From the NCBI RefSeq assembly GCF_028747985.1, contig NZ_CP118108.1:3291501-3355500 (forward strand): a stretch of 64,000 nt of DNA, given 5' to 3'. This stretch comes from Paenibacillus urinalis (GTDB lineage Bacteria; Bacillota; Bacilli; Paenibacillales; Paenibacillaceae). Of this stretch, positions 1 to 64,000 are shown in pieces. Below the pieces are notes generated by a model. That model had not been told where the DNA came from and made no database searches. It worked only from the letters and a program-made list of their open reading frames with translations. The position numbers and the translations under genes are program-made. Position 1 is the first letter of the stretch. Each line of letters begins with the position of its first letter.

Positions 1-67
1 ATAAAAACCGGGTTCTCAGCTTCTTGAAACGTATAGAACTCACGAGAAAGCGTTTCCAATTATTCAT
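1..67 (-). CDS. N-terminal fragment of an unidentified protein (runs off left edge)
   Basis: On the minus strand an ATG at 67 opens a frame with no stop through base 1. It is preceded by a strong AAAGGAGG ribosome binding site with about six bases of spacing. Only about 22 residues are visible, starting MNNWKRFLVSSIRFKK. This basic start would fit a membrane protein such as a sensor kinase, but that is a guess. The gene is divergent from the yjcZ-like gene at 233, so 68-232 should hold both promoters. A plus-strand frame covering 24-245 has no ribosome binding site and runs into the yjcZ-like gene, so I do not treat it as real. Confidence 0.5.
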   Translation of the reverse strand, partial: MNNWKRFLVSSIRFKKLRTRFL

Positions 68-232
68 ACATAACCTCCTTTCCCTAATTATCTCGATGAG
101 GATGAGCAGATTATATTACAATTTCATAGCATTGTTAAAGAATTTTCTCTTTTTGCCAATTCCACATTCGTCTAGATCAATTCCATATTTCTGTCATACC
201 CTATCTTATCTTCGATCAAAGGAGGAGTTCAG

Positions 233-376
233 ATGGGTGGAGTAGTAGAAAGTTGCGGCGTAGGTGGCTACGGCGGTGGAAATAAAATTGGTGCAATCTT
301 GGTACTCTTTATTCTTCTCGTCATTATTGCGGCTTCATTCGGATGGGGCGGACTTGGCGGATTTGGCGGTTACTGA
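233..376 (+). CDS. YjcZ-like glycine-rich sporulation peptide, copy 1
   Basis: This 47-residue protein starts MGGVVESCGVGGYGGG, continues into one hydrophobic segment (GAILVLFILLVIIAASF) and ends in a Gly/Trp/Phe-rich tail, GWGGLGGFGGY. That is the layout of the YjcZ/YrvJ-type small sporulation-associated proteins of Bacillus and Paenibacillus, which are probably membrane or coat peptides without a defined reaction. The start is fixed by AAAGGAGG at 218-225, eight bases before the ATG. It differs from copy 2 by a longer head that includes a cysteine. It is too short for most gene finders. Confidence 0.88.
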   Translation: MGGVVESCGVGGYGGGNKIGAILVLFILLVIIAASFGWGGLGGFGGY

Positions 377-491
377 TATTTGAGTCATTAAGACAGGGCT
401 CTGATCGTGAAATTCAGGGTAAAAAAGTCCAGACCAATGGACTCAATGCAACATAAAAATATTTTATCTTGATGGTAAAGGAGGAATTTCT

Positions 492-623
492 GTGAGCGGA
501 GTAGTTGGAGGTTTCGGTTACGGCCAAGGCGGCGGATACGGAATCGGTGCAATCCTGGTTCTCTTTATCCTCTTGGTTATCATTGCTGCATCTTTCGGAT
601 GGGGCGGATTCGGCGGTTACTAA
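492..623 (+). CDS. YjcZ-like glycine-rich sporulation peptide, copy 2
   Basis: This 43-residue protein uses a GTG start behind an AAAGGAGG site. The head is Gly/Tyr rich (SGVVGGFGYGQGGGYG), followed by a single transmembrane-type segment nearly identical to copy 1 (GAILVLFILLVIIAASF) and the tail GWGGFGGY. The tandem arrangement, 115 bases apart on the same strand, indicates gene duplication. A strong hairpin terminator follows directly. The role is inferred only from family resemblance to sporulation peptides. Confidence 0.87.
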   Translation: MSGVVGGFGYGQGGGYGIGAILVLFILLVIIAASFGWGGFGGY

Positions 624-634
624 TGGATTAAGCA

Positions 635-670
635 CAAAAGAGGTGTTCCATGCGTGGAACGCCTCTTTTT
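635..670. terminator. Bidirectional intrinsic terminator between yjcZ pair and leuA
   Basis: A perfect stem (AAAAGAGGTGTTCCA / TGGAACGCCTCTTTT with one G-T pair) has a TGCG loop. T runs flank it in both orientations, so it can end the yjcZ transcript and the convergent leuA transcript. Confidence 0.88.
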
Positions 671-746
671 GTGTGCTGTACTGCAGAGATATGAAACCCC
701 GCTCAAACCAATCCATCTGTAGCCAGTTCTGACTGGCCATCATCAT

Positions 747-2414
747 TTACTGCTTCTGGTTCATCTTATTCACGGCGCTAAACAAAGCCTTAACTGAAGA
801 TTTGGCGATATCGGCGTCAACGCCGCAGCCCCAAAATACGGTTCCATTACTGGATGTAATACCGATGTAAGAAACGGCCTGTGATTTGGAGCCCGTCTCA
901 AGTGCATGCTCGCGGTATACGAGATCGGTATACTCCAATCCGCAATGCTTCTGCAGCGCATTACTGATGGCATCCAGTCTTCCGTTACCGTTACCGGTAA
1001 TTTGTTTAACCTCTCCTCCAGATTGAATCGTTACGATCGTATGGAAGTCCTCATCATCCGGGAACTGGTATTTGACAAATTCGACGGGTGCTGAAATGTT
1101 TACATATTCCTTCATGAAGATCTCGTAAATTTCATTAGGCATCAGCTCTTTTTGAGTACGATCTGACACATTCTTGACGACATAACCAAAGTCTTCGCGC
1201 ATCTTCGGCGGAAGATCAAGACCATATTTCTGCTGTAGTACGAAGCCGATACCGCCCTTGCCGGATTGACTGTTGATTCGAATGATGTCACCTTCATATT
1301 CACGGCCAATATCGATTGGATCAATCAGCAGATAAGGAACAGACCAGTGAGCACGCTGCTCCTCCTCACGCCATTTCATCCCTTTGGCAATGGCATCCTG
1401 ATGCGAGCCTGAGAAGGCCGTAAATACCAGTTCGCCGCCATATGGATGTCTTTCATCCACATTCATTTTCGTCAGGCGTTCATATACCGAGATAATCTCA
1501 GGAATATTGGTAAGATCAAGCTGAGGATCTACACCATGAGAATACATATTCAGTGCCAAAGTGACGATATCTACATTCCCTGTGCGTTCTCCATTCCCAA
1601 ATAAGGTTCCTTCTACCCGCTGTGCTCCTGCCAGCATCGCCAGCTCCGCATCTGCTACACCCGTTCCTCTATCATTATGCGGATGGACCGACAAGATTAC
1701 ATGTTCCCGATGGCTTAAGTGTTCACTCATATATTCGATCTGGCTCGCATAAATGTGCGGCATGGACATCGATACGGTAGCTGGCAGATTAATGATTACC
1801 TGATTGTCAGCTGCAGGCTGCCATACATCAAGCACACTATTACAGATATCAAGAGCAAATTCAATCTCCGTACCGGTAAAGCTCTCAGGCGAATACTGGA
1901 ACTTGAAGTTCCCTTCTGTATCCTCTGCACACTGCTTCAACAGCTTTGCCCCGGATACCGCAATATCAATAATTTCTTCCTTGGATTTACGGAACACCTG
2001 CTCACGCTGAGCAAGGCTTGTTGAGTTGTACAGATGGACGACCGCTTTTTTGGCTCCTCTAAGGGATTCAAAGGTCTTGCGAATAATATGCTCTCTGGAT
2101 TGGGTAAGTACTTGGATCGTTACGTCATCTGGAATAAGGTTCTGCTCAATCAAGGTTCTAAGGAAAGCGAATTCGGTCTCGGAGGCGGCTGGAAAGCCGA
2201 CCTCAATCTCTTTGAATCCAATGTTCACAAGGAGATTAAAATACTCCAACTTCTCTTCAAGGTTCATGGGTACCACGAGCGCCTGATTTCCATCTCTAAG
2301 ATCGACACTGCACCAGGTTGGTGCTTCGGAAATGTATTCTTTCTTTGCCCAGTTCATGCTAGTCTTCGGGGGCATAAAATAACCTCTGGCATATTTCTCC
2401 ACATTTTTCATCAT
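747..2414 (-). CDS. leuA: 2-isopropylmalate synthase
   Basis: It condenses acetyl-CoA with 2-oxoisovalerate to give 2-isopropylmalate, the first committed step of leucine synthesis in the cytoplasm. The protein has about 555 residues. The N-terminal HMGL-like TIM barrel shows the substrate/metal motif DLRDGNQALV, the HPHNDRGTGVADAE motif and GNGERTGN. The C-terminal regulatory part ends in a LeuA dimerisation/allosteric domain (VTIQSGGEV, SYIGITSSNGTVFWGCG). Length and sequence fit the longer LeuA subfamily common in actinobacteria and some Firmicutes. I start it at the ATG pair at 2414/2411 behind AAAGGGTGG. The in-frame codons up to 2477 lie inside the T-box terminator and are untranslated leader. 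It is a monocistronic leu gene with no leuBCD neighbours here. Confidence 0.95.
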   Translation of the reverse strand: MMKNVEKYARGYFMPPKTSMNWAKKEYISEAPTWCSVDLRDGNQALVVPMNLEEKLEYFNLLVNIGFKEIEVGFPAASETEFAFLRTLIEQNLIPDDVTIQVLTQSREHIIRKTFESLRGAKKAVVHLYNSTSLAQREQVFRKSKEEIIDIAVSGAKLLKQCAEDTEGNFKFQYSPESFTGTEIEFALDICNSVLDVWQPAADNQVIINLPATVSMSMPHIYASQIEYMSEHLSHREHVILSVHPHNDRGTGVADAELAMLAGAQRVEGTLFGNGERTGNVDIVTLALNMYSHGVDPQLDLTNIPEIISVYERLTKMNVDERHPYGGELVFTAFSGSHQDAIAKGMKWREEEQRAHWSVPYLLIDPIDIGREYEGDIIRINSQSGKGGIGFVLQQKYGLDLPPKMREDFGYVVKNVSDRTQKELMPNEIYEIFMKEYVNISAPVEFVKYQFPDDEDFHTIVTIQSGGEVKQITGNGNGRLDAISNALQKHCGLEYTDLVYREHALETGSKSQAVSYIGITSSNGTVFWGCGVDADIAKSSVKALFSAVNKMNQKQ

Positions 2415-2461
2415 AACGACCACCCTTTTCCCAATAGTATGTACATCTGATTTATGGATGC

Positions 2462-2735
2462 AAAAAAAGCCTTCCATCTCTTCATAAGAGACGAAAGACT
2501 TTACATCTTACGTGGTACCACTCTAATTCATACCATATGGTATGCACTCAGGCAGATACAGGTCCATTTGCAGTGAACTTATATCCCCTAATTGATAACG
2601 GTTAGGACTCCGGCTCCACCTACTACAGTTCAGCGAGCTACTTCAAGGCGAGTTCCAACATTCCTATGCGGCTGTTTTGCACCGGACAACAGCTCTCTGA
2701 TCGCTTGGAATTGATGTACTATTCCTCTTCATCGT
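2462..2735 (-). promoter_or_regulatory. T-box riboswitch (tRNA-Leu sensing leader) of leuA
   Basis: On the minus strand the leader carries the hallmarks of a T-box. There is a Stem I region with an AGAGAG-type motif (about 2693-2698). The specifier-loop context GGAACTCGCC at about 2647-2656 contains the codon CTC (2650-2652, Leu). The conserved antiterminator sequence TGGTACCACG lies at 2511-2520. A Rho-independent terminator (AAGTCTTTCGTCTCTT ATG AAGAGATGGAAGGCTTTTTTT) sits at about 2461-2504, just before leuA. Uncharged tRNA-Leu should pair with the specifier and the T-box bulge and let transcription continue. A plausible promoter (TTGCTA, 17 bases, TAAAAT) lies just upstream, around 2755-2785. 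The rest of 2736-2889 holds only a short CCCGA/TCGGG hairpin and no gene. Confidence 0.93.
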
Positions 2736-2889
2736 ATTTAAATATTGATGTCATTTTATACTACAAAATTGAAGTTAGCAAGTGAATTCACGAAAAAACT
2801 TACAAGTTCCGTAAATTCAATGACATCGAAGTCCCGAACAATCGGGAGCAGAATACTTAACGTTTCTTCAACGAAAGAACTTTTTCCAG

Positions 2890-3378
2890 TTAATCCCAGC
2901 GCTGATCCAGTTTGTCTGCATAGAAGGCAATAGCCTGTCTGTAGCTCTGAACTCCGGAATGATTAGAATTTTCAGCAATTTCCTCGAGCAGCAGCCTCAT
3001 GGCGGATGCATATTCTTTGAGATTATACTGAACCATTGCTAGAAAGACTCTAAACTCTCTATTATCTGGGAATTCTTCTATGCCTTGCCGTAATACGTTC
3101 TCGGCAGCTTCATACTGACCCAAGTTTCGATATGTACTGCCCAGTCCCAACAGAGCTCCTGATCTATCTTCTCCCTGGATCCCTATAGAGATGGCCTCCA
3201 AATAATAAGGAACAGCTTCTTGCTCAAGGCCTAATGAATCGTAAGTCCAGGCAATTTGATAGCTTAATTGCGCCGTTTCCTCAGTTTCAGATCTATTTTT
3301 AATATGCAGTAATCTCTCCAGCGCTTCTTCCTTGTTTCCTTCATTTCTTAATTTAATGGCTTCCTCGATTAGATCCAT
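2890..3378 (-). CDS. Tetratricopeptide-repeat protein
   Basis: This 162-residue, all-helical protein has about three TPR units. Characteristic pairs are seen at LIEEAIKLRNEGNKEEALERL, QIAWTYDSLGLEQEAVPYYLEAI and LLGLGSTYRNLGQYEAAENVLRQGI. TPRs are protein-interaction scaffolds, so no enzymatic role is implied. The family resembles the small 'tetratrico peptide repeat' proteins of Bacillus/Paenibacillus. The start at 3378 is chosen because GAAGGAGT lies seven bases upstream. The eight extra codons up to 3402 would contain the ribosome binding site. It is followed by leuA but separated by the T-box promoter region, so it is probably transcribed independently of leuA. Confidence 0.85.
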   Translation of the reverse strand: MDLIEEAIKLRNEGNKEEALERLLHIKNRSETEETAQLSYQIAWTYDSLGLEQEAVPYYLEAISIGIQGEDRSGALLGLGSTYRNLGQYEAAENVLRQGIEEFPDNREFRVFLAMVQYNLKEYASAMRLLLEEIAENSNHSGVQSYRQAIAFYADKLDQRWD

Positions 3379-3444
3379 AATGAATACTCCTTCTCGTAGC
3401 ATGCTTGCAGTTATATCTTAACAAGCTCATAATCCACATTGAAG

Positions 3445-4371
3445 TCACTGATTAATTATACTTGTTTTTTCCCTGTTCATAAGTCCATCTACCCACTCAT
3501 AGCATTCCGCAAGTTCAACATCCGTGATACGATCAGATCGGTGCTCGAACAGTATAAGGACATTCGAATTCAGCTCCCGAATGGCGATCAAATAATCCTC
3601 GATCGGTGCCCAGCCATCAATAGGAGATAATCCCGGAAGTACCGGATGGTGTCTTAGAACCGCATTATCTGTATAACGGGCATTGGATAAATGTATTAGC
3701 TTGGCATAGCGGGCGTACTCGTGAATCACTTTCATTGCATCAAAATCCGGATCGGTCAATGTCTGAAGGAACAGCCGCGCCGTATCCAGACAGATTCGAA
3801 TAGAGGGATACTTCTCCAGTAATCGAATCAGCAAATCGGTTTCCACGATAACACGCGGTACGGCATCAAATTCAAGAACCGGTGTAAAATCGTAGAGCTC
3901 TCCATAATGAGATAATCTCTGAAATACCTCTTCACTTCTGGCTTCAAAGGATAACTCCGAATCCTCCCTGTCCCATTCATACTCCGCTTCATTGTCGAAA
4001 TACCACAGCTCCCAATCCTTCTGCGGATCCAGCCTTACCGGCTTAGGATAATGGAACAGTACATATGCCGGAGTTAAATGACGGTCACGTAGATACTCTA
4101 GCTCTTGCTCAATGAAACCAAAGGCTTCCTCTCTTACATTCTCATCTGAAGACATAAACAGCGCATCCCGAAATTCATGCTGTCCAGATCGGGGAGCGAA
4201 ATGGAACCCATATTTAAACACATCCTTATGCGACAAGGACAAGAGCCTATCAAAATCCTCCTCAGACTCATATAAACAATTCTCAATCCCGAAAAAATGA
4301 CTTTTGAAATCCCTTTCATATTTACCCAGGTCAAATCCACCATATTGTCCGATTAAAAATTGGGCAGGCAT
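3445..4371 (-). CDS. Xylose isomerase-like TIM-barrel protein
   Basis: This 308-residue protein has the alternating beta/alpha pattern of the sugar phosphate isomerase/epimerase (AP endonuclease 2) superfamily. Acidic and histidine residues sit at strand ends where the metal ligands usually lie: HFAPRSG, LEFDAVPR, ICLDTARLF, KLIHLSNAR and LILFEHR. Members act as sugar or inositol isomerases or related lyases. The substrate here cannot be read from sequence, and no sugar pathway genes adjoin it. It lies about 65 bases upstream of the TPR gene on the same strand, so the two may be co-transcribed. Confidence 0.75.
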   Translation of the reverse strand: MPAQFLIGQYGGFDLGKYERDFKSHFFGIENCLYESEEDFDRLLSLSHKDVFKYGFHFAPRSGQHEFRDALFMSSDENVREEAFGFIEQELEYLRDRHLTPAYVLFHYPKPVRLDPQKDWELWYFDNEAEYEWDREDSELSFEARSEEVFQRLSHYGELYDFTPVLEFDAVPRVIVETDLLIRLLEKYPSIRICLDTARLFLQTLTDPDFDAMKVIHEYARYAKLIHLSNARYTDNAVLRHHPVLPGLSPIDGWAPIEDYLIAIRELNSNVLILFEHRSDRITDVELAECYEWVDGLMNREKTSIINQ

Positions 4372-4477
4372 CTAACTTCTCTCCTCATATGTACAAGTGA
4401 TATTTCTCTAGTACTATATCATATTACCACCTCAATAGTTAAATTCTCCCATACAACAATGAATGCAATAAAATGCA

Positions 4478-4508
4478 CAAAATGACCTCTAAATAAGAGA
4501 TCATTTTG
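4478..4508 (-). terminator. Hairpin terminator after the ABC exporter operon
   Basis: The stem CAAAATGA..CTCT / AGAG..TCATTTTG with an AAATA loop lies just after the permease stop at 4524. The following T run on the minus strand is interrupted (TGCATTTTATT), so the terminator is moderately supported. Confidence 0.6.
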
Positions 4509-4523
4509 CGTCACTTCCAACAG

Positions 4524-5666
4524 TTAATTTATATCTCCCACTCGTTCCCTTCTCCACCGAAGCAGCAAGAACAGGCCGATCATTAGTATCAAGACCACAT
4601 ACAGAATTGGCTGTAAAAGTAACGGATCAACAATCCTTGCGGTTCTTACCAGCATGATATCGAAGAACGGACTCAGCATCCATATGACGCAGGGCACCAG
4701 CGCTGCGATAATGATAACGTAATTACGAGCCAGACTTGAGATCATCGCCGTCAAGGTGGTGAACAGGAGCAGCAGCACATACAAGAGCCCCATCGTTATG
4801 AAGATGAATTCCATGAAGCTTAGATCATACCAATACGGGCCCAGCCAGCTGTTAAAATAGGAGTTAATCGAGATCGGGTAGAACACACTCTTAATCTCAT
4901 CTGAATAAAACATAAAGAATGCGGAGAGCTGAATGGCATATAGTACGGTCACCGCCAGAATTGCTGTTAACCATTTGATCAGGAAGTGTTTCCGCCCTGT
5001 TTTGGACGAATATTGCAAATAGATGACCCCATTACTTCGATCCCTGATATATAAGGGAATAAGCAGGAACATGCTGCTCACGAGGACCAAGATTTGAAGG
5101 AACCCAAGCAGAATCGTATAATTTTGCATTAACTCATCGGAGAAAAGAGAAGTAAAGATGCCTTCTTTTTCATATTGTTCAACTTTCTCGAGCTGTGCAT
5201 CATTTAAATCCATTATTGCAGCAGTATTTTTGCTCTCATATTGCTCAATTAGTCTCCCTCTTGCCCCTATTCCATAAAACAAGTCGTTGCGCTCCTTATG
5301 ATTGTAGACATAACTGCTGACTTCAAAGGGCAGAATTCCTTCACCCGACTTTTGTTTGTATTCCTCATAAGAATTGACCCTGTATTCCTTGAAATAAGGA
5401 TCTGATTTGATAAGCTGGTCTGCCTTCTGCTCCAGATCCGTTAATTGCTGCTTGAAATCCTCAAATTCTTCTGTACCCATATGGTCCCCGTATTGTCCGA
5501 GCATCTGTATCGTCACTTGGTGCACGTCCCCATTCGGTCTGCCATTAGGAAAATATTTAAATGAAAATTCCAAAAACAAGAAATAAAAGATCACATGGAA
5601 CAAAGCAAGAAAGATAAGCACCTTCGGATTAAAAATTTCCCGCAGCTCATAACCAATTAATTTCAT
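4524..5666 (-). CDS. ABC-2 type transporter permease, second subunit
   Basis: This 380-residue membrane protein has one N-terminal transmembrane helix (VLIFLALFHVIFYFLFLEF), a long extracytoplasmic part of about 170 residues, then five C-terminal helices. This is the ABC-2 permease layout. It starts with MKLIGYELREI, the usual juxtamembrane helix of these permeases, behind AAAGGAGGGG. Upstream codons to 5774 lack a site of their own and overlap the preceding gene. It lies 14 bases after the stop of the paralogous permease and is the last gene of the sigma/ABC operon. Together with the ATPase at 6947 and the other permease it should form an exporter, perhaps for peptides, lipids or an antibiotic. 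The substrate is unknown. Confidence 0.82.
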   Translation of the reverse strand: MKLIGYELREIFNPKVLIFLALFHVIFYFLFLEFSFKYFPNGRPNGDVHQVTIQMLGQYGDHMGTEEFEDFKQQLTDLEQKADQLIKSDPYFKEYRVNSYEEYKQKSGEGILPFEVSSYVYNHKERNDLFYGIGARGRLIEQYESKNTAAIMDLNDAQLEKVEQYEKEGIFTSLFSDELMQNYTILLGFLQILVLVSSMFLLIPLYIRDRSNGVIYLQYSSKTGRKHFLIKWLTAILAVTVLYAIQLSAFFMFYSDEIKSVFYPISINSYFNSWLGPYWYDLSFMEFIFITMGLLYVLLLLFTTLTAMISSLARNYVIIIAALVPCVIWMLSPFFDIMLVRTARIVDPLLLQPILYVVLILMIGLFLLLRWRRERVGDIN

Positions 5667-5680
5667 GTATTCCCCTCCTT

Positions 5681-6960
5681 TCACAGCCCCTGCTTCTTGA
5701 ATTTGCGCATGCATAAGACAACCCCAAATGCCAGCAGGACAGTCCAGCTCAGGAGTGTAACAAGTTCGTACCATTGGTATGTGCGAAAGATCGATTGACC
5801 CATGAACATATATTGAGCTTCCAAGATCATATGAAATGAGTTAAATAAACTGGCCAGAATGAGGAAGCTGTCTGATGGTATATAAATGACCGCCATGCCA
5901 CAATGATGCCCAGACATAGGGCAAATACCCCAAATACATAGTAGCTGTTCCTGACCAAGATCGATATAATGAACGCCATGCTGCTAAACATCAGCTGAGC
6001 CATCACAAATATGAGAATGACCAGCATGAGATATTCTAAGAAGCTTAATTCCCACCAAGGGATATAAGGGAAGTTTTTATCGGATATAAATAGGCTGCTC
6101 ATGGATACATTCCACAGTCCTGAATAATCTGCCATGAGAAAATAGACTCCCAAGCTCGCTATAATCAGGAGCACACCCGAGATGAATGAACCGGTCAATG
6201 AGGCGAAGAGCTTGTCCCACATCAGCTTGCGGCCTCTTCGGGTCGAATAGACGACATGCTCGCTGCGGTGCTCCGTTTCGTATTTGCAGATCAAGCCTGT
6301 GATCAGTACCGCCAGCACCATAAGCTCGATCGCGATTCCGCCGAAGAGGGTCTCGAACAACTTCGAATGCATGCGATACATGCCCCCATCAAAGAACAAC
6401 TGCTTATGCTCTTCCTTGTCGATCAGCTCTCCCAGCCGTTCACCAAGTGCAGCAAATTGTGTCCTAATAAATTCAGCCGGGCTGCCTGTAACACCATACA
6501 GCTCCATTGCATCTTCCGCATAAGCTTCTACATCTAGCTGCTTATATACGGTATCTGCGGTTTGTGACTTCACGTAATAATGCTCAATCAGCATCGCTTG
6601 ATGAAATATTTGCAGCTCATCTTCCGTGTATAAGCCAGGTTGATTATAAACGTATTTCGTCAGATTATCCTTCTCAAAAAAGCTTGCAGCCGTTTCATAA
6701 CTCTGCTCTGTTCTAGACTCCGTCACCGCATTCATTTCACCCAGCGATTCGTTCGCCTTCTGACTCAAACCCGCAAGAGCTGCCTCATCCATTTCCGCTC
6801 CATATTCTGCCGTAAGCGCATTAACCAGCTGTAAATCCTCCTTAATGTAAGTCACGGGCCAGATCAGAAACACATTCCACAGAATGAATATAACGAGCAG
6901 GATCGGGAATACCGGTGCTTTCAGCACTTTTCTCAGCTCATACCCTTTAATGCCCCGCAT
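5681..6960 (-). pseudogene. ABC-2 type permease, first subunit, split by a frameshift
   Basis: Residues 1-~360 are read from 6960 (MRGIKGYELRKVLK) and show one N-terminal helix, a large extracellular region and four more helices. The frame then stops at 5827 after an implausible tail. The correct continuation (IPSDSFLILASLFNSFHMI... RKFKKQGL, ending at 5681 only 14 bases before the next gene) lies in another frame. The switch falls at about 5878-5885, where the minus strand reads TTTATATACC. Removing one TA restores RSFIPSDSF, which suggests a TA duplication. The start at 6960 has AGGAG nine bases upstream and overlaps the ATPase gene by 14 bases. Either the exporter is inactivated, this is a slippage-prone on/off site, or it is a sequencing error. 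Confidence 0.8.
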
Positions 6961-7846
6961 AGACTTCATCTCCTGCTAGGTTCACCTCATCCTGATAAGT
7001 GTATATGAACACATCCTCAAGACTTGGTATGACTTTACTCGAAACGATATCCGGCTCGCCTGCTTCTGTTAAGAAGCGAACCTTCAGCCTGCCGAGCTCC
7101 TGCTTCTCGGACAAGATCAAATATTTTTCTTTCAGCACTTCTGCCTCCTCATAGCTCAGCTCCGTCTCGTACACTTTATCTTCAAGACGTGCGCACAAGG
7201 ATTCCACACTCTCCTTATACAGCAAACGCCGATCCTTGATCATCAGGATTTCGTTTGCAATGAGCTCCACATCAGACACAATATGCGTAGATAAAATGAT
7301 AATTCGATCCCGTGCCAGCCGGGTAAGCAAATTACGGAATCTCACCCGCTCCTTCGGGTCAAGCCCTGCCGTTGGTTCATCCAGAATCAATATCTCAGGA
7401 TCATTCAGCATCGCTTGAGCAATGCCAACTCTCTGGATCATCCCGCCAGAGAATTTTTTCATTTTCTTGTTTTTGACACTCTCCAATGCTACAAGTGCCA
7501 GCAATTCATTAATCTTGGTCGAGGCCTGCTCCCTGCCCATTCCTTTCAGAGCAGCAATGTAGTGCAGGTACTGCACCGGCGTATCATTCTTATAATATCC
7601 GAACTGCTGCGGCAAATAGCCGAGTCGATCTCGGTATCTCTCCCCCATCTGCACGATGTCTTCTCCGCCATACAGAATCTCGCCTTTTGTTGGAAAAAGA
7701 AGGGTTGTCAGCATTTTAATCAGTGTCGTTTTGCCCGCTCCGTTCGGAGCAAGCAAACCGTACACCCCGCTCGCAAGCTCACAGCTGATCTCCTCCAGCG
7801 CAGTGAAGGTACCGAATTTCTTCGTTACTTGATTAATGGTTAACAT
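6947..7846 (-). CDS. ABC transporter ATP-binding protein
   Basis: This 299-residue cytoplasmic nucleotide-binding subunit is the energy source for the two adjacent permeases. It shows Walker A (LAPNGAGKTTL, about residues 32-42), a Q-loop (YLPQQFGYY), a signature variant FSGGMIQRVGIAQ, Walker B (ILILDEPTAGLDP) and the H-loop (ILSTHIVSDVE). The C-terminal 80 residues form the extra domain of ABC-2 exporter ATPases. It starts four bases after the upstream membrane protein gene, overlaps the first permease gene, and belongs to the sigma-controlled operon. Confidence 0.92.
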   Translation of the reverse strand: MLTINQVTKKFGTFTALEEISCELASGVYGLLAPNGAGKTTLIKMLTTLLFPTKGEILYGGEDIVQMGERYRDRLGYLPQQFGYYKNDTPVQYLHYIAALKGMGREQASTKINELLALVALESVKNKKMKKFSGGMIQRVGIAQAMLNDPEILILDEPTAGLDPKERVRFRNLLTRLARDRIIILSTHIVSDVELIANEILMIKDRRLLYKESVESLCARLEDKVYETELSYEEAEVLKEKYLILSEKQELGRLKVRFLTEAGEPDIVSSKVIPSLEDVFIYTYQDEVNLAGDEVYAGH

Positions 7847-7849
7847 GAA

Positions 7850-8620
7850 TTATCTATAGCCTCCTGCCTGCTGTAATTGAAACATTTGTTTGAGATGACG
7901 GGCATACAGCATAAAGCCCGCTATCGCGATAAATCCGTACACGAGAAGTGGAACCTGGTTCAAGACCTGCTCAAAGACCGGTCCCAGCCCCAAGGAGAGC
8001 AGTACATTAACACTAATCCAGCTCATACCAGCGATAAGCCAGGACCAGCCCGATTTCACATGCAGCTGAAAGTACATGAACAAGGCTGAAAAAATAAACA
8101 GCGAGCTGGCTGACATAAGGATGCTTCTTGCCACATCAAACCCTTCAATTTGCACGGCAAGCACCATAATTGAGATCATATTTGCGGCAAGGCTGAGCAG
8201 GCTGAATATGAGCATTCGAAATGCAGCCAGCTGATGGACGTTATATTTGCACGCCATCTCTGTTTCGTAGGTGCTCTTGGTACGAAGCTGAACGAAGAAC
8301 ATTACCGCAATCGTAAAATACAGCACAGGCGATGTCGTGAAGATAAGTACGGACATAGACCATGGAGAAGCTGAATTTACTTGTTCTCCGGCAGCATAGC
8401 CAAACAGCACCATAATGAGGAGTCCAACAATTGTAATCAACGCAATTTCTGCTCGATCCTTGAACAGCACCCGCAGGCCTAGCTGGCGTGCCATATCCAT
8501 CAAGTTCCGTGAGAGCGATGGCTTCGGCATCAATCCTCTTGCTACGATGTGCTCCACCTCGGTACGGATGGTATCCTCATCCGGGAATTCAACATAGAAC
8601 GGCTTGTCATTATGAGGCAT
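7850..8620 (-). CDS. Polytopic membrane protein encoded with ECF sigma factor
   Basis: This 256-residue protein has a soluble, charged N-terminus of about 60 residues (MPHNDKPFYVEFPDEDTIRTEVEH...) followed by about six transmembrane helices. It overlaps the sigma factor gene by 11 bases, so translation is probably coupled. Position and topology (cytoplasmic head plus membrane part) suggest a membrane anchor or anti-sigma factor that holds the ECF sigma factor. No recognisable zinc anti-sigma motif is seen, so this is inference. It could equally be an accessory subunit of the ABC exporter encoded next. Confidence 0.65.
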   Translation of the reverse strand: MPHNDKPFYVEFPDEDTIRTEVEHIVARGLMPKPSLSRNLMDMARQLGLRVLFKDRAEIALITIVGLLIMVLFGYAAGEQVNSASPWSMSVLIFTTSPVLYFTIAVMFFVQLRTKSTYETEMACKYNVHQLAAFRMLIFSLLSLAANMISIMVLAVQIEGFDVARSILMSASSLFIFSALFMYFQLHVKSGWSWLIAGMSWISVNVLLSLGLGPVFEQVLNQVPLLVYGFIAIAGFMLYARHLKQMFQLQQAGGYR

Positions 8621-9173
8621 CGGTATTCACCTCCAGCTTCTTTTTTATTTTGCGAATCATTGCATAGTATTTGGATTTTACTGTAGATTCCGGGAGTTGC
8701 AGCATATCCGCGATCTCAAGAAACGTATATTCGCCAAAAATTTTAAGCCTGAATATGGACTGGCTGCCCGGTTCCAATTCACTAACAACGTGCATAATTC
8801 TCATGACTTCCTCTCTGTTCTCTACACGGATCGTAAAGTCTTCCGGCTCGGACATGACATGCTGGTCCTCCTCCATCGTTTCCGTCGATTGACGATAGCG
8901 GAAGGCTCTGGACCGATAATAATCGATCACTCGATTGGTGGCGATCCGATACAGCCAGGTACGAAACGCAGCTCTCTTCCCGTCAAAGTGCTGAATGGAC
9001 TGCAGCATGGAAATAAAAATTTCCTGTGTGAGGTCCATCGACTGCTCCTTGTCCATCGTCTGTCTATATACGTAGCTGTAAATCTCCTTGTAATAGGACG
9101 ATACCAGCTTATCCGCCGCGGCTTTATTCGATTGTCTCTTGATCTGCCTGATCCACTGTTTCTCAGATTCCAT
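8610..9173 (-). CDS. RNA polymerase ECF-type sigma factor
   Basis: This 187-residue sigma-70-family protein contains only regions 2 and 4. Region 2 includes DLTQEIFISML and FRTWLYRIATNRVIDYYR, the core-binding and -10 recognition helices. Region 4 ends with a helix-turn-helix, YTFLEIADMLQLPESTVKSKYYAMIRKIKKKL. It should direct polymerase to its own operon and perhaps others. I start at ATG 9173 (GGAG ten bases upstream). A TTG at 9179 is possible. It is the first gene of the leftward operon sigma / membrane protein / ATPase / permease / permease, which suggests envelope-stress or antibiotic-induced expression of the exporter. Confidence 0.9.
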   Translation of the reverse strand: MESEKQWIRQIKRQSNKAAADKLVSSYYKEIYSYVYRQTMDKEQSMDLTQEIFISMLQSIQHFDGKRAAFRTWLYRIATNRVIDYYRSRAFRYRQSTETMEEDQHVMSEPEDFTIRVENREEVMRIMHVVSELEPGSQSIFRLKIFGEYTFLEIADMLQLPESTVKSKYYAMIRKIKKKLEVNTDAS

Positions 9174-9302
9174 AAACAAAGCGCTCCATTCCTATCAAAC
9201 CGGTTCGTTTATATATGCGTAGTCCTTGTCCAAATAGTTTGACACAAGATTAAATATATTTTTCATTACAGCAGCAAAACGAACTATAAATGATGTTCAA
9301 GC

Positions 9303-9346
9303 AAAAAAAAGCTGTCCTCAAATAGGTTAACTATTTGAAAACAGCT
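9303..9346 (-). terminator. Orphan terminator-like hairpin upstream of the sigma operon
   Basis: On the minus strand AGCTGT and CAAATAG pair with CTATTTG and ACAGCT around a short loop, followed by eight T. No gene lies immediately upstream on that strand, since 9347-9566 is noncoding. It may attenuate a long leader of the sigma operon or end a small RNA. The rest of 9174-9566 is AT-rich and contains a short palindrome AGGCGTCGCCT at 9429-9439 and no supported gene. Confidence 0.6.
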
Positions 9347-9566
9347 GTATGTTTAGATTAAGCTAAATGGTCATTTAGAACCCCAATAAAAGAACATATG
9401 TTCGATAATTGCAGCTTCGGAATTAGACAGGCGTCGCCTCGCTTTTCATATTATTAGTATAAATCCTGAATAAATATAAGTCTATATTTTTCCAAATAAA
9501 TCATCTATATTTTGATAGACCTGGCCAGGTGAATACATTGGGTTCATGAATGGAGGCTAGCTGGAA

Positions 9567-10808
9567 GTGAAGATTCGGTTGTGGAGTACCAATCTGAAGA
9601 TCCGATTATTTGGGGAATCGCTGTTCAACATGCTGTACTGGATGTACTTCCCCTTCATTACGGTTTATTTCAGCGAAGTGTTTGGATTACAGACAGCTGG
9701 GCTAATGATGACGGTTCCTCCCTTGTTCAGTTTGGCTGGCAGCTTAATTGGCGGATACATGGCTGACCGTCTGGGCAGACGTACCGTAATGCTTATCGGT
9801 ACAGCACTGCAGACCATCATGTTTGCCCTGTTTGCCGTATCGACTCATCATGTAGTGGATTATGCGGCTTTTATTGGTATTGGTCTCGGTTCCGCCCTGT
9901 ACAAACCCGCCAGTTCCGCAATGGTGGCAGATCTGGTCCCGCAGGAGGACCGTAGACAAGTATTTGCTGCTTATACGACGGCGAACAATTTAGGAGCCGT
10001 GCTTGGGCCTGCCTTAGGCGCTGTTTTCTTCTTCGAATATCGGCAAGAGCTGCTGTGGTGCTGTACATCCATCATGCTGATCTACTCGGCTCTGATCTTG
10101 TTCTTCGTTCATGAGAGCAAGCCTGAATATGATACCGATCGTACATCATCCCATTCATTTATGAGCTTACTGAGGGAACAATGGACAGGCTACGGGATTA
10201 TTTTCCGAGACAAAATGTTTCTTCTATACTTGCTGGCAGGAATATTCTCACTCATTTCAATCATGCAGCTGGATCTTTATTTAGCAGTCTATATTACAAA
10301 TTACGTGCCAGCACAGTCCTTAATTTCTATGTTTGATATACACATCCAGTTGGAGCATACTGAAATATTGGGCTGGGTTCTCGGCTTGAACGGTCTGATG
10401 TTTGTGCTGTTTGTACTTCCAGTCACCCGATGGCTGCGTCCTGTTCAAGACCGGAACGTATTCATTCTGTCTGCATTGCTGACAGGAATCGGTACATTTC
10501 TACTCGGACTGGGCACGAATATCTGGTACTTGTTTGGCTGCACAATCATTTTCACAATCGGAGAAATCGTAAGATCACCCGTGATGCATAGCTTCATCAG
10601 CCATTACGCTCCAGAGCACGCCAGAGGTCAATATATGGGGGCAGACCATTTGCAGTATATTGCCGGACGTCTGTTTGCACCCGTTACTGTTTTTTTATCT
10701 GCCTGGGTTGCCCCGCTCGGTATCTTCAGCCTGATTTTTGCTTCATCGATGATCAGTGCATTACTGTACTATGGGTTATTTCGAGGACTTCAATCAAGTG
10801 GCGTATAA
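9567..10808 (+). CDS. MFS transporter
   Basis: This 413-residue protein has 12 predicted membrane helices in two halves. It carries the MFS loop 2-3 signature GGYMADRLGRRTVML (about residues 61-76). It is a proton-coupled importer or exporter of unknown substrate and resembles drug-efflux-type MFS proteins of Bacilli. The start is GTG at 9567 with GGAGG at 9552-9556. An overlapping ATG frame at 9581 is a shadow. It is monocistronic and convergent with the gene at 10810, whose stop is one base away, leaving no room for a separate terminator. Confidence 0.85.
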   Translation: MKIRLWSTNLKIRLFGESLFNMLYWMYFPFITVYFSEVFGLQTAGLMMTVPPLFSLAGSLIGGYMADRLGRRTVMLIGTALQTIMFALFAVSTHHVVDYAAFIGIGLGSALYKPASSAMVADLVPQEDRRQVFAAYTTANNLGAVLGPALGAVFFFEYRQELLWCCTSIMLIYSALILFFVHESKPEYDTDRTSSHSFMSLLREQWTGYGIIFRDKMFLLYLLAGIFSLISIMQLDLYLAVYITNYVPAQSLISMFDIHIQLEHTEILGWVLGLNGLMFVLFVLPVTRWLRPVQDRNVFILSALLTGIGTFLLGLGTNIWYLFGCTIIFTIGEIVRSPVMHSFISHYAPEHARGQYMGADHLQYIAGRLFAPVTVFLSAWVAPLGIFSLIFASSMISALLYYGLFRGLQSSGV

Positions 10809-10809
10809 A

Positions 10810-11313
10810 TCATTCCAGCATCCGAAATATGGCGTGCAATTGCCTATAATAGAAAAAAAGAGACACAGTACTTGTGTCTTTTACGGCGTAAGAATCCACT
10901 TCACTTGACAGGTTATCCAAACGATACGAGCCGGGTCCGAAGAAGCCCGAGGTTCTTGTAAAGGTCGCAGCAACCTTCCCTGACTCATCCTCAATCGTAT
11001 ATTCTTTGGAGAAAGCCGGAGAAGTGATGGAATAGATTCCTCGTGAGCCCGCATGATATTCATACCTTTTCGTGAAAAAGCTCATCTTGGCTCTGACGAT
11101 TCCAACAATCTCTTCACCAGGATCCATTACATTCCACTTTCCCGAGAACGCACGAAATTTACCTGAATAAACCAAATCTCGGGATGGACCATAAATGTCC
11201 AGAGAAGTGCCGAAAGCACTCTTTAAATCGATACTTCCGGCTTCCTGTCCCGTGCCATCCACAATTTCTGTCATACCCGAGCTGAAAAAGTTATTCCTGA
11301 AATTAAGCTCCAT
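10810..11313 (-). CDS. Tubby/LURP-one-like beta-rich protein
   Basis: This 167-residue protein is beta-strand rich with the pattern of LURP-one/scramblase-like proteins. Successive hairpins carry D-x-x-G turns (EIVDGTGQEAGSIDLKSAFG, LDIYGPSRDLVYSGKFR, YTIEDESGKVAATFTR). In Bacilli such proteins (YxjI family) have no known reaction. The assignment rests on fold-like pattern only. It lacks a signal peptide and membrane segments and has a weak ribosome binding site. It appears to be the last host gene before the accessory island. Confidence 0.55.
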   Translation of the reverse strand: MELNFRNNFFSSGMTEIVDGTGQEAGSIDLKSAFGTSLDIYGPSRDLVYSGKFRAFSGKWNVMDPGEEIVGIVRAKMSFFTKRYEYHAGSRGIYSITSPAFSKEYTIEDESGKVAATFTRTSGFFGPGSYRLDNLSSEVDSYAVKDTSTVSLFFYYRQLHAIFRMLE

Positions 11314-11354
11314 TCCGCTTCACCGTAACGTTGGATAGGGTAAACTAAAACAAA

Positions 11355-11390
11355 AAAGGGTAGAAGGACTTACGCAGCCTTTTACCCTTT
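11355..11390 (-). terminator. Intrinsic terminator after the 11.4-13.0 kb gene pair
   Basis: The stem AAAGGGTAgAAGG / CCTTTTACCCTTT is followed on the minus strand by TTTTTTGTTTT, 18 bases past the stop of the gene ending at 11408. Confidence 0.85.
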
Positions 11391-11407
11391 ATATATTATA
11401 AATGCTC

Positions 11408-12595
11408 TTAAGACTGTTTTGTATGAACTTCAAGTAACTTATACGATACGCTTTCTTTATCTGTACATGTACTAATGACCTTTTTTGTCTCAATCAATGC
11501 ATTTACTTCCATCGGAACCTCAAAAGTGTAACCATTCTGTACTATTGTTTTAATCTGTTCAGATAAATTTCCAGAGTAGTCATTTTCGTCATCACCTTCT
11601 ATGTAGAAAGTGTTCCTTTTCAGATTGATTGCTATTAGCTTTCCTTTTACAGTCATTTGGTGATATGTTTCAGAGTTTTCATTGATAAGTTTAATGGCTG
11701 AATCCAACTGGTCTTTCGATATTGAGTCGGATCTATTTTCTGAATTAGGTGATGCCCATTCAAATTTTAAGCTTCCAGAGGTACTTTGAACAGAATTAAG
11801 AAACTTCTGATACCACATAACCGCTCTTGGATTAATCCCCCTCAAACTCTGCTTTAATGTTTCATTGTTCTTACTTTTAATTAGAAGGTCAGATAGTTGA
11901 TTCATTGCTTCAGTAGCTGGTGTTACATTAAATATATTCGCTGATTTTTTTGACTTTATTCTAATTCCAAATGAAGATTCAAATAAAGATGTAACATTCG
12001 CTGAATTATCCTCTATAACAGCTAAAGGAGGCTTTCTCATATTTGCATCCCATCTTGGATCTAATGAATATAAGGTATATTGGATTGAGGTTAGTGTATC
12101 ACCAAGTTTTTGGCAACCAAGCTCATAAGCTTCCTCTCCACCTTCTATAGCAATATCCAAAATGTCCCTACGGCTTTCAAAAGCTTCTTCCAATGTAGGG
12201 GAAGGCTTTGGCGGAAGTTCTGAGTAGTGAGTATCTGTACTTAAAGGTGCATAGGAATCTTCCTCTGGTAAATATTCATCTGGAATATCATCACTGGATA
12301 GGATTTGGATAATGGGTTTAAATTCTTCTGTTACAGGAAGGTGTACCTCATATAGGTGGTCTTCAGCATTTGTAATTGCATCTCTAATAGAAATCCTACC
12401 ACTTTTAATCTCCTGAACTCTTGATTTGCTTACGGGAATAAACAACCAATGGTCTGATTCCTCTAGTTCATCGACCAAAAAAGCAAGAAATTCAATTGAT
12501 TTATTTTTACATGTAAATATACGAGGTCCATCATAATAGAAAAATACATCCAAAATTTTCAGACATCCTAATGGTGTGTATAGCTCACCATGCAT
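11408..12595 (-). CDS. Unknown protein of defence-island type, possibly DUF6575
   Basis: This 395-residue soluble protein opens with MHGELYTPLGCLKILDVFFYYDGPRIFTCKN, a head I associate from memory with the DUF6575 family. The N-terminal ~100 residues look like one mixed alpha/beta domain, an acidic Pro/Glu linker follows (about 105-135), and the C-terminal half is predicted alpha/beta. No catalytic motif is evident. Its start overlaps the stop of the upstream gene as TAATG, so the two are translationally coupled and likely act together. It lies beside a restriction operon, so a defence or toxin/immunity role is plausible but unproven. Confidence 0.6.
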   Translation of the reverse strand: MHGELYTPLGCLKILDVFFYYDGPRIFTCKNKSIEFLAFLVDELEESDHWLFIPVSKSRVQEIKSGRISIRDAITNAEDHLYEVHLPVTEEFKPIIQILSSDDIPDEYLPEEDSYAPLSTDTHYSELPPKPSPTLEEAFESRRDILDIAIEGGEEAYELGCQKLGDTLTSIQYTLYSLDPRWDANMRKPPLAVIEDNSANVTSLFESSFGIRIKSKKSANIFNVTPATEAMNQLSDLLIKSKNNETLKQSLRGINPRAVMWYQKFLNSVQSTSGSLKFEWASPNSENRSDSISKDQLDSAIKLINENSETYHQMTVKGKLIAINLKRNTFYIEGDDENDYSGNLSEQIKTIVQNGYTFEVPMEVNALIETKKVISTCTDKESVSYKLLEVHTKQS

Positions 12596-13017
12596 TATAT
12601 GTCCTCTCCTATCTTTAATATCTCATTAAAATATGTATGAGGTTCAACACCCATAAATGTCCACCAATTTACATGAGAATATCCAACTGTTTGACTAGGG
12701 TCATGAACGAAGACACCAGTATCTGGTGAAATATGTCCGACCGCTACCTTATTCATTTTCTTCATGCCTATCCCAGAAAAAAATTTGTGTGCAACAGGTA
12801 TGTCATTAGTACTACTCAAAACAGAAAGAGCAAGATTATCACAGGTAGCAGATGCATATTGCTTTCTTCTAACACCAGGTGCTATAAAATCCTTTGCTTT
12901 TATAGAGCTCGAAGGAACTATTCTATATACTTTCATCTCTTCTTTTATCGCTTTATCAATTGGGGGACAACTATCTGGAAAATAATTTGGGAACTCCTTC
13001 AAATCATTCTCTCCCAT
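12595..13017 (-). CDS. Unknown 140-residue protein coupled to the 11408-12595 gene
   Basis: The protein reads VYRIVPSSSIKAKDFIAPGVRRKQ..., then a Cys/Leu-rich centre and GHISPDTGVFVHDP, with an aromatic end VNWWTFMGVEPHTYF. The YR..., D-F and C-terminal aromatic pattern vaguely recalls RES/ADP-ribosyltransferase-like toxins, but I see no definite R-S-E triad. The ribosome binding site AGAGGTGA lies five bases before the ATG. It is the first gene of a two-gene unit whose partner starts at 12595. A toxin-antitoxin or abortive-infection pair is one possibility. Confidence 0.6.
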   Translation of the reverse strand: MGENDLKEFPNYFPDSCPPIDKAIKEEMKVYRIVPSSSIKAKDFIAPGVRRKQYASATCDNLALSVLSSTNDIPVAHKFFSGIGMKKMNKVAVGHISPDTGVFVHDPSQTVGYSHVNWWTFMGVEPHTYFNEILKIGEDI

Positions 13018-13109
13018 TTAAATCACCTCTAAACTGCTCTAATATATCGGAATCATAAGCCTTATTTCGATATAACGTTACTTTTTTCCTGCTTAATAAA
13101 CAAAAAAAT

Positions 13110-13144
13110 CCAGATCACGAGATAAAATGATATCTCGGATCTGG
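13110..13144 (-). terminator. Intrinsic terminator after the XRE regulator gene
   Basis: CCAGATC..GAGATA pairs with TATCTC..GATCTGG, followed on the minus strand by ATTTTTTTG. It lies 12 bases past the stop of the gene ending at 13157. Confidence 0.88.
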
Positions 13145-13156
13145 AATTCGATTACC

Positions 13157-13489
13157 CTAATCTTCTTCATTCAAATAATCTTTTATTTTCTTTTTCACTT
13201 TAGTTCGAAGGTTCTCATGACCATTCTCAATCTTTGATAAGGTTTCTAGACCAATCCCTAGTTTCAGAGCTAGCTCTTTTTGCGTTAGGCCTTCGGCTTT
13301 CCGTTTACAATAAACGTCCATTGCTAATGATGACGGCAGCTCGTAAGCATCGCTGTCATCATCCCAATCTGGTTCCCATTCGCCATTACCTTTATTAAAC
13401 TCCATGTCCAGGTATTCCTCTATACCCACTAGCGCTCGGAGTTCTTCTTCTGTTTCATACATAAAACCATGGCATAAATTGCTTTTCAT
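13157..13489 (-). CDS. XRE-family helix-turn-helix regulator
   Basis: This 110-residue protein has an acidic N-terminal half (GNGEWEPDWDDDSDAYELP) and a C-terminal Cro/CI-type helix-turn-helix, GLTQKELALKLGIGLETLSKIENG, at about residues 67-92. Such proteins act as antitoxins or repressors of restriction or toxin operons. It has an AAAGGTG-type ribosome binding site and its own terminator. It lies directly downstream of the type III restriction operon and upstream of the unknown two-gene unit, so it could control either. Confidence 0.8.
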   Translation of the reverse strand: MKSNLCHGFMYETEEELRALVGIEEYLDMEFNKGNGEWEPDWDDDSDAYELPSSLAMDVYCKRKAEGLTQKELALKLGIGLETLSKIENGHENLRTKVKKKIKDYLNEED

Positions 13490-13598
13490 ATTATCCGCAC
13501 CTTTTAGTCAAATTACAAACAGAGTGTATTGTGTTTATCCCGTCTGTTAATTTGAGTAGAACCATTAGGTACAGATAATGCAAGGGGAAAAGATGGGT

Positions 13599-16586
13599 CT
13601 ATATTCCCATTTTGAATTTTTCATAGCTGTTAGCGAGCTTGTATGTGACCCCGTTCTCCAATGCAGCAAAGTGCTTCCGACCACATGTGATCTTCCCATC
13701 TTCTTTCAATCGAAGATCCTCCTGGTCGGTGCTCCCCTTTGTTTCAACAACGAAGAATAGGGTTTCCACTCCCTCTTTTTCAACCAATACTGCCCAGTCA
13801 GGGTTATAATTGCCCAGTGGTGTATCTATTACAAATGATGAAGGGAGCTTAACAAATAACTTAACGTCCTCATCATTGTTAAGCTTTTCTGCAAATGCTC
13901 GCTCTACATTGGAATCATAGCGGATATAGTTATAGACTGATTTATCATTTGACACTTCAACTGCATTAGCCTTCATATAACCGACAAGCTCCTGATGCTC
14001 GAATAATGATTGCTGATAAAACGCATGGTCACCTATACGCTCATATTTAATACCATCCACAATTAACTTCTTCTTTTCTCTGTTAATGATTTTCATAACA
14101 GCTTCCATGAATGCTTGTGGATTCTTCTCAAAGTCTTTCAAGCGTTTGGAGCCAATTAATATATCAACAAGTGTACGTCTCTTAAGGTTGGTCTGTTCCT
14201 GTAAATAACGCAGAATGTCTGGCAGACGTCGTTTCTCTTCCAGCGCTTCATATACACGCATTGTCTGCCCTTCTCCAGACACACCTGATTGGTCCACTTT
14301 CAATAGGGCATTTTCTCGTTTAATTTTCCTAGCCTTAAATGCATCCAGCTTTTGTATTGCATCTATACATCTGCCCTTAAGTGTATCGGAGTCCAAATCT
14401 ACTGAATAAGTCGTCTTGTATTTTATCTGGTTCCATAATTGATTAAACTCGTCGCTTAGGAGAACCTCTTTATTCAGCTTAATATCCACTTCGTCTTTCT
14501 TATTGAAGATCGGCAGCTTCTTAATGGAATTTCTTATGACCCTTTCAATATCCTGCTTTATTTCCTTAAATTCATATGGAACATCGAAAGTTTCAGCTGC
14601 AATTGCTTCCTTCAGCTTGTTTTCAACCTTTCCTTTTTTATCAAGGAATTTTTCTTTAACAAGGAAGGAATAAACTTTGGCAGAATAGTCATAGCCTATT
14701 TCCTTGGACTCTCCAGTGACCTCATCTGTCAGAGTAATTGTAGAGAAGGATTGTTCTTCAAGGTATCCAAACTTAACACCTGTCTCATCTTCCATTTCCT
14801 TCTGAAGCGATTCAGCAAATTGTTGATACGATTCATTTGCTATTACTGTAAGAACATTAATATTCTCGTCATACTGTCTTTGTCCATCTTGATTTACAGA
14901 TAAGCGCAAGCCACGACCAATTTTTTGCCGCTTAGTGAAAGGGTCCTTGGTTTCAACTAAAGTGCATATTTGGAAGACATTTGGGTTATCCCATCCTTCT
15001 TTAAGGGCAGAGTGGGAAAAGATAAATCGCAACGGCGTCTCAAAGCTTAGTAGCTTTTCTTTTTCTTTCATGATGAGTTCAAATGCTGATTCATCATCTT
15101 TATTCGACCGCAGGCTGCCATCTTTCGCAACTTTACTGTCTTTATAGTTTCCGCTCTTATCCTGTGAAAAGTATCCGTCATGAACCTCTTCAGCACTTTG
15201 GTTCGAAATATACTGGTCTTCTTCAAAGAGCGATCGATATTTTGGTGTCCTAATAAGGGAAACATACTCTTCTTCGAAAATCTTGGCATACTTTCCTTTT
15301 TGCCAAGGCTGTCCTTTTGGATAAACTCGATAGTTTTCTACTTTATCTATAAAGAAAAGGGTAAGTACTTTGATTCCTTGGTGGACAAGCCTTTTTTCCT
15401 TATCTAAATGAGTGCGAATCGCTTCTCTTATTTGGTATCTCTTGAGTAAGCCATCATCGATAGCACCAATCGATTCTTCCAGTTTCAGTACCTTGCCATT
15501 TTCGAATTCAATCATTTCGTTTCCAGGATAACAGTCGATACCTTCTACAATATAACCACGATATAGTTCCCGCTCACCAGATAATAAATATAAGTTGTTT
15601 TTATTGTTAGGATTTATTTCTTTTTTCACTCTGGTGACAGTACCATTTTTCTTTTTCTCATCTATTTCAACAGTGGCCTTATATCCATTTTTATTAGAGA
15701 CACTGATAAGCTTAATATATGGATCATTAAAATCGTCATCTGAATTGACAGATAGTACTTCGATTTTTTTTACAAGCTTCTTCTCATAAGCATCAACGGG
15801 GTCTAGCTTGTACATTAGATTGTATGTGTCCCTATGGGTAGCAGAATACCTCAATTTACAAAGTGGATTTAAAGAGGCAATAGCTTCCTTTGCTTTATCC
15901 GTGTTATCAACACTTTGCGGTTCATCAATAATAACGATAGGGTTTGTTTCTTGAATAAATTGAATGGGTTTTTTCCCGTTCATTGTGTCTCTTTCACGGT
16001 GAATAAGGTTAGCTTTGTTTTCTTTTTCTGGGTCATCAAAGCTTTTCTTAAAGGCATCAATATTAATAATCATTACTTCAATATTTGTGCTTGTTGCATA
16101 TTCACGAACCTGCTCCAGTTTAGATGAATCATATTTAAAGTAGTGACAATGCTGCCCAGGGTACTCGTTTGCAAAATGCTCTTCAGTCATCTGAAACGAT
16201 TTATATACGCCTTCACGAATAGCAACACTAGGCACAACAATGATGAATTTTGAAAAGCCATATCTTTTATTTAATTCAAATATACTTCTGGTATAAACAT
16301 ATGTTTTTCCAGTACCTGTTTCCATTTCAACAGTGAAATTCCAATCTTGAATGCTAGCGCTTTTTTTAAGGTGATTTCTCAGCTGTACCTTTTGTACATT
16401 TTCAAGTACTTCTGCTGCCGATAGCTCCAGCTTGTTTCCAATTCCAAGCTCTGTTATTTCTTGCCCAACAATATCACCCATACTTACAGTAAAGTTAGAG
16501 ACCTTAACCGCTTGACCCTCAAAGATATCAGTGATTGATTGAATGGCATCAAGCTGGTATTGTTGTTCATCAAACTTAATCTTCAT
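13599..16586 (-). CDS. res: Type III restriction enzyme Res subunit (helicase/endonuclease)
   Basis: This 995-residue subunit cleaves DNA after ATP-driven translocation from unmethylated recognition sites, in complex with Mod. The helicase motor shows Walker A METGTGKTYVY (about 88-98), the DEAD-type box IIDEPQ (219-224), motif III YSATH, and motif VI IGRGLRLSVN. A PD-(D/E)xK nuclease lies near the C-terminus (YNPDWAVLV ... VVETKG, last 70 residues). The length fits full-size Res. It starts 15 bases downstream of mod and is the last gene of the four-gene operon from 22455. All key residues are present, so the enzyme should be active. Confidence 0.94.
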   Translation of the reverse strand: MKIKFDEQQYQLDAIQSITDIFEGQAVKVSNFTVSMGDIVGQEITELGIGNKLELSAAEVLENVQKVQLRNHLKKSASIQDWNFTVEMETGTGKTYVYTRSIFELNKRYGFSKFIIVVPSVAIREGVYKSFQMTEEHFANEYPGQHCHYFKYDSSKLEQVREYATSTNIEVMIINIDAFKKSFDDPEKENKANLIHRERDTMNGKKPIQFIQETNPIVIIDEPQSVDNTDKAKEAIASLNPLCKLRYSATHRDTYNLMYKLDPVDAYEKKLVKKIEVLSVNSDDDFNDPYIKLISVSNKNGYKATVEIDEKKKNGTVTRVKKEINPNNKNNLYLLSGERELYRGYIVEGIDCYPGNEMIEFENGKVLKLEESIGAIDDGLLKRYQIREAIRTHLDKEKRLVHQGIKVLTLFFIDKVENYRVYPKGQPWQKGKYAKIFEEEYVSLIRTPKYRSLFEEDQYISNQSAEEVHDGYFSQDKSGNYKDSKVAKDGSLRSNKDDESAFELIMKEKEKLLSFETPLRFIFSHSALKEGWDNPNVFQICTLVETKDPFTKRQKIGRGLRLSVNQDGQRQYDENINVLTVIANESYQQFAESLQKEMEDETGVKFGYLEEQSFSTITLTDEVTGESKEIGYDYSAKVYSFLVKEKFLDKKGKVENKLKEAIAAETFDVPYEFKEIKQDIERVIRNSIKKLPIFNKKDEVDIKLNKEVLLSDEFNQLWNQIKYKTTYSVDLDSDTLKGRCIDAIQKLDAFKARKIKRENALLKVDQSGVSGEGQTMRVYEALEEKRRLPDILRYLQEQTNLKRRTLVDILIGSKRLKDFEKNPQAFMEAVMKIINREKKKLIVDGIKYERIGDHAFYQQSLFEHQELVGYMKANAVEVSNDKSVYNYIRYDSNVERAFAEKLNNDEDVKLFVKLPSSFVIDTPLGNYNPDWAVLVEKEGVETLFFVVETKGSTDQEDLRLKEDGKITCGRKHFAALENGVTYKLANSYEKFKMGI

Positions 16587-16600
16587 ATCGCCATTCCTCC

Positions 16601-18439
16601 TTAAATTACACGGATATCTTCAACACCGTAACGTTTCAATATTTGCTGGGCATTTGTACGAACAGTATCGTTTTCGAATCCCTCATCATAAAAAACAATA
16701 CGTTCTGGTTGTTGTTTAGCCATTTCTTCAATTTGTTCCAAAGTTAAATCACGTTCAAGACAGATTAGCAAATACCCCATACCAACGGAATAAACTGCCT
16801 TCTCAGCAATCGTAGTTTCCTCAATAGGTACTGTTAAATCAATACCATATTTAAGTAATATTTCATAAACAACATCCTCTTGAGTACGGCCCTCTTTAAC
16901 TGGTTCTACAAAGTCCAATAATTCTTTTTCTAGATTCATTGACTCCTGGTCCCAAACCTTCAAGTTGGTTTCATCAAGCTTAAACACCTTAAAACCGATA
17001 TCTATATTTTTTAAGGCATTGTTTTTTTCTTCTATAATTTTTTGACCTGCTCTTTTAATACGCTCCTTACCTATTTCACAGATATTATTATAACCTGATT
17101 TATACGCCTCCGAATCACTTCCACAAGGTTCTGGAAATTGAACCATTATATACCTCCGATTACCTCCATCTTCTGAATTAAGCTTCATGACAGCATGAGC
17201 GGAGCTTGCTGAACCAGCAAAAAAATCTAAATAAAGTCCATCTTTGTCATCATCATTATCGTTAATTATAAATGAAAACAAATACTCGATTAGTTTTACT
17301 GGTTTTGGGAAATCAAAGATTCCTCTTTTTCCGAGCAAATCTGCTACTTCTCGAGTTCCCTCTTGATTAAAAACATCTGCTTTTATGGATAATGGTTTAC
17401 CATTTCTTATTTTCCCATTTTCGTCTTTTAAATATTGTTTAAATCTTACACTGAAACCACTTTTACTTTCATTAATTACAATTTCATTATTTGCATAAGC
17501 TTTTTCGAATTTCTCTTTTGACCATAACCATCTGCTTCCCTTTTTAGGTGAAATTTCCTTACCATTATGTGAAATTGAATACATTAAATTACTTCTTTCC
17601 CCTTTACTACTTGTTGCTAATGGTTGGGTAATATAACCACCACGTTGAGGATATTTTTCGTCTTTACTTTTATATGCTTCAATTTGTTCTTCACTTAATG
17701 GAGACTCAAGGTTTTCAATTGGGCGTTTACTATAAACTAAAATATATTCATGAATATTAGCAAAGCCTTTTGTTCCTCCTCCTGCCCCGTATCTTTTTTT
17801 CCAGATTATATTTTCTACAAAGTTCTCTTCACCAAAAATTTCATCACATATTGCTTTCAGATTTTTCATTTCATTAGCATCAATACTAATTAGTATTAAT
17901 CCATCGTCTTTTAATAGATTTTTTGCAATCTTTAACCTAGGGTACATCATATTTAACCAATCCGTATGGAATCTACCATTTGTTTCAGGATTTGATTTCA
18001 TATTTTCAGAAATTACTTCTTTATAATTTTTTAGATTATCTCGAAAATCATCATTATAAACAAAATCATTTCCAGTGTTATAAGGCGGGTCTATATAGAT
18101 AATTTTTACTTTGTTACGATAAGAGCTTTGAAGTATTCGAAGAACTTCAAGGTTATCACCTTCAATAAACAGGTTTTGAGTTGAATCCCAATTAACACTC
18201 TCTTCTTTACATGGAAGTAGTGTTCCTGTTGTTTGCTTTTGAGCAAGTTGAATCGCTTCTGTTTTCCCATTCCAAGAAAACTCGTAGCGTTCTTTTTCTT
18301 TTTCTACATGCTCACCAAGAGCAATACGTAACTTATCAATATCAATCTTATTTTCTGTCAGTATTTCAGGGAATAGCTCTTTTAACTTCTCAATATTATC
18401 TTGTACTACATTGAATGTTTTTCCTTCTAATTTTTGCAA
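16601..18439 (-). CDS. mod: Type III restriction Mod subunit, N6-adenine DNA methyltransferase
   Basis: This 612-residue protein recognises the target site and methylates adenine with S-adenosylmethionine, protecting self DNA. The catalytic motif DPPYNTG (about 117-123) precedes the SAM-binding motif LYLDFFAGSASSAHA (about 405-419). This beta-class order is typical of type III Mod. The region between them and the C-terminal part carry target recognition. The start is TTG at 18439 with GGGAG nine bases upstream, and the ORF begins right at the stop of the DUF4391-like gene, so translation is coupled. The target sequence cannot be read from the protein. Confidence 0.94.
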   Translation of the reverse strand: MQKLEGKTFNVVQDNIEKLKELFPEILTENKIDIDKLRIALGEHVEKEKERYEFSWNGKTEAIQLAQKQTTGTLLPCKEESVNWDSTQNLFIEGDNLEVLRILQSSYRNKVKIIYIDPPYNTGNDFVYNDDFRDNLKNYKEVISENMKSNPETNGRFHTDWLNMMYPRLKIAKNLLKDDGLILISIDANEMKNLKAICDEIFGEENFVENIIWKKRYGAGGGTKGFANIHEYILVYSKRPIENLESPLSEEQIEAYKSKDEKYPQRGGYITQPLATSSKGERSNLMYSISHNGKEISPKKGSRWLWSKEKFEKAYANNEIVINESKSGFSVRFKQYLKDENGKIRNGKPLSIKADVFNQEGTREVADLLGKRGIFDFPKPVKLIEYLFSFIINDNDDDKDGLYLDFFAGSASSAHAVMKLNSEDGGNRRYIMVQFPEPCGSDSEAYKSGYNNICEIGKERIKRAGQKIIEEKNNALKNIDIGFKVFKLDETNLKVWDQESMNLEKELLDFVEPVKEGRTQEDVVYEILLKYGIDLTVPIEETTIAEKAVYSVGMGYLLICLERDLTLEQIEEMAKQQPERIVFYDEGFENDTVRTNAQQILKRYGVEDIRVI

Positions 18440-19204
18440 TTAACACAACTCCCTTATTTGTTGAATTTGAATGTTGATTTGCTGTTCATGCCGCTTTATC
18501 TTCATGTGCAAATCCATCTTTTTACCAAAGTCAACTTGGCCTTTCTGCTCAAGCTGCAATTGTTCGATACCCTTACGATGTTTCTGAACATTTCTTAATA
18601 TGTTGACCACTTCTTCTCGCTTTTCTTTACTGGTAGGTATTGTTCCTACTAACTGAATTACTTCTTCGCATTTTATCCATTGTTGAATGTCCTCGTATAT
18701 GCTATATAGGTTTTCAAAAGATAAATTTGTAACGACCAATGAGTTCAGTAATTTCGAGTATCCAATATCAGGTTCCTTGGGATTAAACCGTTGAGTAATG
18801 GTAGGTTGTTCGACAACAACTTTGGTCTTGTCAGTTTTATTTAGCCTTTTGTGACTGGTACTCAAAAGAATCTGATCTTCTGATGAATTCATTATTAATA
18901 CGGCTGGATTAGGGATAGTCTTATGAATAGCACCAATAATCCTATTTATATTTTTGTCCGTTCGAAGCTCAACGTATATCCATACTACTTCTGCATAATT
19001 GAATTCATCATCTTGGTAGATGGGGATATTTGTACTCTGCTGATTCATAATACTTAACAAATAAATCCCCTCTATATCGGAAGTAAACATTTCCTTTTCC
19101 GTTGTAGAAAGATCGGTTTGTGTAAAAAAGGCTTTCTTAGGTATCTTACGATTTAAAACAGTACGGGGAGGAAACTCCAATCGATTAATCAACCATTCCC
19201 TCAT
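18440..19204 (-). CDS. DUF4391-like accessory protein of the type III restriction operon
   Basis: This 254-residue protein starts MREWLINRLEFPPRTVLNRKIPKKAFF and ends in a charged coiled-coil-like region (about 200-250, KMDLHMKIKRHEQQINIQIQQI). It matches the DUF4391 proteins that I recall lying between SNF2-type helicases and type III Mod/Res genes in defence islands. No catalytic motif is seen, so a structural or assembly role linking helicase and methyltransferase is a guess. It is packed eight bases after the helicase and directly against mod. Confidence 0.8.
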   Translation of the reverse strand: MREWLINRLEFPPRTVLNRKIPKKAFFTQTDLSTTEKEMFTSDIEGIYLLSIMNQQSTNIPIYQDDEFNYAEVVWIYVELRTDKNINRIIGAIHKTIPNPAVLIMNSSEDQILLSTSHKRLNKTDKTKVVVEQPTITQRFNPKEPDIGYSKLLNSLVVTNLSFENLYSIYEDIQQWIKCEEVIQLVGTIPTSKEKREEVVNILRNVQKHRKGIEQLQLEQKGQVDFGKKMDLHMKIKRHEQQINIQIQQIRELC

Positions 19205-19212
19205 TCCATCAC

Positions 19213-22200
19213 CTACTTTATCACTAAAAATGATATTAATTCAAAGTCATCCGAAGTTGTTGCTGTATCCTGTAAAAGACTAGAATTCCCAAGACTGAAT
19301 AACGATTCCATTCCTTGCTCTTCAACAATACCGAGAACAAATTCGACCGCTTTGTCTAGTAGATACTTGTAAGAAGACATGTCGTTCATATCCTCTGTTT
19401 CTTGATTGAACTGATGAATTAACTCATTGAACACGTCTGATTGACCATTAGCAACTTTACGGAAGAGATCCAGTATCTGCTTTGTCTTTAAATGTCCTAG
19501 TGAGACCTCTCCATCCATATTCATATACACAAGATAATATGGATACAGTGCGCTTGTTTCTTTTACTTGTGCTGCTGCATTTCGTTGTTTGATACAGAAT
19601 ATCACCCCTGGTTCAGTATCAGAAGATGGAGCCAACTGAAGCGAGGTAACTGCGTGTAATCCTAGGGGAGCAGTCTCAATTTTCTTCTTATTGGCTTCCA
19701 TATAATCAAGTAGATCCATTTTAAAGTCGTTCAGAGTCAAATCAGTGATAGAGATTCCGCCAGAGATATCCTCTAAATCAACCACTTCTTCTTGTAGCTG
19801 TTTCAATTGCTTTTTACGATATTCCAAATCATTCATTTGCTTCTTTTCATCATATTCAATTACGTTCTCTTCACCTGTTGCTGAAATATCAAGAAGCACC
19901 ATTCTGCCGCTTACACGTGCTTCTAAATTAATATACTCATCAAGATCCATATTCGGCCAGAAGTTTACCAGTTGAATAACATCATTCTTTGAGCCTAAAC
20001 GATCGATTCGACCGAACCGTTGGATAATTCGGACTGGGTTCCAATGAATGTCATAATTGATTAAAAAATCACAATCTTGGAGGTTCTGACCTTCCGAAAT
20101 GCAGTCAGTTGCAATCAATATGTCGATCTCTTCACGTATCTTTGAATCAATTTTATTTCTTTCCTTCGATACGGGTGAAAAGTTGGTCAAAATGGAGTTT
20201 AGATCTTTTTGGATACCCTTTAATGTAGTCTGGTTGCCTCCAGAACCTGTGACAAGCGCCGAGTTAACACCATGCTTTTTGGCCACCCATTGTGATAACT
20301 CTTTATACAAATAACTTGCTGTGTCTGCAAAAGCTGTAAAAATGATGATTTTCTTATTTTCTCCATTAATGGGTTGAAGGAGCTTTTGGTCAATCATGGA
20401 TTTAAGCTTATTCAACTTGGCATCACGTGGAGCTTGAACTTTTGCTGATTCAATAAGTAGCTGCTCAAGTTTTTCCTTATCATCATGCAAATCTTGCTTC
20501 CACTTAATGCGGTCGATATCTTGAAGGAGTACTTTTACTTTCGATCCTATCAGCATGTTTTCAACATCATCATCGTCAATATCGATTTCATTAATATTAA
20601 TATCGGCATTGGAGTATTGTTGGATGTTATCAAGCTTTAATAACAGGTCATCAATTTTTGTCAAAAGAGCTGCTACTGTCATACCAAATGAATGTATAGA
20701 GCTTTCCATCCGTTTAAGCAAGTTAACCCTCATTAAATGGACAAGACTGCGTTCACGGTCAATCTGCTTAAATACTGAACCACCCTTTACCTTCATATCA
20801 TATTTTCTGCTGTATTCCTCTTGCTTTTCGGGCATTACATATTTTAATGGAGAATACGCACTTAAATTCAGCCTGTTAATTAACTTATTGACTTCCTTTA
20901 TTTCAGGGAACTCATTGCTCTCATCAATATCAGCATGTACATTTCTTGGTTTCAACCGTTCTGGAAATTTCCCAATCTCCGACATATTATAGTATTTTTC
21001 AATATGTTTTCTTGAACGAGCAATAGTCACTGCATCGAGCAATTTGAAGTAGTCAAAGTTTAACATTTCAAGTAGGGTGTCGGACTTGCGCTCCTCATCA
21101 CCTAACTTGAGCCATTTATTGAATGAAAGCTGTGCTTTTCTTAATGTTTGTTCGATGCTTTCAATACCTGCAGATTCCAGTGCTTCATCATTACCTTCCG
21201 TAATAAAAGCAACTTGGTTTTTCAAATCATTCATTTTGTTATTTACTGGCGTCGCTGATAGCATTAAGACCTTTGTCTTAACACCTGCTTTAATGATTTG
21301 GTTCATCAATCTCGAATAACGAGTTTCCCTGTCATTTCTAGCCTGGTTATTCCTGAAATTATGTGACTCATCAATAACAACTAAGTCGTAGTTACTCCAG
21401 TTCACAGTAGACAAATTAATATCCCCTGACAAACCGCCTGTACGGCTCAAATCGGTATGATTTAACACATCGTAGTTGAAGCGATCAGTAGAGAGGACAT
21501 TTCTCTTATCATTTTGAGTGTAAATCAGCCAGTTTTCTCTTAATTTTTTTGGGCACAAAACTAGTACTCTGTCATTTCTCAACTCGTAATACTTAATAAC
21601 TGCAAGGGCTTCGAATGTCTTCCCCAAACCTACACTATCTGCAATGATACAACCGTTATGCTTTTCCAATTTATCAATAGCTCCGAGTACACCATCTTTT
21701 TGGAATTTATAAAGCTTATTCCATATCGTGGTGTCTTTAAAGCCTGTTTTTGATTTTACAATCGCATCTTCATCGAATTCTTCCAGGTAGTCACTGAAAA
21801 TATTATATAGCGTGACATAGTAAAGAAATTCTGGAGAATGATTTTCATAAATTGCTGCGATTCTTCCCAAAACTTCCTCTTGTACCTCTTCAACAATAGC
21901 ATCGTTCTTCCAAACATCATTGAACCACTGGATATATTGTTTTGTTAATAGAGGTTCATCCATTAGTGAATTCATATGAAGACTAGGCGAGTATGTATAG
22001 CCTAATCCGCTGCTAGTAAAATCGGAGCTCCCTTGAATAGCCACTGATGAACCATCTTTGTTTTCAATATGGAACAGGCGATTCTGTGTTAATGGTGACG
22101 TCAAAGACTTCATCTTTACTTTTGAACTTATCCAGTCAGCACATTCTTTAGCGATTTTCGCCTGTGTAAGTTCATTCCGCATCTTAATTTCGAGTTCTGA

Positions 22201-22455
22201 ACCAGATAACCTTTTCTCTCGACCTGACTTATCAATGTCTGTAGTACCTTTTGTATGTTTTTCTGAAGTAAAGGTAGGATCGATAAATAAAAACCGTACC
22301 TCTTCCACCTTCATTAATTCCTTCTTTAAAGCCTCGAACGCATATATCGTAAAGTAGGATGACATGATCGCTACCTTGGCATCTTTTTTAAAATATGGTT
22401 TCAATGCATCTCCTACAATGCCAGACCTTTTGTTATCTAACATTTTCCCTATCAT
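19213..22455 (-). CDS. PLD-SNF2 helicase fusion in the type III restriction operon
   Basis: This 1080-residue protein has two parts. The N-terminal ~200 residues hold one phospholipase D-type half-site (H129 x K133 ... GSSDFT 142-147), as in PLD nucleases. The rest is a SNF2/RapA-like superfamily 2 ATPase: Walker A ADSVGLGKTFEAL, Walker B VIDESHNF, motif III LSATPVNN, and C-terminal motifs LIATDCISEGQN and QRFGRIDRLGS. The family acts on double-stranded DNA or nucleoprotein. It is the first gene of the operon helicase / DUF4391 / Mod / Res and probably adds DNA remodelling or a second nuclease to the restriction system. Whether one PLD half-site is active (by dimerisation) is unknown. Confidence 0.9.
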   Translation of the reverse strand: MIGKMLDNKRSGIVGDALKPYFKKDAKVAIMSSYFTIYAFEALKKELMKVEEVRFLFIDPTFTSEKHTKGTTDIDKSGREKRLSGSELEIKMRNELTQAKIAKECADWISSKVKMKSLTSPLTQNRLFHIENKDGSSVAIQGSSDFTSSGLGYTYSPSLHMNSLMDEPLLTKQYIQWFNDVWKNDAIVEEVQEEVLGRIAAIYENHSPEFLYYVTLYNIFSDYLEEFDEDAIVKSKTGFKDTTIWNKLYKFQKDGVLGAIDKLEKHNGCIIADSVGLGKTFEALAVIKYYELRNDRVLVLCPKKLRENWLIYTQNDKRNVLSTDRFNYDVLNHTDLSRTGGLSGDINLSTVNWSNYDLVVIDESHNFRNNQARNDRETRYSRLMNQIIKAGVKTKVLMLSATPVNNKMNDLKNQVAFITEGNDEALESAGIESIEQTLRKAQLSFNKWLKLGDEERKSDTLLEMLNFDYFKLLDAVTIARSRKHIEKYYNMSEIGKFPERLKPRNVHADIDESNEFPEIKEVNKLINRLNLSAYSPLKYVMPEKQEEYSRKYDMKVKGGSVFKQIDRERSLVHLMRVNLLKRMESSIHSFGMTVAALLTKIDDLLLKLDNIQQYSNADININEIDIDDDDVENMLIGSKVKVLLQDIDRIKWKQDLHDDKEKLEQLLIESAKVQAPRDAKLNKLKSMIDQKLLQPINGENKKIIIFTAFADTASYLYKELSQWVAKKHGVNSALVTGSGGNQTTLKGIQKDLNSILTNFSPVSKERNKIDSKIREEIDILIATDCISEGQNLQDCDFLINYDIHWNPVRIIQRFGRIDRLGSKNDVIQLVNFWPNMDLDEYINLEARVSGRMVLLDISATGEENVIEYDEKKQMNDLEYRKKQLKQLQEEVVDLEDISGGISITDLTLNDFKMDLLDYMEANKKKIETAPLGLHAVTSLQLAPSSDTEPGVIFCIKQRNAAAQVKETSALYPYYLVYMNMDGEVSLGHLKTKQILDLFRKVANGQSDVFNELIHQFNQETEDMNDMSSYKYLLDKAVEFVLGIVEEQGMESLFSLGNSSLLQDTATTSDDFELISFLVIK

Positions 22456-22751
22456 TCCTACACCCCCAAAAAGACAAAAATATAACTATTCTACTACTTT
22501 TATTCTACAAGACTTTCTATCATCGTTAAATCAATTTTACAAAAATAGTAATTGCACATTCTACCAGCTTGCTATATGTAAAAATATGTAAATGTTATAC
22601 AGTGGAAAATTTTGAAATTTTTTGACCCCAGGTAATGTGTTATTTGAAAGGTTTGTACTTTGTTCGGTGCCCACCCGTTCCTTTTAAAAGGAGGCGAAGT
22701 TGCTGTTGGCATTAACAATGCTATTTATATCAATGAAAGGAGGTGAGTCAA
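22456..22751. other. Divergent intergenic region between defence operon and plasmid-like genes
   Basis: This AT-rich stretch should contain the promoter of the leftward restriction operon and of the rightward genes from 22752. It shows long A/T tracts around 22540-22625 and a strong AAAGGAGG at 22737-22744 for the next gene. I see no further gene and no clear terminator. Confidence 0.5.
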
Positions 22752-22982
22752 ATGGAAAAGCAGCATAAAAATACGGTAAAGTCTTTAATCGCTAAGAATG
22801 GTTACTGGACTGGCTTTCTTGTAGCAAACAAAGTGAATCCTGTTCATGTTAAGGGGTGTTGGCATTTAGGCTTTAGAGTCACGGTATCTAGCATAGAAGA
22901 ACTTGATAAAGCCATTAATCGGTTTGCTTACTACAACTGTAATCGTGAATTAGGAAATCGTGTGTCCTTCTATAAAAAGTAG
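22752..22982 (+). CDS. Unknown 76-residue protein of the mobile segment
   Basis: It begins MEKQHKNTVKSLIAKNGYWTGFLVANKVNPVHVKGCW and ends in ELGNRVSFYKK. It is basic and predicted alpha/beta with no signal or membrane segment. The start is set by AAAGGAGGTGAGTCAA before ATG 22752. The codons from 22743 lie inside the ribosome binding site. It is followed after 47 bases by a recombination-type gene in the same direction, so the two likely share a transcript. I do not recognise a family. Confidence 0.6.
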   Translation: MEKQHKNTVKSLIAKNGYWTGFLVANKVNPVHVKGCWHLGFRVTVSSIEELDKAINRFAYYNCNRELGNRVSFYKK

Positions 22983-23029
22983 GATGATTTTTAGTAAGCG
23001 AAAATTATATGAAGGAGCGAACTTACAAA

Positions 23030-23758
23030 ATGCTTGAAAAAAATGGTGGCAATCGTAACGTGATACCCATTAGGGAAAGAAATGTAAAAGTGAGTCTAGT
23101 ACCAAGTCTAGCTATCTCATTAGCTGAAGCCAAAGAAAGAATAGACATGTTGCAGCAATTTGTAAAAGAAATGATGAAAGAAGGATTGGATTACGGAATT
23201 ATTGAAGGCTTTCGGAAGCCGACTCTTTTTAAACCTGGGGCAGAGAAGCTTTGTGACATCTTCGGTTTTTCCAAACATGTGAATATTATTAACCGTATTG
23301 AAAACTGGGAAAAAGGAATTTTTGCTTATGAAGTGAAGGTGACTCTTGTCAGCAAACAAACAGGTTTTATGGAAGCAGAAGGGATCGGGACTTGCAACAA
23401 TAAAGAACAGTCCTTTATAGACCAGGACCCTTTTAGCGTTGTTAATACACTTCTTAAGATGGCTAAGAAAAGAGCATTAATTGATGCTGTTCTTTCAGCT
23501 ACAAGAGCTAGTGGTCTATTCACACAGGATATCGAGGACTTACCTAAGGATATCCCGCAAAACAAAGGGGGTGAGGCACCAGCCACAGATAAGCAACTAC
23601 AAATGATATTCGGAACGGTATCAGAGTTGAATATGCGTCCAGAAGTCGCAAAAGAAATGATGCAAATGATGTTTCAAGTAGATCACAGTACCAAGCTCAC
23701 AAAACAACAAGCATCCTCTTTCATACAAGACTTGTTACTATTGAAAATCAAGCCTTAA
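23030..23758 (+). CDS. Putative DNA-repair/recombination protein of mobile-element type
   Basis: This 242-residue protein contains the segment EGLDYGIIEGFRKPTLFKPGAEKLCDIFGF, then DPFSVVNTLLKMAKKRALIDAVLSATRASGLFTQD. I associate this pair of motifs with phage and plasmid proteins related to single-strand-annealing/recombination functions, though no exact family is certain. The C-terminal ~60 residues (TDKQLQMIFGTVSEL...KLTKQQASSFIQDLL) resemble a small helical domain found at the end of such proteins. The ATG at 23030 has GAAGGAG 12 bases upstream. It lies two genes before the RadC-like protein. Confidence 0.5.
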   Translation: MLEKNGGNRNVIPIRERNVKVSLVPSLAISLAEAKERIDMLQQFVKEMMKEGLDYGIIEGFRKPTLFKPGAEKLCDIFGFSKHVNIINRIENWEKGIFAYEVKVTLVSKQTGFMEAEGIGTCNNKEQSFIDQDPFSVVNTLLKMAKKRALIDAVLSATRASGLFTQDIEDLPKDIPQNKGGEAPATDKQLQMIFGTVSELNMRPEVAKEMMQMMFQVDHSTKLTKQQASSFIQDLLLLKIKP

Positions 23759-23804
23759 AGGAGGTGAGAATGTATGGAATCAGTTAATACCTTGAATCAA
23801 TGAA

Positions 23805-23843
23805 GCTCTATGAGTGCAGCACGCATTCAGAGGGCTTTTTTTT
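23805..23843 (+). terminator. Intrinsic terminator, preceded by a nine-codon mini-ORF
   Basis: The stem GCTCTATGAGTGC / GCATTCAGAGGGC is followed by TTTTTTTT. A tiny ORF (ATG 23774 to TGA 23803) with a strong AAAGGAGGTGAG site lies directly before it. It is probably a remnant or a leader rather than a functional protein. Confidence 0.85.
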
Positions 23844-23990
23844 TGCACAAAAAAGATGAGCCGCTAGAACGGACTCATCAGTAATAATATCGACTAACTA
23901 TATCATACAGAAAAAATCAATATCAATCAATTGGAGAGGCGTTCATTCGTCTCTCCTTTTTTCATTTCAATTATTAGGAGGAAAAATATA

Positions 23991-24599
23991 ATGACTACTC
24001 AATTCGATAAATTTACATTCAAACTATTGCTGGCTACCACAATCCGTGAAAAGGATGACAGCTACATCGTTAGTGAAATCTTTACCCGCTTCCCTTCAAT
24101 TCAGGAGTTATTGGATGTTACTGAGGAAGAGCTTCTATCTATTAAAGGTATTGGAAGAATCAAAGCTCAGCAAATTATCGCTGCATTAAGGCTGGCGAGA
24201 TTAAATCCAACTACGGCAGAGGAAAGATATGCTATCCGTTCACCACAGGATGCATACGATTACCTTAAAGACATGCAGTATCTGACTCGTGAGGAATTCG
24301 TTTGCTTAGGACTGAACACCAAGAATGAAATATTGTTTAGACAAACTGTCTTCACTGGCTCTCTTAACGCATCAATCGTCCATCCAAGAGAAACCTTCCT
24401 GCCATTAATAAAAAGAAGTTGCGCTAGTTGTATTGTGGCTCATAACCATCCATCAGGACAGCCAGACCCTTCAAGGGAAGACATTGATGTTACGAAACGC
24501 CTTGCAGAGGTCGGAAAAGTAGTCGGCATTGAAGTGCTTGATCACATTATCATTGGACATGAAAAGTATGTCAGCTTAAAGGAAAAAGGATATTTGTAA
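23991..24599 (+). CDS. radC: RadC family JAMM/MPN domain protein
   Basis: This 202-residue protein has an N-terminal helix-hairpin-helix DNA-binding part (LLSIKGIGRIKAQQIIAALRLA) and a C-terminal JAMM metalloprotease-like domain with the HNHPSGQPDPSREDI metal motif, as in RadC (UPF0758). RadC proteins are frequent on plasmids, ICEs and phages and are thought to aid DNA repair or recombination, although their reaction is unsettled. The ATG at 23991 has AGGAGG in front. Codons back to 23931 lack a ribosome binding site. The length is about that of the usual ~220 residues. The context marks it as an element-borne paralogue rather than the chromosomal radC next to maf/mreB. Confidence 0.88.
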   Translation: MTTQFDKFTFKLLLATTIREKDDSYIVSEIFTRFPSIQELLDVTEEELLSIKGIGRIKAQQIIAALRLARLNPTTAEERYAIRSPQDAYDYLKDMQYLTREEFVCLGLNTKNEILFRQTVFTGSLNASIVHPRETFLPLIKRSCASCIVAHNHPSGQPDPSREDIDVTKRLAEVGKVVGIEVLDHIIIGHEKYVSLKEKGYL

Positions 24600-24609
24600 G
24601 AATTATTGT

Positions 24610-24640
24610 GGGGGCTATCTATATCCAGTTAGCCCTCTTT
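24610..24640 (+). terminator. Terminator after the RadC-like gene
   Basis: GGGGGCTA pairs with TAGCCCTC around a 12-base loop, then TTT. It is ten bases past the stop at 24599. Confidence 0.75.
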
Positions 24641-25365
24641 AAATAATATGTCAGCCAAGAATATCTGATTTCTATTAAAATTACACCACCCTTCATAAAA
24701 TCTCCTTCGAAAAGTTGCATAAACCGCTATGTGACAGGACTTTCTAATCCAAGATCACTTTATTACAGAATGTCTTTCATGGTACATCTAAGGTGGGGCT
24801 TGCTACTGTTCTAGTGAAAAAGTGCCGATTAAACCTAATAAAACGATAAAATAATGCCGATTAAAAATCATCTATAAACCCTGCTATAACAATGAATCTA
24901 AGGTTAAAATAGCCTTTTACCCTCTTAGTATTTATATCTATTCATGCATGCTGTACTTAAACTGAATCATCTTGAGCAGAGAGCATCCTTTTGTTAGCTA
25001 ATTCAAATTAGAAAAACCCACCACCAAAAAGTAACTGCGTGGTAGAGACAATAGGCATGAGCGTAAAAGCGAAATGCCACTTACCAAACGTAGTGAAGGT
25101 AATTCAGATATTACATGCGTGATCCCACTAGAGAACTATACATGCGTGATGGTGAATGGGAGTGGATACGACAATGAATCCATCCAGCCTTATAAAATGA
25201 AAGTTACTTCGTTCTAGCCAAGGAGCTCTTCTTTTAAAGATGCCGTTTGCCCACATAGAGTGTGGAGGACTGGTCTATGCCCCGCAGTTGTTTATCCATT
25301 AAGGCAGCAACCATATCCTCCCGCTAATTGTGGAGGATTTCTAACTCATTGTGCAGTTGTTTAGT
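24641..25365. other. 725-base noncoding region with direct repeats and nested hairpins
   Basis: No supported gene lies here. I see TGCCGATTAAA twice (24823-24833, 24855-24865), ACATGCGTGAT twice (25113-25123, 25140-25150) and GCAGTTGTTTA twice (25284-25294, 25353-25363). The second GCAGTTGTTTA copy overlaps the edge of the Rep-like gene's 3' flank. There are also hairpins: TGGTA/TACCA (25040-25086) enclosing GGCAT/ATGCC (25054-25078), CCACA/TGTGG (25251-25265) and ATCCTCC/GGAGGAT (25315-25338). Iteron-like repeats next to a Rep-like gene suggest an origin of replication or a structured RNA. This is inference only. Confidence 0.5.
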
Positions 25366-26310
25366 TTATTTAGTGACCTTCTTTGAATGGGCTTTCTTAG
25401 CAATATCACATCTTTCAATTAATAGGTTCATCTTTGCTTTAATGTCTCTTTCTGAGTCATATTTCATTTGTCGGTGTAGATTAGCGAAATATCCCATCAC
25501 TTTTGAATAGACATCTCCTTCTTCATTTCCTCTGGAGACAAGCTGTGGATGGATGTAGAAAATCTTCTTTGTTAATGGGCTCCCTGCTGGTCCGTCTTCA
25601 TATAGTATGCCTGCATTTCCTAGTGCCTTAATATAGGCTTTCGTTGTCTGTTCACTGTCACCCATTTGTTGAGCTATTTCTTTAACCCTGAGTGGTACCA
25701 ATTTATCAGGATTCTTTTCGTATGGGTCCTGAGCTATTATGAGCGTGTTAAAGTCAATGAAAAGACTTAACTTCAATAGAAATCCCAACTGTTTAGTATC
25801 CAATTTATCTTGGATATAGCGCCCAGTTTTTTTGTAGAGCCGTGTAAATGGAGCTTTGTTTCCTTTCGTGTTACCTATTCTTACGAACATTGGATTAACA
25901 ATGTACTCTTGATCTTTCTTAGAACCACTCTTAATGATTAACCCAAGTTCCTCTAATCGATTAAGTACCTTCCGAAGTTGACGGTCCCCAAGACCAGTAA
26001 TGGTTCTTAGCTCTTTCAGTTTCATTGATTTTCCATCTTTAATTAAGACACCTTCTTTGTCCCATTGAAGATAGAGCACCAATTTATAGAATGTCCCCAC
26101 TTCTGCATGATTCATTTGAGAATACAGGTCGTGAACAGTATGAAACTCTATAACATGTTCATATCTTTTCTTGAACTTTTTCTGAAATCCTGCCATTTGG
26201 TTTTTATTTCGAACATCATATTTGCTACCAATTTCTTTACGGGCTTGTTCAGCTGTAAGAGCTCCATCTACTGCCTGCTCTAATATTTTTGTAAGTTGTG
26301 ACTTACTCAT
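25366..26310 (-). CDS. Winged-helix replication-initiator-like protein
   Basis: This 314-residue basic soluble protein has two helical winged-helix-like segments, seen at KLKELRTITGLGDRQLRKVLNRLEELGLIIK (about 105-135) and LRVKEIAQQMGDSEQTTKAYIKALGNAGILYED (about 210-245). This two-wing layout recalls plasmid RepA/RepB-type initiators and related regulators of ICEs. The ATG at 26310 has AAAGGAGG in front. Codons to 26346 include that site. It is divergent from the XRE gene at 26463 and reads toward a repeat-rich noncoding region. It could equally be a transcription factor, as no catalytic motif is seen. Confidence 0.6.
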   Translation of the reverse strand: MSKSQLTKILEQAVDGALTAEQARKEIGSKYDVRNKNQMAGFQKKFKKRYEHVIEFHTVHDLYSQMNHAEVGTFYKLVLYLQWDKEGVLIKDGKSMKLKELRTITGLGDRQLRKVLNRLEELGLIIKSGSKKDQEYIVNPMFVRIGNTKGNKAPFTRLYKKTGRYIQDKLDTKQLGFLLKLSLFIDFNTLIIAQDPYEKNPDKLVPLRVKEIAQQMGDSEQTTKAYIKALGNAGILYEDGPAGSPLTKKIFYIHPQLVSRGNEEGDVYSKVMGYFANLHRQMKYDSERDIKAKMNLLIERCDIAKKAHSKKVTK

Positions 26311-26462
26311 AAGATTTCCTCCTTTCCTCGACAACACTAAGTGCATGCCTTTATGTAAAAGATATCAAGTTGTATCCGTTTAAGCAAGTATTATGCACAT
26401 TACTTGCAATAACGCATTAACCGTGATAATCTTGAGACAAATACAAAAAAGGAAGTGATTTC

Positions 26463-27035
26463 ATGACAGATTTAAAGATGTACCGAGTGGAAGAAAATGA
26501 TTTAATGTATCTCAAAAACGAAAACTTAGGTGGGCGTTTAAAGTGGATAAGGGAGAAAGCAAATGAATATAACAGTCCTTTATTCACGGTTTATCGACTT
26601 GCAGAAAGCATTTCAGTCGCTCAATCAACAATATCCCGTATTGAGTCGGGTACTCAACCAAGAGTCGATCTACTCGAAAAGATTGCTGCACAATTAGGAG
26701 TCTCTATCGCTGTGTTTACTGATTCCTATTACGAAGATGGTGGAAAACCTTTTACCATTTGTGAAAAGAAAGACAGTAATCTACAAGGTTCAACAAAGAG
26801 ACCCTTTAGCTTGCTCGACACTCAATATGAGGCAACTCTTTCATTATCAATAAAAACACATCAGGGGCTGGACTATAAAAACATTGAAGAAACAGTTTTT
26901 CTATCACCAATTGAACACGAGGAGTTCGCTAATGAAGTGGATGCACTTATTTTAAAGGTAAGAAATAGACGAAAACACTGGAAGATCAAACAGGCAGCTT
27001 ATGAAAAGCTAGTAAATGGAGTGGAGGAATTCTAA
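26463..27035 (+). CDS. XRE-family helix-turn-helix regulator of the mobile segment
   Basis: In this 190-residue protein the Cro/CI-type helix-turn-helix lies at about 38-77 (TVYRLAESISVAQSTISRIESGTQPRVDLLEKIAAQLGVS). The C-terminal ~110 residues are unassigned and could be sensory or oligomerising. It is transcribed divergently from the Rep-like gene over a 150-base gap and likely represses one or both. The stop overlaps the next start as TAATG. Confidence 0.82.
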   Translation: MTDLKMYRVEENDLMYLKNENLGGRLKWIREKANEYNSPLFTVYRLAESISVAQSTISRIESGTQPRVDLLEKIAAQLGVSIAVFTDSYYEDGGKPFTICEKKDSNLQGSTKRPFSLLDTQYEATLSLSIKTHQGLDYKNIEETVFLSPIEHEEFANEVDALILKVRNRRKHWKIKQAAYEKLVNGVEEF

Positions 27036-27196
27036 TGAAGAAAATTCCAGAATGCATAAAAAGTCAAAATAAAGGATTCGAAGCTTCGCTGACTATTCCG
27101 CATGAAGAAGCATTTCTTAATGCATTCATCAGTATTGCCAAAAAAGGAATAGCAGAGTGGGAGCGAACTAAGACCGTGGAGGAAAAGGAAGGATAG
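27035..27196 (+). CDS. Small 53-residue protein translationally coupled to the XRE gene
   Basis: This ORF starts inside the stop of the XRE gene (TAATG) with GGAGG at about 27022, so it is almost certainly translated. Sequence features are MKKIPECIKSQNK, a central amphipathic helix (IPHEEAFLNAFISIAKKGIAEWER) and an acidic tail. No family is recognised. Size and context fit a partner or effector of the regulator. Confidence 0.65.
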   Translation: MKKIPECIKSQNKGFEASLTIPHEEAFLNAFISIAKKGIAEWERTKTVEEKEG

Positions 27197-27257
27197 CTTT
27201 CATCTTCAACATTTGATAAGCAGCATTTTATTTAATAATTATTGAGGAGGATATTTT

Positions 27258-27554
27258 ATGCATGATTTTAAGTCTATTTTTCCAGCGTTATTTAAATATA
27301 AGGGGCAAAGCATAGAATCATTACAAGATTTATTACGCTCTATGGTTGAAAAAGCTGAACTCACTGAAGTGGATGATGCAGAGAAATCAGCCCTTTTTAA
27401 AGATATTGACGAACTTCATGGTCATATTCTTGAATTACTTCACTCTGAGGAATATGCTTTATCCGTATTAATGGTAAACTACTCTGAAGTCTATGATGAG
27501 GTATATAAAATCGGAGAAAACTTACAAGGGTACTATCCAAATTATCCAAAGTAA
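27258..27554 (+). CDS. Unknown acidic 98-residue helical protein
   Basis: The protein is rich in Glu/Asp and Leu (SLQDLLRSMVEKAELTEVDDAEKSALFKDIDELHGHILELLHSEEYALSVLM) and ends in YYPNYPK. It has a GAGGAGG site before ATG 27258 and its own hairpin terminator. It is probably all alpha-helical and soluble. No family is recognised. It lies just before the serine recombinase gene on the same strand. Confidence 0.65.
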   Translation: MHDFKSIFPALFKYKGQSIESLQDLLRSMVEKAELTEVDDAEKSALFKDIDELHGHILELLHSEEYALSVLMVNYSEVYDEVYKIGENLQGYYPNYPK

Positions 27555-27613
27555 ATTCTACGAAAAAAACAGGTAGTAGCAGAGTAGATGAACTGTGCGT
27601 CAACCTATCTAAA

Positions 27614-27637
27614 AAGAGGCATACATTTATGCCTCTT
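27614..27637 (+). terminator. Terminator after the 27258 gene
   Basis: The perfect stem AAGAGGCATA / TATGCCTCTT with a CATT loop lies 60 bases after the stop. The following CATTTAT is a weak T tract. Confidence 0.7.
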
Positions 27638-27666
27638 CATTTATAAATACGAGAGGAATGATTAAA

Positions 27667-29364
27667 GTGATAAAAACATTAAAAGCTGTGATATATGCCC
27701 GTGTAAGTACAGATGAGCAAGCAGCTGAAGGATACAGTATCCCAGCTCAAATCGAGCTATTAGTAGATTATGCTAAAAGGCACAACCTTACTATCACCGA
27801 TGAATATATAGATAACGGAAAAAGTGGAAAGAGCATCGCTGGTCGTCCTCAAATGTCCCGCCTACTTGAGGATGCTCAGAAAAATTCATTTGATGCAGTT
27901 ATTGTGTACAAATTGGATCGTTTAGCAAGAAGTACAAGGGATTCAATTGATATAGCAGAATTACTGAGTAGCCACGGAATTCAGCTGATAAGCCTATCAG
28001 AGAACATCGACACCACTACACCACATGGTTACATGTTTTTTACAATACTAAGTTCCATTGCTGAAATGGAAAGAAAGCAAATCGTGGGCCGTGTGAAAAT
28101 GGGGATGACTCAAAGAGCCAAGGAAGGCAAATGGAATGGTGGCCTATGCTTTGGCTATGACGCAAAGGATAAAAGGCTTGAAATAAACGATGCTGAAGCC
28201 AAGATTGTACGTGAAATATTTGATTATGCTGATCAGGGGTTTGGCTATAAAAAAATTGTAGGCCTATTAAACCGTAAGGGTTACATCACCAAGAGAGGCA
28301 ATGTTTTTTCAATAGGTACGTTGAAAGGCATTTTGGACAACCCAGTTTACATTGGAAAAGTTCGCTTTAACCAGTATGAGAACTGGGCTGAAAAAAGAAG
28401 GTCAGGTAAAAACAAAGATGCCATTATAGTTGAGGGTGAACATAAAGCAATTATTCCTGAAGACTTATGGGAAAGGGTTCAGCAGAAGCGCTCTGCTCGT
28501 TCATACAAAGCTGTTCAATCTGACCAGCCTTATATTCTTACCAAACTTATACGCTGCCCACAGTGCGGTGCTGGGATGGTGGCTGGCAAATCCAAAGGTG
28601 CAAATAAAACTTATCGATACTATAAATGCGGTACCTTTCATAATAAAGGAGCTTCAGAATGCTCTTCCAATAGCATTAATGCTGATGTCGCAGAGCGCCA
28701 GGTTCTAGAAGAGTTCAAACGTATTGTCACAGAGTCGCAATTTTTGCAGCGACTAGTTCAAAAAATGAATAAGGAAAGAGAGCACGCTAAAGAACCACTA
28801 TTGGAAGAAAAGAAACGGCTTGAAGCATCCTTAAATAAATGCGAAAAGTATATTGCTAATATTACTGACAACTTAATGAAAGATCCTGAACTATTGCCTA
28901 TATTCAGAGAAAAACTAAATGAACAGCAACAAGCAAAACTTTCCTATCAGCAGCAACTAGAAGATACCGAAGAAAAGCTAGCAAATACAACGAGTAAACC
29001 TATCGACCTTATGGCGTTGCTTTACCTTGTCAGAAATCTCGATAGCATTTTAGAACAGGCTGATAGCGAGGAAAAGAAAGAACTCCTTCGGATGATCATT
29101 AAAGAAATAGAGATCACGCCTACGGCTGCCTCTCGAAAAGAAGGAAGACAAATACACAAGATACATCTACACTTCGATTTCACGCCAGCTGGTATAAAAA
29201 AAAAGTCAAAAGACCTCATAAGGAAGATGGGAAGCTATGCTCCTGATAAGAAGGTTGATTTATCAGCTTTAGATAAGCAAAATCCAACGGATAAAGAGAT
29301 AAGGGACACATTGAAGTCCCTTTCTATTTTACCCTCACTTATGATACGGTTCCCCTCTCCATAA
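27667..29364 (+). CDS. Large serine recombinase (site-specific integrase)
   Basis: This 565-residue protein carries out site-specific integration and excision by serine-linked strand exchange. The resolvase catalytic domain at the N-terminus shows YARVSTDEQAAEGYS with the nucleophilic serine, then YKLDRLARSTRD. A recombinase domain follows (about 160-270, GYKKIVGLLNRKGYITKRG), then a zinc ribbon IRCPQCGAG...YYKCG, a coiled coil (about 370-450) and a basic tail. GTG 27667 is preferred because AGAGGA lies nine bases upstream; ATG 27658 abuts it. It forms the right edge of the accessory segment and probably mobilises it. The attachment site may overlap the 3' end of the gene. Confidence 0.93.
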   Translation: MIKTLKAVIYARVSTDEQAAEGYSIPAQIELLVDYAKRHNLTITDEYIDNGKSGKSIAGRPQMSRLLEDAQKNSFDAVIVYKLDRLARSTRDSIDIAELLSSHGIQLISLSENIDTTTPHGYMFFTILSSIAEMERKQIVGRVKMGMTQRAKEGKWNGGLCFGYDAKDKRLEINDAEAKIVREIFDYADQGFGYKKIVGLLNRKGYITKRGNVFSIGTLKGILDNPVYIGKVRFNQYENWAEKRRSGKNKDAIIVEGEHKAIIPEDLWERVQQKRSARSYKAVQSDQPYILTKLIRCPQCGAGMVAGKSKGANKTYRYYKCGTFHNKGASECSSNSINADVAERQVLEEFKRIVTESQFLQRLVQKMNKEREHAKEPLLEEKKRLEASLNKCEKYIANITDNLMKDPELLPIFREKLNEQQQAKLSYQQQLEDTEEKLANTTSKPIDLMALLYLVRNLDSILEQADSEEKKELLRMIIKEIEITPTAASRKEGRQIHKIHLHFDFTPAGIKKKSKDLIRKMGSYAPDKKVDLSALDKQNPTDKEIRDTLKSLSILPSLMIRFPSP

Positions 29365-29387
29365 GGTAATACACACCTTACAATGAC

Positions 29388-30020
29388 TTAGATCCAGTCA
29401 TACTTCTCTCTTATCCCCTGATGAAAGGCATGATCCGGATTCTGCTCAACCATCTTCTGGATGGCCTGCTTCCATGTCTGCTGGATCTCTGTCGGCTTAT
29501 CGTTTGTAATCGACTGCTTGCTCATCACGCTCTTGAGATATACCAGATCCTCCTGCAGGCGATTCAAATCCTTCAGAAGCAGCTGATGTGATTTATGACG
29601 CAGGTGATTTGTCGATTGCAATGGCTGCAAGAGATCACTCTCAACATATTGGTGATAGTCCTGCAAGAGATTTGCCATCACACGGGTGGATGCACTGTCT
29701 TGCTGCCTAAAGTAAGGCTCCATCTTCTGCAGCGACATGCTGCCCAGTTCCAGACTGCGCGCTGCCTCATCAAGTCGATTCACCACCTGATCAGTCTCTA
29801 CAAATTCATTTGTCTTAAGCTTCTCTGTCAAATAGGCAATATCCTCTATCGGCAGAGTGAACCCCCTGCCAACCGCTTCATTCCATAAGCTCTCGTTGGT
29901 TTCCCTTTGGGCATCCTTATAATTCATTAGATGAATATTCAGCACTACACTTGAAACGAGCAGCATCGATAGCAATCCTATGATTAGTTTACTCTTATGT
30001 TTTTTCCAAAAATACATCAT
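29388..30020 (-). CDS. Membrane-anchored unknown protein
   Basis: One N-terminal membrane helix (LIIGLLSMLLVSSVVLNIHL) is followed by a long extracytoplasmic helical domain, giving about 210 residues. The three adjacent ATG codons (30023/30020/30017) all follow the SD sequence GAGAGG. I take the middle one (spacing seven). The gene starts directly behind the upstream small gene (stop at 30036), so they form an operon. No family is recognised. A sporulation or cell-envelope role is possible but unsupported. Confidence 0.6.
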   Translation of the reverse strand: MMYFWKKHKSKLIIGLLSMLLVSSVVLNIHLMNYKDAQRETNESLWNEAVGRGFTLPIEDIAYLTEKLKTNEFVETDQVVNRLDEAARSLELGSMSLQKMEPYFRQQDSASTRVMANLLQDYHQYVESDLLQPLQSTNHLRHKSHQLLLKDLNRLQEDLVYLKSVMSKQSITNDKPTEIQQTWKQAIQKMVEQNPDHAFHQGIREKYDWI

Positions 30021-30035
30021 CATCGTTCCTCTCAC

Positions 30036-30371
30036 TTATAACGTCCCCGGATGCTTGTAATACTCAATCATCTTAATGAACTGTAATGAATAGTTGCTCT
30101 CCACTTCGCTAAGGGAAAATAATTTCCCATCCCATTCACGCAGTGCGAACACATAATCATGTCTTACCTCATCCATGGCTGGTTTGCCTATGTATTGTCC
30201 CTCGTAATCTTTGAACTGGTCCTTAAATGCTGTATCAAACATGATCCGATGCTTAAATGATGCATTGACAAAAGCATTAACCAGCACCAGGGTGTCATTA
30301 CTCTTATCGACGACTAGGTAAATATTGCCTCGATCATCTTCAATAAGATCTTTGTTGATTTGAATATCCAT
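30036..30371 (-). CDS. Unknown 111-residue protein
   Basis: This soluble alpha/beta protein (MDIQINKDLIEDDRGNIYLVVDKSNDTLVLVNAFV...) has no membrane segment and no recognised motif. It is coupled to the membrane protein gene that begins at its stop. The region 30372-30790 beyond it holds AT-rich noncoding DNA with no supported gene, and probably this operon's promoter. Confidence 0.6.
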   Translation of the reverse strand: MDIQINKDLIEDDRGNIYLVVDKSNDTLVLVNAFVNASFKHRIMFDTAFKDQFKDYEGQYIGKPAMDEVRHDYVFALREWDGKLFSLSEVESNYSLQFIKMIEYYKHPGTL

Positions 30372-30790
30372 TTAATCCACTCCTTTTTTCTCTCATCTAC
30401 ATCAACTCTTATTCAAGCAGCAAAAGTTATTTTTGAAATATCATGGCACATTTAATATTAATTATAATACCAGTTATTCTCATTTAATTAAATAGTTGAG
30501 TTATTAATAATTCCATGTCGAAAAATACAGAATCGTGCGATTACCCGAGAAATAATTCATGGATTAGCCCTTCTTTACCACTCCAACTACCATATTACTG
30601 CCATAATTAAATTTATAACCTGATTGAAGCAGCTAAAGGTATTATAAAATGGATTCAGGTATGGTGGTATAATGAAGGAATATGATCTTTTGTGAATTTT
30701 TCATATCATGTTTTTTTCTGAATATAATATTTAACTTCGAAGAATGAATCTGATTCCTGAACTTACCGATCTAACTCATAAAACACCATT

Positions 30791-30823
30791 AAAAAACCCA
30801 GCTTATTAATAAAACTGGGCTCA
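30791..30823 (-). terminator. Terminator of the type III PKS operon
   Basis: On the minus strand GCCCAG pairs with CTGGGT around a loop and is followed by TTTTTT. It lies 18 bases past the stop at 30841. Confidence 0.85.
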
Positions 30824-30840
30824 GCTTTTGAAGATTTAAT

Positions 30841-32031
30841 TTAACGATGAATCCCCATTTCGGACAAACGTGTCGCTTTCACGAGATAAGAAGCCAGGCT
30901 TGGGAACAATTTTGCGGCTCCGGGATAGAGACGATTGGTCTTGGCAAAAGCCAGCTTCTGAATACGGTTAGCCCGTTTCAGCAGCTTGCCAAAATGGTGG
31001 TTTGCCTCCAAAGTATACTCGCTCTGCCACTCTTCATAAGTAATCTCTGATTTTAAATATTGATCGGTTACAGCCGAGCAGATCATAGAGGATCTTAAGG
31101 CAACAGACATCCCGTCACCACACAAAGGAGGGATCACCATTAGGGCATCTCCAATATGGGGGAAGATCGACCACGGCTCGGGAACCGTAGATAATCTGAC
31201 CGGAGCAATAGATACCTGCGTTCCTGGGGCAGGGGCTCCTTCGTTCAGTCTGGCGAACAGCTTCTCATTATCCTGTGCTGCCGCCTGTAATATTTCGGAT
31301 ACCGACTTCCCTATACGCTGAACCGTCTTCAACGGAAGCAGTGCAGCAACATTGGCTATCTCTCCTCCTTCAATTGGAGATATCCCAACATAGCCGCCTT
31401 CACAGAAATACAGCTCCACTCGGGGCTCTGTCTTGATGCCAGTATAATGGGATTTTACCCCGACATAAACCTCCGAATCTAGTGGGGCATCGATATCCAC
31501 CCCTTGGACAAACTTGGGTCTAGGAGTTCCATAGGCGCCAATAACGGACTTGGCATGATAATGGACGACCTCCTTCCCTTGCCGTACGGATACACGATAG
31601 CTGTGATCATCAAGCTGAACAATATCCAGCACCATCGCTTTAGATACGATGCTTGCACCTGCTTCGACGGCTTGTTGATGCAGCATCATATCCAGCTCAT
31701 ATCGGCTGATTCCCCAGGCTTGGCCTGGAAGAGCTGAATCGATCTCGCCTCCATTTGGCATGATGATCTTTGCACTGTTCATCACGCTGGGCTCCACTTG
31801 AAAAGCAAACGGATCAACACCCACATAAGCCAGCATCTCTAAAGTCTCCGGTGACATGAACTCCCCGCATGTTTTATGTCTAGGAAATGCTTTGCGGTCT
31901 AACAAGACTGTGTCATGGCCCATACCTGCAAGCTGCACAGCACATGCACTTCCCGCGATTCCTGCTCCTATGACAATGACATCCACTTGTTGCTCCATGT
32001 GTAATTCACTCTGATTGTCCACATGCCTCAC
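30841..32031 (-). CDS. FAD-dependent oxidoreductase, geranylgeranyl-reductase type
   Basis: This 396-residue flavoprotein shows the FAD-binding Rossmann motif VIGAGIAGSACAVQLAG near the start, then CGEFMSPETLEML and PPLCGDGMSVAL, the second FAD motif of the group. Members hydroxylate or reduce lipidic substrates. It is the last gene of the operon type III PKS / methyltransferase / oxidoreductase. A flavoprotein hydroxylase with the same partners is known as SrsC in the phenolic-lipid operon of Streptomyces griseus. By analogy it would oxidise an alkylresorcinol to a quinone, although a reductase role is possible. It begins at GTG 32031 or 32022. Confidence 0.85.
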   Translation of the reverse strand: MRHVDNQSELHMEQQVDVIVIGAGIAGSACAVQLAGMGHDTVLLDRKAFPRHKTCGEFMSPETLEMLAYVGVDPFAFQVEPSVMNSAKIIMPNGGEIDSALPGQAWGISRYELDMMLHQQAVEAGASIVSKAMVLDIVQLDDHSYRVSVRQGKEVVHYHAKSVIGAYGTPRPKFVQGVDIDAPLDSEVYVGVKSHYTGIKTEPRVELYFCEGGYVGISPIEGGEIANVAALLPLKTVQRIGKSVSEILQAAAQDNEKLFARLNEGAPAPGTQVSIAPVRLSTVPEPWSIFPHIGDALMVIPPLCGDGMSVALRSSMICSAVTDQYLKSEITYEEWQSEYTLEANHHFGKLLKRANRIQKLAFAKTNRLYPGAAKLFPSLASYLVKATRLSEMGIHR

Positions 32032-32057
32032 CTTCCCTTCTTCTATTTGCGGCTCCT

Positions 32058-32771
32058 TTACTGTCTCGGGATAATTACGGCATATCGGAACAAAGGCTTC
32101 CAGTTATAAGTCATGGATTGATGATTAAGCCGTGTTTGCAGCTCCTTCCAGTCCGAGCCTTTAAACCCTTTTGCGACAGATAGCGGTCCATCATGCCGTA
32201 TATAACGATTTCTCGAGATAATCCTTGTTGTGATCCATACGGCCGTATAGGAAACGGTATGCCTATGAATATCATTAATGACAACCCCGTATCTCGACGC
32301 ACGCAGCATATGGGATACGATCTCAACGAGCTTCTCACCGTCAAAATGATGTACGAACTGGGAGCCTGTGACGATATCAGCTGATGCATCCGGCAGGTCA
32401 CATACATCAGCCTGCAGCACAGTTACTCTGTTCTCTCCCTTGAATAGAGCCCTTGCTTCATCACATGCTTCTGCTGTCATATCAACAAGCGTGATACTCA
32501 GCTGGATACCCCGTTCATCTGCCCAGCGAAGCAGCTTGCGGTTCACGTCACCCGACCCTGCACCTACATCTAGAATGGACAAGGAATTCGGCCTGCCCAT
32601 CTCCTTCCACAGCTTCTCAACTCCATATTTCGTTGGGCCCGGAGCTGCAAAAATTTTATTTAATCTCCTTAAATGCTTAAGCGCTTCGGTCAGCTCCGCT
32701 CCGCCCAAGGAGAAATCATCCATTAATTCCTCTTCCTTTGCTCTTCGATCCAGCTTCCTAAAGATAGACAT
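32058..32771 (-). CDS. SAM-dependent methyltransferase of the type III PKS operon
   Basis: This 237-residue class I methyltransferase has motif I ILDVGAGSGDVNRKLL (about 65-80) and the acidic adenosine contact LVDMTAEACDEA. It shares 14 bases with the upstream PKS gene, so translation is coupled. By analogy to SrsB of the phenolic-lipid operon it would O-methylate the polyketide product. The two flanking genes make this role likely but not proven. Confidence 0.85.
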   Translation of the reverse strand: MSIFRKLDRRAKEEELMDDFSLGGAELTEALKHLRRLNKIFAAPGPTKYGVEKLWKEMGRPNSLSILDVGAGSGDVNRKLLRWADERGIQLSITLVDMTAEACDEARALFKGENRVTVLQADVCDLPDASADIVTGSQFVHHFDGEKLVEIVSHMLRASRYGVVINDIHRHTVSYTAVWITTRIISRNRYIRHDGPLSVAKGFKGSDWKELQTRLNHQSMTYNWKPLFRYAVIIPRQ

Positions 32772-33912
32772 GATCTGCCTCTACGGATGAAGAACGGTAT
32801 GAAGGAACATAGGAGAATCTCATAAGCTCTGCCGTTAACCCGGGGCCAAAAGCCATCGCCACTCCTTCTGCTGTCTCACGCTGCTGAGATCTCAGCTCGC
32901 TGCGCATCGCATCCAGCACAAACATGATGGTCACAGAAGACAGGTTGCCGTAATTTTTCAGGATGTCCCGGCTGTATTTGGTCTGATCGTCACGAAGTCC
33001 AAGGACTTCCTGAACCGAATCTACAATGCCTCGCCCACCCGGATGAATGGCATATAATTCAGGCTGAGGTGCACCTTCGAGCAGATAATCCATTTCTTCA
33101 GCCAGATGGGTTCCGAGCAGCTTGGGAATTCGCGGAGACAGATACAGATCAAAGCCCGTGTTCCCCACATCCCAAGTCATATCCTCGGCACAATCCGGCA
33201 ATAGAACTGAGTAGCCCTTACCCAGCTGATAGTAATGCTGATGCTGCTCTTCAGCCATGCTCACAACACATGACGAAGCTCCATCTCCGAAGAATGAAGC
33301 GGCGAACAGCGCTTCCCGTTCCATCACCGGTTGAAAATGAAGTGTACACAGCTCCACACACACAACGAGCACTTTAGCATCTGGTGAACCCTGCACTACG
33401 TCCCTTGCAGCTTGAATGGCTCTCAGTCCTGCCGCACACCCTTGGAAGATCAGTGGAATACGCGTCGTTCGTGGGGACAAGCCCAAATGCTTGATCAGCA
33501 GCACATCCAGCCCTGGCAAGAATTGACCTGTACAACTGACGGTAACCAAATGCGTAATTGCCTCAGGTGCCGTATTCGAATCTTTGAGTGCTCTTTCCGC
33601 CGCCTGGATCCCAAGCGGTACCGCTTCTTTTTTATATGTATTCATGCGCTCTTCCGTAGATGGAACCTCGTGATCTGGATTGGAAGGCAGATACTCACAG
33701 TCCTCCGGGTTCCCTGTAAAGCTGGGTTCACACGTATATCTCATCTCAACACCGCAGGATCTAAATATTCTTCTCGCGAAACGAGCCAGCTCTGGCTTCT
33801 CCCCGAGTGTTGATTCCATCAACTTGGCTGCATCTGTCTGCGACAATGAGTGAGTTGGGAGCGCAGTCCCAAGTCCTATTATAGAAATACGTGAGTTTAA
33901 CATATCGTTCAT
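32758..33912 (-). CDS. Type III polyketide synthase (chalcone/stilbene synthase family)
   Basis: This 384-residue homodimer-type enzyme condenses fatty acyl-CoA with malonyl-CoA into alkylpyrones or alkylresorcinols. The catalytic triad is intact: Cys159 in FQGCAAG, His in AIHPGGRGI and Asn in NYGNLSS. The overall sequence resembles bacterial BpsA/SrsA type enzymes. AGGAGG lies before the ATG. The three-gene operon (PKS / methyltransferase / flavoprotein) matches the gene set for membrane phenolic lipids rather than the bpsA-bpsB pair of B. subtilis. 33913-34205 holds only promoter DNA. Confidence 0.93.
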   Translation of the reverse strand: MNDMLNSRISIIGLGTALPTHSLSQTDAAKLMESTLGEKPELARFARRIFRSCGVEMRYTCEPSFTGNPEDCEYLPSNPDHEVPSTEERMNTYKKEAVPLGIQAAERALKDSNTAPEAITHLVTVSCTGQFLPGLDVLLIKHLGLSPRTTRIPLIFQGCAAGLRAIQAARDVVQGSPDAKVLVVCVELCTLHFQPVMEREALFAASFFGDGASSCVVSMAEEQHQHYYQLGKGYSVLLPDCAEDMTWDVGNTGFDLYLSPRIPKLLGTHLAEEMDYLLEGAPQPELYAIHPGGRGIVDSVQEVLGLRDDQTKYSRDILKNYGNLSSVTIMFVLDAMRSELRSQQRETAEGVAMAFGPGLTAELMRFSYVPSYRSSSVEADHVYL

Positions 33913-34205
33913 CCAATTTTCCTCCTATTTTTGCGTATATGCCTGTAAATAGAGTATTTCCCCACCGTCAGAATTTTGTACAAGCCAATCACTACTCCAT
34001 ATATTCTGTTGACAACGTACTTTTTAACCAATTTTAATTACATAAAATGTTAATAAATCGGTCATCACTGTGATGTTTCTTATATTTTTATCCCATGTTT
34101 TAAAACTATTTACCCTTACCAACTCATCTGGAATCTTTAAAATTAGAATTAGGAGGCGATAAACAGAATTCGCCAGTCCAAAAATGTTGAGGAGGAATGT
34201 AGTAA

Positions 34206-35561
34206 ATGGAAAATGTGTTGGTCCAAAGCAAAAAGAAGTTCCACTTTCGATTGTTGCTTGGAATCGTATTCGCATTCATCACATGCTTGATCATTGCAGA
34301 GATTGCCTCGGCTCATGGTTACATAAGTGCTCCACAAAGCCGTGCATATCAATGTAAGCTGGGTCAGAACACAAATTGCGGAAATGTACAGTATGAGCCC
34401 CAATCCTTAGAGGCGAAGGGTAATTTCCCGACAGGAGGACCTGCCGACGGACAGATCTCAGGAGCTGGAATCTTCCCGCAGATGAATGAACAGTCTCCTA
34501 CTCGCTGGAATAAGGTCAACATGAACACAGGTTCAAACACATTTACTTGGACGCTTACAGCTGCTCATGCGACAAAGGAATGGAAATATTACATTACGAA
34601 ACCAGGCTGGGATCAGAGCAAAGCACTTGCTCGCTCCGATATTGAATTGTTCTGTTCCATCAATGACGGCGGTAAAAGACCGGACTATACCGTAACACAT
34701 ACTTGCAACATTCCTGCTGACCGCAGCGGCTACCATCTTATTCTTGCCGTGTGGGAAGTTGCAGATACAGGGAATGCATTTTACAACACGATTGATGTCA
34801 ATTTATCTGGTGGCAGCGGAGGAAACCCTGGCGATACGACAGCCCCAACAGCGCCAAGCGGACTGCACTCCATGGGTGTTACTGCTAACTCCGTTTCCCT
34901 GATGTGGTCAGCAGCGACAGACAATGTAGGTGTCACTGGGTATGAAATCTACAGAGGCTCTACATTGGTCGCTACCGTATCGGGTTCAACCCTGACTTAC
35001 AATGCTACAGGTCTTACAGCCAATACAAGCTATTCCTTCACAGTTAAAGCGAAGGATGCGGCGGGCAATGTATCTGCAGCGAGCAACGCGTTAAGCATTA
35101 CAACCTCCGGCGCGGGTACACCCGATACTTCTGCCCCAACAGCTCCAAGCGGGCTGCATTCGATGGGTGTAACGGCGAGCTCCGTATCCCTAATGTGGTC
35201 AGCAGCAACAGATAATACAGCCGTAACAGGATATGAAATCTACAGAGGCTCCACACTGGTCGCTACGGTATCCGGTACTACCTTGGAATATAATGTAACG
35301 GGTCTTACTGCCAATACGAGCTATTCCTTTACAGTAAAAGCCAAGGATGCGGCAGGCAACGTCTCTCCTGCGAGCAATACACTAACCATTTCCACTTCGG
35401 CGCCGCCTTCAACGACAGCACCTGCGTGGACACCAGGAACCGCGTATAAAGTGAATGATCTTGTAACTTACAACGGCGTAGTGTACAAATGCCGCCAGGC
35501 TCATACGGCTTTGACCGGATGGGAACCGGCAACCACTTTGGCGCTGTGGATCGAGAATTAA
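34206..35561 (+). CDS. Secreted lytic chitin monooxygenase (AA10) with FN3 repeats and CBM
   Basis: The copper enzyme oxidatively cleaves crystalline chitin or cellulose chains outside the cell. In this 451-residue protein a signal peptide (1-36, ending ASA) leaves a mature N-terminal His37 ([10 protein letters not shown]), and His121 supplies the second histidine of the copper brace. The catalytic domain ends at about 195 with [11 protein letters not shown]. Two fibronectin type III domains (about 212-297 and 308-392) are near copies, and a C-terminal chitin-binding CBM5/12 ([25 protein letters not shown]) follows. GGAGG precedes the ATG. It is monocistronic with a terminator. Substrate preference (chitin versus cellulose) is inferred from the CBM and AA10 sequence. 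Confidence 0.94.
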
Positions 35562-35594
35562 CACATATGCAGTGAGTTAAAAATGAACAAACAA

Positions 35595-35629
35595 AACAAA
35601 GCTCCAGGAAAGGCAGGAGCTTTGTTTTT
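35595..35629. terminator. Bidirectional terminator between LPMO and SDR genes
   Basis: AACAAAGCTCC pairs with GGAGCTTTGTT, with a T run on the plus strand and a shorter one on the minus strand (GTTTTGTTTG). It serves the convergent genes on both sides. Confidence 0.85.
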
Positions 35630-35677
35630 GTTTGCTTTTTATTATTTCTCTATCAGCTGCTTAATCAGAATATATCG

Positions 35678-36547
35678 TTACAGTCCTTTTTCTATTGCAT
35701 ATCTGCCCCAGTGAGGCCGGCTACCATCCCTGTCTGTAAATCCATACTCATCGGACAATCCCCATGAGCTGAGTGCAAGCCCGCTCTTCTCATGCACCTT
35801 GGGATCTGCTGCGAGACATGCGGCCGCCTTGCCTACATAATCAGGTGTTTCCGAAGCAATGAAATGAGGCTCCGTACGTACAGCATCTCTCCAGTTGTCT
35901 TCCGTCACGCCGAAGTAATCCAGCATGGCTTCTGAACGTAAGAAGCCCGGGGTGAGTGCCAGTGCTGTAACGTTGTGCGGCTTCAGTTCCTCAGCCATGG
36001 CCTTTGCTAAATGAATAACAGACACTTTTGCCAAGCTATAGTAAAGATTACCTCGGTATCTATCATCAACACCGTCCGTTATTTCAATAATCAACCCTTG
36101 CTTCCTTGCCACCATAAGCGGTGCTCCAAATTTGCTGGTGATCATGTGCGAATGGACTGCCCGCTTCTGCATCGTTAATCCATCCTCCAGCGAGTGCTCC
36201 CAGAACGGTTTGGACCAGTCTGTAAGCGGATCACCTCCCCACACATCATTTACGAGTATATCCAGCCTGCCTTCTCTTTCCTGGGCAACACGCGCAAACA
36301 ACCGCTCTACCTGCTCTGGATCTGTGTGGTCGACCTGTACCGCAATTCCGATTCCTCCAGCCTCTGTCACCAGCTCTGCCGTTTCTTCAATCGTTTCTGC
36401 TCGGTTCATATCCGATTTATCCTGTCGAGTACTCCTTCCCGTACAATAAACAACGGCTCCGCTCGCTCCCAGCTGAACGGCAATCGCCCTTCCTGCTCCG
36501 CGGGTGGCACCTGCTACAACTGCAACTTGACCTTTTAAGGCTGTCAC
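35678..36547 (-). CDS. Short-chain dehydrogenase/reductase
   Basis: This 289-residue NAD(P)-dependent oxidoreductase has the cofactor motif GATRGAGRAIA near the start and the catalytic YYSLAKVSV (Tyr-x3-Lys). The substrate is unknown. It resembles SDR proteins of roughly 280 residues common in Bacilli. The GTG start at 36547 has GAGGAG about 12 bases upstream. It is monocistronic, and the region up to 36714 is noncoding. Confidence 0.85.
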   Translation of the reverse strand: MTALKGQVAVVAGATRGAGRAIAVQLGASGAVVYCTGRSTRQDKSDMNRAETIEETAELVTEAGGIGIAVQVDHTDPEQVERLFARVAQEREGRLDILVNDVWGGDPLTDWSKPFWEHSLEDGLTMQKRAVHSHMITSKFGAPLMVARKQGLIIEITDGVDDRYRGNLYYSLAKVSVIHLAKAMAEELKPHNVTALALTPGFLRSEAMLDYFGVTEDNWRDAVRTEPHFIASETPDYVGKAAACLAADPKVHEKSGLALSSWGLSDEYGFTDRDGSRPHWGRYAIEKGL

Positions 36548-36714
36548 TTATTCTTTCACTCCTCTGGTATTCTTTTTCTTATAAATCGCAAACTTCTGCT
36601 GTCCTTCTTTCTTATTGTAAATGTGAAATATGACAATACCTGTCGTAGTTAAATCCAAAAATTCTTTGTATCTTACCTTTAACTGCTTCAATCAAGAGTA
36701 TGTATTGTATAAAA

Positions 36715-36754
36715 AAACCGCTGAAAGGAATAAATCATTCCTTTTCAGCGGTTT
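36715..36754 (-). terminator. Terminator of the dicarboxylate symporter gene
   Basis: The 17-bp stem AAACCGCTGAAAGGAAT / ATTCCTTTTCAGCGGTTT is followed on the minus strand by TTTTTTTATAC. It lies 36 bases past the stop at 36791. Confidence 0.88.
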
Positions 36755-36790
36755 ATCGGGGTCAGCGGCTTCTATTTCATTTCAGCACGA

Positions 36791-38146
36791 TTACTCTACT
36801 TCTAGTTTTCTAGCTGCAGGTAAATCAGAGACAGTCGGTGCAGGAGATACCACTTCTTCTGTAATCAATCCAGATTTCATCACCTGTACAGCCTGTTCTT
36901 TATCTAGAAGTCCTTCCCATCTCGCAACGACGAACGTTGCTACGGCATAACCAATCAAGTTAATTGTCGTACGGAAATTCCCCATAATTCGGTCTGGAGC
37001 CAGCATCAGTGCAACAGCTGCGATGGGAATGAAGCCTGTGCTTGCCGCCGTTGCAGACAAGGCAACAAACGCAGAACCCGGTATACCTGCCATCCCTTTG
37101 GATGTAAGCAGCAGCACAGCAAGGAGCACCAGCTGTTCGTACAAGCCGAGATCTGTTCCTGTCGCTTGAGCCAAGAATACAAGTGCGAGTGACAGATAAA
37201 TCGAGGCCCCGTCAAGGTTAAAGGAGTAGCCTGTTGGCACCACCAATCCTACGACGGATCGATCACAGCCTGCTTTCTCCAGCTTCGTCATCAGCTGCGG
37301 CATAACCGCTTCTGTTGAACCGGTAGCAAACGAGAAAATAATTTCCTCTCGAATTAGTTTAATCGCACCCCACAAACCAATGCCGACAAAGATCCGCATA
37401 ATGACTTCAAGAACAAGCAGAAAAATGAGGCAGGCAACGGCCATGGCCAGGAACAGCTTGCCGAAAGCGAGCAGGGTCTGCATTCCATATTGACTTACCG
37501 CATAAGCCATCGCTCCAAAAGTCGCAATGACGGTCAGCTTCATGATGAAGCCCATAATTTGAAAAATAACTTTGCTGACATGATCCAGCAGATCAATCAA
37601 AAATTCGGATGTCCGGCCTCCGATTCGAACGAGTGCGAAACCGAATAAACAAGAGACAAGCAGTACTTGCAGCATAGCATTCGATGCGAATGCGGACACG
37701 ACACTCTCTGGAATGATGTTCATGATAAACTCGGTCCCTGTTGGCAGCTCAGAATTTTTCGTGGCCTGTCCAACCTCGTCAACGGACAAGCTGGCAGGAT
37801 CCACATTCATTCCTTGTCCTGGCTTCATGACATTAGCAGCTACTAGACCGACGATCAGCGCAATGGTGGTAACCACTTCAAAATAGATCAAAGCCTTTCC
37901 GCCGATTCTGCCAACAGTTTTGATGTTACCTACCTTTGCTATGCCTAGCACAACAACGACGAAGACAAGCGGTGATATGATCATCTTAATTAATTTGATA
38001 AATCCGTCACCGAGTGGCTTGAGTGCTATGCCGAAGGAAGGCCAGAAATAACCCACAGCAATTCCGAGTGCAATGGCCACCATAATTTGAAAAAACAAAC
38101 CTTTGTAAAAAGGCTTCCGCTCTATCGTTTGTGCAGCCTCCATCAT
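36791..38146 (-). CDS. Dicarboxylate/amino acid:cation symporter (DAACS family)
   Basis: This 451-residue membrane protein imports glutamate or C4-dicarboxylates with Na+/H+. Family signatures are visible: SFATGSTEAVMPQL (hairpin loop 1), PTGYSFNLDGASIYL (helix 7) and SKGMAGIPGSAFVAL (hairpin loop 2). Eight membrane helices are expected. The start MMEAAQTIERKPFYKG at 38146 follows GGGGG. Codons to 38281 do not look like a real N-terminus. No adjacent regulator is seen. Substrate choice between glutamate/aspartate and succinate cannot be settled from sequence. Confidence 0.9.
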   Translation of the reverse strand: MMEAAQTIERKPFYKGLFFQIMVAIALGIAVGYFWPSFGIALKPLGDGFIKLIKMIISPLVFVVVVLGIAKVGNIKTVGRIGGKALIYFEVVTTIALIVGLVAANVMKPGQGMNVDPASLSVDEVGQATKNSELPTGTEFIMNIIPESVVSAFASNAMLQVLLVSCLFGFALVRIGGRTSEFLIDLLDHVSKVIFQIMGFIMKLTVIATFGAMAYAVSQYGMQTLLAFGKLFLAMAVACLIFLLVLEVIMRIFVGIGLWGAIKLIREEIIFSFATGSTEAVMPQLMTKLEKAGCDRSVVGLVVPTGYSFNLDGASIYLSLALVFLAQATGTDLGLYEQLVLLAVLLLTSKGMAGIPGSAFVALSATAASTGFIPIAAVALMLAPDRIMGNFRTTINLIGYAVATFVVARWEGLLDKEQAVQVMKSGLITEEVVSPAPTVSDLPAARKLEVE

Positions 38147-38359
38147 AACGCCCCCATATCCATCCTGTACTTTTTTTATAACTATATGCCGGGCAATATT
38201 TGACGTCAATTTATCTAACATAATTTTGGAGGAATGCTTATTTAGCGAAGACAAACTGGGCATGATACACAAAAAATGCAAGTATACATCATAATTAATG
38301 GTATTATATGTAATTCATTTGGTATTCACGTTACATTCACTATCATATCACATATAAAT

Positions 38360-38385
38360 AACCGGATCGCAAATGCAATCCGGTT
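38360..38385 (-). terminator. Terminator after the 38411 gene
   Basis: AACCGGAT pairs with ATCCGGTT around a ten-base loop, followed on the minus strand by ATTTATA. It lies 26 bases beyond the stop at 38411. Confidence 0.75.
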
Positions 38386-38410
38386 CTATACACAATCTAT
38401 CTCTTCTCTA

Positions 38411-38764
38411 TTATTTAGAAGGGTGATGCTTCCTATTCACAATAGACTCCAGCTTCTGGGAGATCATAACCCGTTCATGTTTCAATTCCCATATCCGTTC
38501 GGTTACTTTGGCTTTCTCCGCTTCATCCTTCTCCAGATTTAACTGCCTGAATAAGGACAACAGCTCGTCGTTCAACGCATCAAATTGCATCCATAATTCA
38601 TTTCGCAATACCGGTGTATCCTTGTTCGTCTCTTCCTCTGTATAATTCTTCATCGAATTGATGATTTCTTGCTGCCATTCTGTGTCATTCATTCGGATCG
38701 CATAATTCAGGAGATCCAAATAATCATCTATTTGTAATGAATTGGTCATGCGTTGTATTGTCAT
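38411..38764 (-). CDS. Unknown small helical protein
   Basis: This 117-residue protein is strongly helical and charged (MTIQRMTNSLQIDDYLDLLNYAIRM... LFRQLNLEKDEAEKAKVTERIWELKHERVM), suggesting a coiled-coil dimer similar to the IDEAL-type and YpiB-like small proteins of Bacilli, but I claim no family. The ATG at 38764 has AAAGGAGA about 12 bases upstream. Codons up to 38800 start with TTG and overlap the ribosome binding site. It is monocistronic with a hairpin terminator. Confidence 0.6.
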   Translation of the reverse strand: MTIQRMTNSLQIDDYLDLLNYAIRMNDTEWQQEIINSMKNYTEEETNKDTPVLRNELWMQFDALNDELLSLFRQLNLEKDEAEKAKVTERIWELKHERVMISQKLESIVNRKHHPSK

Positions 38765-38959
38765 GATTGATCCAGTGTCTCCTTTACTCTCTTTTACCAA
38801 GTATTATACTAGGTTTTATAAGAATTTCAAGAGTTCAATTGATCTTCTTGCAAAAGTTAACTTGAAAAGTTACTTAAATCGTTACTTATTGATTCCGTAA
38901 CTTCACTTCACTTTCCATTTTATTCTAATCTAATTTGATCCGATCCTATGTGATATACC

Positions 38960-39739
38960 TCACATATATGTCTGACGCCGATATTCATTCGGAGTGACCC
39001 CATACTCCTTTTTGAAGACGCGGTAAAATGAACGCAGGCTGTTAAACCCTGAATCAAAAGCGATATCGGTTACGGCATCCGTCGTCGATCTTAGCAGCAT
39101 ATGGGCAAAAGCCGCACGCAAACCATTGATATAATCACGGAAGGAGACATGAAACTGTTCTGAGAAGATTCGGGAAATAAGATATTTATTAATGGCAAGC
39201 TCTTGCTCTAACACATCCAATGTAAGGGGTTCCAAAAAGTGACGATCGATATAAGCTAAAATTTTCTGAACCTCGTCAACCTCCTTCAAATATTCCACTC
39301 TCCGCAAGGAAAGTAACGGCATTGCATGTCCTAGAATGACTGAGGTATAGGCCTTTAGCAGCCGCTGCTCGCCCTGTTCTTTATAGAGATGGTATAGCGT
39401 CCACATCACTTGAGTCAGTAATTCATTCTCGGTAATCAAAGGACGACTCGGAGCATAGTGAAGCAGATCTCCCGTATAATCCCCAGGAAAAGAAGCATCG
39501 AAGAAGATGAGCATCATTTCGCTGTGCTCAATGGTCTTATAGCTGTGAGGCTGATTAGGAAAAATCAGGAGCATATCTCCTGTCGTGAGCAAATACGTAT
39601 CACGGTTAATATTCGCTTGAATGCTTCCCGAGAGAAGCATGGCGATCTCAACGTTCTTGTGCAAATGAAGAGGATACGTGTTATTCCTGGATATGAATGC
39701 ATGGAACTGCTGGTCACGCTGCTGATATTTAATCTTCAT
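38960..39739 (-). CDS. AraC-family transcriptional regulator
   Basis: In this 259-residue protein an N-terminal cupin domain (about 1-140) carries LHLHKNVEIAMLLSGSI and GDMLLIFPNQPHSY. The C-terminal AraC helix-turn-helix pair lies at about 165-258 and includes LEQELAINKYLISRIFSEQF and AFDSGFNSLRSFYRVFKKEYGVTPNEYRR. The start at 39739 has TTGGAGG upstream; codons to 39829 do not. It is divergent from the pectate lyase gene, so it most likely activates that gene in response to a plant-derived sugar. This is inference from gene order. Confidence 0.9.
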   Translation of the reverse strand: MKIKYQQRDQQFHAFISRNNTYPLHLHKNVEIAMLLSGSIQANINRDTYLLTTGDMLLIFPNQPHSYKTIEHSEMMLIFFDASFPGDYTGDLLHYAPSRPLITENELLTQVMWTLYHLYKEQGEQRLLKAYTSVILGHAMPLLSLRRVEYLKEVDEVQKILAYIDRHFLEPLTLDVLEQELAINKYLISRIFSEQFHVSFRDYINGLRAAFAHMLLRSTTDAVTDIAFDSGFNSLRSFYRVFKKEYGVTPNEYRRQTYM

Positions 39740-39986
39740 AATCGATCCCTCCAACACAGTATAGAAGCACCTGCAAATTCTGCATCTCACACTAACCAAA
39801 ACATAATATGTATTTGCACCTGCGCACAAGAGAAAAGATCAATTTTTGGCACGAAAGCGCAAAATTGTGGCAGGTAAATATTTTCCAAAAGTCTTAAAGT
39901 ATATAGATGTAAGGAAGATCGATAAGGAGGAGTGAATTCACATACGGAAGCTTTTGACTTATAAAATTGAACCGGAGGGAGACAAA

Positions 39987-42524
39987 TTGCAAATGAAATC
40001 GAATCATAAGCGATTCAAAGGATTAATGTCTATCGGCTTGAGTTTTTCGGTAGCGCTTTCAATTATGAGTGTCCAAGCCCCTACTGCTGCCATGGCTCTT
40101 GAGGCCACTAAGAAACCTGTTCCTGATGCCTCTGTTCTTGCATTTCCGGGTGCGGAAGGCGGCGGTGCTTATGCAACAGGCGGCCGGGGTGGAGATGTAT
40201 ACATCGTAACTAACCTAGAAGATTATAAGGAAAATGAGGAACCGATTGAAGGCTCGCTGCGGTACGGTATCTTATCCACGCCGCAAGAAGGACGCACCAT
40301 CGTCTTTCATGTTTCCGGTACGATTGAGCTTGAGAGCTCCTTGCGCTTAAACAATATTAAAAATTTGACGATTGCAGGTCAAACTGCCCCTGGTAATGGT
40401 ATAACGATTGCGGGCTGGGATACAAATATCAGCAATTCAGAAAACATCATCATTCGTTACCTATCCTTTAGGCCCGGTGCTAGCAACGTATTGAATGGCA
40501 GTGATTCCATGGATGCACTCTGGGGCAGAGACAATAACCAATTTATAATTGACCATTGCTCCTTCAGCTGGAACACTGATGAGACCTTATCGTTATACCG
40601 AGGTGAGAATGGGACCGTTCAGTGGTCGATCATCTCCGAAAGTCTGACGCTATCTGGACATTCCAAGGGTAGACATGGCTATGGCGGTATTGCCGGCGGT
40701 GACAAAACGACATTCCATCATAATCTTTACACGAGTCATACGTCCAGAAACCCCAGACTCGGGGGTGGATATGCAGGCAAAGCAGATAAGGATCATGTGG
40801 CCGTTGTCCAATTTGCTAACAATGTAATTTACAATTGGGGCTTTAACGGCACATATGGTGGCGGCTTCAATTTCACGAATTTTATGAACAATATTGAAAT
40901 TGCAGGGCCCGGCACCAGGGATAATGTAACCCATCGTGTCATTGATGCTGGAGAGTCCGGCAAGCTTGGCGGATTCTATATTTCAGGTAACCGAATCAAC
41001 GGTAAGCTCACCGGCTGGCTGGATGGTTCTTCGGCTTATGTAAAGAGCTCCGGTGATTCAAGCGGTGATCAGTTAACGACATTTGCAGCCGAGCCTTATT
41101 TATCCGCGGACAGCACAGGGGTTAATCACGGCGTAACGAACAAGAGCTTCGACCAGCATGTCCTCCAAGGCGTAGTCGATGCCAATGGGCATTTGCTGAA
41201 TACCATTCTTCGTCAGGCCGGTGCAACGTATCCCCGCCGAGATGCCATCGATGCTCGGATTGTAGCCGAAGTAGAGCAAGGTCTCGGAAGATATATCAAT
41301 ACGGAGCACGAGGTTGGTGGATATATCAGCAGCTTCGGTGTAATCGAAGATCAGCATTCGGATGGGTATGATTCCAACCTTAACGGGATTGAAGACAAGT
41401 GGGAGAAGAAGAACAAGATCTGGGATGTTGAGGATGCATATAAGACCGTTACTCGTTCTGGCTACACTTGGCTTGAGCTATATATAAACAGTCTGGTCGA
41501 TATGGAGCATGTTGCTGAGAACCCTGAAGCGAAGCTCCAATCCCCTTCTAATAATGATCAATTTAAGCTCGGAGAACCCATTCAGGTTAGAGTCAATGCT
41601 GCCTCCAAGTTCAAGCACAAAATCAAGAAAGTTGCAATATATAACGGTTCTGAGTATCTTGGAGACGCTGTGAAGAGAGGAAATACGTATCAATACACCA
41701 TCAAGGGGCTGAAGGATGCTTCTTACTTTATCTCTGCCCGAGTGACCGATTCAGAGGGTCATGAGACACAAACGACAGCTGCCAGCATTCATGTGAACAC
41801 GAGCGATCATACGCTTGCTCAAGCCGGCTGGTCTTCGAAGGACATCGGTTCACCAGATCTCAGAGGCTTGGGCAGTATATCCGATGGGATTCTGACGGTA
41901 AAAGGGAACGGTAAACTTGGCAAAAGCGAAGGCAGCAGTGAACGGTCACCTGAGCGAGACGCTGCGAAGGATGATTTCCATTTTGTATACAAGAAGATGA
42001 GTGGCGATATGGAGCTTACCGCAAAACTGGAAGACATCGGCTCAATCGATAACCACGCTTTTACTGGACTGATGATTCGTGAGGATCTCCGTTTGGACAG
42101 CCCGGCGGCCGTACTTGGTCTATCTTGGGTGAAGCTGTCGAAGGACACCAGCTGGTCAGCTTATCTCGCCGGTAGAAATCAGGCGGGAGCCCCATTTGAT
42201 GAGCTGACTGAGACGCTGGATAGTCCAGTGGCAGCTGAATCTGCCGGAATCCAGTTGTTAGCCGACATTCCTTTCAAAGTCAACGGTGCCTCACAGGGAT
42301 ACTGGCTCAAGCTTGGCCGTAAGGGCGACACTTTCTATGCTTATGGTTCTACGAACGGAGCTGACTGGAGCAATATCGGAGAAAAGACTGTTGCCATGCC
42401 GGACTCCGTCTATGTCGGCTTTGCGGTTGACAGTAATGATGTTGCTAATGAAATTGAACAGTTGAATTATGCAAAATTCTCTAATCTTTCCTTGACCGAG
42501 GGCTTTGAACCTATAACTGATTAG
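39987..42524 (+). CDS. Secreted pectate lyase-like polysaccharide lyase
   Basis: The ~845-residue exported protein has a signal peptide (about 1-48, LSFSVALSIMSVQAPTAAMA). A right-handed beta-helix pectate-lyase domain follows (about 50-480), beginning AFPGAEGGGAYATGGRGGDVYIVTNLEDY, with DHCSFSWNTDETLSLY, SESL..SGHSKGRHG and HHNLYTSHTSRNPRLGGG, which carries the catalytic Arg region (RNPR). After it come an Ig-like domain (about 520-610) and a LamG/DUF1349-like C-terminal domain (about 660-845). It cleaves polygalacturonate or related pectin outside the cell. The TTG start at 39987 (GGAGG eight bases upstream) or ATG 39993 is possible. Confidence 0.9.
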   Translation: MQMKSNHKRFKGLMSIGLSFSVALSIMSVQAPTAAMALEATKKPVPDASVLAFPGAEGGGAYATGGRGGDVYIVTNLEDYKENEEPIEGSLRYGILSTPQEGRTIVFHVSGTIELESSLRLNNIKNLTIAGQTAPGNGITIAGWDTNISNSENIIIRYLSFRPGASNVLNGSDSMDALWGRDNNQFIIDHCSFSWNTDETLSLYRGENGTVQWSIISESLTLSGHSKGRHGYGGIAGGDKTTFHHNLYTSHTSRNPRLGGGYAGKADKDHVAVVQFANNVIYNWGFNGTYGGGFNFTNFMNNIEIAGPGTRDNVTHRVIDAGESGKLGGFYISGNRINGKLTGWLDGSSAYVKSSGDSSGDQLTTFAAEPYLSADSTGVNHGVTNKSFDQHVLQGVVDANGHLLNTILRQAGATYPRRDAIDARIVAEVEQGLGRYINTEHEVGGYISSFGVIEDQHSDGYDSNLNGIEDKWEKKNKIWDVEDAYKTVTRSGYTWLELYINSLVDMEHVAENPEAKLQSPSNNDQFKLGEPIQVRVNAASKFKHKIKKVAIYNGSEYLGDAVKRGNTYQYTIKGLKDASYFISARVTDSEGHETQTTAASIHVNTSDHTLAQAGWSSKDIGSPDLRGLGSISDGILTVKGNGKLGKSEGSSERSPERDAAKDDFHFVYKKMSGDMELTAKLEDIGSIDNHAFTGLMIREDLRLDSPAAVLGLSWVKLSKDTSWSAYLAGRNQAGAPFDELTETLDSPVAAESAGIQLLADIPFKVNGASQGYWLKLGRKGDTFYAYGSTNGADWSNIGEKTVAMPDSVYVGFAVDSNDVANEIEQLNYAKFSNLSLTEGFEPITD

Positions 42525-42561
42525 CTGATGAAGCCATCATATAATTCTTGTTCCTATTTGC

Positions 42562-42601
42562 AAAGCGCAGGGTGTGAGTTACAAGCACCGGCGCTTTTTT
42601 A
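42562..42601 (+). terminator. Terminator of the pectate lyase gene
   Basis: The stem GCGC-GGGTG / CACC-GCGC with an internal mismatch is followed by TTTTTT. It lies 38 bases past the stop. Confidence 0.85.
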
Positions 42602-42612
42602 TTATGAAAAAC

Positions 42613-42641
42613 ACAAATAGCCGCAAATAAGCGGCTATTGT
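42613..42641 (-). terminator. Terminator of the Gfo/ThuA operon
   Basis: ACAAATAGCCGC pairs with GCGGCTATTGT, followed on the minus strand by TTTTC. It lies 50 bases past the stop of the gene ending at 42691. Confidence 0.8.
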
Positions 42642-42690
42642 GGTCATTATTTATTTTACATTCGAATCCATATATATTCCGGATTTATGA

Positions 42691-43797
42691 CTAGTTATCC
42701 AGCGTATATAGTGGAAGATCTGCTGGAAGTGATGCCGGGCGCTTACAAGTACTCTTCATCGTGTAGTGATGACCGTCATCTGATGCGTCATGGAAGGCCC
42801 ACATGGCTTCAAGGACATGATAGGCGAGCTCACCGCTGGCCCGGTGTTCACGTCCACTCCGAATGGCATACGCCATATCTGCCGGTCCAATTCCCCGGGT
42901 GTTCTGATCGTAGCCTGGCAATAGCTCAACCTCCTGCCAATCCTGCTCTCCCATGCGCTTCAGCAGTACAGGTCCGCCGAAAGTATTCGGATCCGGCACA
43001 CGAAGTGTCCCCTCAGTTCCGTAAATCTCAATATTAGGGAGCTGGCTTCCTCCAAAAATATCAAAGCTGGTTACAATGGTGCCGATTGCGCCTTGCTCAA
43101 ACCGAAGCAAACCTGCGACATGGGTAGGAATTTCTACCTTGATCTTCTGACCGTACTTCTTCTCGCTGCTGATCGTACGTTCATCAAGTGCCTTACCTGT
43201 CATCCCTGTGATACTTGAGATCGGACCCAGCAGTTGAATGAGTGCAGTCAGGTAGTAGGGCCCCATATCAAACATCGGGCCTCCCCCTTTGGCATAGTAA
43301 AATTCAGGGTCCGGATGCCAGAATTCATGACCACGACTCATCATAAAAGCGGTCGCCGCTACAGGTGTGCCGATAAGCCCCTCTTCGATTATTTTCAATG
43401 AGGTTTGAATGCCTGTGCCAAAGAAGGTTTCGGGTGCAGAACCAACGAGCAGTCCCTTCTCCTTCGCAGCCTGAAGTACCGCAGCCCCCTCTTCCCGGGT
43501 AACCGCCAGAGGCTTCTCGACATACACATGCTTGCCCGCTTCTATTGCCTGCAGACAAACATCCGCATGCACGGCAGGAATCGTCAGATTGATAACCAGC
43601 TCAATCTCGGGATCATTCAGCAGCTCCTGAACGCTGACCGCTCTTGGTATACCGTATGTCTTGGCCTGCTCTTCTGCTCTTGACAGGTCAAGGTCAGCAC
43701 AGGCCACCAATTCAAGACATTCGAATTTATTACAGTTCTCCATGTAGATGCTGCTGATTTTACCGCAGCCGATAATACCCACCTTCACTTTATCCAT
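42691..43797 (-). CDS. Gfo/Idh/MocA-family oxidoreductase, operon gene 4
   Basis: This 368-residue NAD(P)-dependent dehydrogenase has the Rossmann motif VGIIGCGKISSIY at the N-terminus and the family signature EKPLAVT (about 95-101). The C-terminal domain (about 130-360) provides a sugar or inositol substrate site. The substrate is unknown, and related members oxidise sugars or their derivatives. The start is ATG 43797 behind GAAGGGAG. The TTG at 43818 is rejected. It is the last gene of the operon LacI / Gfo / ThuA / Gfo. Confidence 0.85.
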   Translation of the reverse strand: MDKVKVGIIGCGKISSIYMENCNKFECLELVACADLDLSRAEEQAKTYGIPRAVSVQELLNDPEIELVINLTIPAVHADVCLQAIEAGKHVYVEKPLAVTREEGAAVLQAAKEKGLLVGSAPETFFGTGIQTSLKIIEEGLIGTPVAATAFMMSRGHEFWHPDPEFYYAKGGGPMFDMGPYYLTALIQLLGPISSITGMTGKALDERTISSEKKYGQKIKVEIPTHVAGLLRFEQGAIGTIVTSFDIFGGSQLPNIEIYGTEGTLRVPDPNTFGGPVLLKRMGEQDWQEVELLPGYDQNTRGIGPADMAYAIRSGREHRASGELAYHVLEAMWAFHDASDDGHHYTMKSTCKRPASLPADLPLYTLDN

Positions 43798-43836
43798 CGA
43801 ATGTTGTTCTCCCTTCAACCTGTGTAAGGTCTCGTA

Positions 43837-44559
43837 TTAGATCTGACTATCGCCCATGCCTGTATATTGTATCGCCTTACCTTTCTTAGCCGCTGCTGCT
43901 TGCTTGCCCTCTGCAGCCCACAAGAATCCGCGGACCATGATTTCTTTGACCTGTGGCATTTCCACAATATCCGCGTGATGGCCAAGCGAGTTGTAGAACA
44001 CTCTGCCTTGTCCCCAGCGCTTCGTCCATACGACAGGCATATCAACTGCACCGTTCGTAGAATGCGGCCCCTCTACAATCGGGAATCTTGTCGTAGCCAG
44101 CACTTCGACAGCGGGGTCGATGTGGAGATAATACTGTTCACTTTTCACTTGGAAATCTTCAATACCAGCAAGCAGTGTACTGGAGCTGTTCTTGATATTT
44201 ACCATATACTCCACGCCGTCATTCCCCGGATGTGCTACCCACTGGCCACCCGTCATAAACTGCCAGTCAACATTCGTGCGGAAGGCATCACACATTCCTC
44301 CATGGAGTCCTGCAAGTCCCACCCCTTCCATGACAGCTGTTGAAACGTTGCTTGCGAGGTCCTTCTCAATCTCACCCATAGTCCAGCAGGGAATAATGAG
44401 ATCTAGAGCCTTCAGCTTCTCCGCATCACGATATGCTTCAAGTGTATTCGCTACTTCCACCTCGAAATTTTGCTCCGTCAGCCATGCTTTAAACAATGCT
44501 GATACCTGCTCCGGCTCGTGGCCGTCCCAGCCGCCCCATACGATCAGTGCTTTTTTCAT
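43837..44559 (-). CDS. ThuA-family trehalose-utilisation-like protein
   Basis: This 240-residue protein has a type 1 glutamine-amidotransferase-like fold, with LIIPCWTMGEI and GLHGGMCDAFR near the nucleophile-type turn and GRVFYNSLGHHAD close to the end. ThuA proteins accompany sugar oxidoreductases in trehalose or trehalulose catabolism and related pathways. A specific reaction here is unknown. AAGGAGAG precedes the ATG. It lies between two Gfo/Idh/MocA genes, as in known thuAB-type clusters. Confidence 0.85.
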   Translation of the reverse strand: MKKALIVWGGWDGHEPEQVSALFKAWLTEQNFEVEVANTLEAYRDAEKLKALDLIIPCWTMGEIEKDLASNVSTAVMEGVGLAGLHGGMCDAFRTNVDWQFMTGGQWVAHPGNDGVEYMVNIKNSSSTLLAGIEDFQVKSEQYYLHIDPAVEVLATTRFPIVEGPHSTNGAVDMPVVWTKRWGQGRVFYNSLGHHADIVEMPQVKEIMVRGFLWAAEGKQAAAAKKGKAIQYTGMGDSQI

Positions 44560-44654
44560 CCTGATACACTCTCCTTAAACGTTATTAGATTAAATCGTGG
44601 ATTCGTGTAAAACAAAATTTGACCTATACTTTGGTCATATAGATTTCTAAACAA

Positions 44655-45824
44655 TTAGTCTTCAGCCATTTCAGACAGTGTCACCCAGCGGCGCTCTTCC
44701 ACCGAGCGCTCTACCGCTTCAAGAACCGCCTGGCAGGCAACTCCATCATGGAAATTCGGTACAGGCTGTCTGTCTTCTTCAATCGCATTCATAAACTCCA
44801 CTACTTCATGAGTGAAGGTGTGATCAAATCCAATCGGATGCCCTGTCGGCCACCATGCCTCCGCATACTTGTGAACCCCATCTGTCGCCATGACTCGGCG
44901 GAAGCCCTGCACATCCTCTGCATCATTTACAAAGTAAACCTCAAGCTCATTCATCCGTTCAAAATCAAACTTTACGCTGCCCAGGCTGCCATTAATTTCA
45001 AACGAGTTGGTGCTGCGATGACCCGCCGCAAAGCGAGTTGCCTCAAAGCTGCCGATGGCACCGCTTTCAAACCGGGCTAGGAACAGTGTCGCATCATCGA
45101 CGGTTACAGGTCCTTTTTCCGTGTTGCTATTCCCCTTCGCAGTTAGTCCTGTCATCTCCGATGCAATCGGACGCTCCTTGATGAAGGTCTCGCTCATACC
45201 GATAACCTCTGTAAATTCTCCAACCAAATAGCGAGCCATATCAATCAAGTGCGCTCCCAGATCGCCGTGTGAACCAGATCCAGCAATTTCCTTCTGGAGT
45301 CTCCAGACGAGCGGGAATTCAGGGTCCAAGATCCAGTCCTGCAGGAAATTCGCTCTGAAATGATAAATCTTCCCCAGTCTGCCGCTCTCCACAAGATCCT
45401 TGGCCAGCTGAACGGCCGGTGAGAAACGATAGTTAAAGCCAATCATATGCTTGATGCCTGCAGTTTCGGCCGCTTCCAGCATTTCACGGGAATCCTTAAG
45501 ATTCAAGGCAAGCGGCTTTTCGCAGAAAATATGCTTGCCTGCCTGCGCTGCAGCAATGGCAATTTCTTTGTGGACATCACTTGGCGCATTGATATCGATA
45601 AGGTCAATATCTTCTCTAGTCACAAGCTCTCTCCAGTCGGTCACACTCTCCTGCCAGCCGAACTGCTCCTGTGCTTCCTTCACTCCCTTGGGATCACGGC
45701 CGCAAATAACCGACATTTCAGGTTTCACGGCTTGGGGGAAGAACATAGGGACACTGCGATACGCATTGCTGTGCGCCTTACCCATAAATTTATAACCAAT
45801 CATACCTACGCGAACAGAACTCAT
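44655..45824 (-). CDS. Gfo/Idh/MocA-family oxidoreductase, operon gene 2
   Basis: This 389-residue NAD(P)-dependent enzyme has the Rossmann start VGMIGYKFMGKAHSN, the signature FCEKPLALN (about 96-104) and the C-terminal substrate domain with GSHGDLGAHLIDMARYLVGEF. It follows the LacI gene by four bases and has AGGAGGG before the ATG, so it is co-transcribed. It is not a close duplicate of the 42691 gene, so the two probably act at separate steps on related sugars. Confidence 0.87.
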   Translation of the reverse strand: MSSVRVGMIGYKFMGKAHSNAYRSVPMFFPQAVKPEMSVICGRDPKGVKEAQEQFGWQESVTDWRELVTREDIDLIDINAPSDVHKEIAIAAAQAGKHIFCEKPLALNLKDSREMLEAAETAGIKHMIGFNYRFSPAVQLAKDLVESGRLGKIYHFRANFLQDWILDPEFPLVWRLQKEIAGSGSHGDLGAHLIDMARYLVGEFTEVIGMSETFIKERPIASEMTGLTAKGNSNTEKGPVTVDDATLFLARFESGAIGSFEATRFAAGHRSTNSFEINGSLGSVKFDFERMNELEVYFVNDAEDVQGFRRVMATDGVHKYAEAWWPTGHPIGFDHTFTHEVVEFMNAIEEDRQPVPNFHDGVACQAVLEAVERSVEERRWVTLSEMAED

Positions 45825-45828
45825 GAAA

Positions 45829-46890
45829 TTACCCTCCTGTACGTTTTTTGGATGAATCTCGAACGATTAGTTCAGCTTGTAACAAATATCTCGGATGCTC
45901 CTTGAACACCTCGGCCCCATTGGATGAATCTTCACATGCCGTCAGCATCAGTCGTGCAGCCAGCTCCCCCATCTCATAAAATGGGACTCTGACACTGCTG
46001 AGCGGAGGTACACAAATGTCTGCAGAATCCGAATCATCGTAACCGACAATTGCGGGAAAACGCTCTTGATCCGGGAGTAATTCCCGCAGCCTCTGAAGCA
46101 GACCAACAGCCATCCGATCATTGGCTACAAAGACGGCATCTACCTCATCGATCCTCTTCGCAATGTCATCACCTATGGCATAGCCGCTTCGTCTGCCAAA
46201 ATTCCCTTCAAATAGAAGTCTGTCATCCGGTTCAAGCCCCCGCTGCTGAAGCGCTTTCTCAAAACCCTTGAAACGATCCAGACTGTTCGAATACGTGAGT
46301 GGTCCGTTCAGGAATGCAATACTGCGATAACCCTGATCCATTAAGTGCTCGACAGCCATTCGGCTTCCTTCCTCATGATCTACATCCACTTCCGGGAAAT
46401 TCTCCCCGTCAAAATGCTGATTGACCACAATAAAGGGATGCCCTGACTCCCGCAGCTTTCGAAGGGCTTCCCGTTCTCCCGGCTCATCCTTTGCACCGAG
46501 CACAACAAGGGCATCCACCTTCTGCATCCGGAAAAATGATTCATACTCCGGTGTTTCCTCTCCACTGCGAAACAGAACCAGAAGATCGTAGCCTTGCTCC
46601 CGCACCGTATTTCCCATGCCACTGAGTATTTCAGAGAAATAGTAGCTTGAGAACAGCCTTGCCTTCGGAATATAAGGCAGAACTACGCCAATATTCCCGC
46701 TCTTGCGGCGGGCAAAGCTGCGCGCGAGATTACTGGGCACATAACCAAGCTGGTTGGCAGCATCCAGAACTCTGATCCGCGTCTCTTCTTTAATAGGACC
46801 CACGCCATTCAGTACTCGGGAAACCGTAGCCTCAGATACACCCGCTAAATCAGCAACTTCTCTTCGTGTTGCAATAATAGATCCACTCAT
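45829..46890 (-). CDS. LacI-family transcriptional repressor
   Basis: This 353-residue protein has an N-terminal LacI helix-turn-helix, TRREVADLAGVSEATVSRVLNG, directly after the start, then a periplasmic-binding-like sugar domain (GVVLPYIP..., FVANDRMAVGLLQ, AIVGYDDSD). The start at 46890 gives the usual short lead before the helix-turn-helix. The longer frame from 46983 would add 31 residues across a perfect palindrome. It is the first gene of the operon and probably represses itself and the three catabolic genes until a sugar ligand binds. Confidence 0.88.
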   Translation of the reverse strand: MSGSIIATRREVADLAGVSEATVSRVLNGVGPIKEETRIRVLDAANQLGYVPSNLARSFARRKSGNIGVVLPYIPKARLFSSYYFSEILSGMGNTVREQGYDLLVLFRSGEETPEYESFFRMQKVDALVVLGAKDEPGEREALRKLRESGHPFIVVNQHFDGENFPEVDVDHEEGSRMAVEHLMDQGYRSIAFLNGPLTYSNSLDRFKGFEKALQQRGLEPDDRLLFEGNFGRRSGYAIGDDIAKRIDEVDAVFVANDRMAVGLLQRLRELLPDQERFPAIVGYDDSDSADICVPPLSSVRVPFYEMGELAARLMLTACEDSSNGAEVFKEHPRYLLQAELIVRDSSKKRTGG

Positions 46891-46900
46891 TTCCTTATCT

Positions 46901-46918
46901 AATGTACGCGCGTACATT
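46901..46918. promoter_or_regulatory. Perfect 18-bp palindrome, candidate LacI-family operator
   Basis: AATGTACGCGCGTACATT is its own reverse complement and lies 11 bases before the proposed LacI start, overlapping where the promoter or transcription start should be. LacI-family operators are palindromes with a central CG, so autoregulation by the adjacent repressor is likely. Confidence 0.75.
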
Positions 46919-47073
46919 TTCTCATGGAGAGGTTCGATTGTCAATTGATTTGATACATATTTTACAAAAAATAATACGCCCATGATCTCTACCTGACCAT
47001 GAAGAAATGGTTCATTTACAGGTGTTAGAGATTCATGAGCGTATGTATGGACAACGGTAATGTTCTTTTTACA

Positions 47074-48153
47074 TCAGCTTTGCTTCAATGCTTCTTTTAC
47101 GGAGCCCGCAATATTTTCCTCTTTACTCGCTTTGGACTGCTTCTTCAGCGTACTGCTAGGTGCAGATTCTGAGGACTGGGCTTGTCTGACTTTATGCAGC
47201 ACCTCTTTGCCCGGAAGAAAATGCTGAGTTCTTATGTAGCGGATGGTTCGGGTCTTGACTCTCATGACAATCGACTGCGTCTCGGCCCTGTCATCTGCCA
47301 GATATCTGACTCCGCCAAGAATTTCACCTGGAGTGACTCCCGTGGCTGCAAAAATGACATCGTCCTTACCGATCATATCCTCCATTGTCAGCACTCGATA
47401 AGGCTCGGTAATTCCCATCTTCAAGCAGCGCTGATATTCATCTGCATTCGCAGGCATTAATCTACCTTGGATTTCTCCTCCGAGGCAAGACAGCGCTGCA
47501 GCAGCCAGCACTCCTTCAGGCGCCCCTCCTGAACCGACATAAATATCAATCCCCGCTTCTGGAAATGCCGGTGCCATCGCTCCAGCCACATCTCCATCAC
47601 TCAAAAATTTAATTCGAACGCCTACTTTACGCAGCGTCTTAATGATGCTCTCATGGCGATCACGGTCTAGAATCATAACGGTTAGATCAGAGATATTCTT
47701 GTTTAACTCAGTGGCCGCTTTGCGCAGGGTGACATCAATCGGATCTTCAATACTTACTTTTCCGACCAGCGCTGGTCCGACAGCAAGCTTCTCCATATAC
47801 ATATCTGGAGCATGAAGCAAATTCCCTTTGCCTGCAACAGCGATAACAGATAACGCATTATTCAGTCCCTTGGCTACAATCTCGGTTCCTTCCAGCGGGT
47901 CCACAGCAACATCCACTTCCGGCCCCTCACTGTTTCCTACTTCTTCACCGATATACAGCATTGGAGCCTCATCCATTTCCCCTTCGCCAATGACTACCGT
48001 CCCTTTAATGGATACAGAGTCAAACATGGCGCGCATCGCCAGAGTGGCGGCCTCATCCGCACTATTCTTATCCCCCCTGCCCATCCAAGGAGCTGATGCC
48101 AATGCAGCTAGTTCTGTTACTCTGACTATCTCAAGCGCCAATTCACGTTCCAC
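47074..48153 (-). CDS. glpX: Class II fructose-1,6-bisphosphatase
   Basis: It removes the 1-phosphate of fructose 1,6-bisphosphate in gluconeogenesis, in the cytoplasm with Mn2+/Mg2+. The metal and phosphate motifs of the GlpX family are clear: WMGRGDKNSADEAAT, VIGEGEMDEAPMLY, DPLEGTEIVAKG and SGGAPEGVLAAAAL. The ~359-residue length from GTG 48153 fits GlpX, whose N-terminus typically reads MERELALEIVRVTE. Codons to 48192 are unlike the family. The C-terminal ~35 residues are a low-complexity Ser/Lys tail. It is monocistronic. The gene upstream is ynfA-like. Confidence 0.94.
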   Translation of the reverse strand: MERELALEIVRVTELAALASAPWMGRGDKNSADEAATLAMRAMFDSVSIKGTVVIGEGEMDEAPMLYIGEEVGNSEGPEVDVAVDPLEGTEIVAKGLNNALSVIAVAGKGNLLHAPDMYMEKLAVGPALVGKVSIEDPIDVTLRKAATELNKNISDLTVMILDRDRHESIIKTLRKVGVRIKFLSDGDVAGAMAPAFPEAGIDIYVGSGGAPEGVLAAAALSCLGGEIQGRLMPANADEYQRCLKMGITEPYRVLTMEDMIGKDDVIFAATGVTPGEILGGVRYLADDRAETQSIVMRVKTRTIRYIRTQHFLPGKEVLHKVRQAQSSESAPSSTLKKQSKASKEENIAGSVKEALKQS

Positions 48154-48288
48154 TTTGCTTCCACACCCTTTCTCCCGTTTGAGTCTTATCATAATAGAAT
48201 AGGAAGCATAAATCTACCAATTCATCCCTTATTTTATAATGAAATGGATGAATTTTAAATGAATATTCCCCTTCATATAAGTGAAGTG

Positions 48289-48618
48289 CTAACCGTTTCT
48301 TGGTCCCCATAGAATAATTGCAACCCCCGCAAGACAAATGAAGGAGCCAAGCCAATCGTAGAAGTCCGGTGTTTTCTTATCGACTCCCCAGCCCCACAAT
48401 ATTGCCATAATGACGAAGACGCCTCCATATGCCGCATACACTCTGCCAAATGTGGGAAATTGCTGCAGCGTAGGGATGATGCCATAGAGTACTAGAATTA
48501 AGCTTCCTGCAATTCCATAGAAATAATGTCTTCCTTCTCTAAGCCACAGCCACACTAAATATCCTCCGCCAATTTCGGCAAGTCCGGCAAGTATAAACAA
48601 AATGATAGATACACCCAT
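48289..48618 (-). CDS. YnfA family (UPF0060) membrane protein
   Basis: This 109-residue protein has four membrane helices with the family pattern [19 protein letters not shown] and [30 protein letters not shown]. YnfA proteins resemble small multidrug resistance transporters. The substrate and direction are unproven here. It is followed by glpX after about 135 bases, with no clear operon link. Confidence 0.9.
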
Positions 48619-48730
48619 TGAGATTCTCTACTCCTCTATAATGAAATGATCGGATTAAGTATTCATCCCGAGGCTGTCATACACCTCAATTTTATGTCAT
48701 GAATTTCATTTGAATCGAATTCGCAGCTCA

Positions 48731-48781
48731 ATAAAAAAAAAGGCAAAGAGCCTCATTCAATAATGAATGTACTCTGTGCCT
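48731..48781 (-). terminator. Terminator of the NMT1/THI5-like lipoprotein gene
   Basis: AAAGGCA and AGAG pair with CTCT and TGCCTTT across a long loop, followed on the minus strand by nine T. It lies 50 bases past the stop at 48834. Confidence 0.82.
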
Positions 48782-48833
48782 TTGTCTATCCATTTATAAC
48801 CGAGTAATATCCTGCTAATAACCCAGTATCCAC

Positions 48834-49859
48834 TTATTTGGCAGGTAAATATTCTGTCGTGAATACTTCACTAACATCCAAATCTTTGGTGAGCAAGCCA
48901 ATCTCCAGCAGTTGATCCTTCAGCTCACTCCAGCGAGCCTCGGTCATATAGCCCATGCCATTTGCTTCCGCGTCGTAGCCGAATACAAATTCTCTTTGTT
49001 GTTCTTCTCCAAAGGCAATCTCATCCTCTGCCAGGTTGGTGTTAATTTCAAGAATCTTCTTATTTATTTGTTCATAATTGTCTTTATAATCATACCAGCC
49101 TTCTACCGTACCATTAATGAATGCTTTGACTGTCTCCGGGTTCTCCTCTAAATATTTCTCAGTAGTGTATACTACGGCAGCATACGGTTCATATCCGGAA
49201 TCTGCAATGAGCTTCGTTCCTACCTGAACGCCTTGCTTCTCCACAACAAACGGCTCACCATTAACGAAGGACTGGCTTGCAGACTGAGCGTCTTCAATAA
49301 AGTTACCATGCTGGCCTGTATAGGCTACTTCTTTAACCGTATCCAGACTGTACTTATGCTTCAAGAATTCCCAGTAAGGCTGGCCTTGCTGAATAAATAC
49401 GGTTCTGCCGTTCAGATCGTCAAAATCCTCAATATCGGACTCTTCATGAAACATGAGAGCCTGTGGACTGATCTGGAACGTCGTCGCCAATGCGACGATT
49501 GGAATGCCTTCTTCACGAGCAAGCAGAATCTGATCCGCATGGGCTACTCCGAATTCCGCTTTACCGGAAGCAACGATCTGAATGGACGAGACCTGAGGAC
49601 CTCCCGGCTCAATCGTTACGTCGAGATTCTTCCCTTCATAAATCCCGTTCTCTTCGGCTGCATAGAACCCGCCATGCTCCGTCTTGGCGAACCAATTAAG
49701 TACGACCTTAACTGGAGTTACTTCGCTTGATTCGCCCGAGGCATTCGTGGTATCCGATCCAGCTTCTCCGCCGCCGCATGCAGTTAACGCTAACGTCACA
49801 GCCAGGAGCACTCCGCTCATCTTTGTTCTATTACTCCACTTTACTGACTTCTTCCACAT
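48834..49859 (-). CDS. NMT1/THI5-like ABC substrate-binding lipoprotein
   Basis: This 341-residue, membrane-anchored extracellular protein has a signal peptide with lipobox LALTAC|GGG (Cys about position 28). It then has the NMT1/THI5 fold of pyrimidine-precursor/sulfonate binding proteins (VVLNWFAKTEHGGFYAAEENGIYEGKNLDV, EFGVAHADQILLAREEG). Related proteins bind HMP or aliphatic sulfonates. The ligand here is unknown and no permease/ATPase genes adjoin it. The start is ATG 49859 with GGAG ten bases upstream; GTG 49868 is the alternative. Confidence 0.87.
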   Translation of the reverse strand: MWKKSVKWSNRTKMSGVLLAVTLALTACGGGEAGSDTTNASGESSEVTPVKVVLNWFAKTEHGGFYAAEENGIYEGKNLDVTIEPGGPQVSSIQIVASGKAEFGVAHADQILLAREEGIPIVALATTFQISPQALMFHEESDIEDFDDLNGRTVFIQQGQPYWEFLKHKYSLDTVKEVAYTGQHGNFIEDAQSASQSFVNGEPFVVEKQGVQVGTKLIADSGYEPYAAVVYTTEKYLEENPETVKAFINGTVEGWYDYKDNYEQINKKILEINTNLAEDEIAFGEEQQREFVFGYDAEANGMGYMTEARWSELKDQLLEIGLLTKDLDVSEVFTTEYLPAK

Positions 49860-49929
49860 ACCCCTCACACTCCGCTCATCTTTTTTTGATATGGTGATAT
49901 TTAATGTGATGTTCTGCTAGATTTGACAG

Positions 49930-50418
49930 CTATTCGCCGGGGCTCCAGTAACCTTCATGAACAGCGACGATCTCATTTGCCAGCTCCGGGAACGGCCCGA
50001 TCACTTCAATTTCTTTTTGTCCTCTAGCAAAGATCTCACGGCAAGGCATGTCAAAAGTCGGATTCTGGGGATCATTGCCTGTCAGCACCAGCAGTTCCTT
50101 CTCGGAGATGCCGTATACGACCCGCCCGATATTTCCCCAATACATTGCTCCTGCGCACATGGCGCAAGGCTCTGCTGTCGTATACAAGGTACATTCCCAT
50201 AAAAATGCAGGGTCATATGTATGGGATGCTTTTTCCATCAATGCAGTTTCAGCGTGACCCGTACAGCGATGCTCCGTAATCTCGACATTTCCCTGCTCCA
50301 GCAGGATATTGCCTTCTTTATCCACGAGCAGCGCGCCAAACGGTGTATTCCCACTCTCTCTGGCCAAACGTGATACTTCTACACAGCGCTTCAAAAATAC
50401 AACATGATTGAGTTCCAC
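49930..50418 (-). CDS. Nucleoside/guanine deaminase family protein
   Basis: This 162-residue zinc-dependent CDA-fold enzyme has the catalytic HAE motif (GHAETALMEKA) with Glu and the zinc ligands PCAMCAG. The sequence FGALLVDKEGNILLEQGN resembles guanine deaminase/tRNA-adenosine deaminase relatives such as GuaD. The start is GTG 50418, preceded by GAGGAG seven bases upstream. The in-frame codons back to 50487 would contain that site. The purine specificity is not decided. Confidence 0.85.
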   Translation of the reverse strand: MELNHVVFLKRCVEVSRLARESGNTPFGALLVDKEGNILLEQGNVEITEHRCTGHAETALMEKASHTYDPAFLWECTLYTTAEPCAMCAGAMYWGNIGRVVYGISEKELLVLTGNDPQNPTFDMPCREIFARGQKEIEVIGPFPELANEIVAVHEGYWSPGE

Positions 50419-50724
50419 TGCCTGACTCCTCGTTTTCTTCTCCCCTTCACCTCTCTGAATATGATTTGATATTAGTTGAACGACCACTTAACGTCAATTA
50501 ATCTTACACAGTTTTATCATTCTGAATAATTTGTGTCGATATTTTTGTGAATATGTACATAAAACTCAGGGATGAACTAAGTTTGATTAAGAAAAAACAC
50601 GCCTACACTAGGCTATTCAACATTTCAAGTTACATAATATGTTATATACATGTAAATTCGTATAAAGTATCATATATCCTTTATTCAAATTAATCATGTT
50701 AGCTCAACTTGCCTGCAAATAAAA
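50419..50724. other. Noncoding gap between the deaminase and the NRPS cluster
   Basis: This AT-rich stretch contains the deaminase promoter (minus strand) and a short hairpin-like CGCCTACACTAGGC around 50602-50616. I see no gene in it. It separates core metabolic genes from the NRPS cluster. Confidence 0.5.
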
Positions 50725-50752
50725 ACAAAGCTGCCGTTTCATCGGCAGCTCG
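50725..50752 (-). terminator. Terminator at the end of the NRPS cluster
   Basis: AGCTGCCG pairs with CGGCAGCT around TTTCAT, followed on the minus strand by TTGTTTTTATT. It lies 43 bases past the thioesterase stop at 50795. Confidence 0.88.
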
Positions 50753-50794
50753 CTATAAGTATTCATTCAATCCACTTTTCACATCGTAATTCTA

Positions 50795-51490
50795 TTATAG
50801 CAACACTCTTTTTATTTGCTCGGCAATGACCTCATAATGCTTATTAATAAAAAAATGATCTCCCTCATAAACGGATAGCTGACAAGCTCCAGATGTCATA
50901 TCTCCCCAAGCTTCCAACTGATCTATTGCGATTACATCCTGATCACCGGCAAGAACCGTGATATCAGTCTGAAGTAAGTCTCTAGGCTTCCATTCGTAAT
51001 TTTCTACGATCCTCATATCGCCTCTGATTAAAGGCAAGAACACATCCAGCAGCTCTTGATTCTGAAGGGCTTCATCTGACATTCCACCGAGCTTGATCAT
51101 TTCTGCAAGAAAAGTTTGATCGGGTAAGGCGGAAATCTGCTTCACATGTCCATTCAAATGTGGTGCCCTTCGAGCACCTACAAATAAATGTGTGAGCTCA
51201 TTGCCATGCTTCTCTTTAATATAATGTGCAAGCTCGTAGGCGATAAGGCTTCCCATACTATACCCAAAGAAAGCAATGGGCTCCCTCATAAGATGTACCG
51301 GAATGGACAAGTAGGCATCCTCCACTGCCTCATCTATGCTGTGATGGTACGGTTCATTCATTCTTCGTCCTCTGCCTGCCAGCTCAATGGGATGAAGCTC
51401 AATGAACTCAGACAGTTGGTTCCGCCAGCGAAAGTACATCATTGATGATCCTCCGGCATAAGGAAAACAGAACAAGTGGATCCTTTTCAT
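50795..51490 (-). CDS. Type II thioesterase of the NRPS cluster
   Basis: This 231-residue alpha/beta hydrolase removes wrongly primed acyl or aminoacyl groups from NRPS carrier domains. The catalytic triad is visible: Ser in FGYSMGSLIAYE, Asp in LAGDQDVIA and His in YEGDHFFI. The start region FCFPYAGGSS is typical of GrsT-type enzymes. The gene starts 12 bases after the MFS gene stop and is the last gene of the cluster. It acts in trans on the synthetase encoded at 55156-64000. Confidence 0.92.
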   Translation of the reverse strand: MKRIHLFCFPYAGGSSMMYFRWRNQLSEFIELHPIELAGRGRRMNEPYHHSIDEAVEDAYLSIPVHLMREPIAFFGYSMGSLIAYELAHYIKEKHGNELTHLFVGARRAPHLNGHVKQISALPDQTFLAEMIKLGGMSDEALQNQELLDVFLPLIRGDMRIVENYEWKPRDLLQTDITVLAGDQDVIAIDQLEAWGDMTSGACQLSVYEGDHFFINKHYEVIAEQIKRVLL

Positions 51491-51501
51491 AGCTGCCCCC
51501 T

Positions 51502-52743
51502 CTATTCCAAAGCCCGACTAAGCTCTTGATCTGCTGGCAGGGGTGTTTCTACGTTATCTTTGCTACTGCCAAATTTAATCTTGATTCCTGGAATTAATCC
51601 AACAGTAAGCACAAGAACAGATAGGATGTAAGCTGTCAACAACGAAGTATTGCTCATGACTACGCCTGCTAAGGAGGACCCAATCAACATTGCACCCATG
51701 AACATAGGGGTTATGGTTCCATTTACGCGTCCAATCATTTGTTCATCAATTTTGGTAACGAGAAATGTCGAGATAATTACATTTACAAAAGCAAGACATA
51801 GAGAGCTAAAAAAGCTAATGACCAAGGTGAGCCATAGCCAACCTGATAATACCTCTCCAAGTGTTGTGATCGCTAGAAGAACAACTCCTAGAACAAGCGT
51901 ACGATTTTGATCCAGCTTACTGCTTAATGCGGCCGCAATACCTCCACCGATGAGCAGCCCTAAGCCAGATGCACCCGTTAGATACTGTACTGACGTTTGT
52001 TCTAGACCGAGTCGCTCTGTAATCAGAAAGATTTCTAGAGGACTGATCAGACCCGAAGATAATCCCAGAATAATAAATAAGAGAGTCAGGAACTTCAAAG
52101 AACTGGACCCCAGAACGTATTTCCAGCCTTCCTTCATCTCACTAACGAGTGAGGAACGCTCAGCGGAACTCGGTTCGTCTTTGGGCAGAAGCGTTAATAT
52201 GAGAGCCGAAGAAATAAACAGAACAAGCAGAGAATACATGGAAGCTTGAATTCCGAGTGTAGTATATATGAACGTACCTACGATGGGGCCGAGGATAAGG
52301 AATAACGATTGTGAGCTCTGTGTGATCGCAATTGCCGACTGGACATGCTCCTCTTCAACATTTCGTTTAACGATCTTAACAGAGGAGGGCTGGGAAAATT
52401 GACTGACGATGGATGATACAAAAGTGGCAGCATACAGTGCCTGCCAATATCCTGAAGCCATTACTGCTAGTATAAGCACAATCGAAAGTGAACTGAGAAT
52501 ATCACCAAGGATCATGGTCTGTTTGGGATTCCAGCGATCAGCAAGTGCTCCTCCAATAAAGGAAAATACAAAGATCGGAACGTATTCCAGTACAGTAATT
52601 AGCGATACAGCAATCGGGTCCCCCTGGGTTTGATCCATAATAAAGTAAAGAATAGCCATATTTCTAATCCAGATCGCTAAATTTTGAAGCAGATCAGAAA
52701 AGGTAATTACTAGGAAAGCCCGGTTCTTAAACAGATTATTCAT
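51502..52743 (-). CDS. MFS exporter of the NRPS cluster
   Basis: This 413-residue protein has about 12 membrane helices. The N-terminus has NLAIWIRNMAILYFIMDQTQGDP and the loop motif GGALADRWNPKQTMILG, typical of EntS-like/macrolide efflux MFS proteins. The ATG at 52743 (MNNLFKNRAF) has AAAGGAG eight bases upstream; ATG 52749 would overlap that site. The gene lies between tetR and the thioesterase gene and probably exports the NRPS product or protects the producer. A TetR-like operator candidate precedes it. Confidence 0.88.
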   Translation of the reverse strand: MNNLFKNRAFLVITFSDLLQNLAIWIRNMAILYFIMDQTQGDPIAVSLITVLEYVPIFVFSFIGGALADRWNPKQTMILGDILSSLSIVLILAVMASGYWQALYAATFVSSIVSQFSQPSSVKIVKRNVEEEHVQSAIAITQSSQSLFLILGPIVGTFIYTTLGIQASMYSLLVLFISSALILTLLPKDEPSSAERSSLVSEMKEGWKYVLGSSSLKFLTLLFIILGLSSGLISPLEIFLITERLGLEQTSVQYLTGASGLGLLIGGGIAAALSSKLDQNRTLVLGVVLLAITTLGEVLSGWLWLTLVISFFSSLCLAFVNVIISTFLVTKIDEQMIGRVNGTITPMFMGAMLIGSSLAGVVMSNTSLLTAYILSVLVLTVGLIPGIKIKFGSSKDNVETPLPADQELSRALE

Positions 52744-52762
52744 AGCCATCTCCTTTTTTTAA

Positions 52763-52776
52763 ACCGACTATTCGGT
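52763..52776. promoter_or_regulatory. Candidate TetR operator upstream of the MFS gene
   Basis: The inverted repeat ACCGA-CTAT-TCGGT lies 20 bases before the MFS start. Ten of 14 positions match the repeat at 53443-53456 upstream of tetR, as if one repressor bound both. Confidence 0.6.
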
Positions 52777-52812
52777 CTACTAATTTATAAAAGAAAAACT
52801 GATAAGTTGATA

Positions 52813-53439
52813 TCAGTCCTTCATTGTTTTACTTGTGCTCTGAATTCCCGTCAGCAGGTTTGCGATTCCTAATTTATACAATCTGCGAATATCTGATAAG
52901 TCTTTTTCATAATAAAGCGTACCTAACCCGTTAAATAATCCATTAATAATGTACATTAGATCTTGCGGGTCACTAGGCTTCAATTCCTCGCGTTCAATGC
53001 CTTGAATGATGATACGCTCATAGGTTACATAAGGGATACGTATAAGTGACAGCATTTCATCCAGGACATCTTGACTGACGACTTGACCGGAAACAAATTC
53101 ATTAATGGCATGATTCAGCGGGTTTGCCAAATCATCTACATAGTGGTCCGCTAGACCATACAACTTTTCGACGGTAGTTTCGTACTGTGATTCCTTCTCT
53201 TGCCAAGAATCCATCCACTCTTGATTATTTAGCTTGATCAAGAACATGAACAGCTCCTCTTTGCTTTTGAAGTGATAATATATACTGCCTTTGCTTCGAT
53301 TGTTGACCGTACAGATCTCTTCCATCGAAGTAGCATTGTATCCCTTTTGAGCAAAGAGTTCTTTTGTATTTCGTGCGATATCCTTTTTAATCTGAGCTAC
53401 ATCTTTTCTGCGTTTAACTTCGATCGATAACCCCTCCAA
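52813..53439 (-). CDS. TetR-family transcriptional regulator
   Basis: This 208-residue repressor has an N-terminal helix-turn-helix (RNTKELFAQKGYNATSMEEICTVNNRSKGSIYYHFKSKEELF, about 20-65) and a C-terminal ligand-binding helical domain. A TTG start at 53439 is given. No ATG or GTG lies in frame nearby, and GGAGGGG sits just after it, so the true start may be a rare codon or slightly later. The gene is followed by the MFS exporter and preceded by a perfect inverted repeat, so it most likely represses the exporter and itself, and is induced by the peptide product. Confidence 0.85.
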   Translation of the reverse strand: MEGLSIEVKRRKDVAQIKKDIARNTKELFAQKGYNATSMEEICTVNNRSKGSIYYHFKSKEELFMFLIKLNNQEWMDSWQEKESQYETTVEKLYGLADHYVDDLANPLNHAINEFVSGQVVSQDVLDEMLSLIRIPYVTYERIIIQGIEREELKPSDPQDLMYIINGLFNGLGTLYYEKDLSDIRRLYKLGIANLLTGIQSTSKTMKD

Positions 53440-53442
53440 AAA

Positions 53443-53456
53443 ACTGACTGGTCAGT
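53443..53456. promoter_or_regulatory. Candidate TetR operator upstream of tetR
   Basis: The inverted repeat ACTGAC-TG-GTCAGT lies directly in front of the tetR start and is similar to the repeat at 52763-52776. The position overlaps the expected promoter, so it is probably the autorepression site. Confidence 0.65.
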
Positions 53457-53620
53457 CTATTAGTATTATAACCATAAAAGCAGTTAATTTCCAATATGTA
53501 CCCTCTTACATATCACCATATTTACACGGGATTTGCAAGAGGGTACTGGATATTTTGAAGTTTTGAATCCACTCATTCGACCAATTTAGGGGGCACTATG
53601 ACTTGGACTCACTATTATAA

Positions 53621-53770
53621 TTATTTATCTTCTTTTTCATCCTTGAAGGCTTCACTAATTTCATTAGCGATTGTCTCAGGCAGCTTCTCCACCTCACGTG
53701 CTGCCTCGTTCACTTCTTCAGGGACATCCTCATTCTTAATGACACCGAATTTGAAAAATTTGTTAGCCAT
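53621..53770 (-). CDS. 49-residue acidic peptide at the end of the NRPS operon
   Basis: The ORF starts at ATG 53770 behind a very strong GAGGAGGAG site and reads MANKFFKFGVIKNEDVPEEV..., ending EAFKDEKEDK. It is highly acidic, with no Cys and no clear RiPP core or leader. It lies 27 bases after the condensation-domain fragment, so it is in the NRPS operon. No family is recognised. It may be a small partner, immunity or regulatory peptide. Confidence 0.7.
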   Translation of the reverse strand: MANKFFKFGVIKNEDVPEEVNEAAREVEKLPETIANEISEAFKDEKEDK

Positions 53771-53797
53771 TTTTCTCCTCCTCTAATCATCTTTTTG

Positions 53798-55093
53798 TTA
53801 GTGTATCACAGCTTTTGCTGCGATGTTAGTATCTTCCAGCTCATTTATTATTGTATTTGGATCATGCGCGATTTGTTTCAATAAGCTCATGTAATGCTTC
53901 GTTAATATATGCATAAACTGTGGCTCAAACATAGCTGTTCGATAATCAAATTGAATCAAGTATACCTCTTCCATCTCCTGAGCAGTAACATATAGATCAT
54001 ATTCACAATAATTCCACTCGCAAGGATATGAAGAGATATAATAATCCCCTTCCTTACGATCTGCTGCAGGCATAATAAAGTTATTGAGATTAAACATGGT
54101 GTTAAACAGCGGATTTTCACCTGGAGTCAGCGGTATCTCCAAATCCTCAAGCATCCTCTCAAACGGGTAATACTGATGCTGAAAAGCCAGATTCATCATC
54201 TCTTGAACCTGTTGGAACATGGCTGTCAACGTATCATCCGAATGAACTCGGTATCTCAACGGAATTGAATTAATGAACAATCCTACGATTCCCTGTAATT
54301 CAGGACGTTCTCGACCAAATGCGTACGTGCCGACTATTAGATCTTCTTGGTTCGTTAACTGGCTCAGCAAAACGAGATAGGTGGAGTACAAGATCGTATA
54401 ATCCGTTACTTCCATATTCATCGTGATCTTCATTTGTTCGATTAAAGCTTTGGGAACCTCTACTCTGACATGACTTCCGTTATGATCTGACGTTGTTGAT
54501 TCATCAAGCTGTAATGGTGATAATTGAACAGGATGATACCCCGTAAGATATTTCTTCCAAAAGTCAGAGGCGGCTGTAAAATGTCCTTGCTCCAGCTTTG
54601 TATGCTGCCATTCAGAAAAATCTTTATACTGCAATGCTACGGGGCTCAGCTCCGAACCGTCATACAGCTTAAACAATTCATCCAAAATAATGCCAAGTGA
54701 AGTTCCATCAGAGATGGCATGATGCATATCCAACAATAGGATGTGGTCTTCCAAATCAAGCCTGAGCACCTTGGCTCTTAACAGAGGTGCAGCGTTAAGA
54801 GCAAAAGGCTGGATGAATCTCTCGATGACTTGATTCACTTCATTATGGGAGCCGAGCTGTTCCTTCTCGAGCCGGAAGCTCACTCGAGACATAACTCGCT
54901 GGATCACATGGGAGCCTTGAATTTCAAATAATGTTCTAAGCGCTTCATGACGTGATATAAGCTTCTGAAAGCTAAGCTCAAGTCTCTCCAGATCAAGAGC
55001 ACCTTGAATCCGATATGCTGTCGGCATATTCCAATCCGTATTTCCTATGCTGGACAAGTAACCGTAAGACTGATAAGGAGTGGCCGTGTACAC
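53798..55093 (-). pseudogene. C-terminal condensation domain of the NRPS, detached by a frameshift
   Basis: This 431-residue fragment is a full C domain. It contains the catalytic HHxxxDG as MHHAISDGTSLG (about 120-131), YGYLSSIGNTDWNMPTAYRI near the start and GTYAFGRERPELQG later. It starts with GTG lacking a proper ribosome binding site. The same frame continues upstream without stops to 55165, where it meets the carrier-domain end of the large NRPS (LLA|KYLDKRSV). Restoring one A makes an NRPS ending in a terminal C domain, a type that can cyclise or release products. I read it as part of the NRPS protein, not a separate gene. Confidence 0.8.
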
Positions 55094-55155
55094 CTCTTTA
55101 ATAGCGGCCGGTTCGATCGATTCGTAAAGCTCAGAACTAGTTACAGACCTCTTGT

Positions 55156-58100
55156 CTAAATACTTGCAAGGAGCTTAATGGTTGGATAATCAAAGATCGC
55201 TTGTAATTCAATCGAGACATTTAACTCCTTCTTTATTCGAGCAGACAACATCATCGCTTTAAGTGAATGGCCACCTGCTTCAAAGAAATGATCCTCTATA
55301 CCGATCTCAGCAACATTTAAGACATCACACCAAATATCATGAAGCTGTGATTCTAGTGCATTCGTTGGTCTCTCACCGCCTTTCGATCGATTCACTGGAA
55401 TTGGCAGGGCAAGCCGGTCTACTTTGCCATTCGCTGTGAGTGGCAGCTTGTCCAAGATAACCATCGACGTCGGGATCATGTATTCGGGAAGCTCTTCTCT
55501 TAAGTGATCTCTGATGAATTGATGCATTCTGTCCTGCTCTACATCTTCATCAGGAACGAGATAGGCTGCCAGGAAGGAATGACCCTGTTCATCTCTTCGT
55601 GCGGTTACGACCGCCTCTCTTATCTCCGGAAGCTCGAGCAGCTTGCTTTCGATCTCTGTCAGCTCTATTCGATTACCCCGGATCTTGACCTGGCGATCCA
55701 GCCGGTCCATGAACTCCAGATTGCCATCCGGCAGCCACCGTACCCGATCTCCTGTCCGATACACCCTCTCCCCCTGCTCGAATGGGTGCGCGATGAATCG
55801 GCTCTTCGTCAGCTCTGGCTGCTTCAAATATTCTCTGGCTAGACCGTCTCCTCCAATATACAGCTCTCCGGGTAGACCGATCGGCTGCCGCTGCCCCCAG
55901 CGGTTTAGCACGTACACTTTGGTATTGTGTATCGGTTTCCCTATCGGAACACTACTCTGAGCTCGCACATCCTCATCCACCGAATAGGTTGCTGCGAATA
56001 CCGTCGTCTCGGTCGGACCATATCCGTTAGCGATCCGATGAGGACCCAAATAATCAAGCGCCTTGATGACATGCTTCTTCGAACCGGCTTCCCCTCCAAA
56101 GAACAGCTTTCTTACATGCTTCAAGCTCGTGACATCAAAATCTACCAACGTATTAAACAAGGCTGCGGTCATAAATGCAGAGGTAATCGCATGCTGCTTC
56201 ATCACTTGCGACAACGCGGCTGCATCCAGTACCTGCGTCTTCTCAATCAGATAAAGCGTTGCTCCGTTCAGCAAAGCACCGAATATTTCATAGGTTGATC
56301 CATCAAAGGCATAGTTCGACAGCTGCAGCATCCGATCTTCCGGCTGGACATCCATGAATCCGTTATTCACACTGGTCTTCACCACGTTCCGATGTGTAGT
56401 TACCACCCCTTTGGGCTTACCCGTTGAACCCGATGTATACATGATATAGGCAGCAGACTCTGGGGATGCAGACACCTGTCCATCACGTCCGTGCTCACGG
56501 ACAAGCTCACTCCATTCTCGTCCACCACTGCTCCAGTCGATCTCCGAAAGCCACAGCACGGCACCGTTGTAACCCTCCACACGCATACCTGCCTCTGCAA
56601 TCAACAGCCTTGCTTCACTGTCTTCGAGCATATAAGACAGCCGCTCGGACGGGAAGCTTGGATCTAATGGTACATAGGCCGCTCCTGCACCCAGAATGCC
56701 CATAATCGAGATGATCATCTCAATGGAACGATCCGTCAGCAACCCGACAGTATCTCCAGGTCGTATCCCTTGAGCCTGCAGCAGGGCAGACAACTGGGCT
56801 GCACGAATGTCTAGTTCTCGGTATGTGACCATCCTGTCTTTAAATATTATTGCAGGATGATTAGGACTCCGTTCAGCCTGCGCTTCAAATAACTCCATAA
56901 TTGTAGAATCCCGAGGGTAATCTTCTACTGTGCCCTCAAACGTAGTTAATTCCAGCTTCTCCTGCGCAGTTAGCAACTCGATATCTTGAATAAGAATTTC
57001 ATGTCCAGTTACTAGCTGAACTAATACATGTTCATAATGCGCCAGCATTCTCTCGATCGTCTTCGCTGAGAACAAATGAGCGTTATATTCAATAGTTACG
57101 GCTAATTCATCATCGGTCTGTACTGCTCCCCAAGTCATATCAAATTTAGGCTGCGTACTCACCGTCTCAAATGGATGGATCTGAAGCGACGTCAATTCTA
57201 AGGAATAGGATTCCATATTCTGAAGTACAAACAATGTATCGAATAAAGGCTGAGCTGGATGATTCCTCGAAACTTTTAACTGCTCCATGAGCTCTTCTAG
57301 TGGATAGAAGCTGTGATCAAAGGCTGCTAATAGTTGATTCCGAACACGATCAATATAGTTAGCTATTGTAAGATTCCCTAACGGTTTTAGCCGAAGGGGT
57401 AACGTACTCACAAACATGCCGACCATTCCTTGAGTATCGGAGAGCTGTCTCCCCGCTTCAGGCACACCAATAATGACATCCTCTTCTTGCTTATATTTCG
57501 ATAACAAAATGGAATAAGCTCCGAACAACACCGTAAATAAGGTTGTCCGATGAGAGGACGCGATCTCCTCAAGCTGCCGCAACAGACTGGAATCAATGAT
57601 AATTCTGGAATTCGCTCCTACAGGGGGCTTGGTGCCAACATTGTTGAAATCGTATGGAAGGTTTGTTAACGGCAATTCGCCACCGAGCTCCCTGAGCCAA
57701 TACTGTTCCTCTGCTTTGTACCGTTCACTGTCTTTGTACTGCTGCTCCCACCATGCATAGTCTTTATACTGCAGCTCCGCCTTTGATCGCAGTTCCACGC
57801 CTTCATATTGCTGAAACAACTCGGTAACGATAATTCCTGTTGAGATCCCATCTGAAATACTGTGATGCATATCTAGAACAAGTACGTGCCTCGTCTCTGA
57901 TACGGAGAGCAGTCCTGCTCTGAACAGCGGCCCGGATGAAAGATCAAATGGACGAACAAACGAACGGACATATTGTTCTACTCTGGATTGATCAATAGGA
58001 CGATCCACACGACCATCGATCCAGTCCCTTCGTTCGATACTCAAATCTACATTACGATTCAGGTCAATTCTTTGTCTAAGCTCTTCCCCAATCATGACAT

Positions 58101-61100
58101 AAGAGGTTTGAAGGGCCTCATGCCTCTTCATGACTATGGAGAGGGCATCCTGCAGCTTACGGTAATCAAGGTGACCCTTAATTTCAAAAGCTAGTGGCAT
58201 ATTATAGCTGGTTCCCTCTTTTTGCAACTGCTGGATATAGTAGAGCCTCCATTGAGAAGAAGATACGGGATAGTTCTCTAATACAGGAGCAGCACTCATT
58301 GCACGTAGTCCTGTAATGTCCAATTTCTTGTCCTTTATTAAAAGGGCTTGCTCCGCTATCGTGTCATGAGTAAATATTTCCTGTAGAGAAAGCTTTACTT
58401 GTAATTCCTGGTGAACTCTGCCGGACAGCATCATGGCTTTAAGAGAATGTCCTCCGAGTTCAAAAAAATGATCTCTAATACCAATAGGTCGGGCTTTGAG
58501 AATTTCCGTCCATACTTGTACTAAGATGCGCTCGATTTCGTTTGTTGCTGAAGCATTTGAATACGCTTGGACGTAAGGCTCCGGAAGCGCAGCTCGGTCT
58601 ATTTTGCCATTCGCTGTGAGTGGCAGCTTGTCCATGATAACCATCGACGTCGGGATCATGTAATCGGGAAGCTCTTCTCTTAAGTGATCTCTGATGAATT
58701 GATGCATTCGGTCCTGCTCTACACCTTCATCAGGAACGAGATAGGCTGCCAGGAAGGAATGACCCTGTTCATCTCTTCGTGCGGTTACGACCGCCTCTCT
58801 TATCTCCGGAAGCTCGAGCAGCTTGCTTTCGATCTCTGTCAGCTCTATTCGATTACCCCGGATCTTGACCTGGTGATCCAGCCGGTCCATGAACTCCAGA
58901 TTGCCATCCGGCAGCCACCGTACCCGATCTCCTGTCCGATACAACCTCTCCCCCTGCTCGAATGGGTGCGCGATGAATCGGCTCTTCGTCAGCTCTGGCT
59001 GCTTCAAATATTCTCTGGCTAGACCGTCTCCTCCAATATACAGCTCTCCGGGTAGACCGATCGGCTGCCGCTGCCCCCAGCGGTTTAGCACGTACACTTT
59101 GGTATTGTGTATCGGTTTCCCTATCGGAACACTACTCTGAGCTCGCACATCCTCATCCACCGAATAGGTTGCTGCGAATACCGTCGTCTCGGTCGGACCA
59201 TATCCGTTACAGATCCGATGAGGACCCAAATAATCAAGCGCCTTGATGACATGCTTCTTCGAACCGGCTTCCCCTCCAAAGAACAGCTTTCTTACATACT
59301 TCAAGCTCGTGACATCAAAATCTACCAACGTATTAAACAAGGCTGACGTCATAAATGCGGAGGTAATCGCATGCTGCTTCATCACTTGCGACAACGCGGC
59401 TGCATCCAGTACCTGCGTCTTCTCAATCAGATAAAGCGTTGCTCCGTTCAGCAAAGCACCGAATATTTCATAGGTTGATCCATCAAAGGCATAGTTCGAC
59501 AGCTGCAGCATCCGATCTTCCGGCTGGACATCCATAAATCCGTTATTCACACTGGTCTTCACCACGTTCCGATGTGTAGATACCACCCCTTTGGGCTTAC
59601 CCGTTGAACCCGATGTATACATGATATAGGCAGCAGACTCTGGGGATGCAGACACCTGTCCATCACGTCCGTGCTCATGGACAAGCTCACTCCATTCTCG
59701 TCCACCACTGCTCCAGTCGATCTCCGAAAGCCACAGCACGGCGCCGTTGTAACCCTCCACACGCATACCTGGCTCTGCAATCAACAGCCTTGCTTCACTG
59801 TCTTCGAGCATATAAGACAACCGCTCGGACGGGAAGCTCGGATCTAGTGGTACATAGGCCGCTCCTGCACCGAGAATTCCCATAATTGAGATGATCATTT
59901 CAATGGAACGATCCGTCATCAGCCCGACAGTATCTCCAGGTCGTATTCCTTGATCCCGCAGCAGGGCAGACAACTGGGCTGCACGCATGCCGAGTTCTTG
60001 GTATGTGACCACCCTGTCTTTAAATACAATTGCGGGATGATCTGGGCTCCGCTCAGCTTGCATTCGGAATAGCTCCATAATTGTGGAATCCCGGGGGTAA
60101 TCTACGGTTGTACCTTCAAACGCATTCAATTGCAGCTTCTCTTTATCTGTTAACAATTGGACATCTTTGATTCGATCCAGCAGTGGATCAACGATTTGTT
60201 CAAGAATATGCTCATAGTGAGATGCCAATCCTCTAATAGCCGAATCAGAATATATCTCTTGATTAAATTCAACAGTCATCAGAATAGTGTCTTCTTGTTC
60301 AACTCCTGCCCAAACCATGTCAAACTTAGATTGGCCGGATGGAACCTCTAACTGGTTTACTTTTACATTTTCAATGAGTAACTCTGCGATATTCATATTC
60401 TGTAGAACAAATAGCGTATCAAATAATCGGCTTTTACCAGAAGCTCTATTTACATTTAATTCCTCCATCAATTCATCCAGTGGATAATCGGCATGCTGGT
60501 AAGCTTCAAGCATCGTCTTCTTCAATTCCTCAACATACCCATCAATGGATAAATCTGCTTTGGGCTCACTTTGTAGTGCCAATGTTTGGACAAACATGCC
60601 CACGACAGGTTCCACTTCTGGAAGATCTCTTCCGGCAACGGGAATTCCGACCACGATTTTTTCCTGCTCCGCATATTTGGATAACAGAATATAATAACCC
60701 GCTATTAAGAGCATATACAAAGTAATATCTTTTTCCTTCATTTTCTTTTTCAATTTGCCTACCAGTACTGGGTTCAAATGAAATGAGTACTTTGCCGCTT
60801 TAGAGCTCTGATTAGAACCTCCACGTCGTTCAGCGGTTGGCAAAACCAACTCGGGAACCTCATCTTTATACATCCCCGTCCAGTAATGTTTAGCAGCAAG
60901 ATACTGCTCGCTCTTACGATGCTGCTCTTCCCAAACCGCATAATCTTTATATTGAATAGACAGGTCGGGGAGCTCCTCTTCCTTGTATAGCTTGAATAAC
61001 TCATTAAAAATAATGGAAGTCGAAACTCCATCTGAAACGATATGATGCATATCAATAAATAGAAGATGGTGTTCATCCGATTGCTTTTTAAGGACAGCCC

Positions 61101-64000
61101 GAATCAAATAAGGTGATGACAGATCAAATGGGGTAATCTGAGATGAAACCCATTTCTGAATTTCCTCATCTTTTAATGATGGTGCTCCTGCTTCATCTTC
61201 CTGTGTTTTTATTTGCCAGTGGACACTGTCTGGGTGCAGAATCTGTTGTTTAATCTCATTTCCCATGAGATGAAAAATCGTCCTTAACGATTCATGCCGT
61301 ATAATCAACTGCTGAAATGTCCTGTTTAGTGCACTTATGTTTAGCTTCCCTGTAAGGTTGAGCAGCATAGGCATGTTATAGCTCGTACCTGCTTGCTCAT
61401 ACTGTGAAGCAAGATAGATTCTTTTTTGAGCTGAGGATACAGGATAGTAATCCATTGCTTGCGCCTTCGGCAGATTGATTTTCTTGGACGAAGCTTCCGA
61501 ACGTTCAATCAACGCTGCTTGCTCTCTAACGGTCGGATATAAGAAGATATCCTGCAAACTGAAATGGATCCCGAACAAGTGCTGTACCTTAACGGATAGC
61601 TGCATCGCTTTTAAAGAATGCCCTCCGAGGTCAAAGAAATGCTCGAGCACCCCTGGGCTCTTGACATCGAGCACATCAGTCCAACACTGTTGGAGCTGAG
61701 CTTCGATCTCATTCGCAGGCAAATCGTTCTCCGTAAGATTAGCTGTCCGAATCGGCTCAGGAAGCTTGGAGCGATCTATCTTGCCGTTCGCCGTAAGCGG
61801 AATGGCCTGAATCATCATAAAAGTAGAAGGTATCATGTAGTCTGGAAGCCGGCTCTTTAACCCCTCTCTCCATTCCGAATAGAGCTCTCGCTCAGCTTTG
61901 CTATTTGGTATGGATTTATTGCATACGACATAAGCGCTCAAGCTCACTGTCCCTTGAGGATCTGTGATCGGAATGACAACCGCCTGGTTAATCGATGGAA
62001 TGGAGTTCAGCACGCTTTCAATCTCTCCTGTTTCCACACGATTACCTCGAACTTTCACTTGTCCATCCATCCGTCCCAAATACTCTAGCTCTCCGTCACT
62101 AGACCATCTAACCAAGTCTCCTGTCCGATACATGGGCTTGCCTTGTTCCTGAGGGTTAGGGATAAATCTTTCTGCTGTCATCTTTTCATTGTTCAAGTAA
62201 CCTGCGGCGACACCATCGCCTCCAATGAACAACTCACCAGGCATACCCATCGGTTGTTCATGCCCCCACATATTTCGAACGAAGAGTGAAGTATTATGAA
62301 TTGGCTTCCCTATTGGCACACTGCTCTTCTGCTTAAGTTTATCTGTAACGGGATAAGTGGTTGCAAATACGGTCGTTTCGGTCGGTCCGTATGCGTTAAT
62401 GATTCGTCCTTCGCCTAAATAATCAAGTGCTTTATGGACATGCTGAACAGACGCGACTTCACCGCCGAAGAAGAGCTTGTTTACATGCTTAAAACAAGTC
62501 ACATCATAATCCACCATCATGTTGAACAAAGAAGTGGTCATAAAAGCTGAGGTTATGCGCTGCTCGTCCAATATTTTTGCAAGCGATGCTGCATTCAGCA
62601 ATTCGTCTTTTGTAATGATATGCAGGGATGCTCCATTCAGAAGAGCCCCAAAAATCTCGTAGGTGGAGCCATCAAATGCATAATTGGATAGCTGCAGCAT
62701 CCGATCTTCCTTACCCAATTCAGCATATCCATTATTAATACTTGTCTTGACCACATTTCGATGTGTCGTCAGAACCCCTTTGGGTTTGCCCGTTGATCCC
62801 GATGTATACATAATGTAGGCAATATCTTCAGGTGCAACTGTTCTATTATCCTTCGTTTTTGTTATGTCGGTTTCGGTTGTACCGTGATTAGGTACCTCAC
62901 TAAATGCAATATGTGTTAGTCCTTCTTGCCTGTAATCATTCCCATTCGTCGAGACTAGCCAGCTTGCTCCGCTGTCCTTTAATATATATTCGATTCGATG
63001 TTCAGGAAGCGCAGGATCAAGCGGAACATAGGCTGCTCCGGCTTTTAGAATACCGAAGATCGCAAGAATCATGTCCATAGATCTGTCGGCCAGAAGCCCA
63101 ACTCGATCACCTTGGCTGACTCCCATGGAAGTCAGAATTCTCATGAAGTTGTCCGCAGCTTCATTCATCTCTTGATACGTCATGACCTTGCTTCCGTGGA
63201 TTAGAGCCGGTGAATGAGCTGAAGCCGCGGCTTGCTGCTCGAATAAGTATGGTATCGCAGCCTCATGTGGATACTCTGCCTGCCTTCTATGATGTAGAGC
63301 CAGCCATGCATGCTCTTCTTCCGTCAGCATATCGATATCCATTAATAATTGATCAGGTGCATTAACCATCTGATCCAAGATCGTAATATAATGTCCGAAC
63401 ATACGCTCTATCGTTTCTTCTTTATATAAATAGGCAGCGTATTCTACGATAAAATCCAATCCATGCTGGGACTCTCGACATCCCCATGTCATGTCAAACT
63501 TTGCCTGGCTCCAATCCCATTCAGCTGCACGAAATGTGACATCCTCAAGCTCAAGAGGCGCTATGTCCATGTTTTGAAGTACAAATAACGTATCGAATAA
63601 GGGATGCCGGCTTATATCTCGGGAGAGATTAAGATCATTCAACAGATCCTCTAATGGATAATCCGCATGCGTCTGCGCATCCATGAATAGATGTTTTACT
63701 TCTCTGATCCATTCATGGACACGAAGGCGTCCCTTGGGCTGAGATCGTAATGCAAGCGTGTTTACAAACATCCCTATCATATGATGGGTGTCCTCATGAG
63801 CTCTCCCCGCAATTGGTGAGCCTACAACCACATCTTCTGTACCGCTGTATCTGGATAAGAGGAGTTTATAGCCCGCAAGCAGCACCATGTACAGCGTCGC
63901 TTCATTTGCAGCAGCAACTCTTTTGAGCTGATGAAATAAGCCTTCTTCAATCTGGAACGACATTGTTCTCCCTGCAGCACTTCTCACCGAAGGCCTTACA
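55156..64000 (-). CDS. Nonribosomal peptide synthetase, at least three modules (runs off right edge)
   Basis: This is a partial protein of at least 2947 residues, open at the right edge. Order from the visible start (numbered from 63987): end of a C domain (1-~230), A1 (~250-740), carrier T1 (GHSLKAMQ at ~792), C2 (~865-1300, HHIVSDG), A2 (~1315-1800), T2 (~1850), C3 (~1925-2360, HHSISDG), A3 (~2375-2860) and T3 (GGHSLKAMM at ~2912). Each A domain has YTSGSTGKPKG and a YGPTETT motif. No epimerisation or thioesterase domain is seen. The pocket code by GrsA alignment reads DGYFFG(A/G)VF for all three A domains, suggesting the same substrate. The stop at 55156 follows a one-base frameshift before a terminal C domain. 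Confidence 0.93.
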   Translation of the reverse strand, partial: VRPSVRSAAGRTMSFQIEEGLFHQLKRVAAANEATLYMVLLAGYKLLLSRYSGTEDVVVGSPIAGRAHEDTHHMIGMFVNTLALRSQPKGRLRVHEWIREVKHLFMDAQTHADYPLEDLLNDLNLSRDISRHPLFDTLFVLQNMDIAPLELEDVTFRAAEWDWSQAKFDMTWGCRESQHGLDFIVEYAAYLYKEETIERMFGHYITILDQMVNAPDQLLMDIDMLTEEEHAWLALHHRRQAEYPHEAAIPYLFEQQAAASAHSPALIHGSKVMTYQEMNEAADNFMRILTSMGVSQGDRVGLLADRSMDMILAIFGILKAGAAYVPLDPALPEHRIEYILKDSGASWLVSTNGNDYRQEGLTHIAFSEVPNHGTTETDITKTKDNRTVAPEDIAYIMYTSGSTGKPKGVLTTHRNVVKTSINNGYAELGKEDRMLQLSNYAFDGSTYEIFGALLNGASLHIITKDELLNAASLAKILDEQRITSAFMTTSLFNMMVDYDVTCFKHVNKLFFGGEVASVQHVHKALDYLGEGRIINAYGPTETTVFATTYPVTDKLKQKSSVPIGKPIHNTSLFVRNMWGHEQPMGMPGELFIGGDGVAAGYLNNEKMTAERFIPNPQEQGKPMYRTGDLVRWSSDGELEYLGRMDGQVKVRGNRVETGEIESVLNSIPSINQAVVIPITDPQGTVSLSAYVVCNKSIPNSKAERELYSEWREGLKSRLPDYMIPSTFMMIQAIPLTANGKIDRSKLPEPIRTANLTENDLPANEIEAQLQQCWTDVLDVKSPGVLEHFFDLGGHSLKAMQLSVKVQHLFGIHFSLQDIFLYPTVREQAALIERSEASSKKINLPKAQAMDYYPVSSAQKRIYLASQYEQAGTSYNMPMLLNLTGKLNISALNRTFQQLIIRHESLRTIFHLMGNEIKQQILHPDSVHWQIKTQEDEAGAPSLKDEEIQKWVSSQITPFDLSSPYLIRAVLKKQSDEHHLLFIDMHHIVSDGVSTSIIFNELFKLYKEEELPDLSIQYKDYAVWEEQHRKSEQYLAAKHYWTGMYKDEVPELVLPTAERRGGSNQSSKAAKYSFHLNPVLVGKLKKKMKEKDITLYMLLIAGYYILLSKYAEQEKIVVGIPVAGRDLPEVEPVVGMFVQTLALQSEPKADLSIDGYVEELKKTMLEAYQHADYPLDELMEELNVNRASGKSRLFDTLFVLQNMNIAELLIENVKVNQLEVPSGQSKFDMVWAGVEQEDTILMTVEFNQEIYSDSAIRGLASHYEHILEQIVDPLLDRIKDVQLLTDKEKLQLNAFEGTTVDYPRDSTIMELFRMQAERSPDHPAIVFKDRVVTYQELGMRAAQLSALLRDQGIRPGDTVGLMTDRSIEMIISIMGILGAGAAYVPLDPSFPSERLSYMLEDSEARLLIAEPGMRVEGYNGAVLWLSEIDWSSGGREWSELVHEHGRDGQVSASPESAAYIMYTSGSTGKPKGVVSTHRNVVKTSVNNGFMDVQPEDRMLQLSNYAFDGSTYEIFGALLNGATLYLIEKTQVLDAAALSQVMKQHAITSAFMTSALFNTLVDFDVTSLKYVRKLFFGGEAGSKKHVIKALDYLGPHRICNGYGPTETTVFAATYSVDEDVRAQSSVPIGKPIHNTKVYVLNRWGQRQPIGLPGELYIGGDGLAREYLKQPELTKSRFIAHPFEQGERLYRTGDRVRWLPDGNLEFMDRLDHQVKIRGNRIELTEIESKLLELPEIREAVVTARRDEQGHSFLAAYLVPDEGVEQDRMHQFIRDHLREELPDYMIPTSMVIMDKLPLTANGKIDRAALPEPYVQAYSNASATNEIERILVQVWTEILKARPIGIRDHFFELGGHSLKAMMLSGRVHQELQVKLSLQEIFTHDTIAEQALLIKDKKLDITGLRAMSAAPVLENYPVSSSQWRLYYIQQLQKEGTSYNMPLAFEIKGHLDYRKLQDALSIVMKRHEALQTSYVMIGEELRQRIDLNRNVDLSIERRDWIDGRVDRPIDQSRVEQYVRSFVRPFDLSSGPLFRAGLLSVSETRHVLVLDMHHSISDGISTGIIVTELFQQYEGVELRSKAELQYKDYAWWEQQYKDSERYKAEEQYWLRELGGELPLTNLPYDFNNVGTKPPVGANSRIIIDSSLLRQLEEIASSHRTTLFTVLFGAYSILLSKYKQEEDVIIGVPEAGRQLSDTQGMVGMFVSTLPLRLKPLGNLTIANYIDRVRNQLLAAFDHSFYPLEELMEQLKVSRNHPAQPLFDTLFVLQNMESYSLELTSLQIHPFETVSTQPKFDMTWGAVQTDDELAVTIEYNAHLFSAKTIERMLAHYEHVLVQLVTGHEILIQDIELLTAQEKLELTTFEGTVEDYPRDSTIMELFEAQAERSPNHPAIIFKDRMVTYRELDIRAAQLSALLQAQGIRPGDTVGLLTDRSIEMIISIMGILGAGAAYVPLDPSFPSERLSYMLEDSEARLLIAEAGMRVEGYNGAVLWLSEIDWSSGGREWSELVREHGRDGQVSASPESAAYIMYTSGSTGKPKGVVTTHRNVVKTSVNNGFMDVQPEDRMLQLSNYAFDGSTYEIFGALLNGATLYLIEKTQVLDAAALSQVMKQHAITSAFMTAALFNTLVDFDVTSLKHVRKLFFGGEAGSKKHVIKALDYLGPHRIANGYGPTETTVFAATYSVDEDVRAQSSVPIGKPIHNTKVYVLNRWGQRQPIGLPGELYIGGDGLAREYLKQPELTKSRFIAHPFEQGERVYRTGDRVRWLPDGNLEFMDRLDRQVKIRGNRIELTEIESKLLELPEIREAVVTARRDEQGHSFLAAYLVPDEDVEQDRMHQFIRDHLREELPEYMIPTSMVILDKLPLTANGKVDRLALPIPVNRSKGGERPTNALESQLHDIWCDVLNVAEIGIEDHFFEAGGHSLKAMMLSARIKKELNVSIELQAIFDYPTIKLLASI
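55419..56940. repeat. Copy 1 of a 1.5-kb near-identical repeat in the NRPS (A3 domain)
   Basis: Bases 55419-56940 correspond to 58599-60120 at a constant offset of 3180 bases, which is one module (1060 codons). Identity is very high, with only scattered substitutions through the core. The match ends abruptly at the 55419 side and fades near 56940. It covers most of the A domain, up to the start of the next linker, while the C and carrier parts are clearly different. Confidence 0.9.
58599..60120. repeat. Copy 2 of the 1.5-kb near-identical repeat in the NRPS (A2 domain)
   Basis: This is the partner of 55419-56940, shifted by 3180 bases. The shared part contains the whole substrate pocket, so modules 2 and 3 should accept the same amino acid. 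Recent duplication or gene conversion is the likely origin. It is also the place where an assembly could collapse. Confidence 0.9.

Follow-up and report, generated by a model that had tools for sequence, protein, structure and literature searches.

Association of SNF2 helicase and DUF4391 genes with a type III restriction operon of Paenibacillus urinalis

In the stretch of the Paenibacillus urinalis genome analysed here (the window, 64,000 nucleotides), the type III restriction genes mod and res are preceded on the same strand by genes for a PLD-like SNF2 helicase and a DUF4391 protein. Among the best 80 of at least 583 SNF2 relatives from species genomes, the same order of four genes returns in archaea and in many groups of bacteria. 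The linkage counts exceed chance, and the four proteins diverge jointly, with the exception of the target-recognition domain (TRD) of Mod. The extended restriction system proposed in the preliminary description is supported by both observations. We infer, giving it an even chance, that the SNF2 and DUF4391 proteins form an accessory motor-adaptor pair of the type III system, in which complex formation, adaptor role, translocation and benefit would all be parts of one proposal.

The operon and its island

The four genes (Table 1) are separate, adjacent ORFs with intergenic gaps of 8 nt (SNF2/DUF4391), 0 nt (DUF4391/Mod) and 14 nt (Mod/Res) by ORF calling, the TTG start of mod directly abutting the DUF4391 stop codon. 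The spacings of 0-15 bases given earlier were thus confirmed, while the description of the operon as "fused" was not. Six near relatives (L005, L006, L009, L011, L120 and L135) likewise carry a homologue of the HipB/XRE-like HTH gene 3' of res; two of these, L009 and L120, are apparently one genome.

Table 1. Features of the operon and of the surrounding island (window coordinates)
Feature	Position	Strand	Description
Mobile island with operon	11322..29352	.	about 18 kb; TTC (3 bp) at both ends
HipB/XRE-like HTH gene	13157..13489	-	directly 3' of res
res	16586-13599	-	995 aa; type III helicase and PD-(D/E)xK endonuclease
mod	18439-16601	-	612 aa, TTG start; beta-class amino-methyltransferase of type III system
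Part of mod including TRD	17009..17858	-	unaligned to the copy of the sister genome, both flanks aligned
DUF4391 gene	19204-18440	-	254 aa; predicted alpha/beta core, with a helical hairpin at the C-terminus; no fold matched confidently
SNF2 gene	22455-19213	-	1080 aa; PLD-like N-terminal domain and SNF2/RapA-type SF2 motor; HKD nuclease site degenerate
RadC-like JAB protein	23931..24599	+	island gene
Large serine recombinase	27658..29364	+	Pfam Resolvase, Recombinase, Zn_ribbon_recom; last codons beyond right end of island

Mod matched N6_N4_Mtase of Pfam (3e-31) and MTase_III of PADLOC (6e-218), with DPPY at position 117 before the TRD and the FxG-type motif DFFAGS at 405 after it. Res matched RE_endonuc (1.5e-38) and ResIII of Pfam and REase_III of PADLOC (E 0), and carries TGTGKT (90), DEPQ (221), GRGLR (557), NPDW (928) and ETK (948). 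The pair shows the make-up of a type III enzyme, a beta-class Mod with DPPY and FxG and a Res with SF2 helicase motifs and a C-terminal PD-(D/E)xK; all the expected catalytic motifs, described earlier as intact, were located by sequence. In the usual teaching, a type III enzyme consists of two proteins, Mod and Res. In the available text of PMC8259958, this make-up is the typical case. EcoP15I (type III, Mod2Res) is homologous by sequence in Mod (7e-64) and Res (5.8e-58) and shares the tandem mod-res, the beta-class Mod and the Res of SF2 helicase and PD-(D/E)xK parts, whereas the window operon has two more upstream genes, PLD-like SNF2 and DUF4391.

The TTC copies at the ends of the island lie at 11319-11321 and 29350-29352. 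In a sister genome (G001) the island is missing from the same site, which is empty, and a related island with a replaced recognition domain is located elsewhere. Alignment with this genome gave blocks at 13163-17008 (89.7%) and 17859-28926 (97.1%). Judging from its domains, the large serine recombinase is probably the integrase of the island.

Linkage and joint divergence of the four genes

Among the best 80 of at least 583 relatives, DUF4391 was found downstream of SNF2 (on the same strand and in the same locus, past SNF2) in 72/72 loci with enough DNA, Mod in 61/61 and all four genes in 48/49, with gene labels from profiles rebuilt on the same loci (56/56 aligned DUF4391 proteins were then confirmed by Pfam at E <= 0.001) and with a sample that leans to close relatives, since it holds the best-scoring ones. 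The median spacings in this sample were 0, 12 and 14 nt. Insertions of more than 400 nt separated SNF2 and DUF4391 in 3/77 cases, DUF4391 and Mod in 19/67, and Mod and Res in 18/60, indicating that SNF2 and DUF4391 are a tight pair; DUF4391 lay more than 50 nt from SNF2 in 5/77, the three insertions included. In loci of the viral collection, DUF4391 was counted by script in 28 of 31, and two of the three scored without it do carry DUF4391, overlapping SNF2 by more than 100 nt.

Spearman correlations of distances among 80 complete loci, which represent 78 distinct sets and in which shuffles leave shared ancestry in the correlations, were 0.86 for SNF2 and Res and 0.74 for DUF4391 and Res. The correlation of SNF2 with Res stays at 0.72 given DUF4391. 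Given SNF2, DUF4391 is correlated with Res at 0.40 but with the TRD at 0.01, indicating that the divergence of DUF4391 goes with the machine rather than with the target site.

Genes of the kinds RhuM, AAA_13, AAA-ATPase with PDDEXK_9, YhcG/DUF1016, Schlafen AlbA_2 and PLDc_2, and genes annotated as ATP-dependent endonuclease and as DUF2130, are inserted in the operon of relatives, and are likely other defence genes. Such inserts, and the published precedent of PrrC within a type I locus (available text of PMC12707154), would agree with SNF2-DUF4391 as a defence module of its own, which watches Mod-Res as a guard or abortive-infection device and is genetically bound to restriction but mechanistically independent of it. 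However, the inserts vary far more than SNF2 and DUF4391 do, the partial correlation of SNF2 with Res remains high, and no active effector domain was recognised in either protein; we consider this reading quite unlikely.

Mod-Res also occurs by itself. In 398 genomes of the window's phylum, 33 of the 48 Mods matching at 500 bits or more (some incomplete) have SNF2 or DUF4391 no more than 12 kb away and 15 do not, two of the latter being hardly judgeable (G290, at the first base of its contig, and G206, with 2.3 kb upstream). One of the 15 (G343) has a DrmD-like SNF2 in place of the pair. The dependence looks one-sided: SNF2 loci are always with Mod where the DNA suffices (best 80 of at least 583), but Mods are not always with SNF2-DUF4391. 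Mod and Res without SNF2 or DUF4391 of this kind were found in 14 of 20 regions from related genomes, two of the 14 being at contig ends. In a Res tree (quick LG+G4, long branches), the seven judgeable rows without the pair need five changes, or nine rows seven changes when L155 and L170, excluded as contig ends, are added, which argues that basic restriction can probably do without the pair. The preliminary description had named a pair "always dispensable or unlinked" as the case against itself; dispensability for basic restriction is made probable by the 15 Mods, the two hardly judgeable ones included, while the genes are not unlinked.

An ordinary type III system, with SNF2 and DUF4391 as hitch-hiking neighbours of no shared function, would fit the Mod-Res pairs that stand without them. 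It is very improbable in view of the four-gene linkage in bacteria and archaea, the short median spacings and the joint divergence.

Several loci depart from the common arrangement. In G370 an intact SNF2 is followed by a different gene, and the 1.46 kb that are left of its short contig contain no DUF4391. G311 encodes a 1293-aa match to PADLOC C3a139 (581 bits, higher than the window protein) and is without DUF4391. In L203, from the viral collection, the SNF2 has a replaced tail and lies immediately 5' of res; DUF4391 and mod are missing. L222 is without Res and its Mod is partial; L076, one of the best 80 of at least 583, has no Res within 9.97 kb. SNF2 and DUF4391 are broken in L111/L125, and only remnants of DUF4391 are left in L130 and L131.

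The SNF2 and DUF4391 proteins

The SNF2 protein matched Helicase_C and SNF2-rel_dom of Pfam and, along almost its whole length (residues 23-1079 on 22-947 of 948), the PADLOC model PDLC01075 C3a139 'HKD+Snf2' (2.7e-143, 477.5 bits). C3a139 is a model of the protein only, and DUF4391 matches no PADLOC model (E <= 0.001). The SNF2 motifs DSVGLGKT (273), DESH (362), SATP (400) and QRFGRIDRLG (812) are intact, with which the translocase step suggested earlier for the helicase would be compatible.

The motor region matches SNF2 and RapA motors by sequence and structure comparison. Among proteins of solved structure, RapA matched best by sequence (2.4e-12), and Mot1 was among the structural matches, alongside many other SNF2 remodellers; since the whole model is only moderate (pLDDT 74), structural matches were used for architecture only. 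According to the available text of PMC12707154, the mark of type III enzymes is placed on a single strand, and self-protection hence depends on site orientation. Both points would suit SNF2-DUF4391 as a clearing or safety factor of the RapA/Mot1 kind, which strips stalled Mod-Res or other proteins and limits self-damage instead of taking part in attack. SNF2 motors look alike, however, so that the RapA and Mot1 matches say little on the substrate, and Mod-Res systems without the pair indicate that such a factor is not essential; this alternative is rather unlikely in our judgement.

The PLD half-site and the nuclease step suggested for the helicase in the preliminary description found no support in the PLD domain. 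The catalytic motif HxK(x4)D has no match in the window protein, which reads HIE at 129-131, and PLDc_2 was undetected by Pfam at E <= 0.01. At the HxK columns of 40 aligned relatives, H is present in 16 and K in 2, and PLDc_2 was matched in 5 of the 40. The PLD-like fold is suggested by the PADLOC name, by these five relatives and by a loose alignment of SauUSI (PDB 7clg), which runs from residue 1 at an rmsd of 26 A. SauUSI, an ATP-dependent restriction enzyme of type IV, is a single protein that brings its own nuclease, whereas the window SNF2 has lost HKD and has a Mod-Res pair attached. The SNF2 protein as a second nuclease acting through the PLD half was rejected as extremely improbable; judged by its residues, this half is a dead nuclease.

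The DUF4391 protein matched PF14335 at 3.3e-46 (158.5 bits against a Pfam cut-off of 29.9), and copies in E. coli carry the RefSeq name. By these linkages DUF4391 gains a firm genomic context. When its model was compared with PDB and BFVD by Foldseek, nothing matched at E <= 0.001 and assignment to a known fold was dropped; a profile search of solved-structure sequences gave chance-level hits only. A second fold comparison covers mainly the helical hairpin (191-254). A role of DUF4391 as a specificity partner also found no support, since its divergence is uncoupled from that of the Mod recognition domain (partial correlations 0.01 and -0.01).

Related systems and a proposed role

The helicase had been said to recall the SNF2 subunit of DISARM. 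Like DrmD, it is an SNF2 helicase linked to a methyltransferase, and the shared motor is the part of this likeness that stands; it scored below the NCBI cut-offs of the DrmD equivalog models NF038317 (171 bits, cut-off 610) and NF038318 (128 bits, cut-off 950), and DISARM membership was rejected by these cut-offs. None of DrmA, DrmB and DrmC was found among the island proteins scanned (Pfam; PADLOC on seven proteins). In E. coli, a different, DrmD-like SNF2 adjoins type III systems of other kinds; at two loci (L247 and L250) an SNF2 of this other lineage lies directly before mod-res.

In the available text of Murray et al. 2021 (PMC8259958), an extra gene for an SF2 helicase-like ATPase accompanies mod-res in more than 500 genomes, being the third gene, immediately 5' of mod, in Eco86II and BspHIV; partly purified Eco86II contained no extra-helicase peptides, and methylation was independent of this helicase. 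The window operon shares with these systems the linkage of an extra SF2 helicase-like gene to mod-res, but DUF4391 is unmentioned by name in that text. The helicase of Murray et al. may belong to the other lineage, as in L247 and L250. The Eco86II locus was not found in the 49-kb stretch of NCTC86 examined, and literature searches found no paper describing a DUF4391-bearing form of type III system.

For the motor-adaptor pair, the canonical work would be left to Mod, which methylates asymmetric sites on one strand, and to Res, which cleaves unmodified DNA. DUF4391 would link the SNF2 motor with the complex of Mod and Res; the motor would translocate on or remodel the same DNA, for example by clearing DNA-bound proteins or by moving or releasing the complex, so that restriction might work where sliding alone fails. 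The intact motifs, the one-sided linkage, the tightness of the SNF2-DUF4391 pair, the joint divergence and the matches to SNF2 and RapA motors and to SauUSI speak for this proposal. We counted against the adaptor role that DUF4391 has no fold match suggesting an adaptor, and against the proposal as a whole the Mod-Res systems without the pair, the SNF2 matches without DUF4391 (G370, G311) and, should its helicase be of the same family, the results on Eco86II.

Cleavage by type III enzymes requires two inversely oriented unmodified sites. In a bolder and doubtful form of the proposal, SNF2 and DUF4391 would add a third and a fourth subunit to Mod and Res in an ancient, distinct subtype of type III system, in which the motor turns a sliding, two-inverted-site enzyme into a translocating one. 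T7-like phages, with all sites in one orientation and immune to classical type III enzymes, would then be cut, and DUF4391 would couple the motor to the nuclease and keep host DNA safe. In either form of the proposal, a motor that relaxes the two-inverted-sites rule would put newly replicated host DNA at risk, so such action must be restrained.

Should SNF2-DUF4391 act together with Mod-Res, a subunit may have gone unnoticed in assays of such systems that used two genes. With the E. coli copies of the four-gene system, one of which is on the plasmid NZ_CP101235, the question can be put to the test in a laboratory host.

Gene order in the window

The four genes of the type III restriction operon are all read from the minus strand of the window (see table). 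ORF calls confirmed the gene order and coordinates of the preliminary description, and its term "fused" was corrected: the genes are adjacent, with gaps of 8 nt (SNF2-DUF4391), 0 nt (DUF4391-Mod) and 14 nt (Mod-Res). The family names were taken from Pfam and PADLOC, the NCBIfam matches being weak or under cut-off; PF14335 was matched by all 56 DUF4391 proteins of the protein alignment. The SNF2 motor, Mod and Res each show their signature motifs in the correct order, and the PLD nuclease motif HxK(x4)D (HKD) is lost from the SNF2 protein. By sequence, Mod and Res are homologues of EcoP15I Mod (7e-64) and EcoP15I Res (5.8e-58).

Coordinates of the operon genes, the recombinase and the matching flanks (window positions; C31 is a contig of the sister genome G001)
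Feature	Coordinates	Strand	Basis or remark
SNF2	22455-19213	minus	ORF, Pfam/PADLOC
DUF4391	19204-18440	minus	ORF, Pfam
Mod	18439-16601	minus	TTG start; ORF, Pfam/PADLOC
Res	16586-13599	minus	ORF, Pfam/PADLOC
Large serine recombinase	27658-29364		carried by the 18-kb insert
G001 flank pieces	C31:315457-317732, 317810-318247, 318272-322792		100% identity to window

Elsewhere the window carries an 856-aa ORF with no Pfam match at 1e-10 (39954-42524), an MFS exporter (51502-52749) and nonribosomal peptide synthetase genes (53798-63987) for a 2943-aa protein with three Condensation and three AMP-binding stretches and a 431-aa Condensation protein.

Conserved linkage and one-sided dependence

Queried with 18 aligned SNF2 proteins, species genomes gave at least 583 confirmed relatives, of which the best 80 were kept. 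With phyla assigned from record titles, these 80 belong to Bacillota, Pseudomonadota, Bacteroidota, Campylobacterota, Planctomycetota, Acidobacteriota, Chloroflexota, further groups and methanogenic archaea. Among these best 80, DUF4391 was located downstream of SNF2 in all 72 loci with at least 800 nt downstream, Mod in all 61 with at least 4 kb, and DUF4391, Mod and Res together in 48 of the 49 with at least 9.9 kb; the spacing was 50 nt or less for SNF2-DUF4391 (72/77), DUF4391-Mod (44/67) and Mod-Res (40/60). SNF2 of at least 150 bits was present in 43 of 47 loci of the viral collection, and those with sufficient room included DUF4391 in 28/31 (30/31 with two overlapping genes added by hand), Mod in 27/28 and all four genes in 18/22 (20/22 with hand-added overlapping genes). 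SNF2 relatives were detected in 101 of 72,556 plasmid records at E <= 1e-100, and 68 of 5426 E. coli genomes matched the plasmid-copy SNF2-DUF4391 DNA; in 10 of these the match covered at least 80% of its length. The four-gene system is real, widespread and under-described.

Three single loci deserve mention. In an Erysipelothrix phage record (L177), the operon adjoins the macrolide-resistance genes mef(A)/msr(D) and a number of site-specific recombinases. In the E. coli 0H24 copy (L182), IS30 interrupts mod and a gene for an ATP-binding-domain protein is inserted after DUF4391, with no pseudogene flag on SNF2, DUF4391 or res. In L203 (5858-9073), the C-terminal tail of SNF2 is replaced and res follows directly, without DUF4391 or mod; the replacement tail looks like the C-terminal HNH segment of GmrSD.

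The linkage was also examined from the other genes in a draw of 398 genomes of the window's phylum, of which 34 carried PF14335 and 33 matched the SNF2 model (cut-off E <= 1e-60). An SNF2 match was located within 3 kb of 30 of the 37 DUF4391 matches; of the other seven, the G101 match lay at the start of a contig, those of G288 and G211 on short contigs that hold pieces of SNF2, and two in the broken locus of G217, while G306 and G356 had remnants. Conversely, DUF4391 was within 3 kb of 30 of the 36 SNF2-model matches, the remaining six being three low-scoring matches (212-220 bits), one at a contig end (G378) and two true exceptions (G370, G311). Of the Mods with at least 500 bits, 33/48 had SNF2 or DUF4391 within 12 kb and 15/48 had neither, two of the 15 with upstream DNA too short to judge. 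Among 20 fetched regions, mostly of unlinked Mods, 14 (two at contig ends) carried Mod and Res but neither an SNF2 nor a DUF4391 of the operon's kind. The dependence is thus one-sided, with exceptions: Mod-Res can exist without SNF2-DUF4391, and SNF2-DUF4391 is rarely seen without Mod-Res.

Inserted genes occur at the DUF4391-Mod and Mod-Res junctions; their families include RhuM, Bro-N, AAA_13, AAA-ATPase with PDDEXK_9, YhcG, Schlafen AlbA_2, PLDc_2 and AIG2. Of 54 inserted ORFs, 20 were scanned with Pfam (E <= 1e-4) and 14 gave a match, among them SMC_N below its cut-off. Type I loci often carry cargo genes inside, and the operon inserts look like such cargo.

Joint divergence and mobility

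Distances were compared for 80 loci with all four genes full-length (78 distinct sets). Mean pairwise identity was 0.51 for SNF2, 0.25 for DUF4391 and 0.46 for Res, and within Mod 0.54 for the N-part, 0.25 for the recognition part and 0.46 for the C-part. The distances diverged jointly, with rank correlations of 0.86 (SNF2-Res), 0.74 (DUF4391-Res) and 0.69 (DUF4391-SNF2), whereas the Mod recognition part gave at most 0.06 against any of the three. Partial correlations were 0.72 for SNF2-Res given DUF4391, 0.40 for DUF4391-Res given SNF2, and 0.01 for DUF4391 and the recognition part given SNF2. The four genes behave as one machine with a swapped targeting part, shared ancestry being still contained in the correlations. 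In a rapidly built Res tree with 99 rows, which gives no direction, the seven judgeable pair-less rows require five changes, so loss, gain or exchange of the pair occurred repeatedly.

G001 is 100% identical to both flanks of the island site in the aligned pieces and lacks the insert; a 76-base length difference lies within the left flank, near window position 10886. Identity between the window and G001 breaks off at 11321 and resumes at 29350, with TTC common to both ends. A related island on another contig of G001 shows 90-97% identity over window 13163-29355 apart from 17009-17858, the stretch that spans the mod recognition region. The mod gene of this related island is broken into two ORFs. 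The operon is therefore mobile, and its specificity was exchanged recently.

The island also includes two coupled minus-strand genes (11408-13017), for a DUF6575 protein with weak PADLOC matches to PD-T4-10_B (2.3e-14) and PDC-M63B, and for a 140-aa partner without family. Both genes have homologues next to the type III operon in L133 and L048, whereas L053 has a homologue of the partner only; the two may therefore form another pair of defence genes that travels.

A second SNF2 lineage and the possible role of the motor

In the E. coli loci L195, L248, L249 and L250, type III Mod-Res genes are preceded on the 5' side by an SNF2 gene similar to DrmD, the DISARM helicase (PDLC02619, 660-736 bits); the SNF2 gene of L247, likewise 5' of Mod-Res, was placed in this lineage as a DNA-level relative. 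Gene order, inspected in L195 and four of its E. coli matches, showed that the genes between SNF2 and Mod-Res are interchangeable: GmrSD (L195), AAA and S8 peptidase (L248), Abi and AIPR (L249), or none (L247 and L250). Three different Mod families (PDLC03634, PDLC03636, PDLC03646) are involved. One genome of the window's phylum (L163) carries a similar SNF2, followed by a 1279-aa ORF and Mod. The L250 motor is 31-32% identical to the window SNF2 in two core segments, and the L195 SNF2 DNA matched 251 of 5426 E. coli genomes, two over at least 80%. At least two SNF2 lineages thus appear beside type III Mod-Res, a point in favour of the motor itself having a role.

The gene families are ordinary, and an extra type III helicase is in print: Murray et al. 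2021 (PMC8259958) describe two m4C type III systems with an additional gene for a helicase-like ATPase on the 5' side of mod, and report such a gene in more than 500 genomes; it was dispensable for methylation and was not detected after partial purification of the enzyme. Their text nowhere contains "DUF". In the literature searched, DUF4391 is mentioned in one paper, in a table of a Saccharibacteria study (PMC7784981), and the available part of a Cronobacter study (PMC12757443) places a type III system, SNF2 helicase and RadC on one island with no link drawn. No description of the four-gene type III operon or this SNF2-type III system was found in the accessible literature (excluding REBASE, preprints and subscription journals).

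According to PMC12707154, the type III enzyme requires two unmodified sites in inverse orientation, and T7 escapes EcoP15I despite 36 sites because all share one orientation. We infer an accessory role for the pair, with SNF2 as the motor and DUF4391 as the factor that couples it; such a motor could give extra reach, remove roadblocks or free complexes that have stalled. If the orientation rule were simply abandoned, host DNA would be at risk just after replication, which speaks for a role under restraint. A clear, testable question is posed by the near-constant set of four genes, by the one-sided dependence and by a DUF that lacks a fold match.

The gene mads1 (MADS regulator MAD1) is annotated 5' of one E. 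coli operon of each kind, in L181 (9172-9336; PLD-SNF2/DUF4391) and L249 (5554-5754; DrmD-like SNF2), and may regulate restriction operons with SNF2 in both lineages.
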